Below, one piece after another: positions 1-45,812 of a DNA stretch of 45,812 bases. Within the stretch, counting starts at the first letter, position 1, and every line of letters starts with the position of its first letter. A program made the translations under genes and the position numbers. The stretch comes from Clostridia bacterium (lineage in GTDB: Bacteria > Bacillota > Clostridia > Oscillospirales > Acutalibacteraceae): contig JAFUPX010000039.1 of NCBI GenBank assembly GCA_017472575.1, positions 1 through 45,812 of the forward strand, in the 5' to 3' direction. The notes under the pieces are model-generated. The model made no database searches and was not told the origin of the DNA. It saw only the letters and a list, made by a program, of their open reading frames with translations.

Positions 1-1002
1 CCTGCGGGCAGTATTATTTTATTTATCATTTTAGTAATTTGCAGCGCTTATTTTTCAGGCACCGAAATTTCCCTTGCCTCGGTTAACCGTATTCATATGA
101 TGAGTAAATCGGGAGCGGGAAGTAAAAGAGCTTCAAGAGTACTTTATATTCTTGATAACTTTGATGAGGCTCTTTCGGTACTGCTTATCGGCAACAACAT
201 AGTAAACATCGGCTGTGCCACCCTTTCGGTTGTTATCGCAACTTCTATTTGGGGAACGAAGTCGGTGTCCGTCTCAACCTTTATAACAACGGTGGTGATT
301 TTCCTATTCGGGGAAATGCTGCCTAAGTGCTTTGCGCGTTCGTGCAACGAGAGGTTTGCAGAGCTAAGCTCGGGTATACTTGTTTTTCTAATGAAGGTCT
401 TAAAGCCTTTGTCCGCTTTTTTCACCGCTATTTCATCAGCGGTATCAAAGCCTTTTAAAAAGTATTCCGAGGAAGAGGTTACTATGACCGAGGATGAGCT
501 TCACGATATAGTGGAGAACTTTTCCGAGGAGGACGGGATTGATGCCGATACAGGTCGCCTTGTAAAATCGGCGCTTAATTTTTCGGCTTCTAAAGCAAGC
601 GAGATAATGGTGTCTTGGGAAGATGTGCTAAAAATTAAAACGAGTATGAAAACCCCGGAAATTCTTGAGATTATCAAGAAAACGGGTCATTCGAGAATTC
701 CCGTTGTAGATAGAGCGGGTAACGTTAAGGGAATTTTGCAGATAAGAAAATTCTTAAAGGCTTATCTCAAAACTAAACGTAATATAATCTTGGCCTCTGT
801 TATGGACTACCCTTATTTCATTAAACCGGACGTATTGATTGACGATTTGCTGACCAATATGAGTAACCACCGAAAAAATCTTGCCATTGTAAGAGATGAA
901 GAGGGCGAATACCTCGGAATTGTTACAATGGAGGATATTTTAGAGGAGCTTGTCGGAGAGATTTACGATGAAAACGATATAGGCGGTGAAGAAAATGAAT
1001 AA
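1..1002 (+). CDS. CNNM/CorC-type membrane protein (DUF21 + CBS pair), 5' end outside the window
   Basis: The frame is open from base 1, so the true start lies upstream. Upstream of the first ATG (97) the frame already encodes a hydrophobic helix ending in AYFSGTEISL, the usual opening of a DUF21 membrane domain. The DUF21 part runs to about base 430 and contains the family's LIGNNIVN motif. A cytoplasmic CBS pair follows, with SRIPVVD and the closing VTMEDILEELVGEI. The protein stops right after the CBS pair, so it lacks the C-terminal CorC_HlyC domain present in the next gene. The family is linked to Mg2+/Co2+ transport or its regulation; the exact ion cannot be told here. It overlaps the next gene, which implies one transcript. 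Confidence 0.9.
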   Translation, partial: PAGSIILFIILVICSAYFSGTEISLASVNRIHMMSKSGAGSKRASRVLYILDNFDEALSVLLIGNNIVNIGCATLSVVIATSIWGTKSVSVSTFITTVVIFLFGEMLPKCFARSCNERFAELSSGILVFLMKVLKPLSAFFTAISSAVSKPFKKYSEEEVTMTEDELHDIVENFSEEDGIDADTGRLVKSALNFSASKASEIMVSWEDVLKIKTSMKTPEILEIIKKTGHSRIPVVDRAGNVKGILQIRKFLKAYLKTKRNIILASVMDYPYFIKPDVLIDDLLTNMSNHRKNLAIVRDEEGEYLGIVTMEDILEELVGEIYDENDIGGEENE

Positions 1003-2269
1003 TATTCACCTTTATATCGCGATTGCGGCTTTGCTCGCCGCATCAGCATTTTTCTCTGCAACAGAAATAGCCTTTGCAGGTCTTAATGTAGTAAGACTTA
1101 AATCCAAATACGGCGAAAAGCGTCCGAAAGCTGCCGCGCTGGCTGTGATAATAGCTGAGCAGTATGACGATACCTTGGGTGCTGTGCTTATAGGAAACAA
1201 TCTTGCAAATACGGCTTCCTCTTCAATTGCAACTCTTATTATTATGAATTTGCTGGGCGAGGGTTACGCTTGGGTTGCAACTGTTTGTATGACCTTGCTT
1301 GTGCTTATTTTCGGAGAAATAGTGCCAAAGGTTTTAGCAAAACAGTTTTCTGAAAAATTTGCAATAACCGTTGCCGTACCGCTTTATTGGCTTTCGGTTG
1401 TGTTAAAGCCGATAACCTTACTTTTCCTATATATAGTAAAGCTGGCTTCAAAGCTTTGGAGCGGAATTGTTACCGATACAACCTCTGTCTCTGAGGATGA
1501 TTTTGAAAATATAATAGATATCGTTGAGGACGAGGGCGTGCTTGACGAGGAACAGTGCGACCTGCTGCAGAATGCTCTTGATTTTGACAGTGTCTTAGCT
1601 TACGAGATAATTACTCCGCGAGTGGATATGGAGGCAATTGATATCCGTGACCCGTATGAGGTAAATATCCAAAAGCTCAATGAAACCGATTATTCAAGAA
1701 TACCTGTATACGAGGATACACCCGATAATATTATAGGCATACTGCATCTTAACCGTTTTTATAAGCAGATGGTTGAGAAATCAAAAATAAATATCCGCGA
1801 AATGCTGCTGGAAGTTACATTTGTTCATAAAACAATGCCGCTTCCCGATGTTCTTGAAAAAATGAAAGAAAACAAGAGCCATATGGTTGTAGTTCTTGAC
1901 GAGTACGGCGGAACAATGGGCATACTTACAATGGAGGATGTACTCGAGCAGCTTGTGGGAGAGATTTGGGACGAGACCGACGAAATTGAACACGAGTTCG
2001 TTTGTATAGATGACGCTCATTTTGAAGCAGACGGTGATATGCGTATTGACGATTTCTTTGATGAATTCGATATCGACATTGAAGACGATGAACGCTTTGA
2101 AGAGGATACAACGATTGGCGGCTGGATTATAACTATGTTGGACGGCGAGGTAAATGAGGGTGACAGCTTTAAGTTTGAAAACCTTATTTTCACCGTCAAG
2201 GAAGTTGACGGCTTTCGCATTGAAAGGGTTACCGTCGAAAAACTCCCAGTTGATGATACAGAAGAATAA
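995..2269 (+). CDS. CNNM/CorC family membrane protein (DUF21, CBS pair, CorC_HlyC domain)
   Basis: Full-length hemolysin C/CorC-type protein of 424 residues. I chose ATG 995 over the in-frame GTG at 986 because an AGGCGG-like ribosome site (981-986) sits 8 bases before it. N-terminal membrane segments with SATEIAFAGLN and LIGNNLANT mark DUF21. The CBS pair occupies roughly residues 200-330 (SRIPVYE, MEDVLEQLVGEI). An acidic stretch and the C-terminal CorC_HlyC domain (GGWIITMLDGEVNEGD) follow. It is a paralogue of the preceding gene and overlaps it by 8 bases, suggesting two related subunits made together. The likely role is divalent cation transport or its regulation at the membrane; substrate unknown. 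A strong terminator follows. Confidence 0.93.
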   Translation: MNNIHLYIAIAALLAASAFFSATEIAFAGLNVVRLKSKYGEKRPKAAALAVIIAEQYDDTLGAVLIGNNLANTASSSIATLIIMNLLGEGYAWVATVCMTLLVLIFGEIVPKVLAKQFSEKFAITVAVPLYWLSVVLKPITLLFLYIVKLASKLWSGIVTDTTSVSEDDFENIIDIVEDEGVLDEEQCDLLQNALDFDSVLAYEIITPRVDMEAIDIRDPYEVNIQKLNETDYSRIPVYEDTPDNIIGILHLNRFYKQMVEKSKINIREMLLEVTFVHKTMPLPDVLEKMKENKSHMVVVLDEYGGTMGILTMEDVLEQLVGEIWDETDEIEHEFVCIDDAHFEADGDMRIDDFFDEFDIDIEDDERFEEDTTIGGWIITMLDGEVNEGDSFKFENLIFTVKEVDGFRIERVTVEKLPVDDTEE

Positions 2270-2279
2270 ATTTAACATT

Positions 2280-2310
2280 CCGCAAAACCAAAACGGTTTT
2301 GCGGTTTTTT
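2280..2310 (+). terminator. Intrinsic terminator after the CorC-like pair
   Basis: A perfect 10-bp stem (CCGCAAAACC, 2280-2289, with GGTTTTGCGG, 2295-2304) with a 5-base loop, followed by six T. Confidence 0.93.
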
Positions 2311-2331
2311 ATTAATAAATCTAAAACAAGT

Positions 2332-2598
2332 TTACTTTTTTAAAATTATTTTCCTATATATATTGTACGGTAATAAGACTATTTTCAAAATAATGCGAAA
2401 TATTTTATATATTAATCTGAAAGAAAAAACTAAAAAATGGTATAAAAGCGAATTATAAAATAACCGTTCCGAAATAACAACTTTTTTCAATTTTCCGCAC
2501 CCTTCACACAAATACAGAGTTTTAGAAATAACATATTTTTCTTCCGGTTCGTCTATATCAAAAGTTTTTTTAAAACACTCGTAACAAAATTGTGCCAT
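2332..2598 (-). CDS. Small zinc-ribbon-like protein with a hydrophobic basic tail
   Basis: An 88-residue protein starting MAQFCYECFKK. ATG 2598 is preceded 6 bases away by GAGGTG; the longer GTG-started form would begin inside that ribosome site. Two Cys pairs, CYEC near residue 5 and CEGC near residue 31, look like a single small zinc ribbon. The remainder is hydrophobic and basic (RLIYKIFRIILKIVLLPYNIYRKIILKK), consistent with a membrane-contacting amphipathic helix. I do not recognise a named family. It faces the Xre regulator divergently across about 84 bases, so the two may share a control region, but no operator is obvious. Confidence 0.7.
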   Translation of the reverse strand: MAQFCYECFKKTFDIDEPEEKYVISKTLYLCEGCGKLKKVVISERLFYNSLLYHFLVFSFRLIYKIFRIILKIVLLPYNIYRKIILKK

Positions 2599-2682
2599 TA
2601 TCTTCACCTCAAAATATATTATAGGTCAATTTAACCATATTTTCAATAGGGAAATTTGCCATAATATTTTTGGGTGATATTT

Positions 2683-2907
2683 ATGAGCAGATTAAAACAG
2701 CTTCGTAAAGAAAAGGGATATACACAGATTAAAATGCAGTTTTTAACAGGCATTGACCAAAGTGATTATTCAAAATTAGAAAACGGAAAAAGATATTATA
2801 CTTTTGAGCAATGCAGGAAAATTGCAAAGGCTCTTGACACCAGTATGGACTATTTAGCCGGATTAACAGATGAAAAGAAGCCGTATCCCCGTAATAACGA
2901 GAATTAA
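2683..2907 (+). CDS. Small Xre-family HTH transcriptional regulator
   Basis: A 74-residue single-domain Cro/C1-type helix-turn-helix protein: LKQLRKEKGYTQIKMQFLTG, then SDYSKLENGKRYYTFEQCRKIAKALDTSMDYLAG, the standard five-helix HTH_3 layout. There is no effector or oligomerisation domain. ATG 2683 follows GGGTGA at 2672-2677; the upstream in-frame GTG at 2675 lies inside that sequence and is less likely. The gene stands alone between a divergent small zinc-ribbon gene and the riboswitch promoter. Its targets are unknown; the neighbouring zinc-ribbon gene is the simplest candidate. Confidence 0.85.
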   Translation: MSRLKQLRKEKGYTQIKMQFLTGIDQSDYSKLENGKRYYTFEQCRKIAKALDTSMDYLAGLTDEKKPYPRNNEN

Positions 2908-2961
2908 AAAGGTTATTATCGTTTATTTGTGAGCAAAACAATAATTTATAAAAATATGTGG

Positions 2962-2990
2962 TTGAAAAAATCAGCCCCTTGTGGTAAAAT
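2962..2990 (+). promoter_or_regulatory. Sigma-A promoter of the riboswitch-controlled sodium pump operon
   Basis: -35 TTGAAA (2962-2967), exactly 17 bases, -10 TAAAAT (2985-2990). Transcription would start near 2997, just before the riboswitch's first conserved loop. Confidence 0.85.
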
Positions 2991-2996
2991 ATTCTG

Positions 2997-3130
2997 AGTT
3001 AAAGGGAGTAGCCGGCGAGAGATATTTAAGTTTTCGTTGCAAATGGCGTCAATACGGTTTTTAACCCGCTTTTGCATTAAACGGCAAGACTTTTACTGTG
3101 CAAAAAAATCTGTGCGGTAGGAGTCTTTTT
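2997..3130 (+). promoter_or_regulatory. yybP-ykoY family manganese riboswitch with terminator expression platform
   Basis: The leader carries the hallmark elements of the yybP-ykoY motif in order: loop 1 AAAGGGAGTAGC (3001-3012), the central GTCAAT (3048-3053), and loop 3 GGCAAGACTTTTAC (3083-3096). The known family brings the two loops together around Mn2+, usually giving an ON switch. Here the loop-3 strand GACTTTTACTGTGC (3088-3101) is also the 5' arm of a terminator, so ligand-bound folding would prevent termination. Recognition is by motif; the ligand is inferred from the family. Confidence 0.9.
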
Positions 3131-3135
3131 GTTTT
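3088..3135 (+). terminator. Riboswitch-controlled intrinsic terminator
   Basis: 3088-3101 can pair along all 14 positions with 3112-3125 (G-U pairs included), followed by TTTTTGTTTT. Its 5' arm overlaps the conserved loop 3 of the riboswitch, as expected for a mutually exclusive structure. Confidence 0.82.
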
Positions 3136-3171
3136 AGAGTACTTCTTCGCAAAAAAAGGAGTTTGGTAAAT

Positions 3172-4296
3172 TTGGATTTTTCATCAATGCTTTCAAATCT
3201 CGGTTTTTTAACCGAGGGGCTTCTTCTGATTAACTGGAAGATAGCCGTAATGTGGCTTATAGGCGGTATTCTTATATTTTTAGCCATAAAATATAAGATG
3301 GAGCCTACTTTGCTTTTACCCTTAGGCTTCGGAACGGTACTTGTAAACATTCCGCTTTCGGGTGCAATAGGAGAACACGGTGTGCTTTCCACCCTTTTTG
3401 ATGCGGGTATAGCAAACGAGCTGTTTCCTTTGCTGCTGTTTATAGGAATAGGAGCTATGATAGACTTTACGCCTGTTCTTGCAAACCCTAAGCTTATGCT
3501 TTTCGGTGCGGCGGCACAGTTCGGTATTTTCTTTACCTTCTGTATGGCTTCAATGTTCTTTAAAACCAATGATGCGGCTTCAATTGCAATTATCGGTGCG
3601 GCGGACGGACCTACCGCTATCGTTGTATCTCAGAGACTTAATTCTTCATATCAGGGCGCGATAATGGTTGCGGCTTATTCATATATGGCGCTTGTTCCTA
3701 TGATTCAGCCGCCTGTTATAAAAGCAATAACCACTAAAAAAGAGCGACTGATTAGAATGCCCTATGCTGATAAGCAGGTTTCTAAATTAACAAAAATTCT
3801 TTTCCCGATAATAATAACCGTTATTGCAGGCGTTGTTGCTCCCGATTCGGTAGCTCTGGTAGGATTTTTGATGTTCGGAAACCTTATAAGAGAGTGCGGA
3901 GTTTTAGATTCTCTTTCCGAAACTGCACAGAAGGTTCTTGCAAATCTTATAACAATCTTCTTAGGAATAACCATTGCATCTCAGATGCAGGCGGATAAAT
4001 TCCTCAATCTTAATACGATTTTAATTCTTTGTCTCGGTCTTGTAGCCTTTATCTTTGATACGGTGGGCGGAGTGCTTTTTGCAAAGCTTTACAATATCTT
4101 TGCAAAGACCAAGATTAACCCCATGATAGGTGCCGCCGGTATATCGGCTTTCCCGATGTCGGGAAGAGTTGTGCATAAAATGGGTCTTGCAGAGGACCCG
4201 CAGAATTTCCTGCTTATGCATTCTATAGGTGTTAATGTTTCTGGTCAGATTGCCTCGGTTATCGCAGGCGGACTGATACTCAATTTCTTCGGCTGA
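3172..4296 (+). CDS. oadB: Sodium-translocating decarboxylase beta subunit (OadB/GcdB/MmdB family)
   Basis: A polytopic membrane protein of about 374 residues matching the carboxybiotin decarboxylase beta subunit that couples decarboxylation to Na+ export. Family signatures include GIGAMIDFTPVLANP, IIGAADGPTAIVVSQ and the C-terminal GAAGISAFPMSGRVVH with MHSIGVNVSGQIASV. The start is unusual: AGGAG at 3157-3161 points to TTG 3172, while an in-frame TTG at 3163 is too close. Next come a small OadG-like gene and a permease. No alpha (carboxyltransferase) or biotin-carrier gene is in the window, so the substrate (oxaloacetate, methylmalonyl-CoA or glutaconyl-CoA) is open. Expression is placed under an Mn2+ riboswitch. 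Confidence 0.88.
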   Translation: MDFSSMLSNLGFLTEGLLLINWKIAVMWLIGGILIFLAIKYKMEPTLLLPLGFGTVLVNIPLSGAIGEHGVLSTLFDAGIANELFPLLLFIGIGAMIDFTPVLANPKLMLFGAAAQFGIFFTFCMASMFFKTNDAASIAIIGAADGPTAIVVSQRLNSSYQGAIMVAAYSYMALVPMIQPPVIKAITTKKERLIRMPYADKQVSKLTKILFPIIITVIAGVVAPDSVALVGFLMFGNLIRECGVLDSLSETAQKVLANLITIFLGITIASQMQADKFLNLNTILILCLGLVAFIFDTVGGVLFAKLYNIFAKTKINPMIGAAGISAFPMSGRVVHKMGLAEDPQNFLLMHSIGVNVSGQIASVIAGGLILNFFG

Positions 4297-4307
4297 GGTG
4301 AAAAATT

Positions 4308-4442
4308 ATGAATTTTAATCCATCTGCTTTTGTTGATAATCTTTCATACCTTTTAGTGGGTATGGTAAGCATATTTATAGTTATTGGTGTTATCTCTTTG
4401 GTAACATATATAATAAATAAAATTTTCACTAAAAATAAGTAG
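4308..4442 (+). CDS. Short OadG-like gamma subunit
   Basis: A 44-residue ORF (MNFNPSAFVDNLSYLLVGMV...) with one long transmembrane helix and a short basic tail (KIFTKNK). It lies 11 bases after oadB and 9 bases before the next gene, with GAGGTG in front of its ATG. Position, size and single-helix topology fit the small membrane gamma subunit that anchors sodium-pump decarboxylases. Sequence signal in a peptide this short is weak, so the assignment rests mostly on context. Confidence 0.7.
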   Translation: MNFNPSAFVDNLSYLLVGMVSIFIVIGVISLVTYIINKIFTKNK

Positions 4443-4451
4443 AGGTAGTGT

Positions 4452-5609
4452 ATGAAAAAGCTTTCATCACAAACGAAAACAACAATGCTTCTTATTGCAT
4501 TTGCCATTCTGCTTTTTACGGCAATGCAAAATATAGGTCTTATTTTTCTTGGAATTAGAAAGGTGTATTCCTTTTTTTCTCCTGTTGTGATAGGTCTGTG
4601 TATAGCATTTATTCTTAATGTGCTTTTAAGTGCACTTGAGGCAAAGCCCTTTGCCTTTATGGCAAGAAGCAAAAGGAAGTTTGTGAGAAAGCTTAAGCGC
4701 CCTTTATGTATGGTGCTTACCTATCTTATAGCATTAGGTGTAATAACGGTTATGATTTTAGTTATTATTCCTGAGCTTTATGATACAATACTGTATATCG
4801 GTGAACGGTTGCCCGGATTTGCCAAGGAGGCGAGAGCTTGGCTTGAAGCATTGCTTGTAAGCTTTGATATCTCTCCCGATATTATTCCAGATTTCGATAT
4901 TAACTGGACATCGGTAGTTAATTCCGTTAAGGATTTGCTGATGAAAAACTACAACAATATTTTCGGTAACGCGGTAAATATAACAACCTCGGTTGTGGGA
5001 AGTATTGCAAATATAGTTTTCGGGATTATGATTTCGGGTTATGTTTTAGCACAAAAGGAGCGTATCGGCGGCTTTGTAAAAAGATGTATTAATTCTTTTG
5101 TTCCTCAAAGGGCAGCGGCATATATTTATCATATTGCAGAGTGTACAAGAGTTTCTTTTTCACGGTTCGTTGGGGGTCAGCTTACAGAGGCGGTTATTTT
5201 AGGAGTGCTTTGCTTTGTGGGGATGACGATTTTGCGCATACCTAATGCAGCTGTAATATCTGTTCTGATATGCGTAACTGCGCTGGTTCCTGTTATCGGT
5301 GCTACGATAGGCGTAGTAGTAGGAGCGCTGCTGATTTTAATAACAAATCCCATAAAGGCTTTGATATTTGTTTTATTCTTCCTTATTTTGCAGCAGCTTG
5401 AGGGAACGCTGATTTATCCGAGAGTTGTAGGCAAATCAGTAGGGCTTCCGGGAATTATAGTAATATGCGCGGTGCTTGTAGGAGGAAATATTTCGGGCGT
5501 TGTGGGCGCTCTTGTTAGCGTTCCGGTCTGTGCGGTTTTGTATACTCTCTTAAAAGAGGCTATTGAGTACAGAAACCCGCCTGTTCAACAGGAAACAGAA
5601 AAAGAGTAA
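4452..5609 (+). CDS. AI-2E/PerM-family (DUF20) membrane transporter
   Basis: A 385-residue membrane protein with the AI-2E_transport layout: two N-terminal helices, a soluble segment (about residues 110-170), then a helical core with SRFVGGQLTEAVILGVLCFVG, the ALVPVIGATIG motif and IYPRVVGKSVGLPGI. Family members have been reported as autoinducer-2 exporters or as Na+(Li+)/H+ antiporters, so the name should not be read as proof of quorum signalling. It starts 9 bases after the OadG-like gene and shares the riboswitch transcript. Next to a sodium pump, a role in Na+ handling is an attractive inference. Confidence 0.85.
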   Translation: MKKLSSQTKTTMLLIAFAILLFTAMQNIGLIFLGIRKVYSFFSPVVIGLCIAFILNVLLSALEAKPFAFMARSKRKFVRKLKRPLCMVLTYLIALGVITVMILVIIPELYDTILYIGERLPGFAKEARAWLEALLVSFDISPDIIPDFDINWTSVVNSVKDLLMKNYNNIFGNAVNITTSVVGSIANIVFGIMISGYVLAQKERIGGFVKRCINSFVPQRAAAYIYHIAECTRVSFSRFVGGQLTEAVILGVLCFVGMTILRIPNAAVISVLICVTALVPVIGATIGVVVGALLILITNPIKALIFVLFFLILQQLEGTLIYPRVVGKSVGLPGIIVICAVLVGGNISGVVGALVSVPVCAVLYTLLKEAIEYRNPPVQQETEKE

Positions 5610-5614
5610 AAAAT

Positions 5615-5655
5615 AAGCGTTTGCGATTTTTAAATTTCGCAAACGCTTTGTTTTT
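5615..5655. terminator. Bidirectional intrinsic terminator between convergent genes
   Basis: A perfect 12-bp stem AAGCGTTTGCGA (5615-5626) / TCGCAAACGCTT (5637-5648), followed by TGTTTTT on the plus strand and preceded by an A-run, so it can serve both genes. Confidence 0.88.
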
Positions 5656-6391
5656 ATTTAGAAAGTATTTTATTAAACGGCTTTTCAAGAGCCTTGAAAA
5701 GAGCAACTCCGCCTATAATCGCAATGCCTGCGTTTATAAGGGTGGAAGCCTGACCGAGTGCGGCTGAAATAAATGCAGCTGAGAGGCTTGAGCCTGCCAA
5801 TGCATAGGTTACAACCTTCCATAGTGTTTCGCCTATCAGATTTACCGCCATTCCCGCGCAAGCGGCTATTATCGCCGAGGCGGTTTTGGACGAGAATTTA
5901 TTTTTTAATACTGAAAAAACAATTAACAGAACTCCGATTACGAGAAACAGCGGAAAAAGTATTGCACTTTTGCCTTTATAGGCGCCGGTGTGAGCAATTA
6001 TATATGTAAGAAGAGAGGCGCTGATTAAAAGGCTGATAATTCCTGAAATAAGCAGTGCTGTAGAAGGGAATTTCTTTCTCGATGATAGAAGACTAAAGAC
6101 TATGCCCACTGTAAGACCTATAAGAAATTTTAAAAGAAAGGTTTTGGGAGCGGAGTCAATATGACCGTTGAGCATATCGAAAAGTCCCATTCCCACTGAG
6201 CCTGCAAGACCGCCCTGCCAGCCGCCTACAAGCAGTGCCGCCAGAACAACAACAAGATTGCCGAAGTGGATGTACATATTAGCAAAGGGTATAAAGAGTA
6301 CGGCAAGCACTATGTAGCTTAACGCTGCAAAAACGCCGATAAAGGTTATGTTTAGTATTTTTTGATGTCTTGTAGATTTAATCTCACTCAT
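5654..6391 (-). CDS. ECF transporter S component, probably for vitamin B6
   Basis: A 245-residue polytopic membrane protein typical of ECF substrate-binding (S) subunits: N-terminal ITFIGVFAALSYIVL, then FGNLVVVLAALLVGGWQGGLAGSVGMGLFDML and LLKFLIGLTVGIVF. These are the regions that bind the vitamin and the T subunit. The substrate is inferred from its partner: it ends a two-gene operon with a pyridoxal/pyridoxamine kinase and is divergent from a MocR regulator, the usual setting of PdxU/HmpT-like proteins. It is longer than many S components and has extra hydrophobic segments after residue 110. The shared ATPase and T subunits are not in the window. Confidence 0.82.
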   Translation of the reverse strand: MSEIKSTRHQKILNITFIGVFAALSYIVLAVLFIPFANMYIHFGNLVVVLAALLVGGWQGGLAGSVGMGLFDMLNGHIDSAPKTFLLKFLIGLTVGIVFSLLSSRKKFPSTALLISGIISLLISASLLTYIIAHTGAYKGKSAILFPLFLVIGVLLIVFSVLKNKFSSKTASAIIAACAGMAVNLIGETLWKVVTYALAGSSLSAAFISAALGQASTLINAGIAIIGGVALFKALEKPFNKILSK

Positions 6392-6393
6392 TT

Positions 6394-7230
6394 TTAATTC
6401 TCCTCAAGTAATTTAATTAAATACGGTATGGCGGTTTCAAATTTGACCCCGTACCAATGGGATTCGTCTCCAATAGTGTTTTCAATGCATTTGTAGGTGT
6501 AGTCGGCGGCAATTTTTGCAGAACCGTAAACCGTTTTACCTCTTAAAAGAGCGCCGGTAAAGGCAGAAGCATAAATATCGCCTGTACCGTGGCTGCCCTT
6601 GGCAAATTTATGATGTGTGTAATAGCTTATCTCACCGTTTTCATAAACTGCCGCGCCTGTAGTATCAGGTGTAAAGCCCACACCTGTAAGCACAACGGTT
6701 TTTGCCCCTAATGCAGTAAGCTTTAAGCAAAGCTTCTTAACATATTCTTCATCGTAGGCTTCTTTATATTCGGTGTCGGTTAAGAAGCAGGCCTCGGTTA
6801 TGTTGGGCAACAGTATATCTGCTGAGCCGCAAAGAGGCTTCATTGCTTCAACATACTCGTTATTAAAAATACTGTAAAGCTTTCCGTTGTCAGCCATAGC
6901 AGGGTCAACAATTTTAATACAGGTCTCATTACCCATAGTGTTAAGGATATCCTGTACATAGCCTATCTGCTTTATGCTGCCGAGGTAGCCGGTGTAGATA
7001 GCGTCAAACTTTATACCCTCCTTCTGCCAGTGCTTTTGAATAAGCGGCATATCATCGGTTAGATCTCGAAATGTAAATCCGCTGAAGCCGCCGGTATGGG
7101 TTGAAAGCACTGCCGAGGGCAGTATACAGGTTTCATTTCCGCAGGCAGATAAGATAGGCAAAGCAACTGTAAGCGAGCATTGACCCACGCAAGATATATC
7201 CTGAATTGTAAGAATTTTTTTGTAAGACAT
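6394..7230 (-). CDS. Pyridoxal/pyridoxamine kinase (ribokinase fold)
   Basis: A 278-residue vitamin-B6 kinase of the PfkB/PdxK-PdxY superfamily, which phosphorylates pyridoxal or pyridoxamine to the coenzyme form using ATP. Visible landmarks are the opening ILTIQDISCVGQCSLTVALPIL, VDPAMADNGKLY, LPNITEACFLT, and the catalytic anion-hole segment KGSHGTGDIYASAFTGALL near residue 215, where GTGD carries the catalytic Asp. GGGGG at the ribosome site precedes ATG 7230. The ECF S component follows 2 bases downstream, making a salvage operon: import, then trapping by phosphorylation. The divergent MocR gene very likely controls it in response to PLP. Confidence 0.9.
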   Translation of the reverse strand: MSYKKILTIQDISCVGQCSLTVALPILSACGNETCILPSAVLSTHTGGFSGFTFRDLTDDMPLIQKHWQKEGIKFDAIYTGYLGSIKQIGYVQDILNTMGNETCIKIVDPAMADNGKLYSIFNNEYVEAMKPLCGSADILLPNITEACFLTDTEYKEAYDEEYVKKLCLKLTALGAKTVVLTGVGFTPDTTGAAVYENGEISYYTHHKFAKGSHGTGDIYASAFTGALLRGKTVYGSAKIAADYTYKCIENTIGDESHWYGVKFETAIPYLIKLLEEN

Positions 7231-7253
7231 TTCAAATTCCCCCCTGAAAAAAG

Positions 7254-7282
7254 TTGTAAAAGAAGTTTTGTTGTGGTATATT
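7254..7282 (+). promoter_or_regulatory. Probable promoter of the MocR gene in the divergent B6 control region
   Basis: TTGTAA (7254-7259), 17 bases, TATATT (7277-7282). On the minus strand the same AT core offers TATAAT for the kinase operon with a poor -35. The segment AAAGTGTCCGCTG (7291-7303) beside these elements is a candidate MocR binding site, because a GTGTCCG sequence recurs within an inverted repeat after the mocR gene. Confidence 0.55.
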
Positions 7283-7348
7283 ATAACTGCAAAGTGTCCG
7301 CTGTTAAATAGCCAATTTTAATTATTTTTGAAAGGACAGTTTTATATT

Positions 7349-8716
7349 ATGCTGCTTGATTTTATGGAGATTCCTCAAAGTAAAAGTAATATGTATATGT
7401 ATATCTATTCTGAGATAAAAAATGCGGTTTTGGGCGGCATTATAAAATCGGGTGAGAGGCTGCCGTCAATAAGGCAGGCTTCTAAGGAACTTAAGGTCAG
7501 CCGTACTACGGTTGAAAACGCATATTTAAGGCTGTGTATTGAGGGTATAGCCGAGAGTGAGCCGCAGAGAGGTTATTATATATGCGATATTGCTCATACT
7601 TTTGAGGAAAAAAAAGAGGTAAAAGAAGAAAAATATATCCCTGAATACGATTTTTCCTCTCAGAAAATTGACCCTGTTTCAGCGGATACCTCGCTTTGGT
7701 GCAAGAATATAAGAGCTGCCTTAACAGATTCACGAAGTCTTATTTCTTACGGTGATGCACAGGGCGAATACGAGCTCAGAGCCGCACTTTCAGAGTACGC
7801 TTTTAAGGCGAGAGGCATTAAAGCAAAGCCTGAGAATATAATAATAGGAGCTGGTGTAGGAACCCTTTTAAATATTCTTTGCGGACTTACCGGCACCAAA
7901 ATAAAAGTAGGAATAGAAAACAGCGGATTTAAGCAGGCGGAAATGATTTTTTCGGATTACTCAATTCCTTGCGAAATTCTAAAGTCAGACTCGAGCGGTG
8001 CTAAGCCTCAGGAAATAGGCGAGGATATAAATGTGCTGTTTTTACTGCCCTCTTCACTTTCTAAAATCAGTGTTTCGGCGATTACCGCCAGAAGAAATGC
8101 ATTTAGCAGATGGGTAAATGAAAGGGAAAATCGTCTTATTATCGAGGATGATTACAACGGCGAGCTGCGGTATACCGCCAGAGCCTTGGGAGCATTTCAG
8201 GGCAAGACTCCTGAGAAAACGGTTTATATAGGAAGCTTTTCAAAGCTTCTGCTGCCGAGCGTGCGAATAGCTTATATGGTTTTACCTGATTTTTTAGCTT
8301 TAAAATTTAAAGAGCGCTGTAAATACCATAATCAGACCTGCGGAAAAACAGAGCAGACTGCCCTTTGTAATTATATTAAAAGCGGTGCTCTGGAAAAGCA
8401 TTTAAGAAGACTTAGAAAGCTATATAACTCAAAGAGTAAGATAATGCTTGAGGAAATAAAGAAAAGAAGAGATGTTTTTAAAAGCTGTACTCTGTTTGAG
8501 AGCTCTTTAACGGTTGAGGTTGAAACCGTGCTTGATGAGGACTCTGAGAAAATTTGCAAAAATGCTCTGAATAAAGGAGTTTCGGTATCTCCGGCTAAAA
8601 AAAGAGGCTGTATAAGGCTTAGCTTTGCGGGAATAGAAACCGAAAATATTGTTTTCGGAATTGAGAGGCTATACAATATTTTGAAAAATTATGTTGAAAT
8701 AACAGCCGGATTGTAA
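7349..8716 (+). CDS. MocR/PdxR-type GntR regulator with aminotransferase domain
   Basis: A 455-residue fusion of an N-terminal GntR winged helix (IYSEIKNAVLGGIIKSGERLPSIRQASKELKVSRTTVENAYLRL, about residues 15-65) and a C-terminal fold-type I aminotransferase-like domain. The PLP-lysine context is visible as VYIGSFSKLLLPSVRIAYMVLP, and IIEDDYNGELRY supplies the usual Asp near the PLP ring. Such proteins sense PLP and control B6 synthesis or salvage. ATG 7349 is preceded by AAAGGA at a long 12-base spacing; the TTG at 7328 would lie before that ribosome site. It is divergent from the B6 kinase/ECF genes, its probable targets. No Pdx1/Pdx2 synthase genes are in the window. Confidence 0.93.
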   Translation: MLLDFMEIPQSKSNMYMYIYSEIKNAVLGGIIKSGERLPSIRQASKELKVSRTTVENAYLRLCIEGIAESEPQRGYYICDIAHTFEEKKEVKEEKYIPEYDFSSQKIDPVSADTSLWCKNIRAALTDSRSLISYGDAQGEYELRAALSEYAFKARGIKAKPENIIIGAGVGTLLNILCGLTGTKIKVGIENSGFKQAEMIFSDYSIPCEILKSDSSGAKPQEIGEDINVLFLLPSSLSKISVSAITARRNAFSRWVNERENRLIIEDDYNGELRYTARALGAFQGKTPEKTVYIGSFSKLLLPSVRIAYMVLPDFLALKFKERCKYHNQTCGKTEQTALCNYIKSGALEKHLRRLRKLYNSKSKIMLEEIKKRRDVFKSCTLFESSLTVEVETVLDEDSEKICKNALNKGVSVSPAKKRGCIRLSFAGIETENIVFGIERLYNILKNYVEITAGL

Positions 8717-8738
8717 TATACTAATATAGTAATATTCC

Positions 8739-8754
8739 GTGTCCGATGGGACAC
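8739..8754. repeat. Inverted repeat GTGTCC-4-GGACAC
   Basis: Perfect 6-bp arms around GATG, between the mocR stop codon and the lipoprotein's ribosome site. The following T-run is too weak (ATTTTG) for a convincing terminator. It may be an operator, since its GTGTCCG half recurs at 7294 in the mocR control region, or a weak transcript end. Confidence 0.45.
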
Positions 8755-8772
8755 ATTTTGTGGGGGAAAAAG

Positions 8773-9816
8773 ATGTTAAAAAAAGTGTTATCCATTATTG
8801 TTTGTATTTGTTTGTTATCAGTCGCGGCAGGCTGTAAAAAGAAGACCGATACCTTAAGCGTTGATTCGGGAGATATTCCGTCCGCTCCGGTTGAGTCACA
8901 GGAGCAGATAGTGTATTCGGTAAATCCTCTTACCGGAATTGCCGAATTATCTGAGGATAAGGCAACCGACCGCCCTGTTGCAATAATGGTTAACAATATC
9001 AGCACCGCTCAGGGTGTGCAGACCGGTCTTACCGCTGCGGATATAGTTTATGAAACAGAGGTTGAGGGCGGAATTACAAGACTTTTAGCTGTTTATCAGG
9101 ATGTAACCAAGGCAGAGCGCATAGGCTCTGTACGCTCTGCGAGATATGCATACATAGATTTAGCTATGGGTCATAACGCAATTTATGTTCATCACGGTCA
9201 GGACCCCATATATGCGGCTCCCCATTTGAAGGACACTGATAACTATACTCTTTCAACCTCTAACGGAGGAGCGAGAATCAGTAACGGTCTTTCAAGCGAG
9301 CACACATTATATGCTTACGGTGATAAGCTGTGGACAAATATTATAAGCAGCGGCTGGAAAACAAAAAACAGCTCTGTTACCAACTGGCAAAATTTTGCCG
9401 CCGAGACAGCTCCTGTAACACTGCCTAATGCGGCAACAAGCGTTTCCGTACCTTTCTCAGCCAGCTATAAAACCACCTTTAATTATGATGCGGCAACAGG
9501 AAAATACACAAGATTATTCAACGGAACCGTCCGCAAGGATTACCTTTCAGGTGAAACCGAGAATTTTAAGAATGTATTTGTTTTAATGACCTCTATCAGC
9601 AACTATGCTGACGGTAAGCACAGAAAGATTGCTCTTTCTTCCGGCACAGGCTATTATTGCGTAAACGGAACCTATACTCAGATAAACTGGTCGAAGGGCA
9701 GTGCATCAAGCGGCTTTGTATTCACCAATACTGACGGTACTCCTTTAACGGTAAACCCCGGAAACTCATGGGTTTGCCTTGCGAATACATATACAACACA
9801 GCCTACCTTTCAATAA
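8773..9816 (+). CDS. DUF3048-family lipoprotein (YerB-like)
   Basis: A 347-residue exported lipoprotein. ATG 8773 follows a GGGGG ribosome site; the earlier in-frame ATG at 8746 lies inside the inverted repeat and lacks a ribosome site. The signal peptide ends in the lipobox VAAGC (Cys 21). The DUF3048 body is recognisable from NPLTGIAELSEDKATDRPVAIMVNN, AADIVYETEVEGGITRLLAVYQD and ERIGSVRSARYAYIDLA, with the companion C-terminal domain ending in GNSWVCLA. The molecular function is unknown; related Bacillus YerB is an envelope protein. It is a single-gene unit closed by a strong terminator. Confidence 0.9.
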   Translation: MLKKVLSIIVCICLLSVAAGCKKKTDTLSVDSGDIPSAPVESQEQIVYSVNPLTGIAELSEDKATDRPVAIMVNNISTAQGVQTGLTAADIVYETEVEGGITRLLAVYQDVTKAERIGSVRSARYAYIDLAMGHNAIYVHHGQDPIYAAPHLKDTDNYTLSTSNGGARISNGLSSEHTLYAYGDKLWTNIISSGWKTKNSSVTNWQNFAAETAPVTLPNAATSVSVPFSASYKTTFNYDAATGKYTRLFNGTVRKDYLSGETENFKNVFVLMTSISNYADGKHRKIALSSGTGYYCVNGTYTQINWSKGSASSGFVFTNTDGTPLTVNPGNSWVCLANTYTTQPTFQ

Positions 9817-9821
9817 AATAT

Positions 9822-9848
9822 AAAAGGGAACATTTTGTTCCCTTTTTT
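9822..9848 (+). terminator. Intrinsic terminator after the DUF3048 lipoprotein
   Basis: An 11-bp stem AAAAGGGAACA (9822-9832) / TGTTCCCTTTT (9836-9846) with a 3-base loop and continuing T residues. It ends 14 bases before trmB. Confidence 0.9.
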
Positions 9849-9862
9849 AATGGGTGAAAAAT

Positions 9863-10543
9863 ATGAGAATGAGAAAAAAGAAAAACCTTGAAGCAAGGTT
9901 AAACGCTGTTAAGGATTATCTTTATGTAAGTGACAGTGAGGACAGAAATTTTAACACCGCTGTTTTAAACAAAGATTATATTGATATAGATAATTGGTTT
10001 GGAGCTAAAAGACCGCTTTATCTTGAAATAGGATGCGGAAAGGGTAAATTCGCTTGCGAGTTTGCCGAAAGTAATCCTGATATAAATTTGCTTGCAGTTG
10101 AGAAAAACGCCAATGTTTTGGTGGAAGCCTGCGAAAAAGCACAGGAAAAAGGACTTAAAAATGTTAAATTCTTATAATGCGGTGCAGAATATCTTGAACG
10201 GCATTTAAAGGAAGGAAGTATCGAGAGGATTTTTCTTAATTTTTCCTGTCCGTTTCCGAAAAACAGTTATGCCGTTCACAGATTAACTCACAGCCGTTTT
10301 CTTAAAATATATAAACGGTTGCTCGCCAAGGGAGCTGAAATTCATCAGAAAACCGATAATATGCACTTTTTCGAGTTTTCTTTAGAACAGTTTAGCAATG
10401 AGAGCTTTGCGCTTAAAAACGTATCCCTTGATTTGCATAACTCAAATTTTGAGGGTAATATAGAAACCGAGTATGAGCATAGATTTGCGTCACTCGGTCA
10501 GCCTATTTACAGGCTTGAAGCGTATTTAAAAGAGGTGGAGTAA
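9863..10543 (+). pseudogene. trmB: trmB, tRNA (guanine-46-N7)-methyltransferase, split by one in-frame TAA
   Basis: Read through, the frame encodes a normal-length TrmB of about 226 residues. The first part starts MRMRKKKNLEARL (ATG 9863) and holds the SAM-binding motif LEIGCGKGKF and LLAVEKNANVL. It stops at TAA 10175-10177. The same frame then continues without a further stop: CGAEYLERHLKEGSIERIFLNFSCPFPKNSY, RLTHSRFLKIY, the substrate-binding EIHQKTDNMHFFEFS, and EGNIETEYEHRF. Motif order and quality are intact on both sides, and no indel is needed. The alternatives are a very recent nonsense mutation, readthrough of TAA, or a sequencing error. The truncated 104-residue product would lack the catalytic half. 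It overlaps rsmG by one base. Confidence 0.88.
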
Positions 10544-11262
10544 TGACAGATTTCGGAATTGAAAAAATAATTCCTTTATGTAAAGATTTCGGTTTAGGGC
10601 TTGATGCACAAGCTGTGGAGAGACTTAACTTATACGGCAATTTGTTGCTTAGCTGGAATGAGAAAATCAATCTTACCGCAATAACCGAGCCGGAAGAGGT
10701 TCTGTATAAGCATTTTTATGACTGTCTGCTTTTCTTTAAGAATGTAAAGCTTGAAAAGGGTGCCTCGGTTATAGATGTTGGTACGGGTGCCGGCTTTCCG
10801 GGACTTGTGCTTAAAATTGCGAGACCCGATATAAAACTGACTTTGCTTGACAGCCTTAACAAACGAATTAATTTTCTGAATGATGTTATAGCAAAACTAA
10901 ATTTAGAGGGTGTTACCGCTGTTCACGCAAGAGCCGAGGAGGCAGGCAAAAAAAGCGAATATCGAGAGAGATACGATATAGCCTGCGCAAGAGCGGTTGC
11001 AAGTCTGCCTGTACTGCTTGAATACTGTATGCCTTTTGTTAAAAAAGGCGGAGAATTTGTTGCGATGAAGGGTCCTTCTGCTAAAGAAGAAATGAGTAAA
11101 TCTAAAAACGCTTTAAGACTTCTCGGAGGGGGTCAAGCAAATATTATATGCGAAACCTTAACCGGAAATGAGCAAAGGAGCTTTATAACGGTAAAAAAGA
11201 TATCGCAAACTCCGCCAAAATATCCGCGTATATCCGCAAAAATATCAAAACAGCCGCTTTAA
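10543..11262 (+). CDS. rsmG: RsmG, 16S rRNA (guanine-527-N7)-methyltransferase
   Basis: A 239-residue GidB/RsmG protein that methylates G527 of 16S rRNA with SAM. The N-terminal segment NLYGNLLLSWNEKINLTAITEPEEVLYKHFYDCL is diagnostic. The SAM motif is VIDVGTGAGFPGLVLKI, followed by LLDSLNKRINFLNDV and CARAVASLPVLLEYCMPFVKKGGEFVAMKG. Its ATG overlaps the trmB stop by one base, so translation is probably coupled; the premature stop in trmB may weaken coupling. The neighbouring Noc/ParB-like gene matches the rsmG-noc arrangement known in Firmicutes. A terminator overlaps its stop codon. Confidence 0.95.
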   Translation: MTDFGIEKIIPLCKDFGLGLDAQAVERLNLYGNLLLSWNEKINLTAITEPEEVLYKHFYDCLLFFKNVKLEKGASVIDVGTGAGFPGLVLKIARPDIKLTLLDSLNKRINFLNDVIAKLNLEGVTAVHARAEEAGKKSEYRERYDIACARAVASLPVLLEYCMPFVKKGGEFVAMKGPSAKEEMSKSKNALRLLGGGQANIICETLTGNEQRSFITVKKISQTPPKYPRISAKISKQPL

Positions 11263-11280
11263 ATCGGCTGTTTTTGTGTT
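11247..11280 (+). terminator. Intrinsic terminator overlapping the end of rsmG
   Basis: Stem CAGCCG (11251-11256) / CGGCTG (11265-11270), extended by an A-run pairing the T-run TTTTTGTGTT. The rsmG stop codon lies in the loop region. Confidence 0.82.
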
Positions 11281-11356
11281 TTTAGCGCGCAAAAGGGCGA
11301 CGGGATTTTCTTTACAATTTATCATAAATCTGTAATAATTAAAACAGAAAAATTAT

Positions 11357-11432
11357 TGTTTAGCGCATTGCGCTAAACAGATGGCAGATGTTAGTAGCAG
11401 ACTGTCTGACATCTGTTATCTGATATCTGTTT
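11357..11432 (+). repeat. Compound hairpin repeat upstream of the Noc/ParB-like gene
   Basis: First hairpin: TGTTTAGCGC (11357-11366) / GCGCTAAACA (11370-11379), a perfect 10-bp stem with a 3-base loop. Overlapping it is a larger nested palindrome: AAACAGAT (11375-11382) with ATCTGTTT (11425-11432), CAGATGT (11385-11391) with ACATCTG (11409-11415), and AGAC (11399-11402) with GTCT (11404-11407). The two folds share 11375-11379, so they exclude each other. The gene's ribosome site AAAGGTGG begins at the last bases of the large hairpin. Confidence 0.75.
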
Positions 11433-11447
11433 AAAGGTGGCCGCAAT

Positions 11448-12278
11448 ATGCATACAATACCTGAAAAAAAGCTTATTATGTTACGACCAGATGAAATTTG
11501 CCCCTCCTCTAATCAGGCAAGAAAAAGCTTTGATGAGTATTCGCTCAAAACTCTTTCCGAAAGCATTGCCGCAAGCGGAGTTATACAGCCGGTAGCCGTT
11601 CGAAAGAGAAGAAACGGAAGATATGAGCTGATTTCGGGTGAAAAGCGTCTTCGTGCCGCCGTTCAGGCAGGTCTTCGAAGAGTCCCTTGCATAGTTTACA
11701 GGCTTGATGAGGAAACCGCCGCGATTTATTCTATCTCTGAAAATCTTCATAAGGGCGGACTTTCCTTTTTTGAAGAGGCCGCCGCTATACAAAGAGTTAT
11801 AAACAGATACGGTATGTCGGTTTCTGAGGCGGCGGAAAGGTTAGGTATTCCGCAGTCTGCGTTAATGAATAAATTAAGACTGTTACGCCTTGACGACTGC
11901 ACAAAACAGCGTATAACCGATGCTGAGCTTACAGAGCGCCATGCAAGAGCGTTGCTCAGAATTTCCGATGAAAAACGGGGGACAGTTCTTGAAAAAATTA
12001 TTTCGGATAGCCTTACCGCAAAGCAGACCGAGGAGCTTGTATATGATTTGCTTAATTCAAAGCAGAGTATTGCCCGTGAGGAGCCGGTAAGAAAATATGT
12101 AATAAATGATGTACGACTTTTTGCAAACAGCCTTACAAAGCTTGTTGATATGCTTCTTAATTCAGGCATTGATGCCCGTTCAAAAAAGTATGAAAACGAG
12201 AAATATATTGAATATCGCGTTCGGATTAATAAGGAGAACAACGATTCGAACGAATGTAAACAGTTAAAAATCTGTTAG
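11448..12278 (+). CDS. ParB/Noc-family DNA-binding protein
   Basis: A 276-residue ParB-fold protein. The N-terminal ParB CTPase domain shows IRP-like LRPDEICPSSNQARKSFD, ESIAASGVIQPVAVRKR, GEKRLRAAVQAGLRRVPCIV (residues 64-83, box II) and ISENLHKGGLSFFEEAAAIQ. A central helix-turn-helix (MSVSEAAERLGIPQSALMNKLRLLRL) and the ELTERHARALLRI motif follow, then a short C-terminal dimerisation region. Because it follows rsmG, it resembles Noc (nucleoid occlusion), which protects the chromosome from division and evolved from ParB. A plain ParB/Spo0J cannot be excluded; no parA is visible. Expression starts downstream of the rsmG terminator, through the compound hairpin leader. Confidence 0.88.
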   Translation: MHTIPEKKLIMLRPDEICPSSNQARKSFDEYSLKTLSESIAASGVIQPVAVRKRRNGRYELISGEKRLRAAVQAGLRRVPCIVYRLDEETAAIYSISENLHKGGLSFFEEAAAIQRVINRYGMSVSEAAERLGIPQSALMNKLRLLRLDDCTKQRITDAELTERHARALLRISDEKRGTVLEKIISDSLTAKQTEELVYDLLNSKQSIAREEPVRKYVINDVRLFANSLTKLVDMLLNSGIDARSKKYENEKYIEYRVRINKENNDSNECKQLKIC

Positions 12279-12309
12279 ATGTATCTCCCCTTTACATTTA
12301 ACGGTTTTT

Positions 12310-12341
12310 AAAACAGCCGCAGTGAAAACCGCGGCTGTTTT
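12310..12341. terminator. Terminator after the Noc/ParB-like gene
   Basis: An 11-bp stem AAAACAGCCGC (12310-12320) / GCGGCTGTTTT (12331-12341) with a 10-base loop. The A-rich and T-rich flanks make it usable in both directions between convergent genes. Confidence 0.82.
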
Positions 12342-12352
12342 CTATATAACGA

Positions 12353-12382
12353 AAACTGACTTCACTGATTGTAAAGTCAGCT
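12353..12382 (-). terminator. Probable ruvX terminator
   Basis: On the minus strand, CTGACTT (12374-12380) pairs with AAGTCAG (12356-12362) and is followed by TTTTC. The ruvX stop codon (12377-12379) lies within the 5' arm. Confidence 0.6.
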
Positions 12383-12799
12383 TTTAGTGTTTTTTCTGTA
12401 GTTTAGATAATCCTCGAGAATTATTACGGCGGCAACGGCATCTATTACCTGCTTGCGTTTTTTGCCGCGGGTATCGGTGTAGTTAAGCGCGGTATGTGCG
12501 GAAACAGTAGTACAGCGCTCGTCCCACAAAACAACCTCCACACCTGTTTTGTTTTTCACCGCTTCTGCGATTTGGGCACATTCCTTTGCTCGCTCACCCT
12601 CTGAGCCGTCCATATTCTTAGGGTGTCCAACAACGATAAGCGAGGGTCTTATTTCGTTTACATAAACGGCTATTTTTTCAATCAGCTTTTCCGTATTATA
12701 TTCGGTTATAACCGCTTTCGGAAAGGCGAAGCTCTCGGAGCTGTCACTTACAGCGATTCCTGTTCTTGCCTTGCCTAAATCAAGAGACATTATAATCAT
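12377..12799 (-). CDS. ruvX: RuvX/YqgF RNase H-fold nuclease
   Basis: A 140-residue YqgF-family protein, classed as a putative Holliday junction resolvase or pre-16S rRNA nuclease. It has the RNase H-fold start MSLDLGKARTGIAVSD with a catalytic Asp, VVGHPKNMDGSEGERAKEC with a conserved Glu, VVLWDERCTT, and the C-terminal QVIDAVAAVIIL Asp. Several ATGs open the protein; the first (12799) overlaps the stop of the upstream phosphatase, so the pair are translationally coupled. Length is typical. Confidence 0.93.
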   Translation of the reverse strand: MIIMSLDLGKARTGIAVSDSSESFAFPKAVITEYNTEKLIEKIAVYVNEIRPSLIVVGHPKNMDGSEGERAKECAQIAEAVKNKTGVEVVLWDERCTTVSAHTALNYTDTRGKKRKQVIDAVAAVIILEDYLNYRKNTKS

Positions 12800-13458
12800 T
12801 TTTCATTTACCACACTAACTATTCTGTTTCTTACAGGGATAAGACTTTTTGGCAGATGTGATGAATCATTCATATAAATCATTTTAACATTAAGCTCATC
12901 ATCAAATTCCAGAAGAGTGACCGCTGTATTATCGCTCCACGGTACATCCTTTAAATATTCTATACTGCCCTTGGTAATCCGGCAATTAAGGCAGCGCATA
13001 ACTCCGCCATGGGTTGCGGCGACAATAGTTTTGCCATCGTTTACTTTAGCTAAGGTTAAAACGGTTGCCCATATTCTCTCATAGGCTTCTCTCATAGGCT
13101 CTCCGCCCTCCGGAGCGAAGTCCTGAGGATGGTTGTTCCAAGCATCTGCAAGCCCCGGAATTTCACTGAATGCCTCGGCAAAGGGTCTGCCCTCAACCAC
13201 TCCTCCGCTAATTTCACGAAGACCTGAAATAGGTGTTACTTCAAGATTTTTCATATCTGCTATCGCGTGAGCAGTTTTCATTGCTCTGACAAGCGGACTT
13301 GAAAAGACCTTATCTATATGGATATTACAAAATCTTGCATGCAAAAATTCAAGCTGTTTAGCACCGGTTTCGCTTATATCAAGGTCTATTGACCCTTGAA
13401 AAACCCTCTGTAAATTTCCCATTGCCTCGCAATGGCGCACCAAATATATTCTTGTCAT
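12796..13458 (-). CDS. Histidine phosphatase family protein (phosphoglycerate mutase-like)
   Basis: A 220-residue branch-1 histidine phosphatase. The catalytic motif is RHCEAMGN (residues 8-15), where His 9 would be the phosphorylated residue; most relatives have RHG, so Cys replaces Gly. Other markers are SSPLVRAMKTA (second Arg), LREISGGVVEGRPFAE (acid residue) and the second catalytic His in ATHGGVMR near residue 150. The substrate is not predictable; relatives include CobC-like and GpmB-like phosphatases. The 3' end overlaps ruvX by 4 bases. Confidence 0.9.
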   Translation of the reverse strand: MTRIYLVRHCEAMGNLQRVFQGSIDLDISETGAKQLEFLHARFCNIHIDKVFSSPLVRAMKTAHAIADMKNLEVTPISGLREISGGVVEGRPFAEAFSEIPGLADAWNNHPQDFAPEGGEPMREAYERIWATVLTLAKVNDGKTIVAATHGGVMRCLNCRITKGSIEYLKDVPWSDNTAVTLLEFDDELNVKMIYMNDSSHLPKSLIPVRNRIVSVVNEK

Positions 13459-13550
13459 TTTATATCACCTGTTAAAGTATATCATACCTAAAAATTATTT
13501 ACAATATAAAAATATCACTGATAAGTTAATAAAAATCGGCATATATGCTA

Positions 13551-13578
13551 TTGTGTAATTTTAAAAAATATGTATAAT
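13551..13578 (+). promoter_or_regulatory. Probable promoter of the EIIC-nth unit
   Basis: TTGTGT (13551-13556), 16 bases, perfect TATAAT (13573-13578), 35 bases before the start codon. The start has an AAGGTGG ribosome site. Confidence 0.65.
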
Positions 13579-13612
13579 TAATATTAATGAATTTTTTTAA
13601 GGTGGAAGTAAA

Positions 13613-14665
13613 ATGATTAAGAAGTATCTTAACCGTCTTTTTATAGACGGACTCACAGGTATGGCATACGGCCTTTTCTCAACTCTTATTATCGGAACGA
13701 TAATCTGCCAAATAGGTAAAATTGTCGGGGATAATACAGTTGGAGCGTATATAAACGCAATCGGAAGCGTTGCCAAGACCGTAACGGGAGCAGGTATCGG
13801 CGTGGGAGTTGCCTGCAAATTAAAATCCTCACCCTTAACTACCGTATCGGCGGCGGTCGCAGGTCTTGTAGGAGCGTTTCCCAATGTCGGTATAGAAAGC
13901 TTTGCTGTTGGCTCGCCCGGAGAACCGCTCGGCGCTTTTATCGCGGCATATGTTGCGATTGAAATAGGCGGCTTAGTTTCGGGTAAAACTAAGGTTGATA
14001 TTATAGTAACTCCTATTTGCTGTATACTGGCAGGCTGTGCCGCAGGCTATTTTGTAGGTCCCTATATCTCAGCCGCTATGAAATGGATAGGCGCGCTTGT
14101 TAACATTAATGTGGAAAACAGTCCAATCCTTGGAGGTATAGCCGTTTCTGTTATTATGGGTATACTTCTTACTTTGCCTATTTCCTCCGCAGCTATCGGT
14201 GTTTCAATGGGACTAACGGGTCTTGCCGCAGGAGCGGCTACTATTGGTTGCTGCTGCAATATGGTCGGCTTTGCGGTTATAAGCTACAGGGAAAACAAAA
14301 TGGGCGGACTTATCGCTCAGGGTATAGGCACTTCTATGCTCCAGATGCCCAATATTGTGAGAAAGCCTATAATTTGGCTGCCCTCGATTATTTCAAGTGC
14401 AATTTTGGGACCGGTTGCCTCGGCAGTATTAAAAATGGTAAGCAATCCGGTAGGCTCGGGCATGGGCTCTGCGGGACTTGTGGGTCAGTTTATGGCTTAT
14501 GACAGTATGGTAGCCGCCGGAGTGTCCCCTGTTGTATCCTTGCTTGAAATCGCTCTTATGCACTTTGTTCTGCCTGCCGTTGTAACTCTCGGAATAGCTG
14601 AGGGAATGCGTAAATTAGGGCTTATAAAGAACGGAGATATGAAATTAGGAGACGCAAATGCGTAA
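13613..14665 (+). CDS. PTS EIIC-like membrane transporter (PTS_EIIC_2 family)
   Basis: A 350-residue, highly hydrophobic protein with about ten membrane segments and many Gly/Ala-rich helices (TGAGIGVGVACKLKSSPLTTVSAAVAGLVGAFPN, GLTGLAAGAATIGCCCNMVGFA, GLVGQFMAYDSMV). This fits the PTS_EIIC_2 family of sugar permease-like proteins. No EIIA or EIIB domain is fused or adjacent, so it is an orphan. Either it borrows partners encoded elsewhere or it is not a phosphotransferase permease in practice. The solute is unknown. It overlaps nth by 8 bases, an arrangement that says little about function. Confidence 0.78.
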   Translation: MIKKYLNRLFIDGLTGMAYGLFSTLIIGTIICQIGKIVGDNTVGAYINAIGSVAKTVTGAGIGVGVACKLKSSPLTTVSAAVAGLVGAFPNVGIESFAVGSPGEPLGAFIAAYVAIEIGGLVSGKTKVDIIVTPICCILAGCAAGYFVGPYISAAMKWIGALVNINVENSPILGGIAVSVIMGILLTLPISSAAIGVSMGLTGLAAGAATIGCCCNMVGFAVISYRENKMGGLIAQGIGTSMLQMPNIVRKPIIWLPSIISSAILGPVASAVLKMVSNPVGSGMGSAGLVGQFMAYDSMVAAGVSPVVSLLEIALMHFVLPAVVTLGIAEGMRKLGLIKNGDMKLGDANA

Positions 14666-15287
14666 AAAAGAGGTTACTGCTTTAGCAGTAGAGAGTCTTG
14701 AAAAACTGTATCCGGATGCGATTTGCTCTTTGCAGTATACCGATGCTTTTCAGCTTCTTATTGCAACAAGACTTTCGGCTCAGTGTACTGATGCGCGTGT
14801 AAATATGGTTACTCCGGCTCTGTTTGCCGAGTTTCCTGATGCCGCCTCCTTTGCAAAGGCTGATTTATCAAAAGTTGAGGAGCTTATAAAAACCTGTGGA
14901 CTTTATAAAACAAAGGCAAAGGATTTAATCGGTATAGGCAAAATGATAACCGATGTTTACGGCGGAATTGTTCCTGACAGTATCGAGGAATTAACAAAGC
15001 TGCCGGGGGTTGGAAGAAAAACAGCGAACCTTGTTTGCGGAGATATTTATAAAAAACCTGCTGTAGTTACGGATACTCATTTTATCCGACTTTGCAACCG
15101 TTTAGGATTGGTTAAAACAAAAGACCCCCGCAAGGTTGAGGATGAGATGCGAAAGCTTTTAGATCCTGCAAAATCAAACGATTTTTGCCACAGAGCTGTG
15201 CTTTTCGGCAGAGATATCTGTACTGCAAGGCGCGCTTATTGCGATAAATGCCCGATGAAGGATTTTTGCCCCAAAAAGGGTGTATAA
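14658..15287 (+). CDS. nth: Endonuclease III (DNA glycosylase/AP lyase)
   Basis: A 209-residue base-excision repair enzyme that removes oxidised pyrimidines and cuts the abasic site. LSAQCTDARVN, the helix-hairpin-helix LPGVGRKTANLVCG with the catalytic Lys, and VVTDTHFIRLCNRLGL with the catalytic Asp are all present. The C-terminal [4Fe-4S] site has exact spacing, C-x6-C-x2-C-x5-C (ICTARRAYCDKCPMKDFC). Length and motifs are complete. The start overlaps the EIIC gene by 8 bases. Confidence 0.97.
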   Translation: MRKKEVTALAVESLEKLYPDAICSLQYTDAFQLLIATRLSAQCTDARVNMVTPALFAEFPDAASFAKADLSKVEELIKTCGLYKTKAKDLIGIGKMITDVYGGIVPDSIEELTKLPGVGRKTANLVCGDIYKKPAVVTDTHFIRLCNRLGLVKTKDPRKVEDEMRKLLDPAKSNDFCHRAVLFGRDICTARRAYCDKCPMKDFCPKKGV

Positions 15288-15326
15288 ATGTTTATAAAAA
15301 GCTTAAAATAAAATATTGGTGATACA

Positions 15327-16253
15327 ATGTATATTGTTATTATTATAATAGCTTTTGCTATTCTTATTTCGATTGCCGCAGGATGCTTTCTAATGGCATT
15401 CGTGCGTAAATATCAGCCGTTTGTTGACGATATTGATGCTCCCGAAAATGAATTCCTCAAGGACTACTACGATATTGTTAAGGACGGTATGAAATATATT
15501 GAAACCGCCGAGCATAAGTGGGTAAGAACAAAAAGCTTTGACGGACTTTGCCTTGCCGCACGGTACTATCCAAAGGAAAACAGCGATACAACGGTTATTC
15601 TGTTTCACGGCTACCGCTCCTCTGCAAAAAGAGATTTTTCCTGTGCTGTGAAGATGTATTCTGATTTAGGACTTAATGTTTTACTGGTAGACCAGCGAAG
15701 CCACGGCAAAAGTGAAGGAAAGCTTATTTGCTTCGGTGTTAAAGAGAGACGGGATGTTTTAAGCTGGATAGACTTTGTCCTGAAAAATTACGGTGAGCAG
15801 ACAAAAATTTTCTTGGGCGGAATGTCTATGGGGGCGACTACTGTTCTTTTAAGCGCAGGGCTTAATTTACCCAAAAATGTTAAGGGAATAATTGCAGACT
15901 GTGGATTTACTTCACCTGTAGAGATAATAGCCAAGGTGGCAAAACAGCATTTCAGGGTTAAGGGATATGTTTTGATACCGATTATGAGTTTATTCTGCCG
16001 TATTTTCGGACATTTCGGTATCTACGGTATTTCAACAGTTGACGCACTTAAAAAATCAAATGTGCCTGTTCTGCTGTTCCACGGCGAGTCGGATGACTTT
16101 GTACCTGTTGAAATGAGCCGTAAAAACTATGAGAGTGCGGCTTGCGAAAAGGAAATTCACACAGTTCCAAACGCTTCTCACGGCTTTAGCTATTTTTTAG
16201 ATACAAAGGGTGTAATTTCAAAGGTTAATTCGTTTGTAAACCGAAACAAATGA
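15327..16253 (+). CDS. Membrane-anchored alpha/beta hydrolase (S33-like)
   Basis: A 308-residue alpha/beta hydrolase with one N-terminal membrane helix (residues 2-25) and no lipobox. The oxyanion segment is VILFHGYRSSAKRDF. The nucleophile elbow is LGGMSMGATTVLL (Ser near residue 172). The acid is likely in LLFHGESDDFVPVEMS, and the catalytic His in PNASHGFSYFLD near residue 290. It resembles YqkD/BAAT-like bacterial hydrolases of unknown substrate, placed at the membrane with the catalytic domain on one side. It stands alone between nth and a lipoprotein. Confidence 0.88.
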   Translation: MYIVIIIIAFAILISIAAGCFLMAFVRKYQPFVDDIDAPENEFLKDYYDIVKDGMKYIETAEHKWVRTKSFDGLCLAARYYPKENSDTTVILFHGYRSSAKRDFSCAVKMYSDLGLNVLLVDQRSHGKSEGKLICFGVKERRDVLSWIDFVLKNYGEQTKIFLGGMSMGATTVLLSAGLNLPKNVKGIIADCGFTSPVEIIAKVAKQHFRVKGYVLIPIMSLFCRIFGHFGIYGISTVDALKKSNVPVLLFHGESDDFVPVEMSRKNYESAACEKEIHTVPNASHGFSYFLDTKGVISKVNSFVNRNK

Positions 16254-16256
16254 CGG

Positions 16257-16285
16257 TTGACATTTTTCTATTTAAATAATAAAAT
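16257..16285 (+). promoter_or_regulatory. Strong sigma-A promoter of the lipoprotein gene
   Basis: Perfect -35 TTGACA (16257-16262), 17-base spacer, -10 TAAAAT (16280-16285). It starts right after the stop codon of the hydrolase. Confidence 0.88.
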
Positions 16286-16316
16286 ATATTATATAAATAT
16301 ATTGGGAGTTATCCGT

Positions 16317-17069
16317 ATGAAAAGGCTTTTAAAATTAACAGCGCTTATATGTATTCTCGGCATTGTTACAGGGCTTTCGGCTTGCAGTAAGGTGGATAAG
16401 GAGTATGGGGTTGAAAGCCAGACCTCAGATACAGCATCAATTGTATCCTTTGTGGAAAAGGACCCTGATTATGATTATCCGGAAATTATGTCGGACGACA
16501 GAACTATTTCCAAATACATTGATATCAGCAAGTATGACGAGGAGAATTATGCGGACATATATCTCGGAAAAAGATTTGATATCGAAGCCGTTTATGACGG
16601 CGCTGAGCTACCCGTTCCGTCCTCCTATAAAAAGCTTACCAAAAACGGCTGGCAGTTGGTTGAAAACAGTAAATACGATGAAAATTCAACAGTTTTCTCC
16701 TGTGAAACCGTTGAGACTGAGTTTGTAAACGCAAACGGCAAAAAGCTTACGGTAATCTTTTACAATTCAAAGGATTCCTCGGTTAAACTAAGCGAGTGCA
16801 ATATTGTTAAGTTTAGAATAGAAAACAACTGCCTTTTCACCGCTGAAAGTGAATACGGAGATTTCAATATCGGAGGAGTTATGAACAGCTCGGCAATAAC
16901 CGATATAATCGATACTCTGGGCGCTCCCTCGCATTTTTATGCAGTTTCGGATAGCCAGTATTATTTTGATTACTTCTTAACTGAGAAGGACCGAAGAAAC
17001 GGAATAACAGTTTATTTTGATGTTGCCGAGGACTCGGTTACATCAATTGAATGGTCATATTATAAATAA
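16317..17069 (+). CDS. Putative lipoprotein of unknown function
   Basis: A 250-residue exported protein. ATG 16317 has GGGAG 8 bases upstream; the longer form would begin inside the promoter's -35 region. The signal peptide is MKRLLKLTALICILGIVTG with lipobox LSAC (Cys 23). The mature part is rich in Asp, Glu, Ser and Tyr, and its middle (LPVPSSYKKLTKNGWQLVEN) may form a small repeated beta fold. I cannot assign a family with confidence. It has its own strong promoter and a following hairpin, so it is probably well expressed. Confidence 0.82.
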   Translation: MKRLLKLTALICILGIVTGLSACSKVDKEYGVESQTSDTASIVSFVEKDPDYDYPEIMSDDRTISKYIDISKYDEENYADIYLGKRFDIEAVYDGAELPVPSSYKKLTKNGWQLVENSKYDENSTVFSCETVETEFVNANGKKLTVIFYNSKDSSVKLSECNIVKFRIENNCLFTAESEYGDFNIGGVMNSSAITDIIDTLGAPSHFYAVSDSQYYFDYFLTEKDRRNGITVYFDVAEDSVTSIEWSYYK

Positions 17070-17070
17070 A

Positions 17071-17104
17071 GATTGCCTCTCCATAAGGAGGGGCAATAAT
17101 TTTA
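17071..17104 (+). terminator. Hairpin after the lipoprotein, leaky terminator or attenuator
   Basis: ATTGCC-CTCC (17072-17082) pairs with GGAG-GGCAAT (17087-17097) with one internal T-G pair and a 4-base loop. It is followed only by AATTTT, so readthrough into the DUF1015 gene is possible. Confidence 0.65.
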
Positions 17105-17116
17105 AAAGGAGAAGTT

Positions 17117-18313
17117 ATGAAGAAAAGTTTTATGCCGGCAGATATTTTACTGCCAAAAAAAGATTTTGAAAAATGGGCGGTTGTCGCGTGCGACCAATAT
17201 ACCTCCGAGCCCGAATACTGGAAGCAGGTTGAAGATAATGTTGGGAAAGCCGCCAGTGCCTACAATATAATTCTTCCTGAGGCATATCTTGAAAGTGATA
17301 CCGAAAGCAGAATAGGTAAAATAAATAGTACAATGCTTTCTTACATAGAATCCGGTGTTTTTGAAGAAATAAAAAATACATTTGTTTATGTTGAGCGAGA
17401 GGTTACAGGCGGAAAGATAAGAAAGGGAATAGTAGGAGTTATTGACCTTGAGGATTATGATTATCGCAAGGGCAGTAAGGCTCTGATTAGAGCTACCGAG
17501 GAAACCGTGCTTGAAAGAATACCGCCGAGGGTTAAGATTCGTAAGGACGCAATACTTGAAATGCCCCATATAATGCTGTTGGTAGACGACCCTGATAAAA
17601 AGGTTATTGAGCCGCTGGCACTAAAAAAAGCTGATTTTAAAAAGCTTTATGATTTTGCTCTAATGCAAAACAGCGGAAAAATAAGCGGATATGCAGTAGA
17701 TGAAGAAAGTGCTAAGGCGGTTCAGTCTGCACTTGAACAAATAGAAAACTCATCAGACGATAAAATGCTTTTTGCCGTGGGAGACGGCAATCACTCTTTA
17801 GCTACCGCAAAGGAATGTTATGCTATCAATAAAACTCCCGAGTCAAGATATGCGCTTGTTGAGGTTGTAAATATCCACGATGAATCTCTCCAATTTAAGC
17901 CGATTTACAGGGTGGTTTTCGGCGCAGACCCAGAAAGCCTCATAAACGCTCTTAAAGAGGAAATCGGCGAATATCAGGGAGTGGATGCGCAGAAGTTTAC
18001 CTGCGTTTTCGGGCGAACTGAGATAAAGCTTTCCTTAAAACCGTATTCAAAGCTTGCGGTAGGAACACTTCAGGGCTTCCTTGATAGATATATTAAGGAA
18101 AATAAGGGTGTTAGTATTGACTATATCCACGGCGAAAATGTTGTGTACTCGCTTGCAAAAAAAGAAAACACAGTAGGCTTTATTTTTGACGGTATGAGAA
18201 AGGATGAGTTGTTTGATGCTGTAAAGCAGGACGGCTCCTTGCCCAGAAAAACCTTTTCTATGGGCCACGCAAGTGATAAACGCTTTTATATCGAGGCAAG
18301 GAAGATTAAGTGA
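17117..18313 (+). CDS. DUF1015 family protein
   Basis: A 398-residue protein of the DUF1015 family. Typical markers are PADILLPKKDFEKWAVVACDQYTSEPEYWKQVEDNVG at the N-terminus, a central RKGIVGVIDLEDYDY, and the most conserved segment FAVGDGNHSLATAKECY near residue 220. The family is distantly related to the ParB/Srx fold, and some members (archaeal SerK) phosphorylate free serine, so a small-molecule kinase role is conceivable but unproven here. A GGAG ribosome site precedes ATG 17117. No serine biosynthesis genes are adjacent. Confidence 0.88.
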   Translation: MKKSFMPADILLPKKDFEKWAVVACDQYTSEPEYWKQVEDNVGKAASAYNIILPEAYLESDTESRIGKINSTMLSYIESGVFEEIKNTFVYVEREVTGGKIRKGIVGVIDLEDYDYRKGSKALIRATEETVLERIPPRVKIRKDAILEMPHIMLLVDDPDKKVIEPLALKKADFKKLYDFALMQNSGKISGYAVDEESAKAVQSALEQIENSSDDKMLFAVGDGNHSLATAKECYAINKTPESRYALVEVVNIHDESLQFKPIYRVVFGADPESLINALKEEIGEYQGVDAQKFTCVFGRTEIKLSLKPYSKLAVGTLQGFLDRYIKENKGVSIDYIHGENVVYSLAKKENTVGFIFDGMRKDELFDAVKQDGSLPRKTFSMGHASDKRFYIEARKIK

Positions 18314-18346
18314 AACTAAAACCTCCGCTTTTGCGGAGGCTTTAGT
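18314..18346. terminator. Strong bidirectional terminator between DUF1015 and hydA
   Basis: CCTCCGC/GCGGAGG stem with a TTTT loop, extended by AACTAAA/TTTAGTT arms. A T-run on each strand allows it to end both the DUF1015 transcript and the long minus-strand hydrogenase operon. Confidence 0.9.
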
Positions 18347-18351
18347 TTTAA

Positions 18352-19776
18352 TTATTTTAAAACAGATATTGCGTCGGAAATGGTTTTTTCATAGGCTTCT
18401 TTTCCGTATTTATCTACTTCTGCTTTATTTTTTTCGCCGTGGGTCAGGCATCCGGCACCACCGATACAGCCGCCGATACACGCCATACCCTCAATGAAGT
18501 TTGCATCGAGCACATTTTTGCTCTTTTTAAGAAGAGCCATTCGGCAGGCTTCTATACCGTCACACGAAACGGCTTTTAATTCAAAGTTGTTAATATCCTG
18601 CTCCTTTAGGGCTTGGGCTACAGCGTCGGCAAGTCCGCCGCAACGGGCGAAAATTCTGCCGTAGTAGGAGGCGTTATCAAGCACACCTTCTTCAAGCTGA
18701 GTAATATCTATTTCCTTGCTGTCAAACAAAGCCTGAAGCTCTTCAAAGGTGAGAACCGCGTCAATATAAGGCTTAACAGATTCAAGCTGTGCTTCGGCTT
18801 TTTTTGCTGTGCAGGGACCTATGAATACAATTTTTGAATTTTTGGTTGTTTCCTTAATATATTTCGCTATTGTTGCCATAGGGGAGAGGTTGTGCGAAAC
18901 AAAGGGTGCTAAATCAGGAAATGCGGATTTAACATAGGAAACAAATGCAGGGCAGCAGGAACTGGTTAAAAAGCCTTTTTCGGCAAGCTCTTTCGACTCG
19001 GAGTAAGCCACCATATCAGCGCCGAGAGCCGCCTCAACAACGGTATGGAAGCCAAGTGTCTTTAGACCTGTTATAACCTGACCTAATTTCGCATAGGTGA
19101 ACTGACTTGAGATAGAGGGAGCTACAAGCGCGTAAATTCTGTAATTTCTGCCTTGTTCACTTTTTTTGAGCAAATCAATAACATTAAGAATATATGATTT
19201 ATCAGTAATAGCACCAAAGGGACACTGATAAACGCAGGCTCCGCAGGAGGTACATTTACTGTTATCTATTTTAGCCGCTTTGTTTTCATCCATCGAAATT
19301 GCTTTTATCTTGCAGGCATTCTGGCAGGGACGTTTGCGGCTGACTATTGCGGTATAAGGGCAGACCTTTGCACAGGCTCCGCATTCAACGCACTTTGTTT
19401 TGTCAATATGTGCCACGTGATTATGGTCAAAGGAAATTGCTCCTCTTTTGCAAACATCCTCGCAGCGGTGAGCAAGGCAGCCGCGGCAGGCATTTGTAAC
19501 CTCGTATCCTCCGACGGGACATTCGTCACAGGCTATATCTATAACCTGAATAACATTTGTATCCTCGGCGTTACCTCCCATGGCAAGCTTTACTCTCTCA
19601 CCTAAAATCGCGCGCTCCTTATAAACGCAGCAGCGCATAGTTGGCTGATTGCCGGGAACTATCTTGAGGGGAATATCCATAACATTCTCAAGCAGGGTAT
19701 CGGCCCATGCGTGTTTTGCTACCTCTCTTAATACCTTATATTTAAGATGTTGAACTTTTGTATCAAATTTCCTCAT
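18352..19776 (-). CDS. [FeFe] hydrogenase, group B-like catalytic subunit (HydA2 type)
   Basis: A 474-residue ferredoxin-dependent hydrogenase candidate. The N-terminal half carries many Cys ligands: an unusual region (CDEC 83-86, CRGC 97-100, CEDVC 105-109), then two typical 4Fe-4S sites (CVECGACAKVC 129-139, CTSCGACVYQC 175-185) with an extra CQNAC (151-155). The H-cluster ligands sit in TSSCCPAF (Cys 274/275), IGPCTAKK (Cys 322) and EGMACIGGCIGG (Cys 433 and 437). All four bridging positions are kept, so it should be active. The order of N-terminal clusters and the PAF/GPC motif variants fit group B rather than group A. It is last in the operon. It probably reduces protons with reduced ferredoxin during fermentation. 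Confidence 0.9.
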   Translation of the reverse strand: MRKFDTKVQHLKYKVLREVAKHAWADTLLENVMDIPLKIVPGNQPTMRCCVYKERAILGERVKLAMGGNAEDTNVIQVIDIACDECPVGGYEVTNACRGCLAHRCEDVCKRGAISFDHNHVAHIDKTKCVECGACAKVCPYTAIVSRKRPCQNACKIKAISMDENKAAKIDNSKCTSCGACVYQCPFGAITDKSYILNVIDLLKKSEQGRNYRIYALVAPSISSQFTYAKLGQVITGLKTLGFHTVVEAALGADMVAYSESKELAEKGFLTSSCCPAFVSYVKSAFPDLAPFVSHNLSPMATIAKYIKETTKNSKIVFIGPCTAKKAEAQLESVKPYIDAVLTFEELQALFDSKEIDITQLEEGVLDNASYYGRIFARCGGLADAVAQALKEQDINNFELKAVSCDGIEACRMALLKKSKNVLDANFIEGMACIGGCIGGAGCLTHGEKNKAEVDKYGKEAYEKTISDAISVLK

Positions 19777-19785
19777 TTTTTTCTC

Positions 19786-20958
19786 CTAAAAATAACTCAC
19801 TTTAATGCGTTTGCCCATTTTCTTTAAGCATTCCGAAAGCTCCTCAACAAGATTCATTTTTATGTTGAAGTTTATGGGAAGGTCGGGATTCTGATGAGCG
19901 GGATTTACCGCTCTGCCGACATAGAAGTTTATATCGGTTGCTTCCTCAAAAAGAAGTCTGCTAATTAATGAAGCACCGTCTCGCTTGAAGCTCCAATGCT
20001 CATAGCTTTCATTGTCCTTAAGATAGTCCTTTGCATAGGTAAGCACCTTATTAACGGTTATAACACCCTCGGTAACAAGGTCAACTCCCTCAATCTCAGC
20101 TATGGGCGGAACATCACTGCTTTCGAAATTTATGCTTGCTTTAAGAGGCTTTCCTAAATACTTTGCGGCAATGGAGGAGGTGGTTCCTCCGCAGATGATA
20201 TGCTTACCTGCCTTTGAGAAGAAAAGGGACATCATTCTGTCGCAATCGTCTCTGTTAGAGGGAGGACCGAAAAGCAGATTCATAGGCTCTCTTTTTCTTA
20301 TTCTCACAACGCAGGAGGTTGCATCGTCCCCAGGGAGGTTTCCGTAGAGCTTGTTGCACTCGTCAACAAGTATAGTTGAAAGTGTTTTAGCGGTATAGCC
20401 TACAGGAGCCAACCCTTCCATAAAGGACGCAATATCCTCTCTTTTCCAGCCAAAGTTAAAGGCTGTGCCTATTCCGGCATGGGGACAGCCGTCACTCATA
20501 GCAACGAAAATATCGTTTTCCTGTAATTTTATAACCGATTTATATATCTTTTTTCCGCCGATATTCATTTCAGTTTTGGGATAATCATAATTTGAATAGT
20601 CTCTTATAAGAATAACAAGCGGATTGTCATACTGGATTATCTCGGCGGTTTCATTGTTTTTAAGATGGATTATGGTAAAGGTTGAATACGCAACACCGCG
20701 GGCAGAGCAGACAGGAAGCGTTGCGGCTATTGTAGAAACACATTCTTCAAGGGGCAAGCCCTCAGCCATCATAGTTGAAATAATTTTTGAGGTTAAGGTT
20801 GAGAGAATACTCGCCTTAACTCCGCTGCCCAAGCCGTCTGCCAAAACTATAACGGTTGAATTGTCATTCTGCTCAACTATGTCAACATGGTCTCCGCAAA
20901 GCTGCTCACCGTAATGATTTATACTCTTATATCCTATATCTGCACATAAATCATTCAT
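19786..20958 (-). CDS. SpoIIE/PP2C-type serine/threonine phosphatase linked to HydS
   Basis: A 390-residue protein. The N-terminal 230 residues are a PPM/SpoIIE phosphatase with metal-binding motifs VIVLADGLGSGVKAS (residues 35-50), FVAMSDGCPHAG and LPGDDATSCVVRI. The C-terminal 150 residues (from about LLFGPPSNRDD) form a separate domain I cannot name, with HIICGGTTSSIAAKYLG reminiscent of a nucleotide- or ligand-binding loop. Its start overlaps the end of hydS by 8 bases, so sensor and phosphatase are made together. This is the known pairing for group C sensory hydrogenases, and the phosphatase is probably the output that changes a Ser/Thr-phosphorylated target. Confidence 0.88.
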   Translation of the reverse strand: MNDLCADIGYKSINHYGEQLCGDHVDIVEQNDNSTVIVLADGLGSGVKASILSTLTSKIISTMMAEGLPLEECVSTIAATLPVCSARGVAYSTFTIIHLKNNETAEIIQYDNPLVILIRDYSNYDYPKTEMNIGGKKIYKSVIKLQENDIFVAMSDGCPHAGIGTAFNFGWKREDIASFMEGLAPVGYTAKTLSTILVDECNKLYGNLPGDDATSCVVRIRKREPMNLLFGPPSNRDDCDRMMSLFFSKAGKHIICGGTTSSIAAKYLGKPLKASINFESSDVPPIAEIEGVDLVTEGVITVNKVLTYAKDYLKDNESYEHWSFKRDGASLISRLLFEEATDINFYVGRAVNPAHQNPDLPINFNIKMNLVEELSECLKKMGKRIKVSYF

Positions 20959-22627
20959 CGGAAATAGACTCCTTTAGCTTTGAAAGCGCAATTTTGGTTT
21001 CAGCAGCCGTTTCTCCTAAGAGTGAGGCAATTTCCTGAACAATGCGCATTTGCTTGTCAACAACATTGTCGGCTATTTCAACCGTCTGCCGGCTGATGCT
21101 TTCCTTTTTCTCGCGCTCGTTCTCCTCATCGGTAACGTCACGCATAATACATATAAGCAGGTGATAATCCTTATCATAAACAACCGTCTGCTCAACGTAT
21201 CTTTGATATTCAGCCAGATAAACTCTTTTATCGGATACACCTCTACCGGTTCTGAGCACTTCAAGGAAAACGGCGGGGTCAAGAATTCTTACTACCTGAT
21301 CTCCTAAAATATCAGATGCTCTGCGGATATTCATTATCTTTCTCGCCGCTGCATTTATCTGCTGAACCTCAAGGTTTTCGTTGAGAACTATCAGTCCGTT
21401 AGGGGTGTTTTTAACTATTGTATCTGAAAAGCTTTCGGCTTTATCCTTAAGGAAGGGCAGACACATTGAAATTTCAGCCTTTCCCTGATAAATAGCAATT
21501 GCCTTTTCTCGGCATGTGTTGTAGCCGCAGGAGCCGCAATTAAGCTCATCTGAGGGCTTGAATTTACCCATCTGGCGAAGTATGTTATTTATTTCATCAT
21601 CACTGGGATTTTGTGAGCGGCGTTCGATAAACTCAAAGCTTTTCTTTAAAGAAACTGTGTCGGGCTGAGCAACGTCAAAATCCTCTTTTCCGGCAAATCG
21701 GGAAACCGCCATAAAATCCTTAACGGGGGAGCGGTGGTATTTTTCCATAACCGGACCGCCGATACAGCTGCCTATACAGGCTGACATCTCAATAAAACAA
21801 TTATGAATTTTTCCGCTTTCTATATCCTTTAAAGCGGCAATACAGTTTTCAACACCGTCAATAGCCATATAGGTGTATTTTTCTTCCCTTTCCTGCATAG
21901 TTTTGAGAATTCCGCCGGTTGTTGGGAAAAGTCGTGCTCGGCTTTGCTCGTTTTTTAATATCTCTTGAGTAAGCTCTATTCCCTCGTCATTAAGCCAGGC
22001 TGTAAGCTCCTCAAAGGTGAGAACAGCGTCAATAATTCCCTCATAATGCTCCGCCTCGTCCTTTTTGGCAACGCAGGGTCCTATAAATACAACCTTGGCA
22101 TCGGGATAACGCTTTTTTAAATCAAGACCGTGTGCCTGCATAGGGGATACAACATCTGCGAGGTATTGCAGCTCATTGGGAAAATATTTTTGAATCAGCA
22201 GATTTACGGAATGGCAACAGGAGGAAATAAGAATATCCTTATTGTCTTCCTTTAAAATACGCTCGTATTCACTCTTTACAAAGGTTGCTCCCACAGCTGT
22301 TTCCTCAACATCAAAGAAGCCCAGCTGTTTTAAAGCATTACGCATAGATTTAATTCCGACACCCTCGTAATTTGCTATAAACGAGGGAGCAAGACTGACA
22401 ACCACCCTTGCGCCGCTTTGAAGCATAACCTTAACCTTTTCGGTTTCGTCAACTATTTGCTTTGCATCCTGCGGGCATACAACGAAGCACTGACCGCAAA
22501 GTATACATTCATTTCCTATGATATGAGCCTGATTGCCTGAAAAGCGAATTGATTTAACAGGGCAGTGGCGAATACATTTGTAGCAGTTTTTACAGTTGGA
22601 TTTTTTAAGGGTCATACAGTTTGGCAT
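20951..22627 (-). CDS. hydS: HydS, putative sensory [FeFe] hydrogenase (group C) with PAS domain
   Basis: A 558-residue multidomain protein. Order: two N-terminal 4Fe-4S sites (Cys 12-22 and 41-51); an H-cluster domain with ISSCCHSVN (Cys 137/138), IGPCVAKK (Cys 185) and MSACIGSCIGG (Cys 284 and 288); a further FeS site CGSCGYNTC plus Cys 389 (364-389); a PAS domain at about 400-500 (NTPNGLIVLNENLEVQQINAAARKIM); and a C-terminal helical tail. H replaces P after the Cys pair, unlike catalytic enzymes. The group C family is thought to sense H2 or redox state and signal through fused or adjacent domains. It sits between the thioredoxin-like ferredoxins and the phosphatase. Confidence 0.93.
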   Translation of the reverse strand: MPNCMTLKKSNCKNCYKCIRHCPVKSIRFSGNQAHIIGNECILCGQCFVVCPQDAKQIVDETEKVKVMLQSGARVVVSLAPSFIANYEGVGIKSMRNALKQLGFFDVEETAVGATFVKSEYERILKEDNKDILISSCCHSVNLLIQKYFPNELQYLADVVSPMQAHGLDLKKRYPDAKVVFIGPCVAKKDEAEHYEGIIDAVLTFEELTAWLNDEGIELTQEILKNEQSRARLFPTTGGILKTMQEREEKYTYMAIDGVENCIAALKDIESGKIHNCFIEMSACIGSCIGGPVMEKYHRSPVKDFMAVSRFAGKEDFDVAQPDTVSLKKSFEFIERRSQNPSDDEINNILRQMGKFKPSDELNCGSCGYNTCREKAIAIYQGKAEISMCLPFLKDKAESFSDTIVKNTPNGLIVLNENLEVQQINAAARKIMNIRRASDILGDQVVRILDPAVFLEVLRTGRGVSDKRVYLAEYQRYVEQTVVYDKDYHLLICIMRDVTDEENEREKKESISRQTVEIADNVVDKQMRIVQEIASLLGETAAETKIALSKLKESISDE

Positions 22628-22638
22628 CTGTTTTTACC

Positions 22639-22890
22639 TCACTTTCCAAGCTTTTCTAAAACATTTTCTCTAAAAAATTCTTTAAAGGTTTCTTTGGTGA
22701 TACCGGTATAGATTTCATCGTCAACCTGAACCGTTACTCCTATACGGTTGCATTTGCCTATACAAAAGCTGCCGGCAAGTGTAATTTCGTTTTCAAGCTG
22801 ATTTTCCAAAACTGCGCTTTGAAGCAGTTCGATTATATCCTGAGAACCCTTTAAATGGCAGGAACTGCCCACGCAGACCTGAATAATCAT
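22639..22890 (-). CDS. Thioredoxin-like [2Fe-2S] ferredoxin (second copy)
   Basis: An 83-residue single-domain protein of the NuoE/HymA-like thioredoxin-fold ferredoxin family. The four ligands are in CVGSSCHLKG near the N-terminus and FCIGKC in the middle. ATG 22890 is preceded by GGTGGAG; the longer reading has no ribosome site. It is followed 11 bases later by hydS. It is a paralogue of the gene just upstream. It probably carries electrons to or from the HydS/HydA proteins, acting like the small subunit of multimeric hydrogenases but without the rest of that complex. Confidence 0.88.
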   Translation of the reverse strand: MIIQVCVGSSCHLKGSQDIIELLQSAVLENQLENEITLAGSFCIGKCNRIGVTVQVDDEIYTGITKETFKEFFRENVLEKLGK

Positions 22891-22948
22891 TTTACTCACT
22901 CCACCTGAAATGTGACAGAGTATATTACACTCTGCCACATCCATTTAA

Positions 22949-23188
22949 TTATAATGCTTTTTTAATGTTTTCTTCGAAGAAATCCTTTACGGAGTCGGGA
23001 GTAACTGAGAAGAACGTATCGTCAACCATAACGCAAACGCCCTTTTGGCAGTTACCCATGCAGAAAGTGCCGCCAAGCTCGACCTTATCGCCGAGATTTT
23101 CCTCAGCAATAAGATACTGAAGCTGTTCAACAACCTTGTGGGAGCCTTTAATGTGGCAGGAGCTGCCTATACAAACCGTAACCTTCAT
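22949..23188 (-). CDS. Thioredoxin-like [2Fe-2S] ferredoxin (first copy)
   Basis: A 79-residue protein with CIGSSCHIKG and FCMGNCQKGVC, the same thioredoxin-fold ferredoxin family as the next gene. The two align along their whole length (shared GSSCH-KGS, VDD, K-FFEEN) but differ at many positions, so this is an old duplication and not a recent one. An extra Cys (KGVC) could modify the cluster site. A GGAGAA ribosome site precedes ATG. It lies between the APH-like kinase and its paralogue in the operon. Confidence 0.88.
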   Translation of the reverse strand: MKVTVCIGSSCHIKGSHKVVEQLQYLIAEENLGDKVELGGTFCMGNCQKGVCVMVDDTFFSVTPDSVKDFFEENIKKAL

Positions 23189-23204
23189 TATTTTCTTCTC
23201 CTTA

Positions 23205-23954
23205 TTATTCGTAGTCTACAACATCAACCCATGAAAGCAGGAATTCACGTTCCTTCTCATTGCCCTTTACAGACTGCGAAGCCGCAACGATAGGCATCCA
23301 TTTCTGAACATACTGCTTTGCGGTGTTGCTCTTTTTGCAGAATAAATCAAGATATTTCTTTGCACCCTCGATATCTCCGTTCAGCCAGAAAAGGAGATAT
23401 GTTCTTGCAACATCGGCAGAAGCGTTGCCCTGTGTTGCGTGAGACCAGTCGATAATATAGGGTGTACCGTCCTCAGAGATGATTATGTTTGAGGGATTGA
23501 AGTCGCCGTGGCAAACCTTATTGTGCTTAGGCATACCCTCAAGTCTTGTATGGAGGTCATAGCGGGTGGTGGCATCAAGCTCACTCTCGCTTATATTACG
23601 GTTCATCTTATCCTTAAGCTTGTTAAGCAAGGGACAGGTTTTCTTATGCATTTCAATCTGCAAATCAACGAAAAGCTCTAAGTATTCGTCCTTTTTCTCG
23701 GGATTTTCCTGCATAAGCTGATCTAAGGTCTTGCCCTTGATATACTCGGAAACGATTGCCCATTTGCCGTCTATCATACTAACCTCAAGAATTTTGGGAA
23801 TGTTAAGACCGACTTCTTCAATTCTTGCCTGATTAAGAGCTTCGTTAAGAATATCTGCCTTGGAGTAATCTTCATTGAAAACCTTTATACATCTGTCACC
23901 GTCACGGTAAACGGTTTTAGCGTTTCTTACTGCTATAACTCTGTCTAATTTCAT
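23205..23954 (-). CDS. APH-fold small-molecule/protein kinase-like protein in the hydrogenase operon
   Basis: A 249-residue aminoglycoside phosphotransferase-superfamily protein. Kinase landmarks: CIKVFNEDYSK (ATP-binding Lys), WAIVSEYIKGKTLDQLM (hinge), KVCHGDFNPSNIII (catalytic loop with Asp and Asn, about residues 144-157) and YIIDWSHATQGN (metal-binding Asp). All key residues are kept, so it should be active. The substrate is unknown; antibiotic resistance is unlikely given its operon position between adhE and redox proteins. Being encoded with a PP2C phosphatase, it might supply the opposing phosphorylation, but APH-fold enzymes usually act on small molecules, so this is only a hypothesis. 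Confidence 0.85.
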   Translation of the reverse strand: MKLDRVIAVRNAKTVYRDGDRCIKVFNEDYSKADILNEALNQARIEEVGLNIPKILEVSMIDGKWAIVSEYIKGKTLDQLMQENPEKKDEYLELFVDLQIEMHKKTCPLLNKLKDKMNRNISESELDATTRYDLHTRLEGMPKHNKVCHGDFNPSNIIISEDGTPYIIDWSHATQGNASADVARTYLLFWLNGDIEGAKKYLDLFCKKSNTAKQYVQKWMPIVAASQSVKGNEKEREFLLSWVDVVDYE

Positions 23955-23971
23955 TTTCTACACCCCACAAA

Positions 23972-26587
23972 TTAAATTTTTTCGTTTTTGCCGTAATAAG
24001 CGTTGAGATACATCTGCTTTATCTCGCTCATTAACGGATATCTCGGGTTGGCTCCGGTGCACTGATCGTCAAATGCCTGCTCGGTCATATCGTCAAGACG
24101 GGCTAAGAAGTCTGCCTCGTCGGCAACATAGTCCTTAATTGTCTCCTTTATGCCAACCTTCTTCTTGAAGTCGTCAATAGCCTTAATGAGGTTTTCAACC
24201 TTTTCCTCATCATTCTTGCCCTTAAGACCTAAATAATCTGCAACCTCGGCATAACGCGCGAGAGTATGCGGATGGTCATACTGTGAGAAGGTACCCATCT
24301 TTGCAGGAACCTCGGAAGAGTTGAAACGGATAACCTCGTCTATCATAAGAGCGTTTGCAACACCGTGGGGCAGGTGGTGGAAGGCACCGAGCTTATGAGC
24401 CATAGAGTGGCATACACCTAAGAATGCGTTTGCAAAAGCCATACCTGCCATTGTTGCGGCATTTGCCATTTTTTCACGTGCAACAGGGTCATTAGCGCCG
24501 TTATCATAAGCCTTGGGGAGATATTCAAATATCATCTTAAGGCTGCGAAGAGCTAAGCCGTCTGTATAATCTGTAGCCATCATTGAAGCATAAGCCTCAA
24601 GAGCGTGGGTTACAGCGTCAATACCCGAAGCAGCGGTGAGTCCCTTTGGAGCGGTCATATGGAAATCAGCGTCGATAATAGCCATATTGGGGAGAAGCTC
24701 GTAATCTGCAAGGGGATATTTAACACCGGTCTTTTCATCGGTGATAACTGCAAAGGGTGTAACCTCGGAGCCTGTTCCGGCAGAGGTGGGAACTGCAATA
24801 AAGTAAGCCTTTTCGCCCATCTTGGGGAATGTGTAGACTCTCTTACGGATATCCATAAAGCGCATAGCCATATCCATAAAGTCAGCCTCAGGATGCTCAT
24901 AGAGAACCCACATAATCTTAGCGGCATCCATAGCGCTTCCGCCGCCCAAAGCAATGATGGTATCGGGCTGGAATGCTCTCATCTGCTCGGCTCCGCGAAC
25001 AGCACATTCAAGGGTCGGGTCGGGAGCAACGTCAAAGAAGGTAGTGTGCTGAATACCCATCTGGTCAAGCTTATCGGTAATCGGCTTTGTATAGCCGTTA
25101 TTGTAAAGGAAAGTATCAGTAACGATAAATGCCTTTTTCTTATTCATAACTTCTCTTAACTCATCAAGAGCAACAGGCAGACAGCCTTTCTTAATATAAA
25201 CCTTTTCAGGTGCTCTGAACCAAAGCATATTTTCTCTCCTCTCGGCAACGGTTTTGATATTTATAAGATGCTTAACTCCAACATTCTCGGATACCGAGTT
25301 GCCGCCCCAAGAGCCGCAGCCCAGTGTAAGCGAGGGAGCAAGCATAAAGTTGTAAATATCGCCTATACCGCCCTGTGCAGAGGGAGTGTTAACAAGTATA
25401 CGGCAGGTTTTCATTCTTGCAGAGAACTCTGCGATTTTCTCCTGCTCGGTTACTGCGTTGAGATAGATAGCAGAGGTATGACCGTAGCCGCCGTCAGCAA
25501 CTAACTGCTCAGCCTTTGAAAAAGCATCGTTAATATCCTTTGCTTTGTACATTGCAAGAACAGGGGAGAGCTTCTCGTGAGCAAACTCTTCTGAAATTTC
25601 AACGCTTTCAACCTCACCGATGAGTATTTTTGTTGCCTCAGGAACGGTAACTCCGGCAAGGGCAGCAATAGTAACAGGCTTTTGACCTACTATCTTAGCG
25701 TTAAGCGCGCCGTTGATGATTATTGTTTTACGAACCTTTTCGGTTTCTTCGGGGCTTAAGAAATAGCAGCCTCTGTCCGCAAATTCCTTTTTAACAGCCT
25801 TGTAAACCTTGTCAAGAACGATAACCGACTGCTCAGAAGCGCAAATCATACCGTTATCAAAGGTTTTAGAATGAATAATTGAGTTAACTGCGAGAATAAT
25901 ATCAGCAGTATCGTCAATAATAGCAGGGGTGTTGCCTGCTCCAACACCTAAAGCCGGCTTACCGCTTGAATAAGCAGCCTTAACCATTCCGGGACCGCCT
26001 GTTGCGAGGATTATATCAGCCTCTTTCATTACAAGGTTTGTCATATCAAGAGAAGGAACATCTATCCAGGAAACTATTCCCTCGGGAGCGCCTGCTGCAA
26101 CTGCCGCTTCAAGTACTAGCTTTGCGGCGGCTATTGTTGATTTCTTTGCTCTGGGGTGGGGACTGATTATAATACCGTTTCTTGTTTTAAGGCTTATAAG
26201 AATTTTAAAAATAGCGGTAGAAGTTGGGTTGGTTGTGGGAATAACTGCGGCAACAACACCTATAGGCTCCGCAATCTTCTTTATTCCGTAAGCGGTATCC
26301 TCTTCGATAACACCGCAGGTTTTTGTATCCTTATATGCATTGTAGATATATTCGGCGGCATAGTGATTTTTTATTACCTTATCTTCAACAATACCCATTC
26401 CGGTTTCCTCAACCGCCATTTTAGCAAGCGGTATTCTGGCCTTGTCGGCAGCGGATGCGGCAGCAAGGAAGATTTTGTCTACCTGAGCCTGAGAGTAGGT
26501 GGCGAATATTTTCTGAGCCTCGCGAACTCTCGCTATTGCTTCTTCCAGCTTTTCAACGCTGTCTACAAAAGAGTAATTTGTTTCCAT
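23972..26587 (-). CDS. adhE: AdhE, bifunctional acetaldehyde-CoA/alcohol dehydrogenase
   Basis: An 871-residue fusion that reduces acetyl-CoA to acetaldehyde and then ethanol, oxidising two NADH. The N-terminal aldehyde dehydrogenase domain has GVGAGNTPAIID and the catalytic Cys 249 in FDNGMICASEQ. The C-terminal iron-dependent alcohol dehydrogenase domain begins about residue 455, with GGGSAMDAAK, PTSAGTGSEVTPFAVITDE and the metal-binding His segment FLGVCHSMAHKLGAFHHLPHG. Length is standard; such proteins form spirosome filaments. It is the first gene of the hydrogenase operon. The promoter overlaps a Rex operator, so expression should rise when NADH accumulates. Confidence 0.97.
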   Translation of the reverse strand: METNYSFVDSVEKLEEAIARVREAQKIFATYSQAQVDKIFLAAASAADKARIPLAKMAVEETGMGIVEDKVIKNHYAAEYIYNAYKDTKTCGVIEEDTAYGIKKIAEPIGVVAAVIPTTNPTSTAIFKILISLKTRNGIIISPHPRAKKSTIAAAKLVLEAAVAAGAPEGIVSWIDVPSLDMTNLVMKEADIILATGGPGMVKAAYSSGKPALGVGAGNTPAIIDDTADIILAVNSIIHSKTFDNGMICASEQSVIVLDKVYKAVKKEFADRGCYFLSPEETEKVRKTIIINGALNAKIVGQKPVTIAALAGVTVPEATKILIGEVESVEISEEFAHEKLSPVLAMYKAKDINDAFSKAEQLVADGGYGHTSAIYLNAVTEQEKIAEFSARMKTCRILVNTPSAQGGIGDIYNFMLAPSLTLGCGSWGGNSVSENVGVKHLINIKTVAERRENMLWFRAPEKVYIKKGCLPVALDELREVMNKKKAFIVTDTFLYNNGYTKPITDKLDQMGIQHTTFFDVAPDPTLECAVRGAEQMRAFQPDTIIALGGGSAMDAAKIMWVLYEHPEADFMDMAMRFMDIRKRVYTFPKMGEKAYFIAVPTSAGTGSEVTPFAVITDEKTGVKYPLADYELLPNMAIIDADFHMTAPKGLTAASGIDAVTHALEAYASMMATDYTDGLALRSLKMIFEYLPKAYDNGANDPVAREKMANAATMAGMAFANAFLGVCHSMAHKLGAFHHLPHGVANALMIDEVIRFNSSEVPAKMGTFSQYDHPHTLARYAEVADYLGLKGKNDEEKVENLIKAIDDFKKKVGIKETIKDYVADEADFLARLDDMTEQAFDDQCTGANPRYPLMSEIKQMYLNAYYGKNEKI

Positions 26588-26628
26588 TTAACAGGTCTCC
26601 TTTTTAAAATTTGCTGTTTATTTTCTGT

Positions 26629-26646
26629 TTGTTAATATTTTAACAC
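26629..26646. promoter_or_regulatory. Rex (redox repressor) operator
   Basis: TTGTTAA-TATT-TTAACAC is one base short of the perfect palindrome TTGTTAA-4-TTAACAA, the Rex site known from clostridia. It covers the -10 box of the adhE promoter, so binding would block polymerase. Rex releases DNA at high NADH/NAD+. The rex gene is not in the window. Confidence 0.87.
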
Positions 26647-26665
26647 ACTTTTATTCTGTTGGCAA
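26637..26665 (-). promoter_or_regulatory. Promoter of the adhE-hyd operon
   Basis: On the minus strand: -35 TTGCCA (26660-26665), exactly 17 bases, -10 TAAAAT (26637-26642), embedded in the Rex palindrome. Only short gaps follow between the seven downstream genes (overlap to 58 bases), and I see no strong internal terminator. Confidence 0.85.
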
Positions 26666-26714
26666 TTATATTATACATATATGGGTTATATAATTTTTGA
26701 TATACCTAATTATT

Positions 26715-27596
26715 TTATGAAAGGCATTTTCTTTTTGAATTGCAAAGCTGTGTTATAAAGCTGTTGTCCAACTCGGAAAGACGGCTGTCGCTCTTGTATA
26801 TTAAAACATCCTTATAGGTTTTGCGTATATCGGTACATTTTTTCTGAACAAGATTATAGCGCTTGAGATAAGCCTCAGGCAAAGGTGTGTCCAGCATAAA
26901 GGTATTGTAATTAGAACTAAGCATTTCAAGCTGGGCCGCCCTGTCATTTATATGGATAGCTCCTCTGGAAGATGTTTCTGAAAATGATGTATACGAAATC
27001 TCCAAGAGGTCGTTAAGCTCCTTTGAGTTTATTGCCTTGGATGCCGCGAGCGGACTTTGCGCGCTTAATATAACAAAGCAGTCAAACTCGGCTATCAGCT
27101 CGTAGGTGAGATTTTTTTCTTCAAAAAGTTCCTTATAGTATTTATCTTGCTCTTCGAAATATCTTATAATGCCGAGCTTGAATTCCCCTTTTATTACATC
27201 GCTTAAAACTTCATGGGGGAGGGCTTCCTTATAGGATATGTCCGCAGGGTCGGGAGAAAGACAGAGCGAAAGAGCTGAAAAAGATTCGGATATATATCCA
27301 GCCGCAGTACAGGAAACGGAAAGTTTTTGCTTTATCGGTAGCCTTTCCTTATATATAGATTTGATTTCCTCTATTTCAGCCAGTATCTTTTCGGCGCGTG
27401 CAATAAAGTGTTCCCCGTCTCGCGTGAGAAACATACCCTTTGCGGAGCGGTCAAAAATAGTTATGCCGAGGTCTGCTTCGAGGTCCTTTATAGCTCTGCT
27501 TAAATTAGGCTGGGCTATGATAAGCTTGTCCGATGCTTTGTTTATTGAGCCGCACTTTGAAACCTCTACCGCGTATTTAAGATGAAGAATATTCAT
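26715..27596 (-). CDS. LysR-family transcriptional regulator
   Basis: A 293-residue LysR-type regulator. The N-terminal winged helix is clear: LKYAVEVSKCGSINKASDKLIIAQPNLSRAIKDLEADLGITIFDRSAKGMFLTRDGEHF (residues 5-65), then a linker helix and a periplasmic-binding-protein-like effector domain. The effector is not predictable. It is divergent from metF across 185 bases, the classic LysR layout, so the methionine/one-carbon operon is the likeliest target. It is also directly upstream of adhE on the same strand, but adhE has its own promoter. Confidence 0.9.
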   Translation of the reverse strand: MNILHLKYAVEVSKCGSINKASDKLIIAQPNLSRAIKDLEADLGITIFDRSAKGMFLTRDGEHFIARAEKILAEIEEIKSIYKERLPIKQKLSVSCTAAGYISESFSALSLCLSPDPADISYKEALPHEVLSDVIKGEFKLGIIRYFEEQDKYYKELFEEKNLTYELIAEFDCFVILSAQSPLAASKAINSKELNDLLEISYTSFSETSSRGAIHINDRAAQLEMLSSNYNTFMLDTPLPEAYLKRYNLVQKKCTDIRKTYKDVLIYKSDSRLSELDNSFITQLCNSKRKCLS

Positions 27597-27729
27597 ATAT
27601 TTTCCCCCTTATTCCTTTTAGATTATATCAAAAAACAGCTAAGAAATAAATAAAAAATTTAAATATTTATAATAATTATATACTTTATTAAAAAATATGG
27701 AAAAATATTTAAAAATTCTTTTTTTGTGA

Positions 27730-27758
27730 TTGCAAGGGGACAAAGTATTTGGTATAAT
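27730..27758 (+). promoter_or_regulatory. Promoter of the metF-metH operon
   Basis: TTGCAA (27730-27735), 17 bases, perfect TATAAT (27753-27758). The start codon is only about 17 bases beyond the expected transcript start, so there is no room for a T-box or SAM riboswitch. The 150 bases upstream are almost pure AT and could bind the divergent LysR protein. Confidence 0.85.
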
Positions 27759-27781
27759 TCATTAGAAAGAAGGAAGATGAA

Positions 27782-28663
27782 ATGAAGATAAGAGATATAT
27801 TGAAAAGCGAAAAAATGTCAATGTCGTTTGAGGTTTTTCCTCCTAAGACCGACTCGGCATTTGAAAGTGTTAAAACCGCAACAGAGGAAATTGCCACACT
27901 TTTACCTTCTTTTATGAGTGTTACATATGGTGCCGGAGGGGGAACCAGCAAGTATACTCTTGATATCGCAAAGGATATCAAACAAAAACACGGCGTTCCT
28001 ACCTTGGCTCACCTTACATGCGTTTCTTCAACAAGGCAAACCGTTAAACAGCGTATTAAAGATATGCACGAAGCGGGTATTGAAAATGTTATGGCTTTAA
28101 GAGGTGATTTAACTCCAGAGCTTGAGAAGAGCAATCGCGGCGATTGGGACTACCGTTATGCCACCGATTTAATTTACGAGCTTAAAAACAGCGGATACGA
28201 TTTTTGTATCGGAGGAGCCTGTTATCCTGAAATTCACCCTGAAAGCGCTAATCAGAAAGAGGATATAAAGCATTTAAAGGAAAAGGTAGATGCCGGCTGT
28301 GAGTTTTTAACCACTCAGATGTTTTTTGATAACAATCTGCTTTATAATTTTCTTTATAAAATAAGAGAGGCGGGTATAACCGTTCCGATTGTGCCGGGCA
28401 TTATGCCAATAACAAATGCAAATCAGGTTGAAAGGGCTATTAAGCTTTCAGGCTCGCATATGCCGCAGAGATTTAAGAGCCTTGTAGATAAGTTCGGTTC
28501 AAACCCCGAAGCTATGAAGCAGGCAGGCATTGCCTATGCTACCGACCAGATAATTGACCTTTATGCCAACAACATAACAAATGTTCATGTTTATTCTATG
28601 AATAAGCCGGATATTGCCCGAAGGATAACCGAAAACCTTTCGGATATTTTAGGAAGCGTATGA
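27782..28663 (+). CDS. metF: Methylenetetrahydrofolate reductase
   Basis: A 293-residue flavoprotein reducing 5,10-methylene-THF to 5-methyl-THF, the methyl donor for methionine. It opens with MSFEVFPPKTDSAFE. The FAD/folate barrel shows MSVTYGAGGGTSKYT, AHLTCV, VMALRGDLTPE (residues 100-110), IGGACYPEIHPES and TTQMFFDN with PIVPGIMPI. Length matches the single-domain bacterial type. AAGGAAG precedes ATG. The last 4 bases overlap the next gene, which reactivates methionine synthase. In acetogen-like metabolism it can also serve one-carbon flux, but no such genes are adjacent. Confidence 0.96.
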   Translation: MKIRDILKSEKMSMSFEVFPPKTDSAFESVKTATEEIATLLPSFMSVTYGAGGGTSKYTLDIAKDIKQKHGVPTLAHLTCVSSTRQTVKQRIKDMHEAGIENVMALRGDLTPELEKSNRGDWDYRYATDLIYELKNSGYDFCIGGACYPEIHPESANQKEDIKHLKEKVDAGCEFLTTQMFFDNNLLYNFLYKIREAGITVPIVPGIMPITNANQVERAIKLSGSHMPQRFKSLVDKFGSNPEAMKQAGIAYATDQIIDLYANNITNVHVYSMNKPDIARRITENLSDILGSV

Positions 28664-29268
28664 GTGTTTGTTTAATTAAGGAATATACGGGTATCCCTTT
28701 TGATAGAGATGAGATTTTAAGATACGCAGGCTGTAGGTCGCAATCGGAGGAGATATCTGCTCTTGCAGAGGAATGTATTAAAGAAGCTGAAAATGTTTTC
28801 AGCTACAAGGTTTGCTACAGTGTTTATCCTATTAATATTAAGGAAAATAAAGTGCAGTTTCCCTTTGCTCAGGTTAATTCAGCGTACCTTGCAAAAAAGC
28901 TTGAAGGCTGTAACGGTGCGGTTGTGTTTGGAGCAACCGTGGGGCTGGGGATAGACAGGCTGATTGCTAAATACGGTGTTCTTTCCCCTGCAAAAGCGGT
29001 TATATTTCAGGCTTTGGGTGCAGAGCGAATAGAAAGCCTTTGTAATACCTTTAATAAGGAAATTAAAGAAAAGTATAAAAATGTTAAACCGCGAATGAGT
29101 CCGGGCTATGGTGATATACCCCTAAAGCTACAGCGGGATATTTTTTCAGTGCTTGACTGTCCGCGGAAAATCGGGTTGATGCTGAATGAAAGTATGCTTA
29201 TGTCGCCCTCTAAATCTGTTACGGCGATAATAGGCATATCGGGAGATGAGTTTTTTGAATATAACTGA
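28660..29268 (+). CDS. Stand-alone MetH reactivation (AdoMet-binding) domain protein
   Basis: A 202-residue protein equal to the C-terminal activation domain of cobalamin-dependent methionine synthase. The diagnostic SAM-binding segment RMSPGYGDIPLKLQRDIFSVLD (around residue 145) and IGLMLNESMLMSPSKSVTAIIGIS are both present. In E. coli this domain is fused to MetH; here it is a separate gene between metF and a metH lacking it. The free protein would dock to inactive cob(II)alamin MetH and remethylate it with SAM. It overlaps metF by 4 bases and metH by 14. Confidence 0.93.
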   Translation: MSVCLIKEYTGIPFDRDEILRYAGCRSQSEEISALAEECIKEAENVFSYKVCYSVYPINIKENKVQFPFAQVNSAYLAKKLEGCNGAVVFGATVGLGIDRLIAKYGVLSPAKAVIFQALGAERIESLCNTFNKEIKEKYKNVKPRMSPGYGDIPLKLQRDIFSVLDCPRKIGLMLNESMLMSPSKSVTAIIGISGDEFFEYN

Positions 29269-31657
29269 ATATATAAAGGATAACGTACTGTATCTTGACG
29301 GCGGAATGGGTACGCTTTTGCAGTCGGCAGGGTTAAAGCCGGGCGAGTACCCAGAGCGTTGGAATATAAGCCACAGAGAAACCGTAAAACAGATACACGC
29401 TGATTATTTCAGTGCCGGAAGTAATGTGGTTTGCACTAACACCTTTGGAGCAAATCTGCTGAAATTTGAAGCAAATGAGCTTGAAGAGATAATAAAAGCG
29501 GCGGTTGAGAATGTAAGGCAAGCGAAAGAAAAAAGCAGCGGTAATCAAGAGAAATTCATTGCTCTTGATATAGGTCCGTTAGGAAAGCTTTTAAAGCCTT
29601 ACGGGGATTTTGATTTTGAAGAAGCGGTAGAAACCTTTGCATATACGGTAAGATTGGGCGAAAAATACGGTGCCGATTTAATCCTGATTGAAACTATGAA
29701 CGATAGCTATGAAACCAAGGCGGCATTGCTTGCGGCTAAGGAAAACAGTAGTCTTCCGGTATTCGTTTCCAATGCCTACGGTGAGGACGGTTGCCTTATG
29801 ACAGGTGCGTCGCCCGAGGCTATGGTTGCCCTGCTTGAAGGAATGGGAGCCGATGCGATAGGTCTTAACTGCTCTTTAGGGCCTGACCAGCTGAGCGGCG
29901 TTGCAGAAAAGCTGTTAGCTTCCGCCAGCGTTCCGGTAATTTTTAAGCCTAATGCCGGACTTCCGAGAAGTGAAAACGGAAAGACAGTTTTTGATGTTTC
30001 CCCCGAAGCCTTTGCAAAGAGTATAAAAAAGCTTATGGAAAGGGGCGTTCGCATAGCAGGCGGCTGCTGCGGAACAACACCTGAGTATATACGCTGTCTT
30101 GTAAACGAAACAAAGGGCATAAAGACTGTAGAAATAACACAAAAGAATAAAACAGTAGTAAGCTCCTATGCAAAATGTGTTGAGTTCGGTTCTGCTCCTG
30201 TTCTTATCGGGGAGCGGATAAACCCTACAGGTAAAAAACGCTTCAAGCAAGCTCTTGTTGAAAATGATATTGATTATATTTTAAAAGAGGGTATTAGCCA
30301 GCAGGAGAGCGGTGTTCATATACTGGATGTAAATGTCGGAATTCCGGATATAAACGAGCCGGAAATGCTTAAAAAAACCGTCTGTGCTTTACAGGCTGTT
30401 ACAGAGCTTCCTTTGCAGATTGATACTTCCGACCCTACTGCTATGGAAAACGCGCTTCGCCGATATAACGGCAAGGCGATGATAAACTCGGTAAACGGTA
30501 AAAAAGAGAGTATGGAGGCGGTATTCCCCCTTGCTAAGAAATACGGCGGTGTTATAGTTGCACTTACTCTCGATGAAAACGGAATTCCCGAAACTGCAAG
30601 CGGCAGAGTGGAAATAGCAAAAAAAATCTTAAAAACCGCCGAAAAATACGGAATTTCTAAAAAGGATATTGTTTTTGACACCCTTGCAATGGCTGTAAGT
30701 GCCCAGAGTGACGCGGCGAAGGTAACACTCGAAGCTTTAAAAAGAATCAAGAACGAGCTTGGATGCCATACATCACTCGGAGTATCGAATATTTCGTTCG
30801 GTCTGCCCGGCAGAGCTACTGTAAACAGTACATTTTTCGCCTGTGCCTTGGAAAACGGACTTTCCGCCGCAATTATGAATCCGTATTCGGCTGATATGAT
30901 GAAAACCTATTATTCCTATAACGCTCTTCATGGGTTTGATAATAATTTTGAAGAATATATAGCCTTTGCTGAGAGTTTAACCGAAACGAGTGTTGTAAGC
31001 GAAAAGAAAGCTCAGGTTAATGACGGGGAAAAGGGAACAGAGCTTCAAAATTCCATAATAAAGGGATTAAAAGAGCAGGCGGCAGTTTTAACTAAAGAGC
31101 TTTTAAGCTGTGGGGAGCCTTTGGAGATAGTTAAAAACGAAATAATTCCTGCATTGGATGTTGTAGGCAAAGGCTTTGAAGAAAAAAAAGTATATCTACC
31201 CCAGCTTTTGATGAGTGCTGAGGCGGCAAAGTATGCCTTTGAAGAGATTAAGAGCTTTATGTCTGCATCCAAGCAAGAGGGTATTTCAAAATGCAGTATC
31301 GTTATAGCAACCGTTAAGGGAGATATTCACGATATCGGTAAGAATATAGTGAAGCTGTTGCTCGAAAATTACGGCTTTAAGGTAAGTGACCTTGGAAAGG
31401 ACGTACCTGCTGAGGATATCGTCAATGAAGTTAAAAGACTTAATGCACCGATTGCGGCTTTAAGTGCTTTGATGACGACAACCGTCCCTGCAATGGAGGA
31501 TACAATAAAGCTTCTGCGCAAGCAAGCGCCATGGTGCAAGGCGGTTGTAGGAGGCGCGGTTTTAAATCAGGAATACGCTGATAAAATCGGCGCTGATAAA
31601 TACGCTAAGGACGCTATGGAAACAGTCCGCTATGCGGAAAAAATTTCAGAGGTGTGA
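29255..31657 (+). CDS. metH: Cobalamin-dependent methionine synthase, core without activation domain
   Basis: About 800 residues in four domains: homocysteine-binding barrel (LYLDGGMGTLLQ; zinc Cys in GLNCSLGP and GGCCGTTP), pterin-binding barrel (LIGERINPTGKKRFKQAL onward), cobalamin cap domain, and Rossmann B12 domain with the ligand motif DIHDIGKNIV near residue 690. It ends there, the reactivation domain being the previous gene. The start is a choice: GGGAG (29241-29245) touches ATG 29246 but sits 9 bases before TTG 29255, which gives the family-like MNITEYIKD; I prefer TTG. Transfers the methyl group of methyl-THF to homocysteine. Confidence 0.95.
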   Translation: MNITEYIKDNVLYLDGGMGTLLQSAGLKPGEYPERWNISHRETVKQIHADYFSAGSNVVCTNTFGANLLKFEANELEEIIKAAVENVRQAKEKSSGNQEKFIALDIGPLGKLLKPYGDFDFEEAVETFAYTVRLGEKYGADLILIETMNDSYETKAALLAAKENSSLPVFVSNAYGEDGCLMTGASPEAMVALLEGMGADAIGLNCSLGPDQLSGVAEKLLASASVPVIFKPNAGLPRSENGKTVFDVSPEAFAKSIKKLMERGVRIAGGCCGTTPEYIRCLVNETKGIKTVEITQKNKTVVSSYAKCVEFGSAPVLIGERINPTGKKRFKQALVENDIDYILKEGISQQESGVHILDVNVGIPDINEPEMLKKTVCALQAVTELPLQIDTSDPTAMENALRRYNGKAMINSVNGKKESMEAVFPLAKKYGGVIVALTLDENGIPETASGRVEIAKKILKTAEKYGISKKDIVFDTLAMAVSAQSDAAKVTLEALKRIKNELGCHTSLGVSNISFGLPGRATVNSTFFACALENGLSAAIMNPYSADMMKTYYSYNALHGFDNNFEEYIAFAESLTETSVVSEKKAQVNDGEKGTELQNSIIKGLKEQAAVLTKELLSCGEPLEIVKNEIIPALDVVGKGFEEKKVYLPQLLMSAEAAKYAFEEIKSFMSASKQEGISKCSIVIATVKGDIHDIGKNIVKLLLENYGFKVSDLGKDVPAEDIVNEVKRLNAPIAALSALMTTTVPAMEDTIKLLRKQAPWCKAVVGGAVLNQEYADKIGADKYAKDAMETVRYAEKISEV

Positions 31658-31660
31658 AAT

Positions 31661-32686
31661 ATGTATTTTAAAAACACAGAAAGCTTTTACAATGAAACAG
31701 AAGATTACGGTAACGGCTATCGCATTACATATCTTAAGGGAATTGAAAAGCTGATTGAAAACAGAAAAAAGGAATGTCTTAAAAAACGTATTGCTTTCGG
31801 AAAGGAAATAGCTTCAAACAGGGAAGAGTACCGAAAAAAATATTTCGATATGCTTGGCTGGCCTTTAAATGAAGAGAAAAAGCCTATAATAAGCGTTACC
31901 GAAAATAAGATTTTTGAGGATGAAGCACGCGAAATAGTAAGGATGCAGTTTGAGCTTTTTGAGGGCTATAAGTTTTACGGTATACTTATAAAGCATAAGT
32001 CTGAAAAAGCGTTGCCTCTGGTTATCTCACAGCACGGCGGCTGGGGTACTCCCGAGCTTTGCAGCAGCTTTTTCGGCAGCGCGAATTATAACGATATGTC
32101 CCTGCGCCTTTTTAACCGCGGTGTTAATGTTTTTGCACCGCAAACCCTTCTCTGGAAAAAGGATGTATTTGGTCCTGATAATAACCGCAATGAGATAGAC
32201 AATATGTTAAAGCAGCTGGGCGGCTCGATAGCGGCGCTTGAAATTTACAGTATAATAAGATGTATCGATTATTTTGAGGAACAAGACTTCTGCGATAAGC
32301 AGTTTGCAATGGCAGGTCTTTCCTACGGCGGATTTTACACTCTTTATACAACCGCCGCTGATACCAGAATTAAGGCAGCACTGGCTTCCAGCCATTTTAA
32401 TGACAGAACGGTTTATAATTGGCATGATAAGGTTTGGTTCGGCTCGGGCGAGACCTTTCTTGACGCTCAGGTTGCGGCACTTGTCTGCCCCCGATTTTTG
32501 AGAATTGAGGTAGGAGATAACGACGAGCTGTTTGACGCTTCTTTAGCCCAAAAGGAATATGAAATTTTAAAGGATTACTATTCCGAAAGTAAAGAAAATT
32601 TACAGTTTAATGTATTTAAGGGAGTTCATGAGTTCTGTCCAGAGGATGACGGAATTGAGGAACTGCTTTCAAAATTAGATTTATAA
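31661..32686 (+). CDS. Alpha/beta hydrolase (acetyl xylan esterase-like)
   Basis: A 341-residue hydrolase. The N-terminal 100 residues are helical and charged, then ALPLVISQHGGWGTPELC gives the oxyanion His-Gly-Gly. The nucleophile elbow is AMAGLSYGGFYTLYT (Ser near residue 222), the acid is in EVGDNDELFDASL (near 285), and the catalytic His in FKGVHEFCPEDDG (near 326). It looks like the large serine esterases related to acetyl xylan esterases and dipeptidyl peptidases. There is no signal peptide, so it acts in the cytoplasm. It follows metH by 3 bases, but no functional link is obvious. Confidence 0.85.
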   Translation: MYFKNTESFYNETEDYGNGYRITYLKGIEKLIENRKKECLKKRIAFGKEIASNREEYRKKYFDMLGWPLNEEKKPIISVTENKIFEDEAREIVRMQFELFEGYKFYGILIKHKSEKALPLVISQHGGWGTPELCSSFFGSANYNDMSLRLFNRGVNVFAPQTLLWKKDVFGPDNNRNEIDNMLKQLGGSIAALEIYSIIRCIDYFEEQDFCDKQFAMAGLSYGGFYTLYTTAADTRIKAALASSHFNDRTVYNWHDKVWFGSGETFLDAQVAALVCPRFLRIEVGDNDELFDASLAQKEYEILKDYYSESKENLQFNVFKGVHEFCPEDDGIEELLSKLDL

Positions 32687-32699
32687 ACGGTGAAAAATT

Positions 32700-33404
32700 A
32701 TGATAAAGGTTGTTTTATTTGATTTAGACGGTACACTTCTTCCTATGGATCAGGAGGTTTTTACAAAAACTTATTTTAAGCTGCTTGCAAAAAAGTTAGC
32801 TCCTTTGGGCTATGAACCGGAACAGCTTATAAAAGCAATTTGGGCAGGCACCGCCGCTATGGTTAAAAATAACGGTGACTGTGTAAATGAAGAGGCTTTC
32901 TGGAAAAAATTCTGTGAGTTTTACGGCGAAAAAGCATTAGAGGATAAGCCGATTTTTGATAAGTTCTATGAAGAAGAATTTCAGCAGGCAAAACAAGTGT
33001 GCGGCTTTAATGAAAATGCTGTACAGGCTGTTAAGCTTATAAAAGAAAAAGGAATAAGAGTTGCTCTTGCAACAAATCCTATTTTTCCGGCTGTTGCAAC
33101 CGAAAGCCGTATAAAATGGGCAGGGTTTGAGCCTTCTGATTTTGAGCTTTATACAACTTACGATAATTCGTCACATTGTAAGCCGAACCCTGAATATTAT
33201 AAGGATATACTGAAAAAACTAAACTGTAAGGCAGAGGAATGTCTTATGGTGGGAAATGATGTTAATGAGGATATGATTGCTGAAAAAATAGGTATGCAGG
33301 TCTTCCTTTTGGATGACTGCATAATAAATAAGGATAGCAAGGATATATCCTGTTATAACAGCGGCGGTTTTGAAAAACTTATGGAAACGGTGAAAGAGTG
33401 GTAA
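32700..33404 (+). CDS. HAD-superfamily phosphatase
   Basis: A 234-residue HAD hydrolase. Motif I VVLFDLDGTLLPMD (nucleophile Asp near residue 8), motif II VALATNP, the conserved Lys in SSHCKPNPEYY, and motif IV LMVGNDVNEDMIAE are all present. An alpha-helical C1 cap lies between motifs I and II, indicating a small-molecule substrate. The specific substrate cannot be told. It is 13 bases after the hydrolase and overlaps the MFS gene by 7 bases, so it belongs to the same transcript. Confidence 0.92.
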   Translation: MIKVVLFDLDGTLLPMDQEVFTKTYFKLLAKKLAPLGYEPEQLIKAIWAGTAAMVKNNGDCVNEEAFWKKFCEFYGEKALEDKPIFDKFYEEEFQQAKQVCGFNENAVQAVKLIKEKGIRVALATNPIFPAVATESRIKWAGFEPSDFELYTTYDNSSHCKPNPEYYKDILKKLNCKAEECLMVGNDVNEDMIAEKIGMQVFLLDDCIINKDSKDISCYNSGGFEKLMETVKEW

Positions 33405-34594
33405 CGGTTTTACTCGTTGTAATTTATATATGCTTTATAGGGCTTGGAATTCCCGATTCGCTTTTTGGAACAGCATGGCCTTCGATTTATACGGAGTTTT
33501 CTTTGCCGGTTTCGAGCGCAAATTTCGTTACAGTTCTTATCTCCTGCGGAACGATAACGGCAAGTCTGTTAAGTGTAAAGATTATAAAAAGGTTCGGAAC
33601 AGGGGCTACAACAGCGCTCAGTACTGCCTTAACTGCTATGGCACTGCTTGGATTTTCGTTTTCGAGGAATTTAGTAGGGCTTTGTGCTTTTGCGGTTCCG
33701 TTGGGGTTGGGAGCCGGAGCGATTGACTCGGCACTTAACAACTATATAGCAATGCATTATAAGGCTGTGCATATGAATTTTCTGCATTGCTTTTACGGTA
33801 TCGGTGTTTCTTTAAGTCCGTATATTATGTCGCTTGTTTTAAAAAACGGAAACTGGCGGCTTGGCTACCGTACGGCTTTTGTTATTCAAGTTTGTATAGC
33901 GGCGGTCGCGGTCCTTTCGTTGCCGCTTTGGAAAAAAGTAAAGCATAGCGCAAGCTTGGAAAAAGAGAAAACTGCAGAAATAAAGGATGTAGGTTTTTTA
34001 ACGCTTGCTAAAGATAAAAGGGTAAGAACTGTATGGCTTATGTTTATGTCCTCATGTGCTGTTGAAGCAACCTACGGTACTTGGGGCAGCACATATCTTG
34101 TATCCTCAAAGGGATTTAATTTTTCAGCCGCAGCGGTAATAGTAACCTGCTATTATATAGGTATGGCTGTAGGAAGATTTTTTTCGGGGTTACTCTCCAA
34201 AAAATATACAAGCTGGCAGCTTATATACATCGGTCAGGCGATTATGGCGATAGGCTTTGTTATTTTGATTTTGCCTCTGCACGGTACTTTTTCAGCAGTG
34301 GCGCTGTTTTTTATAGCGCTTGGAAATGCTCCGCTTTTCCCGAATCTTGTGCAGCTTACTCCTGAAAATTTCGGTGCCGATATATCCCAATCGGTTATGG
34401 GAACCCAGATGGCGGTAGCAAGTGCGGCTATTATGATTTTGCCGGCGGTTTTCGGGTTTCTGGCTCAGGGTGTGGGCACTTGGATTTTTCCGTATTACGG
34501 ATTGCTGTTTTATATTATAATGGTTTTTGCGGTATTTAAAATGCGTGGCAAAGAAGATGCATATAATACTGATTATACTAGACGAAGACTGTAA
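33398..34594 (+). CDS. MFS transporter
   Basis: A 398-residue major facilitator with about 12 membrane segments. It opens FIGLGIPDSLFGTAWPSIYTEF, and the loop between helices 2 and 3 has SVKIIKRFGTGATTALST, followed by AVPLGLGAGAIDSALNNYIAMHY, reminiscent of the sugar (FucP-like) branch. The central loop is short and charged. It uses a GTG start overlapping the HAD gene by 7 bases. The solute is unknown; the HAD phosphatase next door suggests a compound handled in phosphorylated form, which is inference only. A strong terminator ends the operon. Confidence 0.87.
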   Translation: MVTVLLVVIYICFIGLGIPDSLFGTAWPSIYTEFSLPVSSANFVTVLISCGTITASLLSVKIIKRFGTGATTALSTALTAMALLGFSFSRNLVGLCAFAVPLGLGAGAIDSALNNYIAMHYKAVHMNFLHCFYGIGVSLSPYIMSLVLKNGNWRLGYRTAFVIQVCIAAVAVLSLPLWKKVKHSASLEKEKTAEIKDVGFLTLAKDKRVRTVWLMFMSSCAVEATYGTWGSTYLVSSKGFNFSAAAVIVTCYYIGMAVGRFFSGLLSKKYTSWQLIYIGQAIMAIGFVILILPLHGTFSAVALFFIALGNAPLFPNLVQLTPENFGADISQSVMGTQMAVASAAIMILPAVFGFLAQGVGTWIFPYYGLLFYIIMVFAVFKMRGKEDAYNTDYTRRRL

Positions 34595-34610
34595 TTTAAT
34601 AAATTGAAAA

Positions 34611-34649
34611 GAAAAAGCCGAGGAAATTTTCCTCGGCTAACATTTTTTA
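34611..34649. terminator. Bidirectional terminator between MFS and GGDEF genes
   Basis: AGCCGAGG (34616-34623) / CCTCGGCT (34631-34638) with an AT-rich loop that can also pair. ATTTTTT follows on the plus strand and TTTTTC on the minus strand; it includes the GGDEF gene's stop codon. Confidence 0.9.
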
Positions 34650-35257
34650 ATCTTTTTGGAGTTTTTATCGCAGAAAAGCATTTCGTCAGCATTGTAAAAA
34701 GCCTTTTTAAATGCATTCTTTTCTCTGCACGCAACTGCCGAATAGCCTTTTGAAAAGCGGAAATCATTTTGGCTTATTTCTAATTCTTTTAGTTGCAACA
34801 AAAGGCTGATTAGGTCATCCTCTTGGATATTTTCTGAAATGACGATAAATTCATCGCCACCAAATCGGTAAATACTGTGATTTTGCGAATTGAAAATTTT
34901 ACTCAGCCGTTTTGCGGCTGATATTAAAACTTCGTCACCGGCTAAATGACCCTTTGTATCGTTAATAGTTTTAAAACTGTCAATATCGAATAACAGAATA
35001 TAAATATCTCCATTATTTTGTTTTTCAAGTTCTTTTATTTTCAAATCGTAAGCGTTGCGGTTAAAGAGACCGGTAAGATTGTCTTTAAAAGCTAATTCAT
35101 ACCAGCTTATATCAAGAGTGTTATCTTGATTTTTGAAATTTCGGTACGAAAAATGCGGTTTCATATTTTTGATTATAAAGATTGTAACTGTTATACATAA
35201 TAAAATCAGAAGAATAATTAATAAAATTCCGCAGACTAAAGACAACACTTTATTCAA
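34637..35257 (-). CDS. Small membrane diguanylate cyclase (GGDEF)
   Basis: A GGDEF protein making cyclic di-GMP. I start it at TTG 35257 (206 residues): AGGAAGAG lies 8 bases before it. The longer ATG reading (35314) would have the promoter's -10 box inside its first codons. One membrane helix (LSLVCGILLIILLILLCITVTIFIIKN) anchors a domain with DNLTGLFNRNAYD, LLFDIDSFKTINDTKGHLAGD and the intact active site RFGGDEF. There is no RxxD inhibitory site five residues upstream. No sensor domain is present, so control must come from expression or a partner. Confidence 0.88.
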   Translation of the reverse strand: MNKVLSLVCGILLIILLILLCITVTIFIIKNMKPHFSYRNFKNQDNTLDISWYELAFKDNLTGLFNRNAYDLKIKELEKQNNGDIYILLFDIDSFKTINDTKGHLAGDEVLISAAKRLSKIFNSQNHSIYRFGGDEFIVISENIQEDDLISLLLQLKELEISQNDFRFSKGYSAVACREKNAFKKAFYNADEMLFCDKNSKKIKKC

Positions 35258-35302
35258 TTTAATATCTCTTCCTATCTTTTTTGGGTAAAATTGGCAAAAA
35301 TA

Positions 35303-35331
35303 ATTATAATCCATTATTTAGGCGAAGTCAA
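35303..35331 (-). promoter_or_regulatory. Promoter of the GGDEF gene
   Basis: On the minus strand: TTGACT (35326-35331), 17 bases, perfect TATAAT (35303-35308). The -10 lies 46 bases before TTG 35257, which leaves a normal leader with the AGGAAGAG ribosome site. Confidence 0.85.
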
Positions 35332-35395
35332 GTACAATAATATTTAATTTAAAGATTATAAGAAAATTTGTGAATATTTTTATAATTATGTTAGA

Positions 35396-35421
35396 AATTA
35401 TAACATATAATTATAACATAT
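35396..35421. repeat. Perfect 13-bp tandem repeat, probable RHH operator
   Basis: AATTATAACATAT occurs twice without a gap (35396-35408, 35409-35421), about 33 bases before the ribbon-helix-helix gene, and contains TATAAT at 35406-35411. Ribbon-helix-helix proteins bind closely spaced repeats as paired dimers, so autoregulation is likely. Confidence 0.65.
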
Positions 35422-35453
35422 GCCAAGGCATAATATTGATGGGGTGAATAAGT

Positions 35454-35642
35454 GTGAAAGAAAAACTCATCATAAATAAAAAAGCTTTAAAGGGTGAAGA
35501 CGGATATAAAACATTTTCAATTAGAATAAAGGACGAAACGGTTAACAGTCTTGATGAATTATCAAAATCCACTAACCGCTCCCGAAACGAATTAATAAAT
35601 ATTTTACTTGATTATGCAATTAAAAATTGTGAGGTTAAATAA
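35454..35642 (+). CDS. Ribbon-helix-helix (CopG/Arc-like) regulator
   Basis: A 62-residue protein. The core YKTFSIRIKDETVNSLDELSKSTNRSRNELINILLDYAIKNCE has one beta strand for DNA-base contacts (TFSIRI), then two helices with the NRSRNELIN turn, the classic Arc/MetJ/CopG pattern. GGGGTGA is 7 bases before the GTG start. It is a single gene with its own hairpin terminator. No toxin partner is adjacent, so an antitoxin role is not supported; a small autoregulator is more likely. Confidence 0.82.
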   Translation: MKEKLIINKKALKGEDGYKTFSIRIKDETVNSLDELSKSTNRSRNELINILLDYAIKNCEVK

Positions 35643-35644
35643 AT

Positions 35645-35682
35645 AGCGCTTAACTTTTTTACAAAGTTAAGCGCTGTGTTTA
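35645..35682 (+). terminator. Hairpin terminator of the RHH gene
   Basis: A perfect 13-bp stem AGCGCTTAACTTT (35645-35657) / AAAGTTAAGCGCT (35663-35675) with a short loop, followed by GTGTTTA. The stem is strong but the T-run is weak. Confidence 0.72.
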
Positions 35683-35755
35683 CTGTATGTTTAAATTATT
35701 TTTCTTTTGCGAAATAAAATTTGCCTCTTAACATATGCAAGGCGAAATTCATTGA

Positions 35756-35783
35756 AAAAGCAAGTCGAAAGACTTGCTTTTTT
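35756..35783 (+). terminator. Second intrinsic terminator downstream of the RHH gene
   Basis: AAAAGCAAGTC (35756-35766), GAAA tetraloop, GACTTGCTTTT with six T. It lies about 115 bases past the RHH gene with no ORF between, so it is either a backup terminator or the end of an unrecognised small transcript. Confidence 0.85.
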
Positions 35784-35859
35784 CTGAAAGAGGTGTACAA
35801 ATTTGAAGTACTTTTAAATTTTTAGCTATGTGTTCGAACTCTTACATATTTTATAATTT

Positions 35860-35957
35860 GTCGGCAAAGCCGACACCGAAATTATTCATTATTCATCAGC
35901 GAAGCGACTTACATATTCATTATTCACCCGAAATCCTGTCGAATGAATAATGAATAT
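35860..35957. repeat. AT-rich inverted-repeat cluster in the intergenic region
   Basis: Contains GTCGGC-AAA-GCCGAC (35860-35874) and a perfect 14-bp inverted repeat ATATTCATTATTCA (35913-35926) / TGAATAATGAATAT (35944-35957). Further copies of the ATTATTCATTATTCA word lie nearby (35881 and after 35957). No ORF is supported in 35643-36024; the region holds only hairpins and this cluster, which resembles a decayed miniature element. Confidence 0.65.
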
Positions 35958-35981
35958 TGAATAATGAAAAATGAATAATAC

Positions 35982-36025
35982 AAAACGAAAATCCTGCCGA
36001 CAATAGTCGACAGGATTTTCGTTTT
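35982..36025 (-). terminator. Terminator of tRNA-Ala
   Basis: A 20-bp near-perfect stem, AAAACGAAAATCCTG-CGAC (35982-36001) with its complement at 36006-36025 (one mismatch) and a 4-base loop, directly after the CCA end on the minus strand and continuing into a T-rich tail. Confidence 0.88.
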
Positions 36026-36100
36026 GGTGGAGCTGATGGGATTTGAACCCACGACCTCCTGAATGCGAACCAGGCACTCTACCAACTGAGCTACAACCCC
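36025..36100 (-). tRNA. tRNA-Ala(CGC)
   Basis: 76 bases with encoded CCA. The acceptor stem GGGGTTG pairs with CAGCTCC and contains the G3-U70 pair that identifies alanine tRNA. The anticodon stem CCTGG/TCAGG encloses TTCGCAT, giving anticodon CGC for codon GCG. The T-loop GTTCAAATC is normal. It lies 28 bases after the comM stop on the same strand and is followed by its own terminator. Confidence 0.95.
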
Positions 36101-36128
36101 GTATATACAGACTGTCACCGTATACATT

Positions 36129-37661
36129 TTACTCTCCCCAGTATTTTCTGTCAAGACTTCTGAACGAAATTGCTGAGAAAATATGATTTTTTTCAATGAT
36201 TTTACTGCCGGACAGGTCTGCAATTGTTCTTGCAACCTTTAATATTCTGTCATACGCTCTTGCAGACATTCCGAGTTTATCAAAGGAAATTCTTAAAAGG
36301 GAAGAGGCTTCGCTGCTCATAACGCAATATTTCTTTAAAAGAGCGGGTGTGAGTCTTGCGTTGCAGGAGATTCCTGTACCTTTGTAGCGTTCAATTTGTA
36401 TTTTTCTTGCTTTGTTCACTCTTTCTCTTATCTGAGCAGAGGTCTCGCATTTTTCCTCAGAGCTTAATTCCGAATAGTCAACCGGAGGAACCTCAATGTG
36501 CAAATCGAGACGGTCTAACATAGGACCGGATATCCGATTAAGATATTTATGTACCATATTCTGTGAGCAGGTGCAGGCTCTTGTCGGATGACCGAAAAAA
36601 CCGCAGGGGCATGGATTCATCGCGGCAACAAGTGTTATTGAGCTTGGATATGTAACCGAACCTGAAACTCTTGATATGCTTACCTTACCGTCCTCCAAAG
36701 GCTGGCGCAGGGCTTCCATAACATCACGTCTGAACTCAGGCAGCTCGTCAAGAAATAAAACTCCGTTATGTGCCAGAGAAATTTCACCGGGTTTTGGAAC
36801 GCTTCCTCCGCCGGCAAGTCCCGCAGAAGAAATTGAATGGTGAGGCGAGCGAAAGGGTCTTGAGGTTATTAGAGGATTTTTCTTATCAAGTGTTCCGGCT
36901 ATTGAATGAATTTTAGTGGTTTCTATTGATTCTTCAAAGGTCATTTCAGGAAGAATTGTCGGAAGCCGTTTTGCGAGCATACTTTTTCCTGCTCCCGGAG
37001 GTCCTATAAGGAGAATGTTATGTCCTCCCGCGGCGGCAACCTCCAGTGCCTTTTTGGCAGCAAGCTGGCCTTTAACATCACAAAAGTCAAGCTGTTCTGA
37101 AATTGCCGATTCCTCTATAACTGTTTTCGGAGCTTTAGCCATTAACTGTTCACCCTTAAGGTGATTTATCATTTCTTTAATATTACTTACACCGTAAACG
37201 TTAATTCCGTCAATAACAGCGGCCTCTGCCGCATTCTCAGCCGGAACAAAGATACTGCCGATTCCGTTTTGACGGGCGGTTATGGTCATAGCGAGAACTC
37301 CGTTTATAGGTCTTAGCTGACCGTCCAGCGCAACCTCGCCTATGGCGATACAGTTAGATAAATCTGCCTCAAGCTGTTTTGATGCCCTGAGAATGGAAAG
37401 GAGAATCGGTAAATCATAAGCCGCACCCTCTTTTTTCTTGTCTGCCGGTGCAAGATTAACGGTAATACGGCTTACAGGGAATTTAAATCCGCAGTTTTTT
37501 ATCGCCGCGCGCACTCTGTCACGAGATTCTTTTACAGAGGCATCAGGCAGACCTACAATATCAAATCCCGGCAAACCGTTTGAAACATCTGCCTCAACCT
37601 CTATCATATAGGATTCTATTCCAAAAAGCCCTACGCTTTTAAGTCTCGCAAACACAGGCAA
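36129..37661 (-). CDS. comM: ComM/YifB Mg-chelatase-like AAA+ ATPase
   Basis: A 510-residue hexameric helicase-type ATPase; family member ComM promotes branch migration during recombination of incoming DNA. The N-terminal Lon-like domain shows FARLKSVGLFGIESYMIEVEADVSNGLPGFDIVGLPDASVKESRDRVRAA. The AAA core has Walker A IGPPGAGKSMLAKRLP near residue 217, SAGLAGGGSVPKPGEISLAHNGVLFLDELPEF as Walker B, and MNPCPCGFFGHPTRACTC. The C-terminal Mg_chelatase_C domain includes RISGPMLDRLDLHIEVP. Length and all motifs are complete. It is a single gene, separate from other competence genes. Confidence 0.96.
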   Translation of the reverse strand: MPVFARLKSVGLFGIESYMIEVEADVSNGLPGFDIVGLPDASVKESRDRVRAAIKNCGFKFPVSRITVNLAPADKKKEGAAYDLPILLSILRASKQLEADLSNCIAIGEVALDGQLRPINGVLAMTITARQNGIGSIFVPAENAAEAAVIDGINVYGVSNIKEMINHLKGEQLMAKAPKTVIEESAISEQLDFCDVKGQLAAKKALEVAAAGGHNILLIGPPGAGKSMLAKRLPTILPEMTFEESIETTKIHSIAGTLDKKNPLITSRPFRSPHHSISSAGLAGGGSVPKPGEISLAHNGVLFLDELPEFRRDVMEALRQPLEDGKVSISRVSGSVTYPSSITLVAAMNPCPCGFFGHPTRACTCSQNMVHKYLNRISGPMLDRLDLHIEVPPVDYSELSSEEKCETSAQIRERVNKARKIQIERYKGTGISCNARLTPALLKKYCVMSSEASSLLRISFDKLGMSARAYDRILKVARTIADLSGSKIIEKNHIFSAISFRSLDRKYWGE

Positions 37662-37739
37662 TCCCCCTAAAAAACTTTTTATTAAAAATAATTATATAAC
37701 ATTTTTTTACAATTATCAATAAACAAAAAGTTTTTCTGC

Positions 37740-37768
37740 TTGACAACTCACCCGCCAAACAATATAAT
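37740..37768 (+). promoter_or_regulatory. Perfect consensus sigma-A promoter of the tRNA-Ser locus
   Basis: TTGACA (37740-37745), exactly 17 bases, TATAAT (37763-37768). It is the best promoter in the window and the type used for stable RNA. No protein gene follows for over 500 bases on this strand, only tRNA-like sequence. Confidence 0.92.
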
Positions 37769-37785
37769 AATAAAGATGTTTACGC

Positions 37786-37928
37786 AGAAGTATCGAAGTG
37801 GGGACGTTGCCGTGCGCTGCCGGTGGCAGATGAAGCGAGGCATAAGGAGTGGCCGCGGTCGAAATTTTTGCACGGTAGTGCTGAAAAATTTCGGGCACCG
37901 CAACAGGACATAACGGGGCGCCCCGTTT
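37786..37928 (+). other. GC-rich structured segment flanked by tRNA-Ser-like pieces
   Basis: It begins with GTATCGAAGTGG (37790-37801), identical to positions 7-18 of the tRNA-Ser below, and ends with CATAACGGGGC (37909-37919), identical to positions 20-30 of the truncated copy at 37978. About 107 bases lie between, much richer in GC than the surroundings, with strong hairpins: CTGCC-GGT-GGCAG (37818-37830) and a long stem GCGGT (37855-37859), CGAAATTTTT (37860-37869), GCAC, then GTGC, AAAAATTTCG (37884-37893) and ACCGC (37897-37901). A perfect 16-base palindrome (37912-37927) closes it. It may be a structured RNA or a repeat inserted in a tRNA D-loop. I recognise no family. Confidence 0.6.
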
Positions 37929-37977
37929 GGTAAAAATTGAATAGTTCGTTATACTCCAACCGGAGTTTAACATATAC

Positions 37978-38019
37978 GGAGACGTATCGAAGTGGTCATA
38001 ACGGGGCTGACTCGAAATC
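37978..38019 (+). pseudogene. Truncated tRNA-Ser(CGA): 5' half only
   Basis: These 42 bases match positions 1-42 of the intact tRNA-Ser at 38176 without gaps, with 5 mismatches. The match ends in the anticodon stem after ACTCGAAATC; only three base pairs of that stem remain, and no variable arm, T-arm or acceptor 3' strand follows. The break point inside the anticodon arm is a common crossover place for tyrosine integrases. Confidence 0.82.
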
Positions 38020-38030
38020 ATACACTGTGG

Positions 38031-38123
38031 TCTTGAGTAACCACCTCAAGAGTGGCTTAAATACTGACTTTTTGAGTTCCTGTTTTGACAAACCACAATT
38101 TTTTCTAACAGCATTTCTAACAG
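38031..38123 (+). repeat. Repeats between the two tRNA-Ser copies, possible integrase arm sites
   Basis: TCTTGAG (38031-38037) / CTCAAGA (38045-38051) form a 7-bp inverted repeat, and TTTCTAACAG occurs twice with a 12-base period (38102-38111, 38114-38123). Such short spaced direct repeats beside a tRNA half resemble arm-type integrase binding sites; this is inference. The rest of 38020-38175 shows no ORF. Confidence 0.5.
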
Positions 38124-38175
38124 ATTTGCACCCTTTTTTCAAGTTTACACTCGCTTTTGCGATGTAAATATATAT

Positions 38176-38264
38176 GGAGGCGTATCGAAGTGGTCATAAC
38201 GAGCTCGACTCGAAATCGAGTTGCCCTCACGGGCACGCGAGTTCGAATCTCGCCGCCTCCGCCA
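38176..38264 (+). tRNA. tRNA-Ser(CGA)
   Basis: 89 bases including CCA. Acceptor GGAGGCG/CGCCTCC with G73, D-arm TCGAAGTGGTCATAACGA, anticodon stem CTCGA/TCGAG enclosing CTCGAAA (anticodon CGA, codon UCG), a long class-II variable arm (TTGCCCTCACGGGCAC) and T-arm GCGAG-TTCGAAT-CTCGC. All stems pair perfectly, so it should be functional. It borders the mobile element and is the likely integration target. Confidence 0.97.
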
Positions 38265-38270
38265 TGTAAG

Positions 38271-38298
38271 AAGCAGTAGGTTTTGCCTACTGCTTTTT
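38271..38298 (+). terminator. tRNA-Ser terminator
   Basis: GCAGTAGG (38273-38280) pairs with CCTACTGC across TTTTG, followed by TTTTT. On the minus strand an A-rich start makes it also usable for the end of the integrase operon. Confidence 0.87.
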
Positions 38299-38848
38299 AC
38301 TTTATAAGCTGCAGGTTGGTCTTCTCGTGGAGCTTCGACTTTTGTTCGATGTCGTTGTAATCTCTGGACAGAAGGAATTTCATGAATTGCTCTTTGGGGA
38401 TTGCATAAGAATTTGCAATGAAAAATGTTTTAATAACCCCCTTTTTAATCCATCTACGAACGCTCTCATTGGTGTATCCTGTAATTTGACAGATATCACC
38501 TGTTGATAACACAGGATTTCTATCGCTTAAAAGATTCTCATAATGTACCTTTGCTTTTTTATGGTCAAGGTTATCATACATAATATTCTTATTAACTTTT
38601 TTTATGGGTACCGAAGGGAGGGTTGAATAATCAACCTCCACATTGGAATCGATAAAGTTCAGAACATCCGACATCTTTATTTGATACCTTCGAGTCTTCT
38701 TACCTGTGTCAACACAAGGAATGTACCCATTGTCCAGCAAAAACTTTGCGCGTCGTTTGCTGATATGCAGAATCTTATACAACTGTTCCTTGGTAATAAT
38801 TTCTTCGGCGGCAGATTCTTCCAAAACAATTTCTTCGTTAGGTATCAT
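38297..38848 (-). CDS. Protein with two excisionase-like HTH domains
   Basis: A 183-residue protein with two MerR/Xis-like winged helices. The first covers about residues 17-70 (IITKEQLYKILHISKRRAKFLLDNGYIP..), and the second about 112-165 (VLSTGDICQITGYTNESVRRWIKKGVIKTFFIANSYAIPKEQFMKFLLSR). The second half aligns with the C-terminal part of the neighbouring protein (38845-39192), including the preceding HYENLL/YYESLL segment, so they are paralogues. ATG overlaps the upstream gene by 4 bases. Probably a DNA-architecture protein for excision or a regulator of the integrase operon. Confidence 0.78.
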   Translation of the reverse strand: MIPNEEIVLEESAAEEIITKEQLYKILHISKRRAKFLLDNGYIPCVDTGKKTRRYQIKMSDVLNFIDSNVEVDYSTLPSVPIKKVNKNIMYDNLDHKKAKVHYENLLSDRNPVLSTGDICQITGYTNESVRRWIKKGVIKTFFIANSYAIPKEQFMKFLLSRDYNDIEQKSKLHEKTNLQLIK

Positions 38849-39192
38849 ATAGCATCTACTCCTTTCAAAATTTCCGACAGTTGTTGTCGGTGTTTTTCCG
38901 GTTTCTTGATTTTGCCAATATGTCGTTGACTTGACATATATCGAATCAGGTCATTCTTTGTAACGTATTTTCTCCGTTTGATTTCTATACAGCTCAAATC
39001 GCCTGAAAGAGTCCACCGATGAACAACCTTAGGGTTATAACCCGATACCCTTGCTACATCAGACATAGCAAGGACATCGGGTTCTTCTTTTAGCAAAGAT
39101 TCATAATAACGCTTTGCAACATCTGCATCGATTGAATAATACTGTCGTGTTCGTTCTTTTCGCTCTGAGCGGGTAAGGTTACCTTTATACAT
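38845..39192 (-). CDS. Excisionase-like HTH protein
   Basis: A 115-residue basic protein. The first 30 residues are highly charged (NLTRSERKERTRQYY). Residues 40-95 form an Xis/HTH_17-like domain: VLAMSDVARVSGYNPKVVHRWTLSGDLSCIEIKRRKYVTKNDLIRYMSSQ. It is a paralogue of the second half of the next gene. It starts 3 bases after the integrase stop, so it is co-transcribed with xis and int. DNA binding is well supported; a role in excision control is inferred. Confidence 0.78.
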   Translation of the reverse strand: MYKGNLTRSERKERTRQYYSIDADVAKRYYESLLKEEPDVLAMSDVARVSGYNPKVVHRWTLSGDLSCIEIKRRKYVTKNDLIRYMSSQRHIGKIKKPEKHRQQLSEILKGVDAI

Positions 39193-39195
39193 ACA

Positions 39196-40605
39196 TTAAT
39201 CTTCCTTATCTTCTAATCCGCAAGAGACCAAACTTGCTCTTTCTCTCAATTCGTCATCGATAACCGTGTATACCTTATTAAACCACTCCGAGTGCTCAAT
39301 CGTTTTACCAGTAGCAACGGCATCATCAATGTTAAGATGGCCGTAATATCTAATAGTAGTATCAATTGTTGCGTGACCGAGCCACTGTTGCACCAAAGCC
39401 AAAGAAACTTTGCCAAGACGAATCATGTGAGTAGCGAAGGTGTGGCGCATATCGTGATATCTTACCTTGCGGATTCCCATCTTTTTAAGCATTACACCGA
39501 AATGGTCCGAAACGTAGTCGGGTCTAATAATCGTGCCGTTGGGTTGAACACATACAAAGTCTTCAAAACGTGTGTCATAACCTTTGCCAAACACTGTCTT
39601 GTTGGTTTCAATCATTTGTTTTTGTTTTTGGAGCAAATCAAACAAATAGTCACTGTAAATAGGAAGTTTTCTACGGCTTGTCCTGTTTTTTACTGTTCTC
39701 TGAAAAACAACAAAAGATTTGTCAACTTTCTTTTGCCAAATTACATCTTTATACCGCTTGTCATTCGGCAAAATTTCCGTCTTGCTTTCGATGATGCTGC
39801 GGTTAATAAAAATAGTTCGGTTTTCAAAATCTATCGCCGACCAGCGAAGTCCCAACACTTCGGAACGGCGCATACCGAAAAACAATGCCAATTGAACCAC
39901 GATGTTAACGGGGTCATATTTATCGTTTAACCTTTCTGCAAGAATCACACTCTCATCAAATTTAAGAGGGTCACACTCAAAATCTTCAACAGAAATCTCA
40001 TCAATGAAATCAAGAGGATTTTCTGGGATAATTCTAGTCTTGTATGCTTTTTGTAAAGGCTTGCTAATCAAAGACTTGTATCGTTTCATCGTTGTGCCTT
40101 TCAAACCAACACTCCTACAATACTCAAAAAATTCATCTAAAACATCCGCCGTAACATCTTTTAGTAAATACTGGTGTAATTCCTTGAAATAGGTTTTCAG
40201 TTTAGCATTCGCAATACTAATATAGGAATCATAAGCGCCCAACTTATAGTCATTAGTATGAGTGTTTAGATAATGTACAACATAGTCATAAAAGTTCATA
40301 TTTGCTGTGTTGTATTTTTTGAGTTCTTGCGGGGTCATGTGCTTAACTTCATCTGTCTTTACGAGATGATTGTACAACTCAGCATCCAACTTATTAAGCA
40401 TTTCATACAACTCATTTTGGGCATCAGTAAAAGCCATCTTGCCATCTTTAGTATATCTGCCTTTACGAGCAATTTTCTTCATAAACTGAACTCGTTTTCC
40501 TGCGTTAATGTCATAATGTCTGATGCAGGCATAGTAGGTTCCGTTCTTTAAATGAACAGAACCACTTGCAGGTTTTTGTCCGAGTGCTGCAAGTTTCTTT
40601 CTCAT
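39196..40605 (-). CDS. int: Tyrosine recombinase/integrase
   Basis: A 469-residue phage-type integrase. The N-terminal arm-binding domain (about 15-65; GTYYACIRHYDINAGKRVQFMKK) is followed by a core-binding SAM-like domain (NFYDYVVHYLNTH..., about 104-200) and a catalytic domain. Catalytic residues: Arg 246 in FFGMRRSEVLGL, His 384 and Arg 387 in YHDMRHTFATH, His 411 in QWLGHATIDTT, and Tyr 420/421 in RYYGHL. All are present, so it should be active. It overlaps xis by 4 bases. Similar proteins (Tn916 Int-like architecture) drive integration of ICEs and prophages; tRNA-Ser next to it is the probable attachment site. Confidence 0.95.
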   Translation of the reverse strand: MRKKLAALGQKPASGSVHLKNGTYYACIRHYDINAGKRVQFMKKIARKGRYTKDGKMAFTDAQNELYEMLNKLDAELYNHLVKTDEVKHMTPQELKKYNTANMNFYDYVVHYLNTHTNDYKLGAYDSYISIANAKLKTYFKELHQYLLKDVTADVLDEFFEYCRSVGLKGTTMKRYKSLISKPLQKAYKTRIIPENPLDFIDEISVEDFECDPLKFDESVILAERLNDKYDPVNIVVQLALFFGMRRSEVLGLRWSAIDFENRTIFINRSIIESKTEILPNDKRYKDVIWQKKVDKSFVVFQRTVKNRTSRRKLPIYSDYLFDLLQKQKQMIETNKTVFGKGYDTRFEDFVCVQPNGTIIRPDYVSDHFGVMLKKMGIRKVRYHDMRHTFATHMIRLGKVSLALVQQWLGHATIDTTIRYYGHLNIDDAVATGKTIEHSEWFNKVYTVIDDELRERASLVSCGLEDKED

Positions 40606-40823
40606 GCAACAACACCCCCTCTCAAATAATTTTCAACCGCCAGTTTAGGAATGCGATATGTATTCCCAATGGTTACGGCATAAATAGCACCCTCCCTGAT
40701 AAGTTTATATGCTGCATATTCGCCTATCGATAGAATCTGCTGAAGGTCAACTACTGTCAAAACATCAGGATACTTTTTGATGCTCTTATGTGCTCTGGTT
40801 TTGATTGCTTCTGCTTTTGTCAT
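40602..40823 (-). CDS. xis: Excisionase (Xis-type winged HTH)
   Basis: A 73-residue protein in the Tn916 Xis/HTH_17 style: YPDVLTVVDLQQILSIGEYAAYKLIREGAIYAVTIGNTYRIPKLAVENYLRGG. Its start is preceded by AAGGAGATG, a strong ribosome site, and its stop overlaps the int start (ATGA), the usual xis-int arrangement. It should bind near the element ends and direct Int to excision. A promoter on the minus strand should lie in 40824-40982 but I could not pick a convincing one. Confidence 0.88.
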   Translation of the reverse strand: MTKAEAIKTRAHKSIKKYPDVLTVVDLQQILSIGEYAAYKLIREGAIYAVTIGNTYRIPKLAVENYLRGGVVA

Positions 40824-40926
40824 TTAAAACATCTCCTTAACTGATTATTTACACTTGTGCAAGCAAGTGTATGTAAGTTTTAAATTCCGGTAATATTTGT
40901 GAATAAATCAATTAAGGAATTGCTCT

Positions 40927-40949
40927 GGCGGGCAGGTTATCTACCCGCC
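40927..40949. repeat. GC-rich hairpin upstream of xis
   Basis: GGCGGG (40927-40932) / CCCGCC (40944-40949), within an AT-rich 159-base gap. No T-run follows on either strand, so it is not a standard terminator. It could end the transcript of the gene at 40983 in a different way or serve as a protein-binding or RNA stability site. Confidence 0.6.
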
Positions 40950-40982
40950 GGTGCAATGTAATTTCAAAGTAAGATTAAGCTA

Positions 40983-41594
40983 TTAAATTTCTTTAGTTGG
41001 ATTTAAAAACAACCATTTTGATTCTTCTTCTGAAAAGAATTTTGAATCTCCATTGTATTTAAAAACATTAGTTATGCTCAATTCTTCGCTAGCATAATAT
41101 AATGTTAAAAGTATTTCATTTGTTAGCGGCGTATCACCTTTATAGGAATTTAGTGCTTGTAACTGGCAGTTAATTAAGTGTTCTATATATTCACCAAAAT
41201 AATCTATCGGTTTTTCAGCGTTATATATACATTCTGCGTAGTAATATAGTTCCTTCTTTATGTAAAAAACATTTCTTTTGAAATATTCTTCGTAATCCGA
41301 ATCATCTACTAGTTCATATATTTTGAGTGCCTCACCGTTACTCAACGACTTACCAGCAAGATAGCGAATAATTAACTCAATTGGTATTTGCTCACGGCTT
41401 AAAAGACTGCTGCTATTCAATCTTAAAAACAGAGTTAAAGCTTCCACAAAACGAACCATCGATTCAATAGATTTCTCAATATCATTGATTTTGAGAAATA
41501 CAGCGTACAAAACAGACAGTACATCACTGTATTTTTCAATAATGTCCTCATCCTTAAAAACATCGTTAATGTTTCTATCGTTAATTTTTATCAT
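40983..41594 (-). CDS. Hypothetical element protein
   Basis: A 203-residue, mostly helical, acidic protein with no signal peptide, membrane helix, Cys cluster or catalytic motif that I recognise. It contains many Leu, Ile, Glu and Tyr residues, for example VVRFVEALTLFLRLNSSSLLSREQIPIELIIRYLAGKSLS in gist, suggesting an all-alpha fold. AAAGGA precedes ATG 41594. It lies in the minus-strand run of unknown element genes, upstream of xis and separated from it by a GC-rich hairpin. Function unknown. Confidence 0.68.
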   Translation of the reverse strand: MIKINDRNINDVFKDEDIIEKYSDVLSVLYAVFLKINDIEKSIESMVRFVEALTLFLRLNSSSLLSREQIPIELIIRYLAGKSLSNGEALKIYELVDDSDYEEYFKRNVFYIKKELYYYAECIYNAEKPIDYFGEYIEHLINCQLQALNSYKGDTPLTNEILLTLYYASEELSITNVFKYNGDSKFFSEEESKWLFLNPTKEI

Positions 41595-41665
41595 TTTAAA
41601 TTATTCCTTTCATATAAAAATTTTTTGTTGTATAAATTAATATTTTGTTTGATTTCATTTTCGTC

Positions 41666-42175
41666 TCAGTCGAGAGGGAAATGATGATGTGCTTTGTAAA
41701 ATAATTCGTTCAATGAAAGCTGTATTGCTTTATTGAATTCATCTGACATAAGTGTATCTAAATTTCCCATAAAATCGCATGCACAATCTTTATCAGCTTT
41801 AATCAGTTCGTTGATTCGCTTAGCAAAATCCGATTTCATTTTCACATCAATCTCAGCAAAAACTGTCTTTGCTTTTTTGTCGTAAATATCAATGCAAAAA
41901 ATATTTTCCTTTACAATTTCTTCGGAAAAATCATCCCATTTTAACCAAGCAAAAGCCCCAACATTATTACCTGCTTTAAAGAGAAGAAACTTAATGGTTT
42001 TAGCGTCCCATACGCTTACTTTTATGTAACTTTGAATAATAGTATCTACGAGTTCTTTTGTGGGATTTTCCGTCAATAACAATAGTCGTAATTTTCCATT
42101 AATTATTTCAACTACGGCGTCCATGGTTTTCTTATCTGAATCTTTGTCAATTTGTTTGTTTATAATTAAAGGCAT
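41666..42175 (-). CDS. Hypothetical element protein
   Basis: A 169-residue soluble protein. AAAGGAGCG precedes ATG 42175. It starts MPLIINKQIDKDSDKKTMDAV and contains a middle part with aromatic and beta-like segments (FLLFKAGNNVGAFAWLKWDDFSEEIV), ending in helices rich in Asp and Lys. The closing residues HHHFPLD form a short His-rich stretch that might bind metal, though this is only a suggestion. I recognise no family. It is part of the minus-strand block started by the promoter at 43429. Confidence 0.68.
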   Translation of the reverse strand: MPLIINKQIDKDSDKKTMDAVVEIINGKLRLLLLTENPTKELVDTIIQSYIKVSVWDAKTIKFLLFKAGNNVGAFAWLKWDDFSEEIVKENIFCIDIYDKKAKTVFAEIDVKMKSDFAKRINELIKADKDCACDFMGNLDTLMSDEFNKAIQLSLNELFYKAHHHFPLD

Positions 42176-42228
42176 TATAATCGCTCCTTTATAATATGAA
42201 TTTTTATAATAGTAAAATTTGTATGTAA

Positions 42229-42247
42229 CTCTGCTTGTTAAACAGAG
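42229..42247. repeat. Short hairpin between element genes
   Basis: CTCTG (42229-42233) / CAGAG (42243-42247), in the leader of the 41666-42175 gene just after the previous stop codon. It is one of three hairpins placed in gaps of this gene block. Confidence 0.45.
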
Positions 42248-42256
42248 CCTTTTGGG

Positions 42257-42676
42257 TTACCAAGTTCTGACAAGCCCTTTGGCAAGGGTTTTCCTAACAC
42301 CTATTGCCCCGAACTCGGAGCCGAATGGGTCATCTCGATTAACGACATAGACAACAGGTTCACCTGCTTTAATTAGTTGGCGGTCCATTTCCCATTCGTT
42401 TTTGTTATTGCTGACATAAAGATACGAGTCCATCGTTCCGAGCGAAGTAAATGTTCTGATGACATGATACACTCTGGCATTATGTTCTGATTCCCAAGCT
42501 CTAATTTCAGCAAGTTCTTCGTCACTTACCCAAAACAAAGCGCCAAGGGGCGGGTCACTTCTGGTAATATAACCCCAGTTTGCATATTGCTCAATGGTTT
42601 CATCATAGATATCAAGCAACTTCATTCGCTCGATAGCCTCAATGTCTTTTTCGTCAAAGTCCTCTTTCGTTATCAT
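42257..42676 (-). CDS. Hypothetical element protein (accessory ICE/phage type)
   Basis: A 139-residue acidic protein. I start at ATG 42676, right after AAAGGGGTG; an upstream in-frame reading would run through a hairpin that makes a poor coding sequence. The second half, ARVYHVIRTFTSLGTMDSYLYVSNNKNEWEMDRQLI with PVVYVVNRDDPFGSEFGAIGVRK, looks like a compact alpha/beta domain of the kind found in small accessory proteins of mobile elements. I do not recognise a named function. A hairpin with a 9-bp stem stands just upstream of its ribosome site. Confidence 0.65.
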   Translation of the reverse strand: MITKEDFDEKDIEAIERMKLLDIYDETIEQYANWGYITRSDPPLGALFWVSDEELAEIRAWESEHNARVYHVIRTFTSLGTMDSYLYVSNNKNEWEMDRQLIKAGEPVVYVVNRDDPFGSEFGAIGVRKTLAKGLVRTW

Positions 42677-42696
42677 CACCCCTTTCGATAATCTAC

Positions 42697-42719
42697 GGGT
42701 GGATGGATTGCATCCACCC
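42697..42719. repeat. Strong hairpin in the leader of the 42257-42676 gene
   Basis: GGGTGGATG (42697-42705) / CATCCACCC (42711-42719), a perfect 9-bp stem with a 5-base loop, 20 bases upstream of the start codon. There is no T-run, so it is not a terminator; translational control or transcript protection is possible. Confidence 0.65.
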
Positions 42720-42801
42720 GGCAAAATATGATTAAAAAATTAATAAGTAGCAAAACGAGATTTTTGCTTCTTATTAACCAGATACATATCTAATCCCATA
42801 G

Positions 42802-43290
42802 TTATGCACCTTTTTGATTATCTACTTCAAAAAAATCTGAAGCTTCAAACAATTCTGGATTGGTCTCATAGTGTTCTTTCAACCTGTTTATGTAAATCGT
42901 TTTATCTGATTGACCATCGTGCCAAAACTCTCCACCGTCAATTCTAATTTTTTGTACAGTGCCGTTTTCTAATAACCAAATAGTTACGAAGCGAGTCCCA
43001 TTTAATTTGAGGTTTTCTATTTCATCAGAATTGAAATAAAAAGTCGCTTCAATCTCCAATCCCGTACAATAGCTTTCGGGGTCATACTCATTAAACGGTT
43101 TATGACTCCAAGGATAAAATACGACATCACCAAATTTGTTGGTATATAGTTTTCTTGCTAATTCGTGAATGCTTCCATCAGCGGTGGATATGATACTGCG
43201 AATCTTATCTTCACAGACGTTGTCGATGATTGCTAATACATCATCGAAAGTAATCTTCTCATTTTTTGAGAAGTTTTGTGCTTTACTCAT
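42802..43290 (-). CDS. Hypothetical element protein, first gene of the minus-strand block
   Basis: A 162-residue protein opening MSKAQNFSKNEKITFDDVLAIIDNVCEDKIRSII. The centre (EIEATFYFNSDEIENLKLNGTRFVTIWLLENGTVQKIRIDGGEFWH) predicts beta strands, and the tail is acidic. No known motif is visible. GGAGG lies 9 bases before ATG 43290. It is the gene nearest the strong minus-strand promoter (43429-43457), so it is probably made early and in quantity, in divergence from the resolvase-like regulator. Confidence 0.7.
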   Translation of the reverse strand: MSKAQNFSKNEKITFDDVLAIIDNVCEDKIRSIISTADGSIHELARKLYTNKFGDVVFYPWSHKPFNEYDPESYCTGLEIEATFYFNSDEIENLKLNGTRFVTIWLLENGTVQKIRIDGGEFWHDGQSDKTIYINRLKEHYETNPELFEASDFFEVDNQKGA

Positions 43291-43428
43291 TATGTAAAAC
43301 CTCCGTTTCTTTTAATTTTAATTCAACAGTAGTTGTTTGGGTTTCTGCAGAAAAGCCATATGATATGAATAACCCAAAGATATATTTATTCGAGTTTTTC
43401 AAATCTTTCAACCATATCGAGTGATTAG

Positions 43429-43457
43429 AGTATACTACACAAACTCGAATTTGTCAA
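43429..43457 (-). promoter_or_regulatory. Minus-strand promoter of the element's gene block
   Basis: TTGACA (43452-43457), 17 bases, TATACT (43429-43434), read on the minus strand. It has the same -35, -10 and spacing as the divergent promoter 31 bases away. Confidence 0.88.
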
Positions 43458-43487
43458 GATATTTTTATAAAATATTTCAACCATTTC

Positions 43488-43516
43488 TTGACATGGTGAA
43501 AAATATGGTGTATACT
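43488..43516 (+). promoter_or_regulatory. Plus-strand promoter of the resolvase-like regulator
   Basis: TTGACA (43488-43493), 17 bases, TATACT (43511-43516). The -35 is bracketed by TTTCAACCAT (43476-43485) and ATGGTGAAA (43493-43501), a near-perfect inverted repeat; TTTCAACCAT occurs again at 43407-43416. These are good operator candidates. Confidence 0.87.
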
Positions 43517-43550
43517 TACCGTAACAAACAATCAAAAAGGAGGTCGCATA

Positions 43551-44462
43551 ATGCGATACATTTATACGTGTGTGTCTGGAAATCGAATGAAAACGATGGA
43601 AGAAGCACAACAAACAAGAAAATATAAAAAAGCTAAGGAATTAGAAGAAATTTTCAAAGCCGATAAAGTGATTATTGATATCTGTTCGACATGGAACCGT
43701 GAAAAAACAAATTTAAAATCAATTTTGTCTCAACCGGAAAATGTTATTATTGTATCTGATGTATCGGCACTTGGGAAAAAGGATGAACTCGCTGAAACCT
43801 ATATGCAAATAATTGATTCTAAAAACGAATTGCTTATTTGCTATTTCAACGATTGTAATGTTTTAACTGTTAATGAAATTTCGACAGTAGATATTAAATT
43901 AGAAAAAAAGACCGATGTGCCTATCGAAAGGAACCTTGAAATACTAAATAATATTTCTTCGACACAATACAAAAAAGATGGTTGGCAAATGGTTGACAAA
44001 GCAAGTGTTGAAGCATACTGGCAACATGAACGTGGCGAAAAAAGTATGACCGAAGTGCTTAAAGAACTCGGAATTAGTCGTAATACTTTTTTAAAGCGTG
44101 TTGCCGAATACATACACACAGATGCTTGGGTTGAAAGAATAGCCAAAGAAGATAACGAATTCGGTATTAGTAACATTGCTGCAAGAATTGGCGAAGTTAC
44201 TGAAAATGGAATTAAAATGTATAATTTCAAAATAGAACATCCAATAGAATATGCGCATTTACCTCTGAACGAAACAGGAAGAGAAGCGGGTATTGAATTA
44301 GAGATGTATGAAAAAGCACAAGAGTTAAGAGCTTCCGAAGATGAAGAAGAAATTGAGGAAGGCAATAAACTCTTTGACAGATGGTGGGCTATTGTATTCC
44401 AGTCCCATCGAGAAATGTTGAAATATGAAAAATATCAACGCAACTTAAAATATCGTAAATAA
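43551..44462 (+). CDS. Degenerate serine-recombinase-like protein with HTH, probable regulator
   Basis: A 303-residue protein. Residues 1-105 follow the resolvase fold: YIYTCVSGNR in place of the family YxRVS, and VIIVSDVSALGKKDELAETYMQII in place of the DRLGR helix. The Ser (position 9) is kept, but the catalytic Arg residues are replaced by Cys 7, Ala 73 and Lys 76, so recombination activity is doubtful. Residues 150-190 form a resolvase-type HTH (SMTEVLKELGISRNTFLKRVAEY). The C-terminal 110 residues are acidic and helical. AAGGAGG precedes ATG. It sits on its own promoter, back to back with the element's gene block, the place of a master regulator. Confidence 0.75.
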   Translation: MRYIYTCVSGNRMKTMEEAQQTRKYKKAKELEEIFKADKVIIDICSTWNREKTNLKSILSQPENVIIVSDVSALGKKDELAETYMQIIDSKNELLICYFNDCNVLTVNEISTVDIKLEKKTDVPIERNLEILNNISSTQYKKDGWQMVDKASVEAYWQHERGEKSMTEVLKELGISRNTFLKRVAEYIHTDAWVERIAKEDNEFGISNIAARIGEVTENGIKMYNFKIEHPIEYAHLPLNETGREAGIELEMYEKAQELRASEDEEEIEEGNKLFDRWWAIVFQSHREMLKYEKYQRNLKYRK

Positions 44463-44472
44463 GATTCAAAAA

Positions 44473-44507
44473 AATCGCTATACATCCTCAAAAGTTGTAT
44501 AGCGATT
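44473..44507. terminator. Hairpin after the resolvase-like gene
   Basis: A perfect 12-bp stem AATCGCTATACA (44473-44484) / TGTATAGCGATT (44496-44507), with ACTTTTA after it on the plus strand and an A-run before it. It is a likely terminator though the T-run is imperfect. Confidence 0.72.
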
Positions 44508-44575
44508 ACTTTTATATGAAAAAAATTCAAAACTTTATCTATGAATATTCTAAAAATCAAAACCCATGACGAAAA

Positions 44576-44632
44576 GACCATGTACCATTTTGTATTTTAA
44601 AAAATGGATTATTACATGGTCTGATTTTGTTT
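44576..44632 (+). repeat. Long two-part hairpin followed by a T-rich tract
   Basis: GACCATGTA (44576-44584) / TACATGGTC (44613-44621) encloses CCATTTT (44585-44591) / AAAATGG (44601-44607), with a small bulge, then TGATTTTGTTTT. It may be a terminator for the plus strand or a replication-related structure (origin-like) beside the replication gene. 44463-44702 holds no supported ORF. Confidence 0.55.
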
Positions 44633-44702
44633 TCCCGTCCTCTTTTCGTAACTCTTAAAATAGAAGATGAAAAATAAAATATATATGTTATCCCCAAACG
44701 GT

Positions 44703-45812
44703 CTAAGAAGAGTCGTTTATCTCTATAATTCGTTCCCAACCGGCGACGGTTGGGATTATATTGGTTATATAGTGGATAATATTTTTGCATATATTTGCTT
44801 CCTTTCTGCTCAGACATTCTCTGAACAATAATAATGTTCGTTCTAACATTTCTTCGTTGTGTTCAAGTTCTTGTTGCTTTTCGGCGCTGATAACAGCACC
44901 GGCGGTTAAGGTTTGGTTTTGGATGATTTTAGGGACATCTAACGGAAATGGACAGATATCATAGTCATATATCTTATTAAGTAACCCTATCGCTTTACTG
45001 TGTTTCTTGTTATCACCACAAATAAATCTATTTAATAATTGAATATTTTTAGTAATTGTTGAAGGTCTTAAACGTCGATTTCCCATTTCCATTACTTCAG
45101 CTGCAACCACTTCAAAATCCTTGTGGTCAATAACTGTTCCAGACAACTTAAATCTGTTTATAGCATCGTTATAATATTGAACCCATTTTGCTGGATACTT
45201 GAGTATAGTTGCCGTTACTTGCTTTCCAAGCAATTTTCTTCTAAAACTTTTTCTTCCCTGAATTTCTATTCTAATGGTGGGTGGTAAGGTTGCTCTTATA
45301 TATTTTGGAATATGTGGGTCGTAGTTTTTTATATATGCATTAAAAGTAAGTCCCGATTTATAATATCTTCGTTCTCCTTTATCCTCTTGTGGGGCTCTCT
45401 TGTATTTCCCGATAGTAGGTTGCTTTTGTAACCAAGCGATAACTTTCTTACAATCATCCAATGACGGCATAATTACAGATTTATATACATCAAAACGAGA
45501 CACGATTCCTTCTTCAAAACATAATGGTAATTTCGTTGCTTGATATACTGCTTGCTCAATTTGTTCTTTAACAAAATCATACTGGTTGTTGGTGTATTCG
45601 TAGCAATTGAATTTGTTAGCAATTCTACTCGCGCTAAACGATACCGATACCATAGAACAACAAGGAGTATAATTAACTGTTACTCCATCTTTCATAAATT
45701 TTACAAAGTGGTCGTATGGAACCGTCTCTGAAACCGGTTCGTACTTCCAATCATCAAGCATCAAATCATAGATGCCATACCAGTTCAACGTTACGGTATC
45801 GACCGATAAATC
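44703..45812 (-). CDS. Phage/plasmid replication protein, gene II/X (CRI)-like, 5' end outside the window
   Basis: The frame is open from the right window edge (DLSVDTVTLNWYGIYDL), so the start lies beyond it; at least 369 residues are present. SFSASRIANKFN, IVSRFDVYKSV, GLTFNAYIKNYD and TIRIEIQGRKSFRRKLLG fit the core of the filamentous-phage gene II/X-like replication proteins, where RFD, the Tyr-Lys-containing segment and IRIE-x-R are the conserved landmarks. The C-terminal 150 residues are helical and end in a Trp-containing tail. Such proteins nick DNA and start rolling-circle replication, suggesting the element can replicate after excision. I see the family pattern but have not confirmed the catalytic Tyr. 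Confidence 0.72.
   Translation of the reverse strand, partial: DLSVDTVTLNWYGIYDLMLDDWKYEPVSETVPYDHFVKFMKDGVTVNYTPCCSMVSVSFSASRIANKFNCYEYTNNQYDFVKEQIEQAVYQATKLPLCFEEGIVSRFDVYKSVIMPSLDDCKKVIAWLQKQPTIGKYKRAPQEDKGERRYYKSGLTFNAYIKNYDPHIPKYIRATLPPTIRIEIQGRKSFRRKLLGKQVTATILKYPAKWVQYYNDAINRFKLSGTVIDHKDFEVVAAEVMEMGNRRLRPSTITKNIQLLNRFICGDNKKHSKAIGLLNKIYDYDICPFPLDVPKIIQNQTLTAGAVISAEKQQELEHNEEMLERTLLLFRECLSRKEANICKNIIHYITNIIPTVAGWERIIEINDSS

Follow-up and report, generated by a model that had tools for sequence, protein, structure and literature searches.

A lone in-frame stop codon in trmB of a Clostridia metagenome-assembled genome is most likely a consensus base error

Overview

In the window, that is, the whole stretch of 45,812 nucleotides analyzed here, the gene trmB for tRNA (guanine46-N7)-methyltransferase is interrupted by a single in-frame TAA. 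This TAA is very probably a consensus base error of the draft metagenome-assembled genome (MAG) of an uncultured gut bacterium, and in the living organism codon 105 most likely specifies an amino acid and trmB is intact. The interruption does exist in the assembled sequence, but most likely it is an artefact and has no biological meaning. This reading is favored because the stop is private to the window's genome (1 of 63 genus genomes with trmB), unique stops also occur in infB, secA, recR, and guaA of the same assembly, and three of the ten differences between a contig of this assembly and a near-identical one elsewhere look like random miscalls, from which 0.7–1.1 false stops are predicted in the window. 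In addition, frameshift-like breaks are not in excess and trmB carries no other damage, both of which point in the same direction.

The trmB gene and its neighborhood

The features of the locus are the following:

8746-9816, DUF3048 protein
9863..10174, forward strand, N-terminal part of trmB (104 codons; SAM-binding half), matching PF02390 1-55 and NF001080 39-101
10175..10177, forward strand, in-frame TAA; genus rows have Lys (AAA/AAG) in 27 of 33 and other sense codons in 6 of 33
10178..10543, forward strand, C-terminal part of trmB (121 codons plus the gene's own stop), matching PF02390 62-173 and NF001080 106-222
10531..10538, forward strand, purine-rich AGAGGTGG, candidate ribosome-binding site before rsmG, read by eye
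10543..11262, forward strand, rsmG, intact (TIGR00138, E 1.2e-53), with a start that shares one base with the trmB stop
11448-12278, ParB/Noc-type gene

The gene spans 9863-10543, opens with an ATG at 9863, and continues after its only in-frame TAA (10175-10177) in the same frame, with no indel, as an uninterrupted stretch from 10178 to 10540 that ends at the terminal stop (10541-10543). The earlier note had described exactly this arrangement from the letters alone, and its coordinates, its frame, and its assignment of both halves to TrmB are borne out by profile searches, in which the N-terminal half matches NF001080 (E 2.2e-15) and TIGR00091 (E 1.7e-14), the C-terminal half matches the same families (E 9.7e-28 and 1.6e-22, respectively), and the two cover consecutive profile positions (39-101 and 106-222 of 224). 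Each half alone stays below the NF001080 cut-off of 132, and the whole gene, with one TAA inside, scores 127.5 bits against PF02390 (cut-off 24); thus, it belongs to the TrmB family, and it is the methyltransferase domain itself that the TAA interrupts.

To the relatives with which it was compared, the sequence 3' of the stop is 60-82% identical. In an alignment of 86 near-full rows, made up of the window's TrmB and of others at least 60% identical to it, with lower or partial rows omitted, the window's TrmB never departs on its own from a residue that all the other rows share. An old, decaying pseudogene was rejected on these grounds, since the only lesion is one stop and the invariant columns are intact; the earlier remark that a decayed pseudogene would show more damage was therefore right and counts against old decay. 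A second trmB, which the earlier note had proposed to look for, was not found by profile search in the window's genome (81.6% complete, 1.207 Mb in 46 contigs), where the sole other PF02390 match is partial and, at 22 bits, below the cut-off.

The one-base overlap of the trmB stop with the rsmG ATG at 10543 is also present as described. Nevertheless, the suggested effect of the internal stop on coupled translation of rsmG is speculative, because rsmG is undamaged and is preceded by a purine-rich site of its own. The gene order 5' of rsmG, compared between the window and loci L057, L058, and L059, varies in the genus, with mnmG in G075, G077, and G079 and DUF3048 plus trmB in the window (8746-11262), and trmB adjoins rsmG in 14 of 33 genus loci, some of which end early. 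Downstream of rsmG, a palindrome, GTTTAGCGC..GCGCTAAAC, is a small intergenic repeat that occurs twice, with a similar flank, in the stretches examined of this genome (11348-11400 of the window and G000:C6:30628-30681, G000 being the window's genome); the pattern is absent from the set of the comparison genome G083 and from the set of 80 relatives' loci.

Distribution of trmB and of the stop in the genus

With matches accepted up to an E value of 1e-10, trmB is present in 63 of the 70 genus genomes, the window's included, and the stop occurs in the window's only. The seven genomes in which the gene is missing compare with 7.4 expected from their listed completeness, so that the lack of trmB elsewhere in the genus was rejected as support for a real loss. 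In three of the seven (G075, G077, and G079), rsmG follows mnmG directly with no trmB between, an absence that is indistinguishable from an unbinned contig because trmB adjoins rsmG in 14 of 33 loci; G003, G005, and G013 also lack a full rsmG match, and that of G071 is partial only.

The comparison of the codon in relatives that the earlier note had recommended gave a sense codon in all 33 genus rows, encoding Lys in 27 (AAA or AAG) and Gly, His, Cys, Gln, or Arg in the other 6, and the TAA is one base away from the relatives' commonest codon. Judged from aligned residues, the stop column is a tolerant position, since Lys occupies it in 46 of 95 distinct rows of the Cys-type TrmB described below and ten other residues occupy it in the remainder. 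A near-identical copy of the trmB locus was not found among 394 genomes of the order, where the best-scoring DNA match to 9400-11400 is 69% identical, nor was one of 10500-30499 among the 70 genomes (best-scoring match 79% identical). The separate contig scan of relatives may omit the window's own genome or near ones.

Other interrupted genes in the same assembly

A survey of 1.166 Mb of the window's assembly used as queries the proteins of G083 and of the 80 relatives' loci, which cover ~459 kb of the window's genome and reveal five genes with in-frame stops. A coding-score screen added two genes and one probable case. The interrupted genes, with their contigs and loci in the window's genome, are the following:

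trmB, TAA, the window; relatives' protein survey
infB, TAA, C6 (L146); relatives' protein survey
secA, TAA, C38 (L210); relatives' protein survey
recR, TAG, C23 (L168); relatives' protein survey
S11 D-Ala-D-Ala carboxypeptidase, two adjacent in-frame TGA, C6 (L146); relatives' protein survey
guaA, TAA, C21 (L160); coding-score screen
SBP_bac_8 solute-binding protein, TAA, C28 (L201), both pieces matching PF13416; coding-score screen
FAD-binding protein, probably interrupted, TAA, C20 (L159), family match from the downstream piece only; coding-score screen

Four of these genes were followed through the genus, where infB has a match in 66 of the 70 genomes, secA in 68, recR in 67, and the N-terminal domain of guaA in 22; in each case, the stop lies inside the match in the window's genome only, for genes that were picked because they are interrupted here and are no random sample. 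As guaA is absent from 48 of the 70 genomes at the limit used, it provides no evidence from an indispensable gene. Translation initiation factor IF2, encoded by infB, and SecA are indispensable, and a cell lacking them could not live; therefore, the sequence is not to be taken at face value unless its stops are read through.

Only one of the controls yielded a real interruption. The nine raw flags in the window's genome comprise six in the five genes and three just upstream of a start, whereas none of the 16 raw flags in G083 (~446 kb covered) is real, 13 being antisense to a longer ORF, one just beyond such an ORF, and two at gene boundaries. The 80 relatives' loci (~277 kb) gave two raw flags, of which one, in L069, is a real interruption and the other is a gene boundary. 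By exposure, the probability that at least five of six interruptions fall in the window's genome is 0.036. The window's assembly thus has an excess of unique internal stops, indispensable genes included, as would be expected from assembly or base-call error.

The coding-score screen yielded 25 candidates in the window's genome vs 10 in G083; infB, secA, guaA, and the SBP_bac_8 gene were accepted and the FAD-binding protein was kept as probable, and the others were dismissed on visual inspection as likely starts of the next gene or frames that do not code. Its count is a minimum, because it misses trmB itself (downstream score -0.13). TAA, TAG, and TGA all occur among the interrupted genes. In the seven certain genes, TAA makes up 5 of 8 stops where 39% would be expected (P 0.16), and with the probable FAD-binding protein it makes up 6 of 9 (P 0.09), so that a bias in stop type is not decisive.

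Frameshift-like breaks are not in excess in the window's assembly, with one in the window's genome vs one plausible in G083, where another is probably antisense. The former lies in truB (G000:C6:6994-7898, L146), both pieces of which match TIGR00431, and its second part reads in frame without a stop into the next ORF, a separate gene in G083.

Interrupted genes were also seen in other genomes. At L069:2753-3667, a WYL-domain regulator that is a full-length single ORF in relatives is cut by one in-frame TAA at 3182. In G084 (C1:91143-92854), infB is split between two matches that abut but differ in frame, which looks like a frameshift and is perhaps another assembly error.

A near-identical contig in a second assembly

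Contig C33 of G072 (5,053 bp, L328) aligns end to end with G000:C21:8441-13493 at 99.8% identity, with no gaps and 10 differences. The guaA of G072 is 99.6% identical to that of the window's genome, its trmB is 72% identical, and its recR is not among the closest; C33 is thus probably a mis-binned contig of the window's species, or else the product of a recent transfer.

Seven of the 10 differences are synonymous transitions and three are transversions, all three nonsynonymous, a split for which hand calculation gives a probability of 1 in 120. Read from G072 to the window's genome, the transversions change Gln to Leu in glmS (identified by a TIGR01135 match), Leu to the stop in guaA, and Met to Leu in guaA. 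Homologues, with G072 counted, have Ser, Asn, Gln, Asp, or Glu at the glmS site in 14 of 14 and Leu or Phe at the guaA stop site in 22 of 22, and at the other guaA site the 20 homologues have Met in 8, Thr in 11, and Leu in 1. Judged by these residues, the window's assembly is the deviant one at all three sites, and the 10 differences are most simply read as natural variation at synonymous sites to which a few random miscalls were added.

The implied base-call error rate is 4-6 per 10 kb. With a nonsense fraction of 4.5% and an assumed 88% of coding sequence, two errors in 5,053 bp (the guaA stop left out) would give 0.7 false stops in the window and 19 genome-wide, and three (the guaA stop counted) would give 1.1 and 28. 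One stop in the window is what such an assembly should contain, and we infer that the trmB TAA is to be counted among its random miscalls.

A clade-wide Cys-type TrmB

In the window, the motif NFSCPFPKNSYAVHRLTH (10238-10291) carries Cys where the DPW motif of TrmB has its catalytic Asp, Asp144 of the E. coli enzyme. In the Cys-type TrmB, Asp144 is replaced by Cys, Trp146 by Phe or Tyr, His151 by Tyr, and Arg154 mostly by His, a mapping to E. coli numbering that rests on motif spacing and in which Asp144 is taken to equal Asp133 of A. aeolicus, whereas Arg155, Asp180, Thr217, and Glu220 (E. coli numbering) are kept in the window and in all 110 distinct homologues. A family-based sample of 49 rows gave Cys in 34 (all 33 genus rows and G050), Asp in 14, and Asn in 1, its 16 rows from other families having Asp in 14, Asn in 1, and Cys in 1; a further 80 loci are unfit to measure the frequency of Cys, since one of the patterns used to find them includes that residue. 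The Cys-type occurs across the window's genus and more widely, the cultured Ruminococcus albus AR67 (L127) included; L037, L024, and L049 are among its other examples.

The departure from the catalytic Asp of TrmB is, therefore, clade-wide and unrelated to the stop, and catalytic decay was rejected as support for a loss of trmB, since the SCPFPK motif is shared throughout the clade. Position G46 is kept in 9 of 10 five-base tRNA variable loops of the window's genome and in 12 of 15 of G083. Being so well conserved, the Cys-type TrmB should be under selection; it lacks a residue that the E. coli enzyme needs and possibly has an altered chemistry or substrate. A limited literature search found nothing on Cys replacing Asp in TrmB of Ruminococcus.

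Alternative explanations

The four options named in the earlier note were recent loss, a polymorphism, a base error, and programmed readthrough. The rest of the genome favors the base error, and programmed readthrough is unsupported; a recent loss or polymorphism is conceivable, yet it is not needed in an assembly with unique stops in infB and secA.

A real and very recent nonsense mutation, by which the strain or part of its population lost TrmB and the m7G46 methylation of tRNA, is unlikely, even if it is the strongest of the alternatives. A stop one base from the relatives' commonest codon, the absence of further damage, and the lack of a second trmB in the 82%-complete genome are all consistent with it; moreover, disruption of trmB in E. 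coli causes no phenotypic defect according to a review (PMC6320965), so that a true nonsense allele could survive, and other trmB phenotypes are alluded to in the abstract of PMC10130221. Nevertheless, the genus otherwise keeps trmB, its few absences being matched by incompleteness, and the unique stops in infB and secA would need a separate explanation. The possible survival of such an allele counts against the consensus error, as do the best DNA matches of 69% and 79%, which offer no independent copy of the locus, the interruptions elsewhere (the WYL regulator in L069 and infB in G084), the choice of the genus-tested genes for being interrupted here, and the somewhat over-represented TAA.

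Stop-codon readthrough, whether programmed or general, that yields full-length TrmB, IF2, SecA, and others is very improbable. If the sequence were right, the interrupted infB and secA would require it, and the stops, if real, would mean wholesale readthrough; a small-genome gut bacterium would then tolerate all three kinds of stop in indispensable genes through efficient general readthrough, which is just as hard to credit. Against readthrough, a stop at the site occurs in none of the 62 other genus genomes with trmB, all three stop codons are affected, two uninterrupted RF-1-domain genes are present, the guaA stop is Leu in the near-identical assembly, and, as weak evidence from an incomplete set, no suppressor anticodon exists among 20 tRNAs found in 1.166 Mb.

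That TrmB works as two separate polypeptides, both parts of which are preserved, is least credible of all, given that no in-frame ATG, GTG, or TTG lies within the first 47 codons 3' of the TAA (the ATG overlapping it at 10177-10179 is in a different frame), that trmB is uninterrupted in 62 of 63 genus genomes, and that the methyltransferase domain itself is cut.

Reading the stop as a consensus error averts a mistaken claim that a tRNA modification was lost, and it warns against equating single stops in this assembly with gene loss.

Comparison with known systems

Cooley and Wright (2024; PMC11017572) report that assembly errors account for many bacterial pseudogenes, that low-quality reads chiefly increase internal stops, and that the counts of internal stops follow assembly error or identity to the true genome. 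The window's assembly shares with the spurious pseudogenes described there single internal stops that interrupt genes intact elsewhere, cluster in one assembly, and come with no excess of frameshifts; it differs in being a MAG, a class of genome outside the scope of that study.

The window protein matches TrmB families along its length and keeps the KTDN and TEYE motifs of known TrmB, the sequences of the solved structures 2FCA, 7NYB, and 1YZH being matched by a relative (L037), whereas the internal stop is the window's alone. The E. coli enzyme needs R26, D144, H151, R154, R155, D180, T217, and E220, and its D144A variant is more than 150-fold slower, as stated in PMC10130221; likewise, replacement of Asp133 abolishes the activity of A. 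aeolicus TrmB according to the review (PMC6320965). In the window's clade, by contrast, the catalytic Asp is replaced by Cys and His151 by Tyr, and the residue at Arg154 is mostly His.
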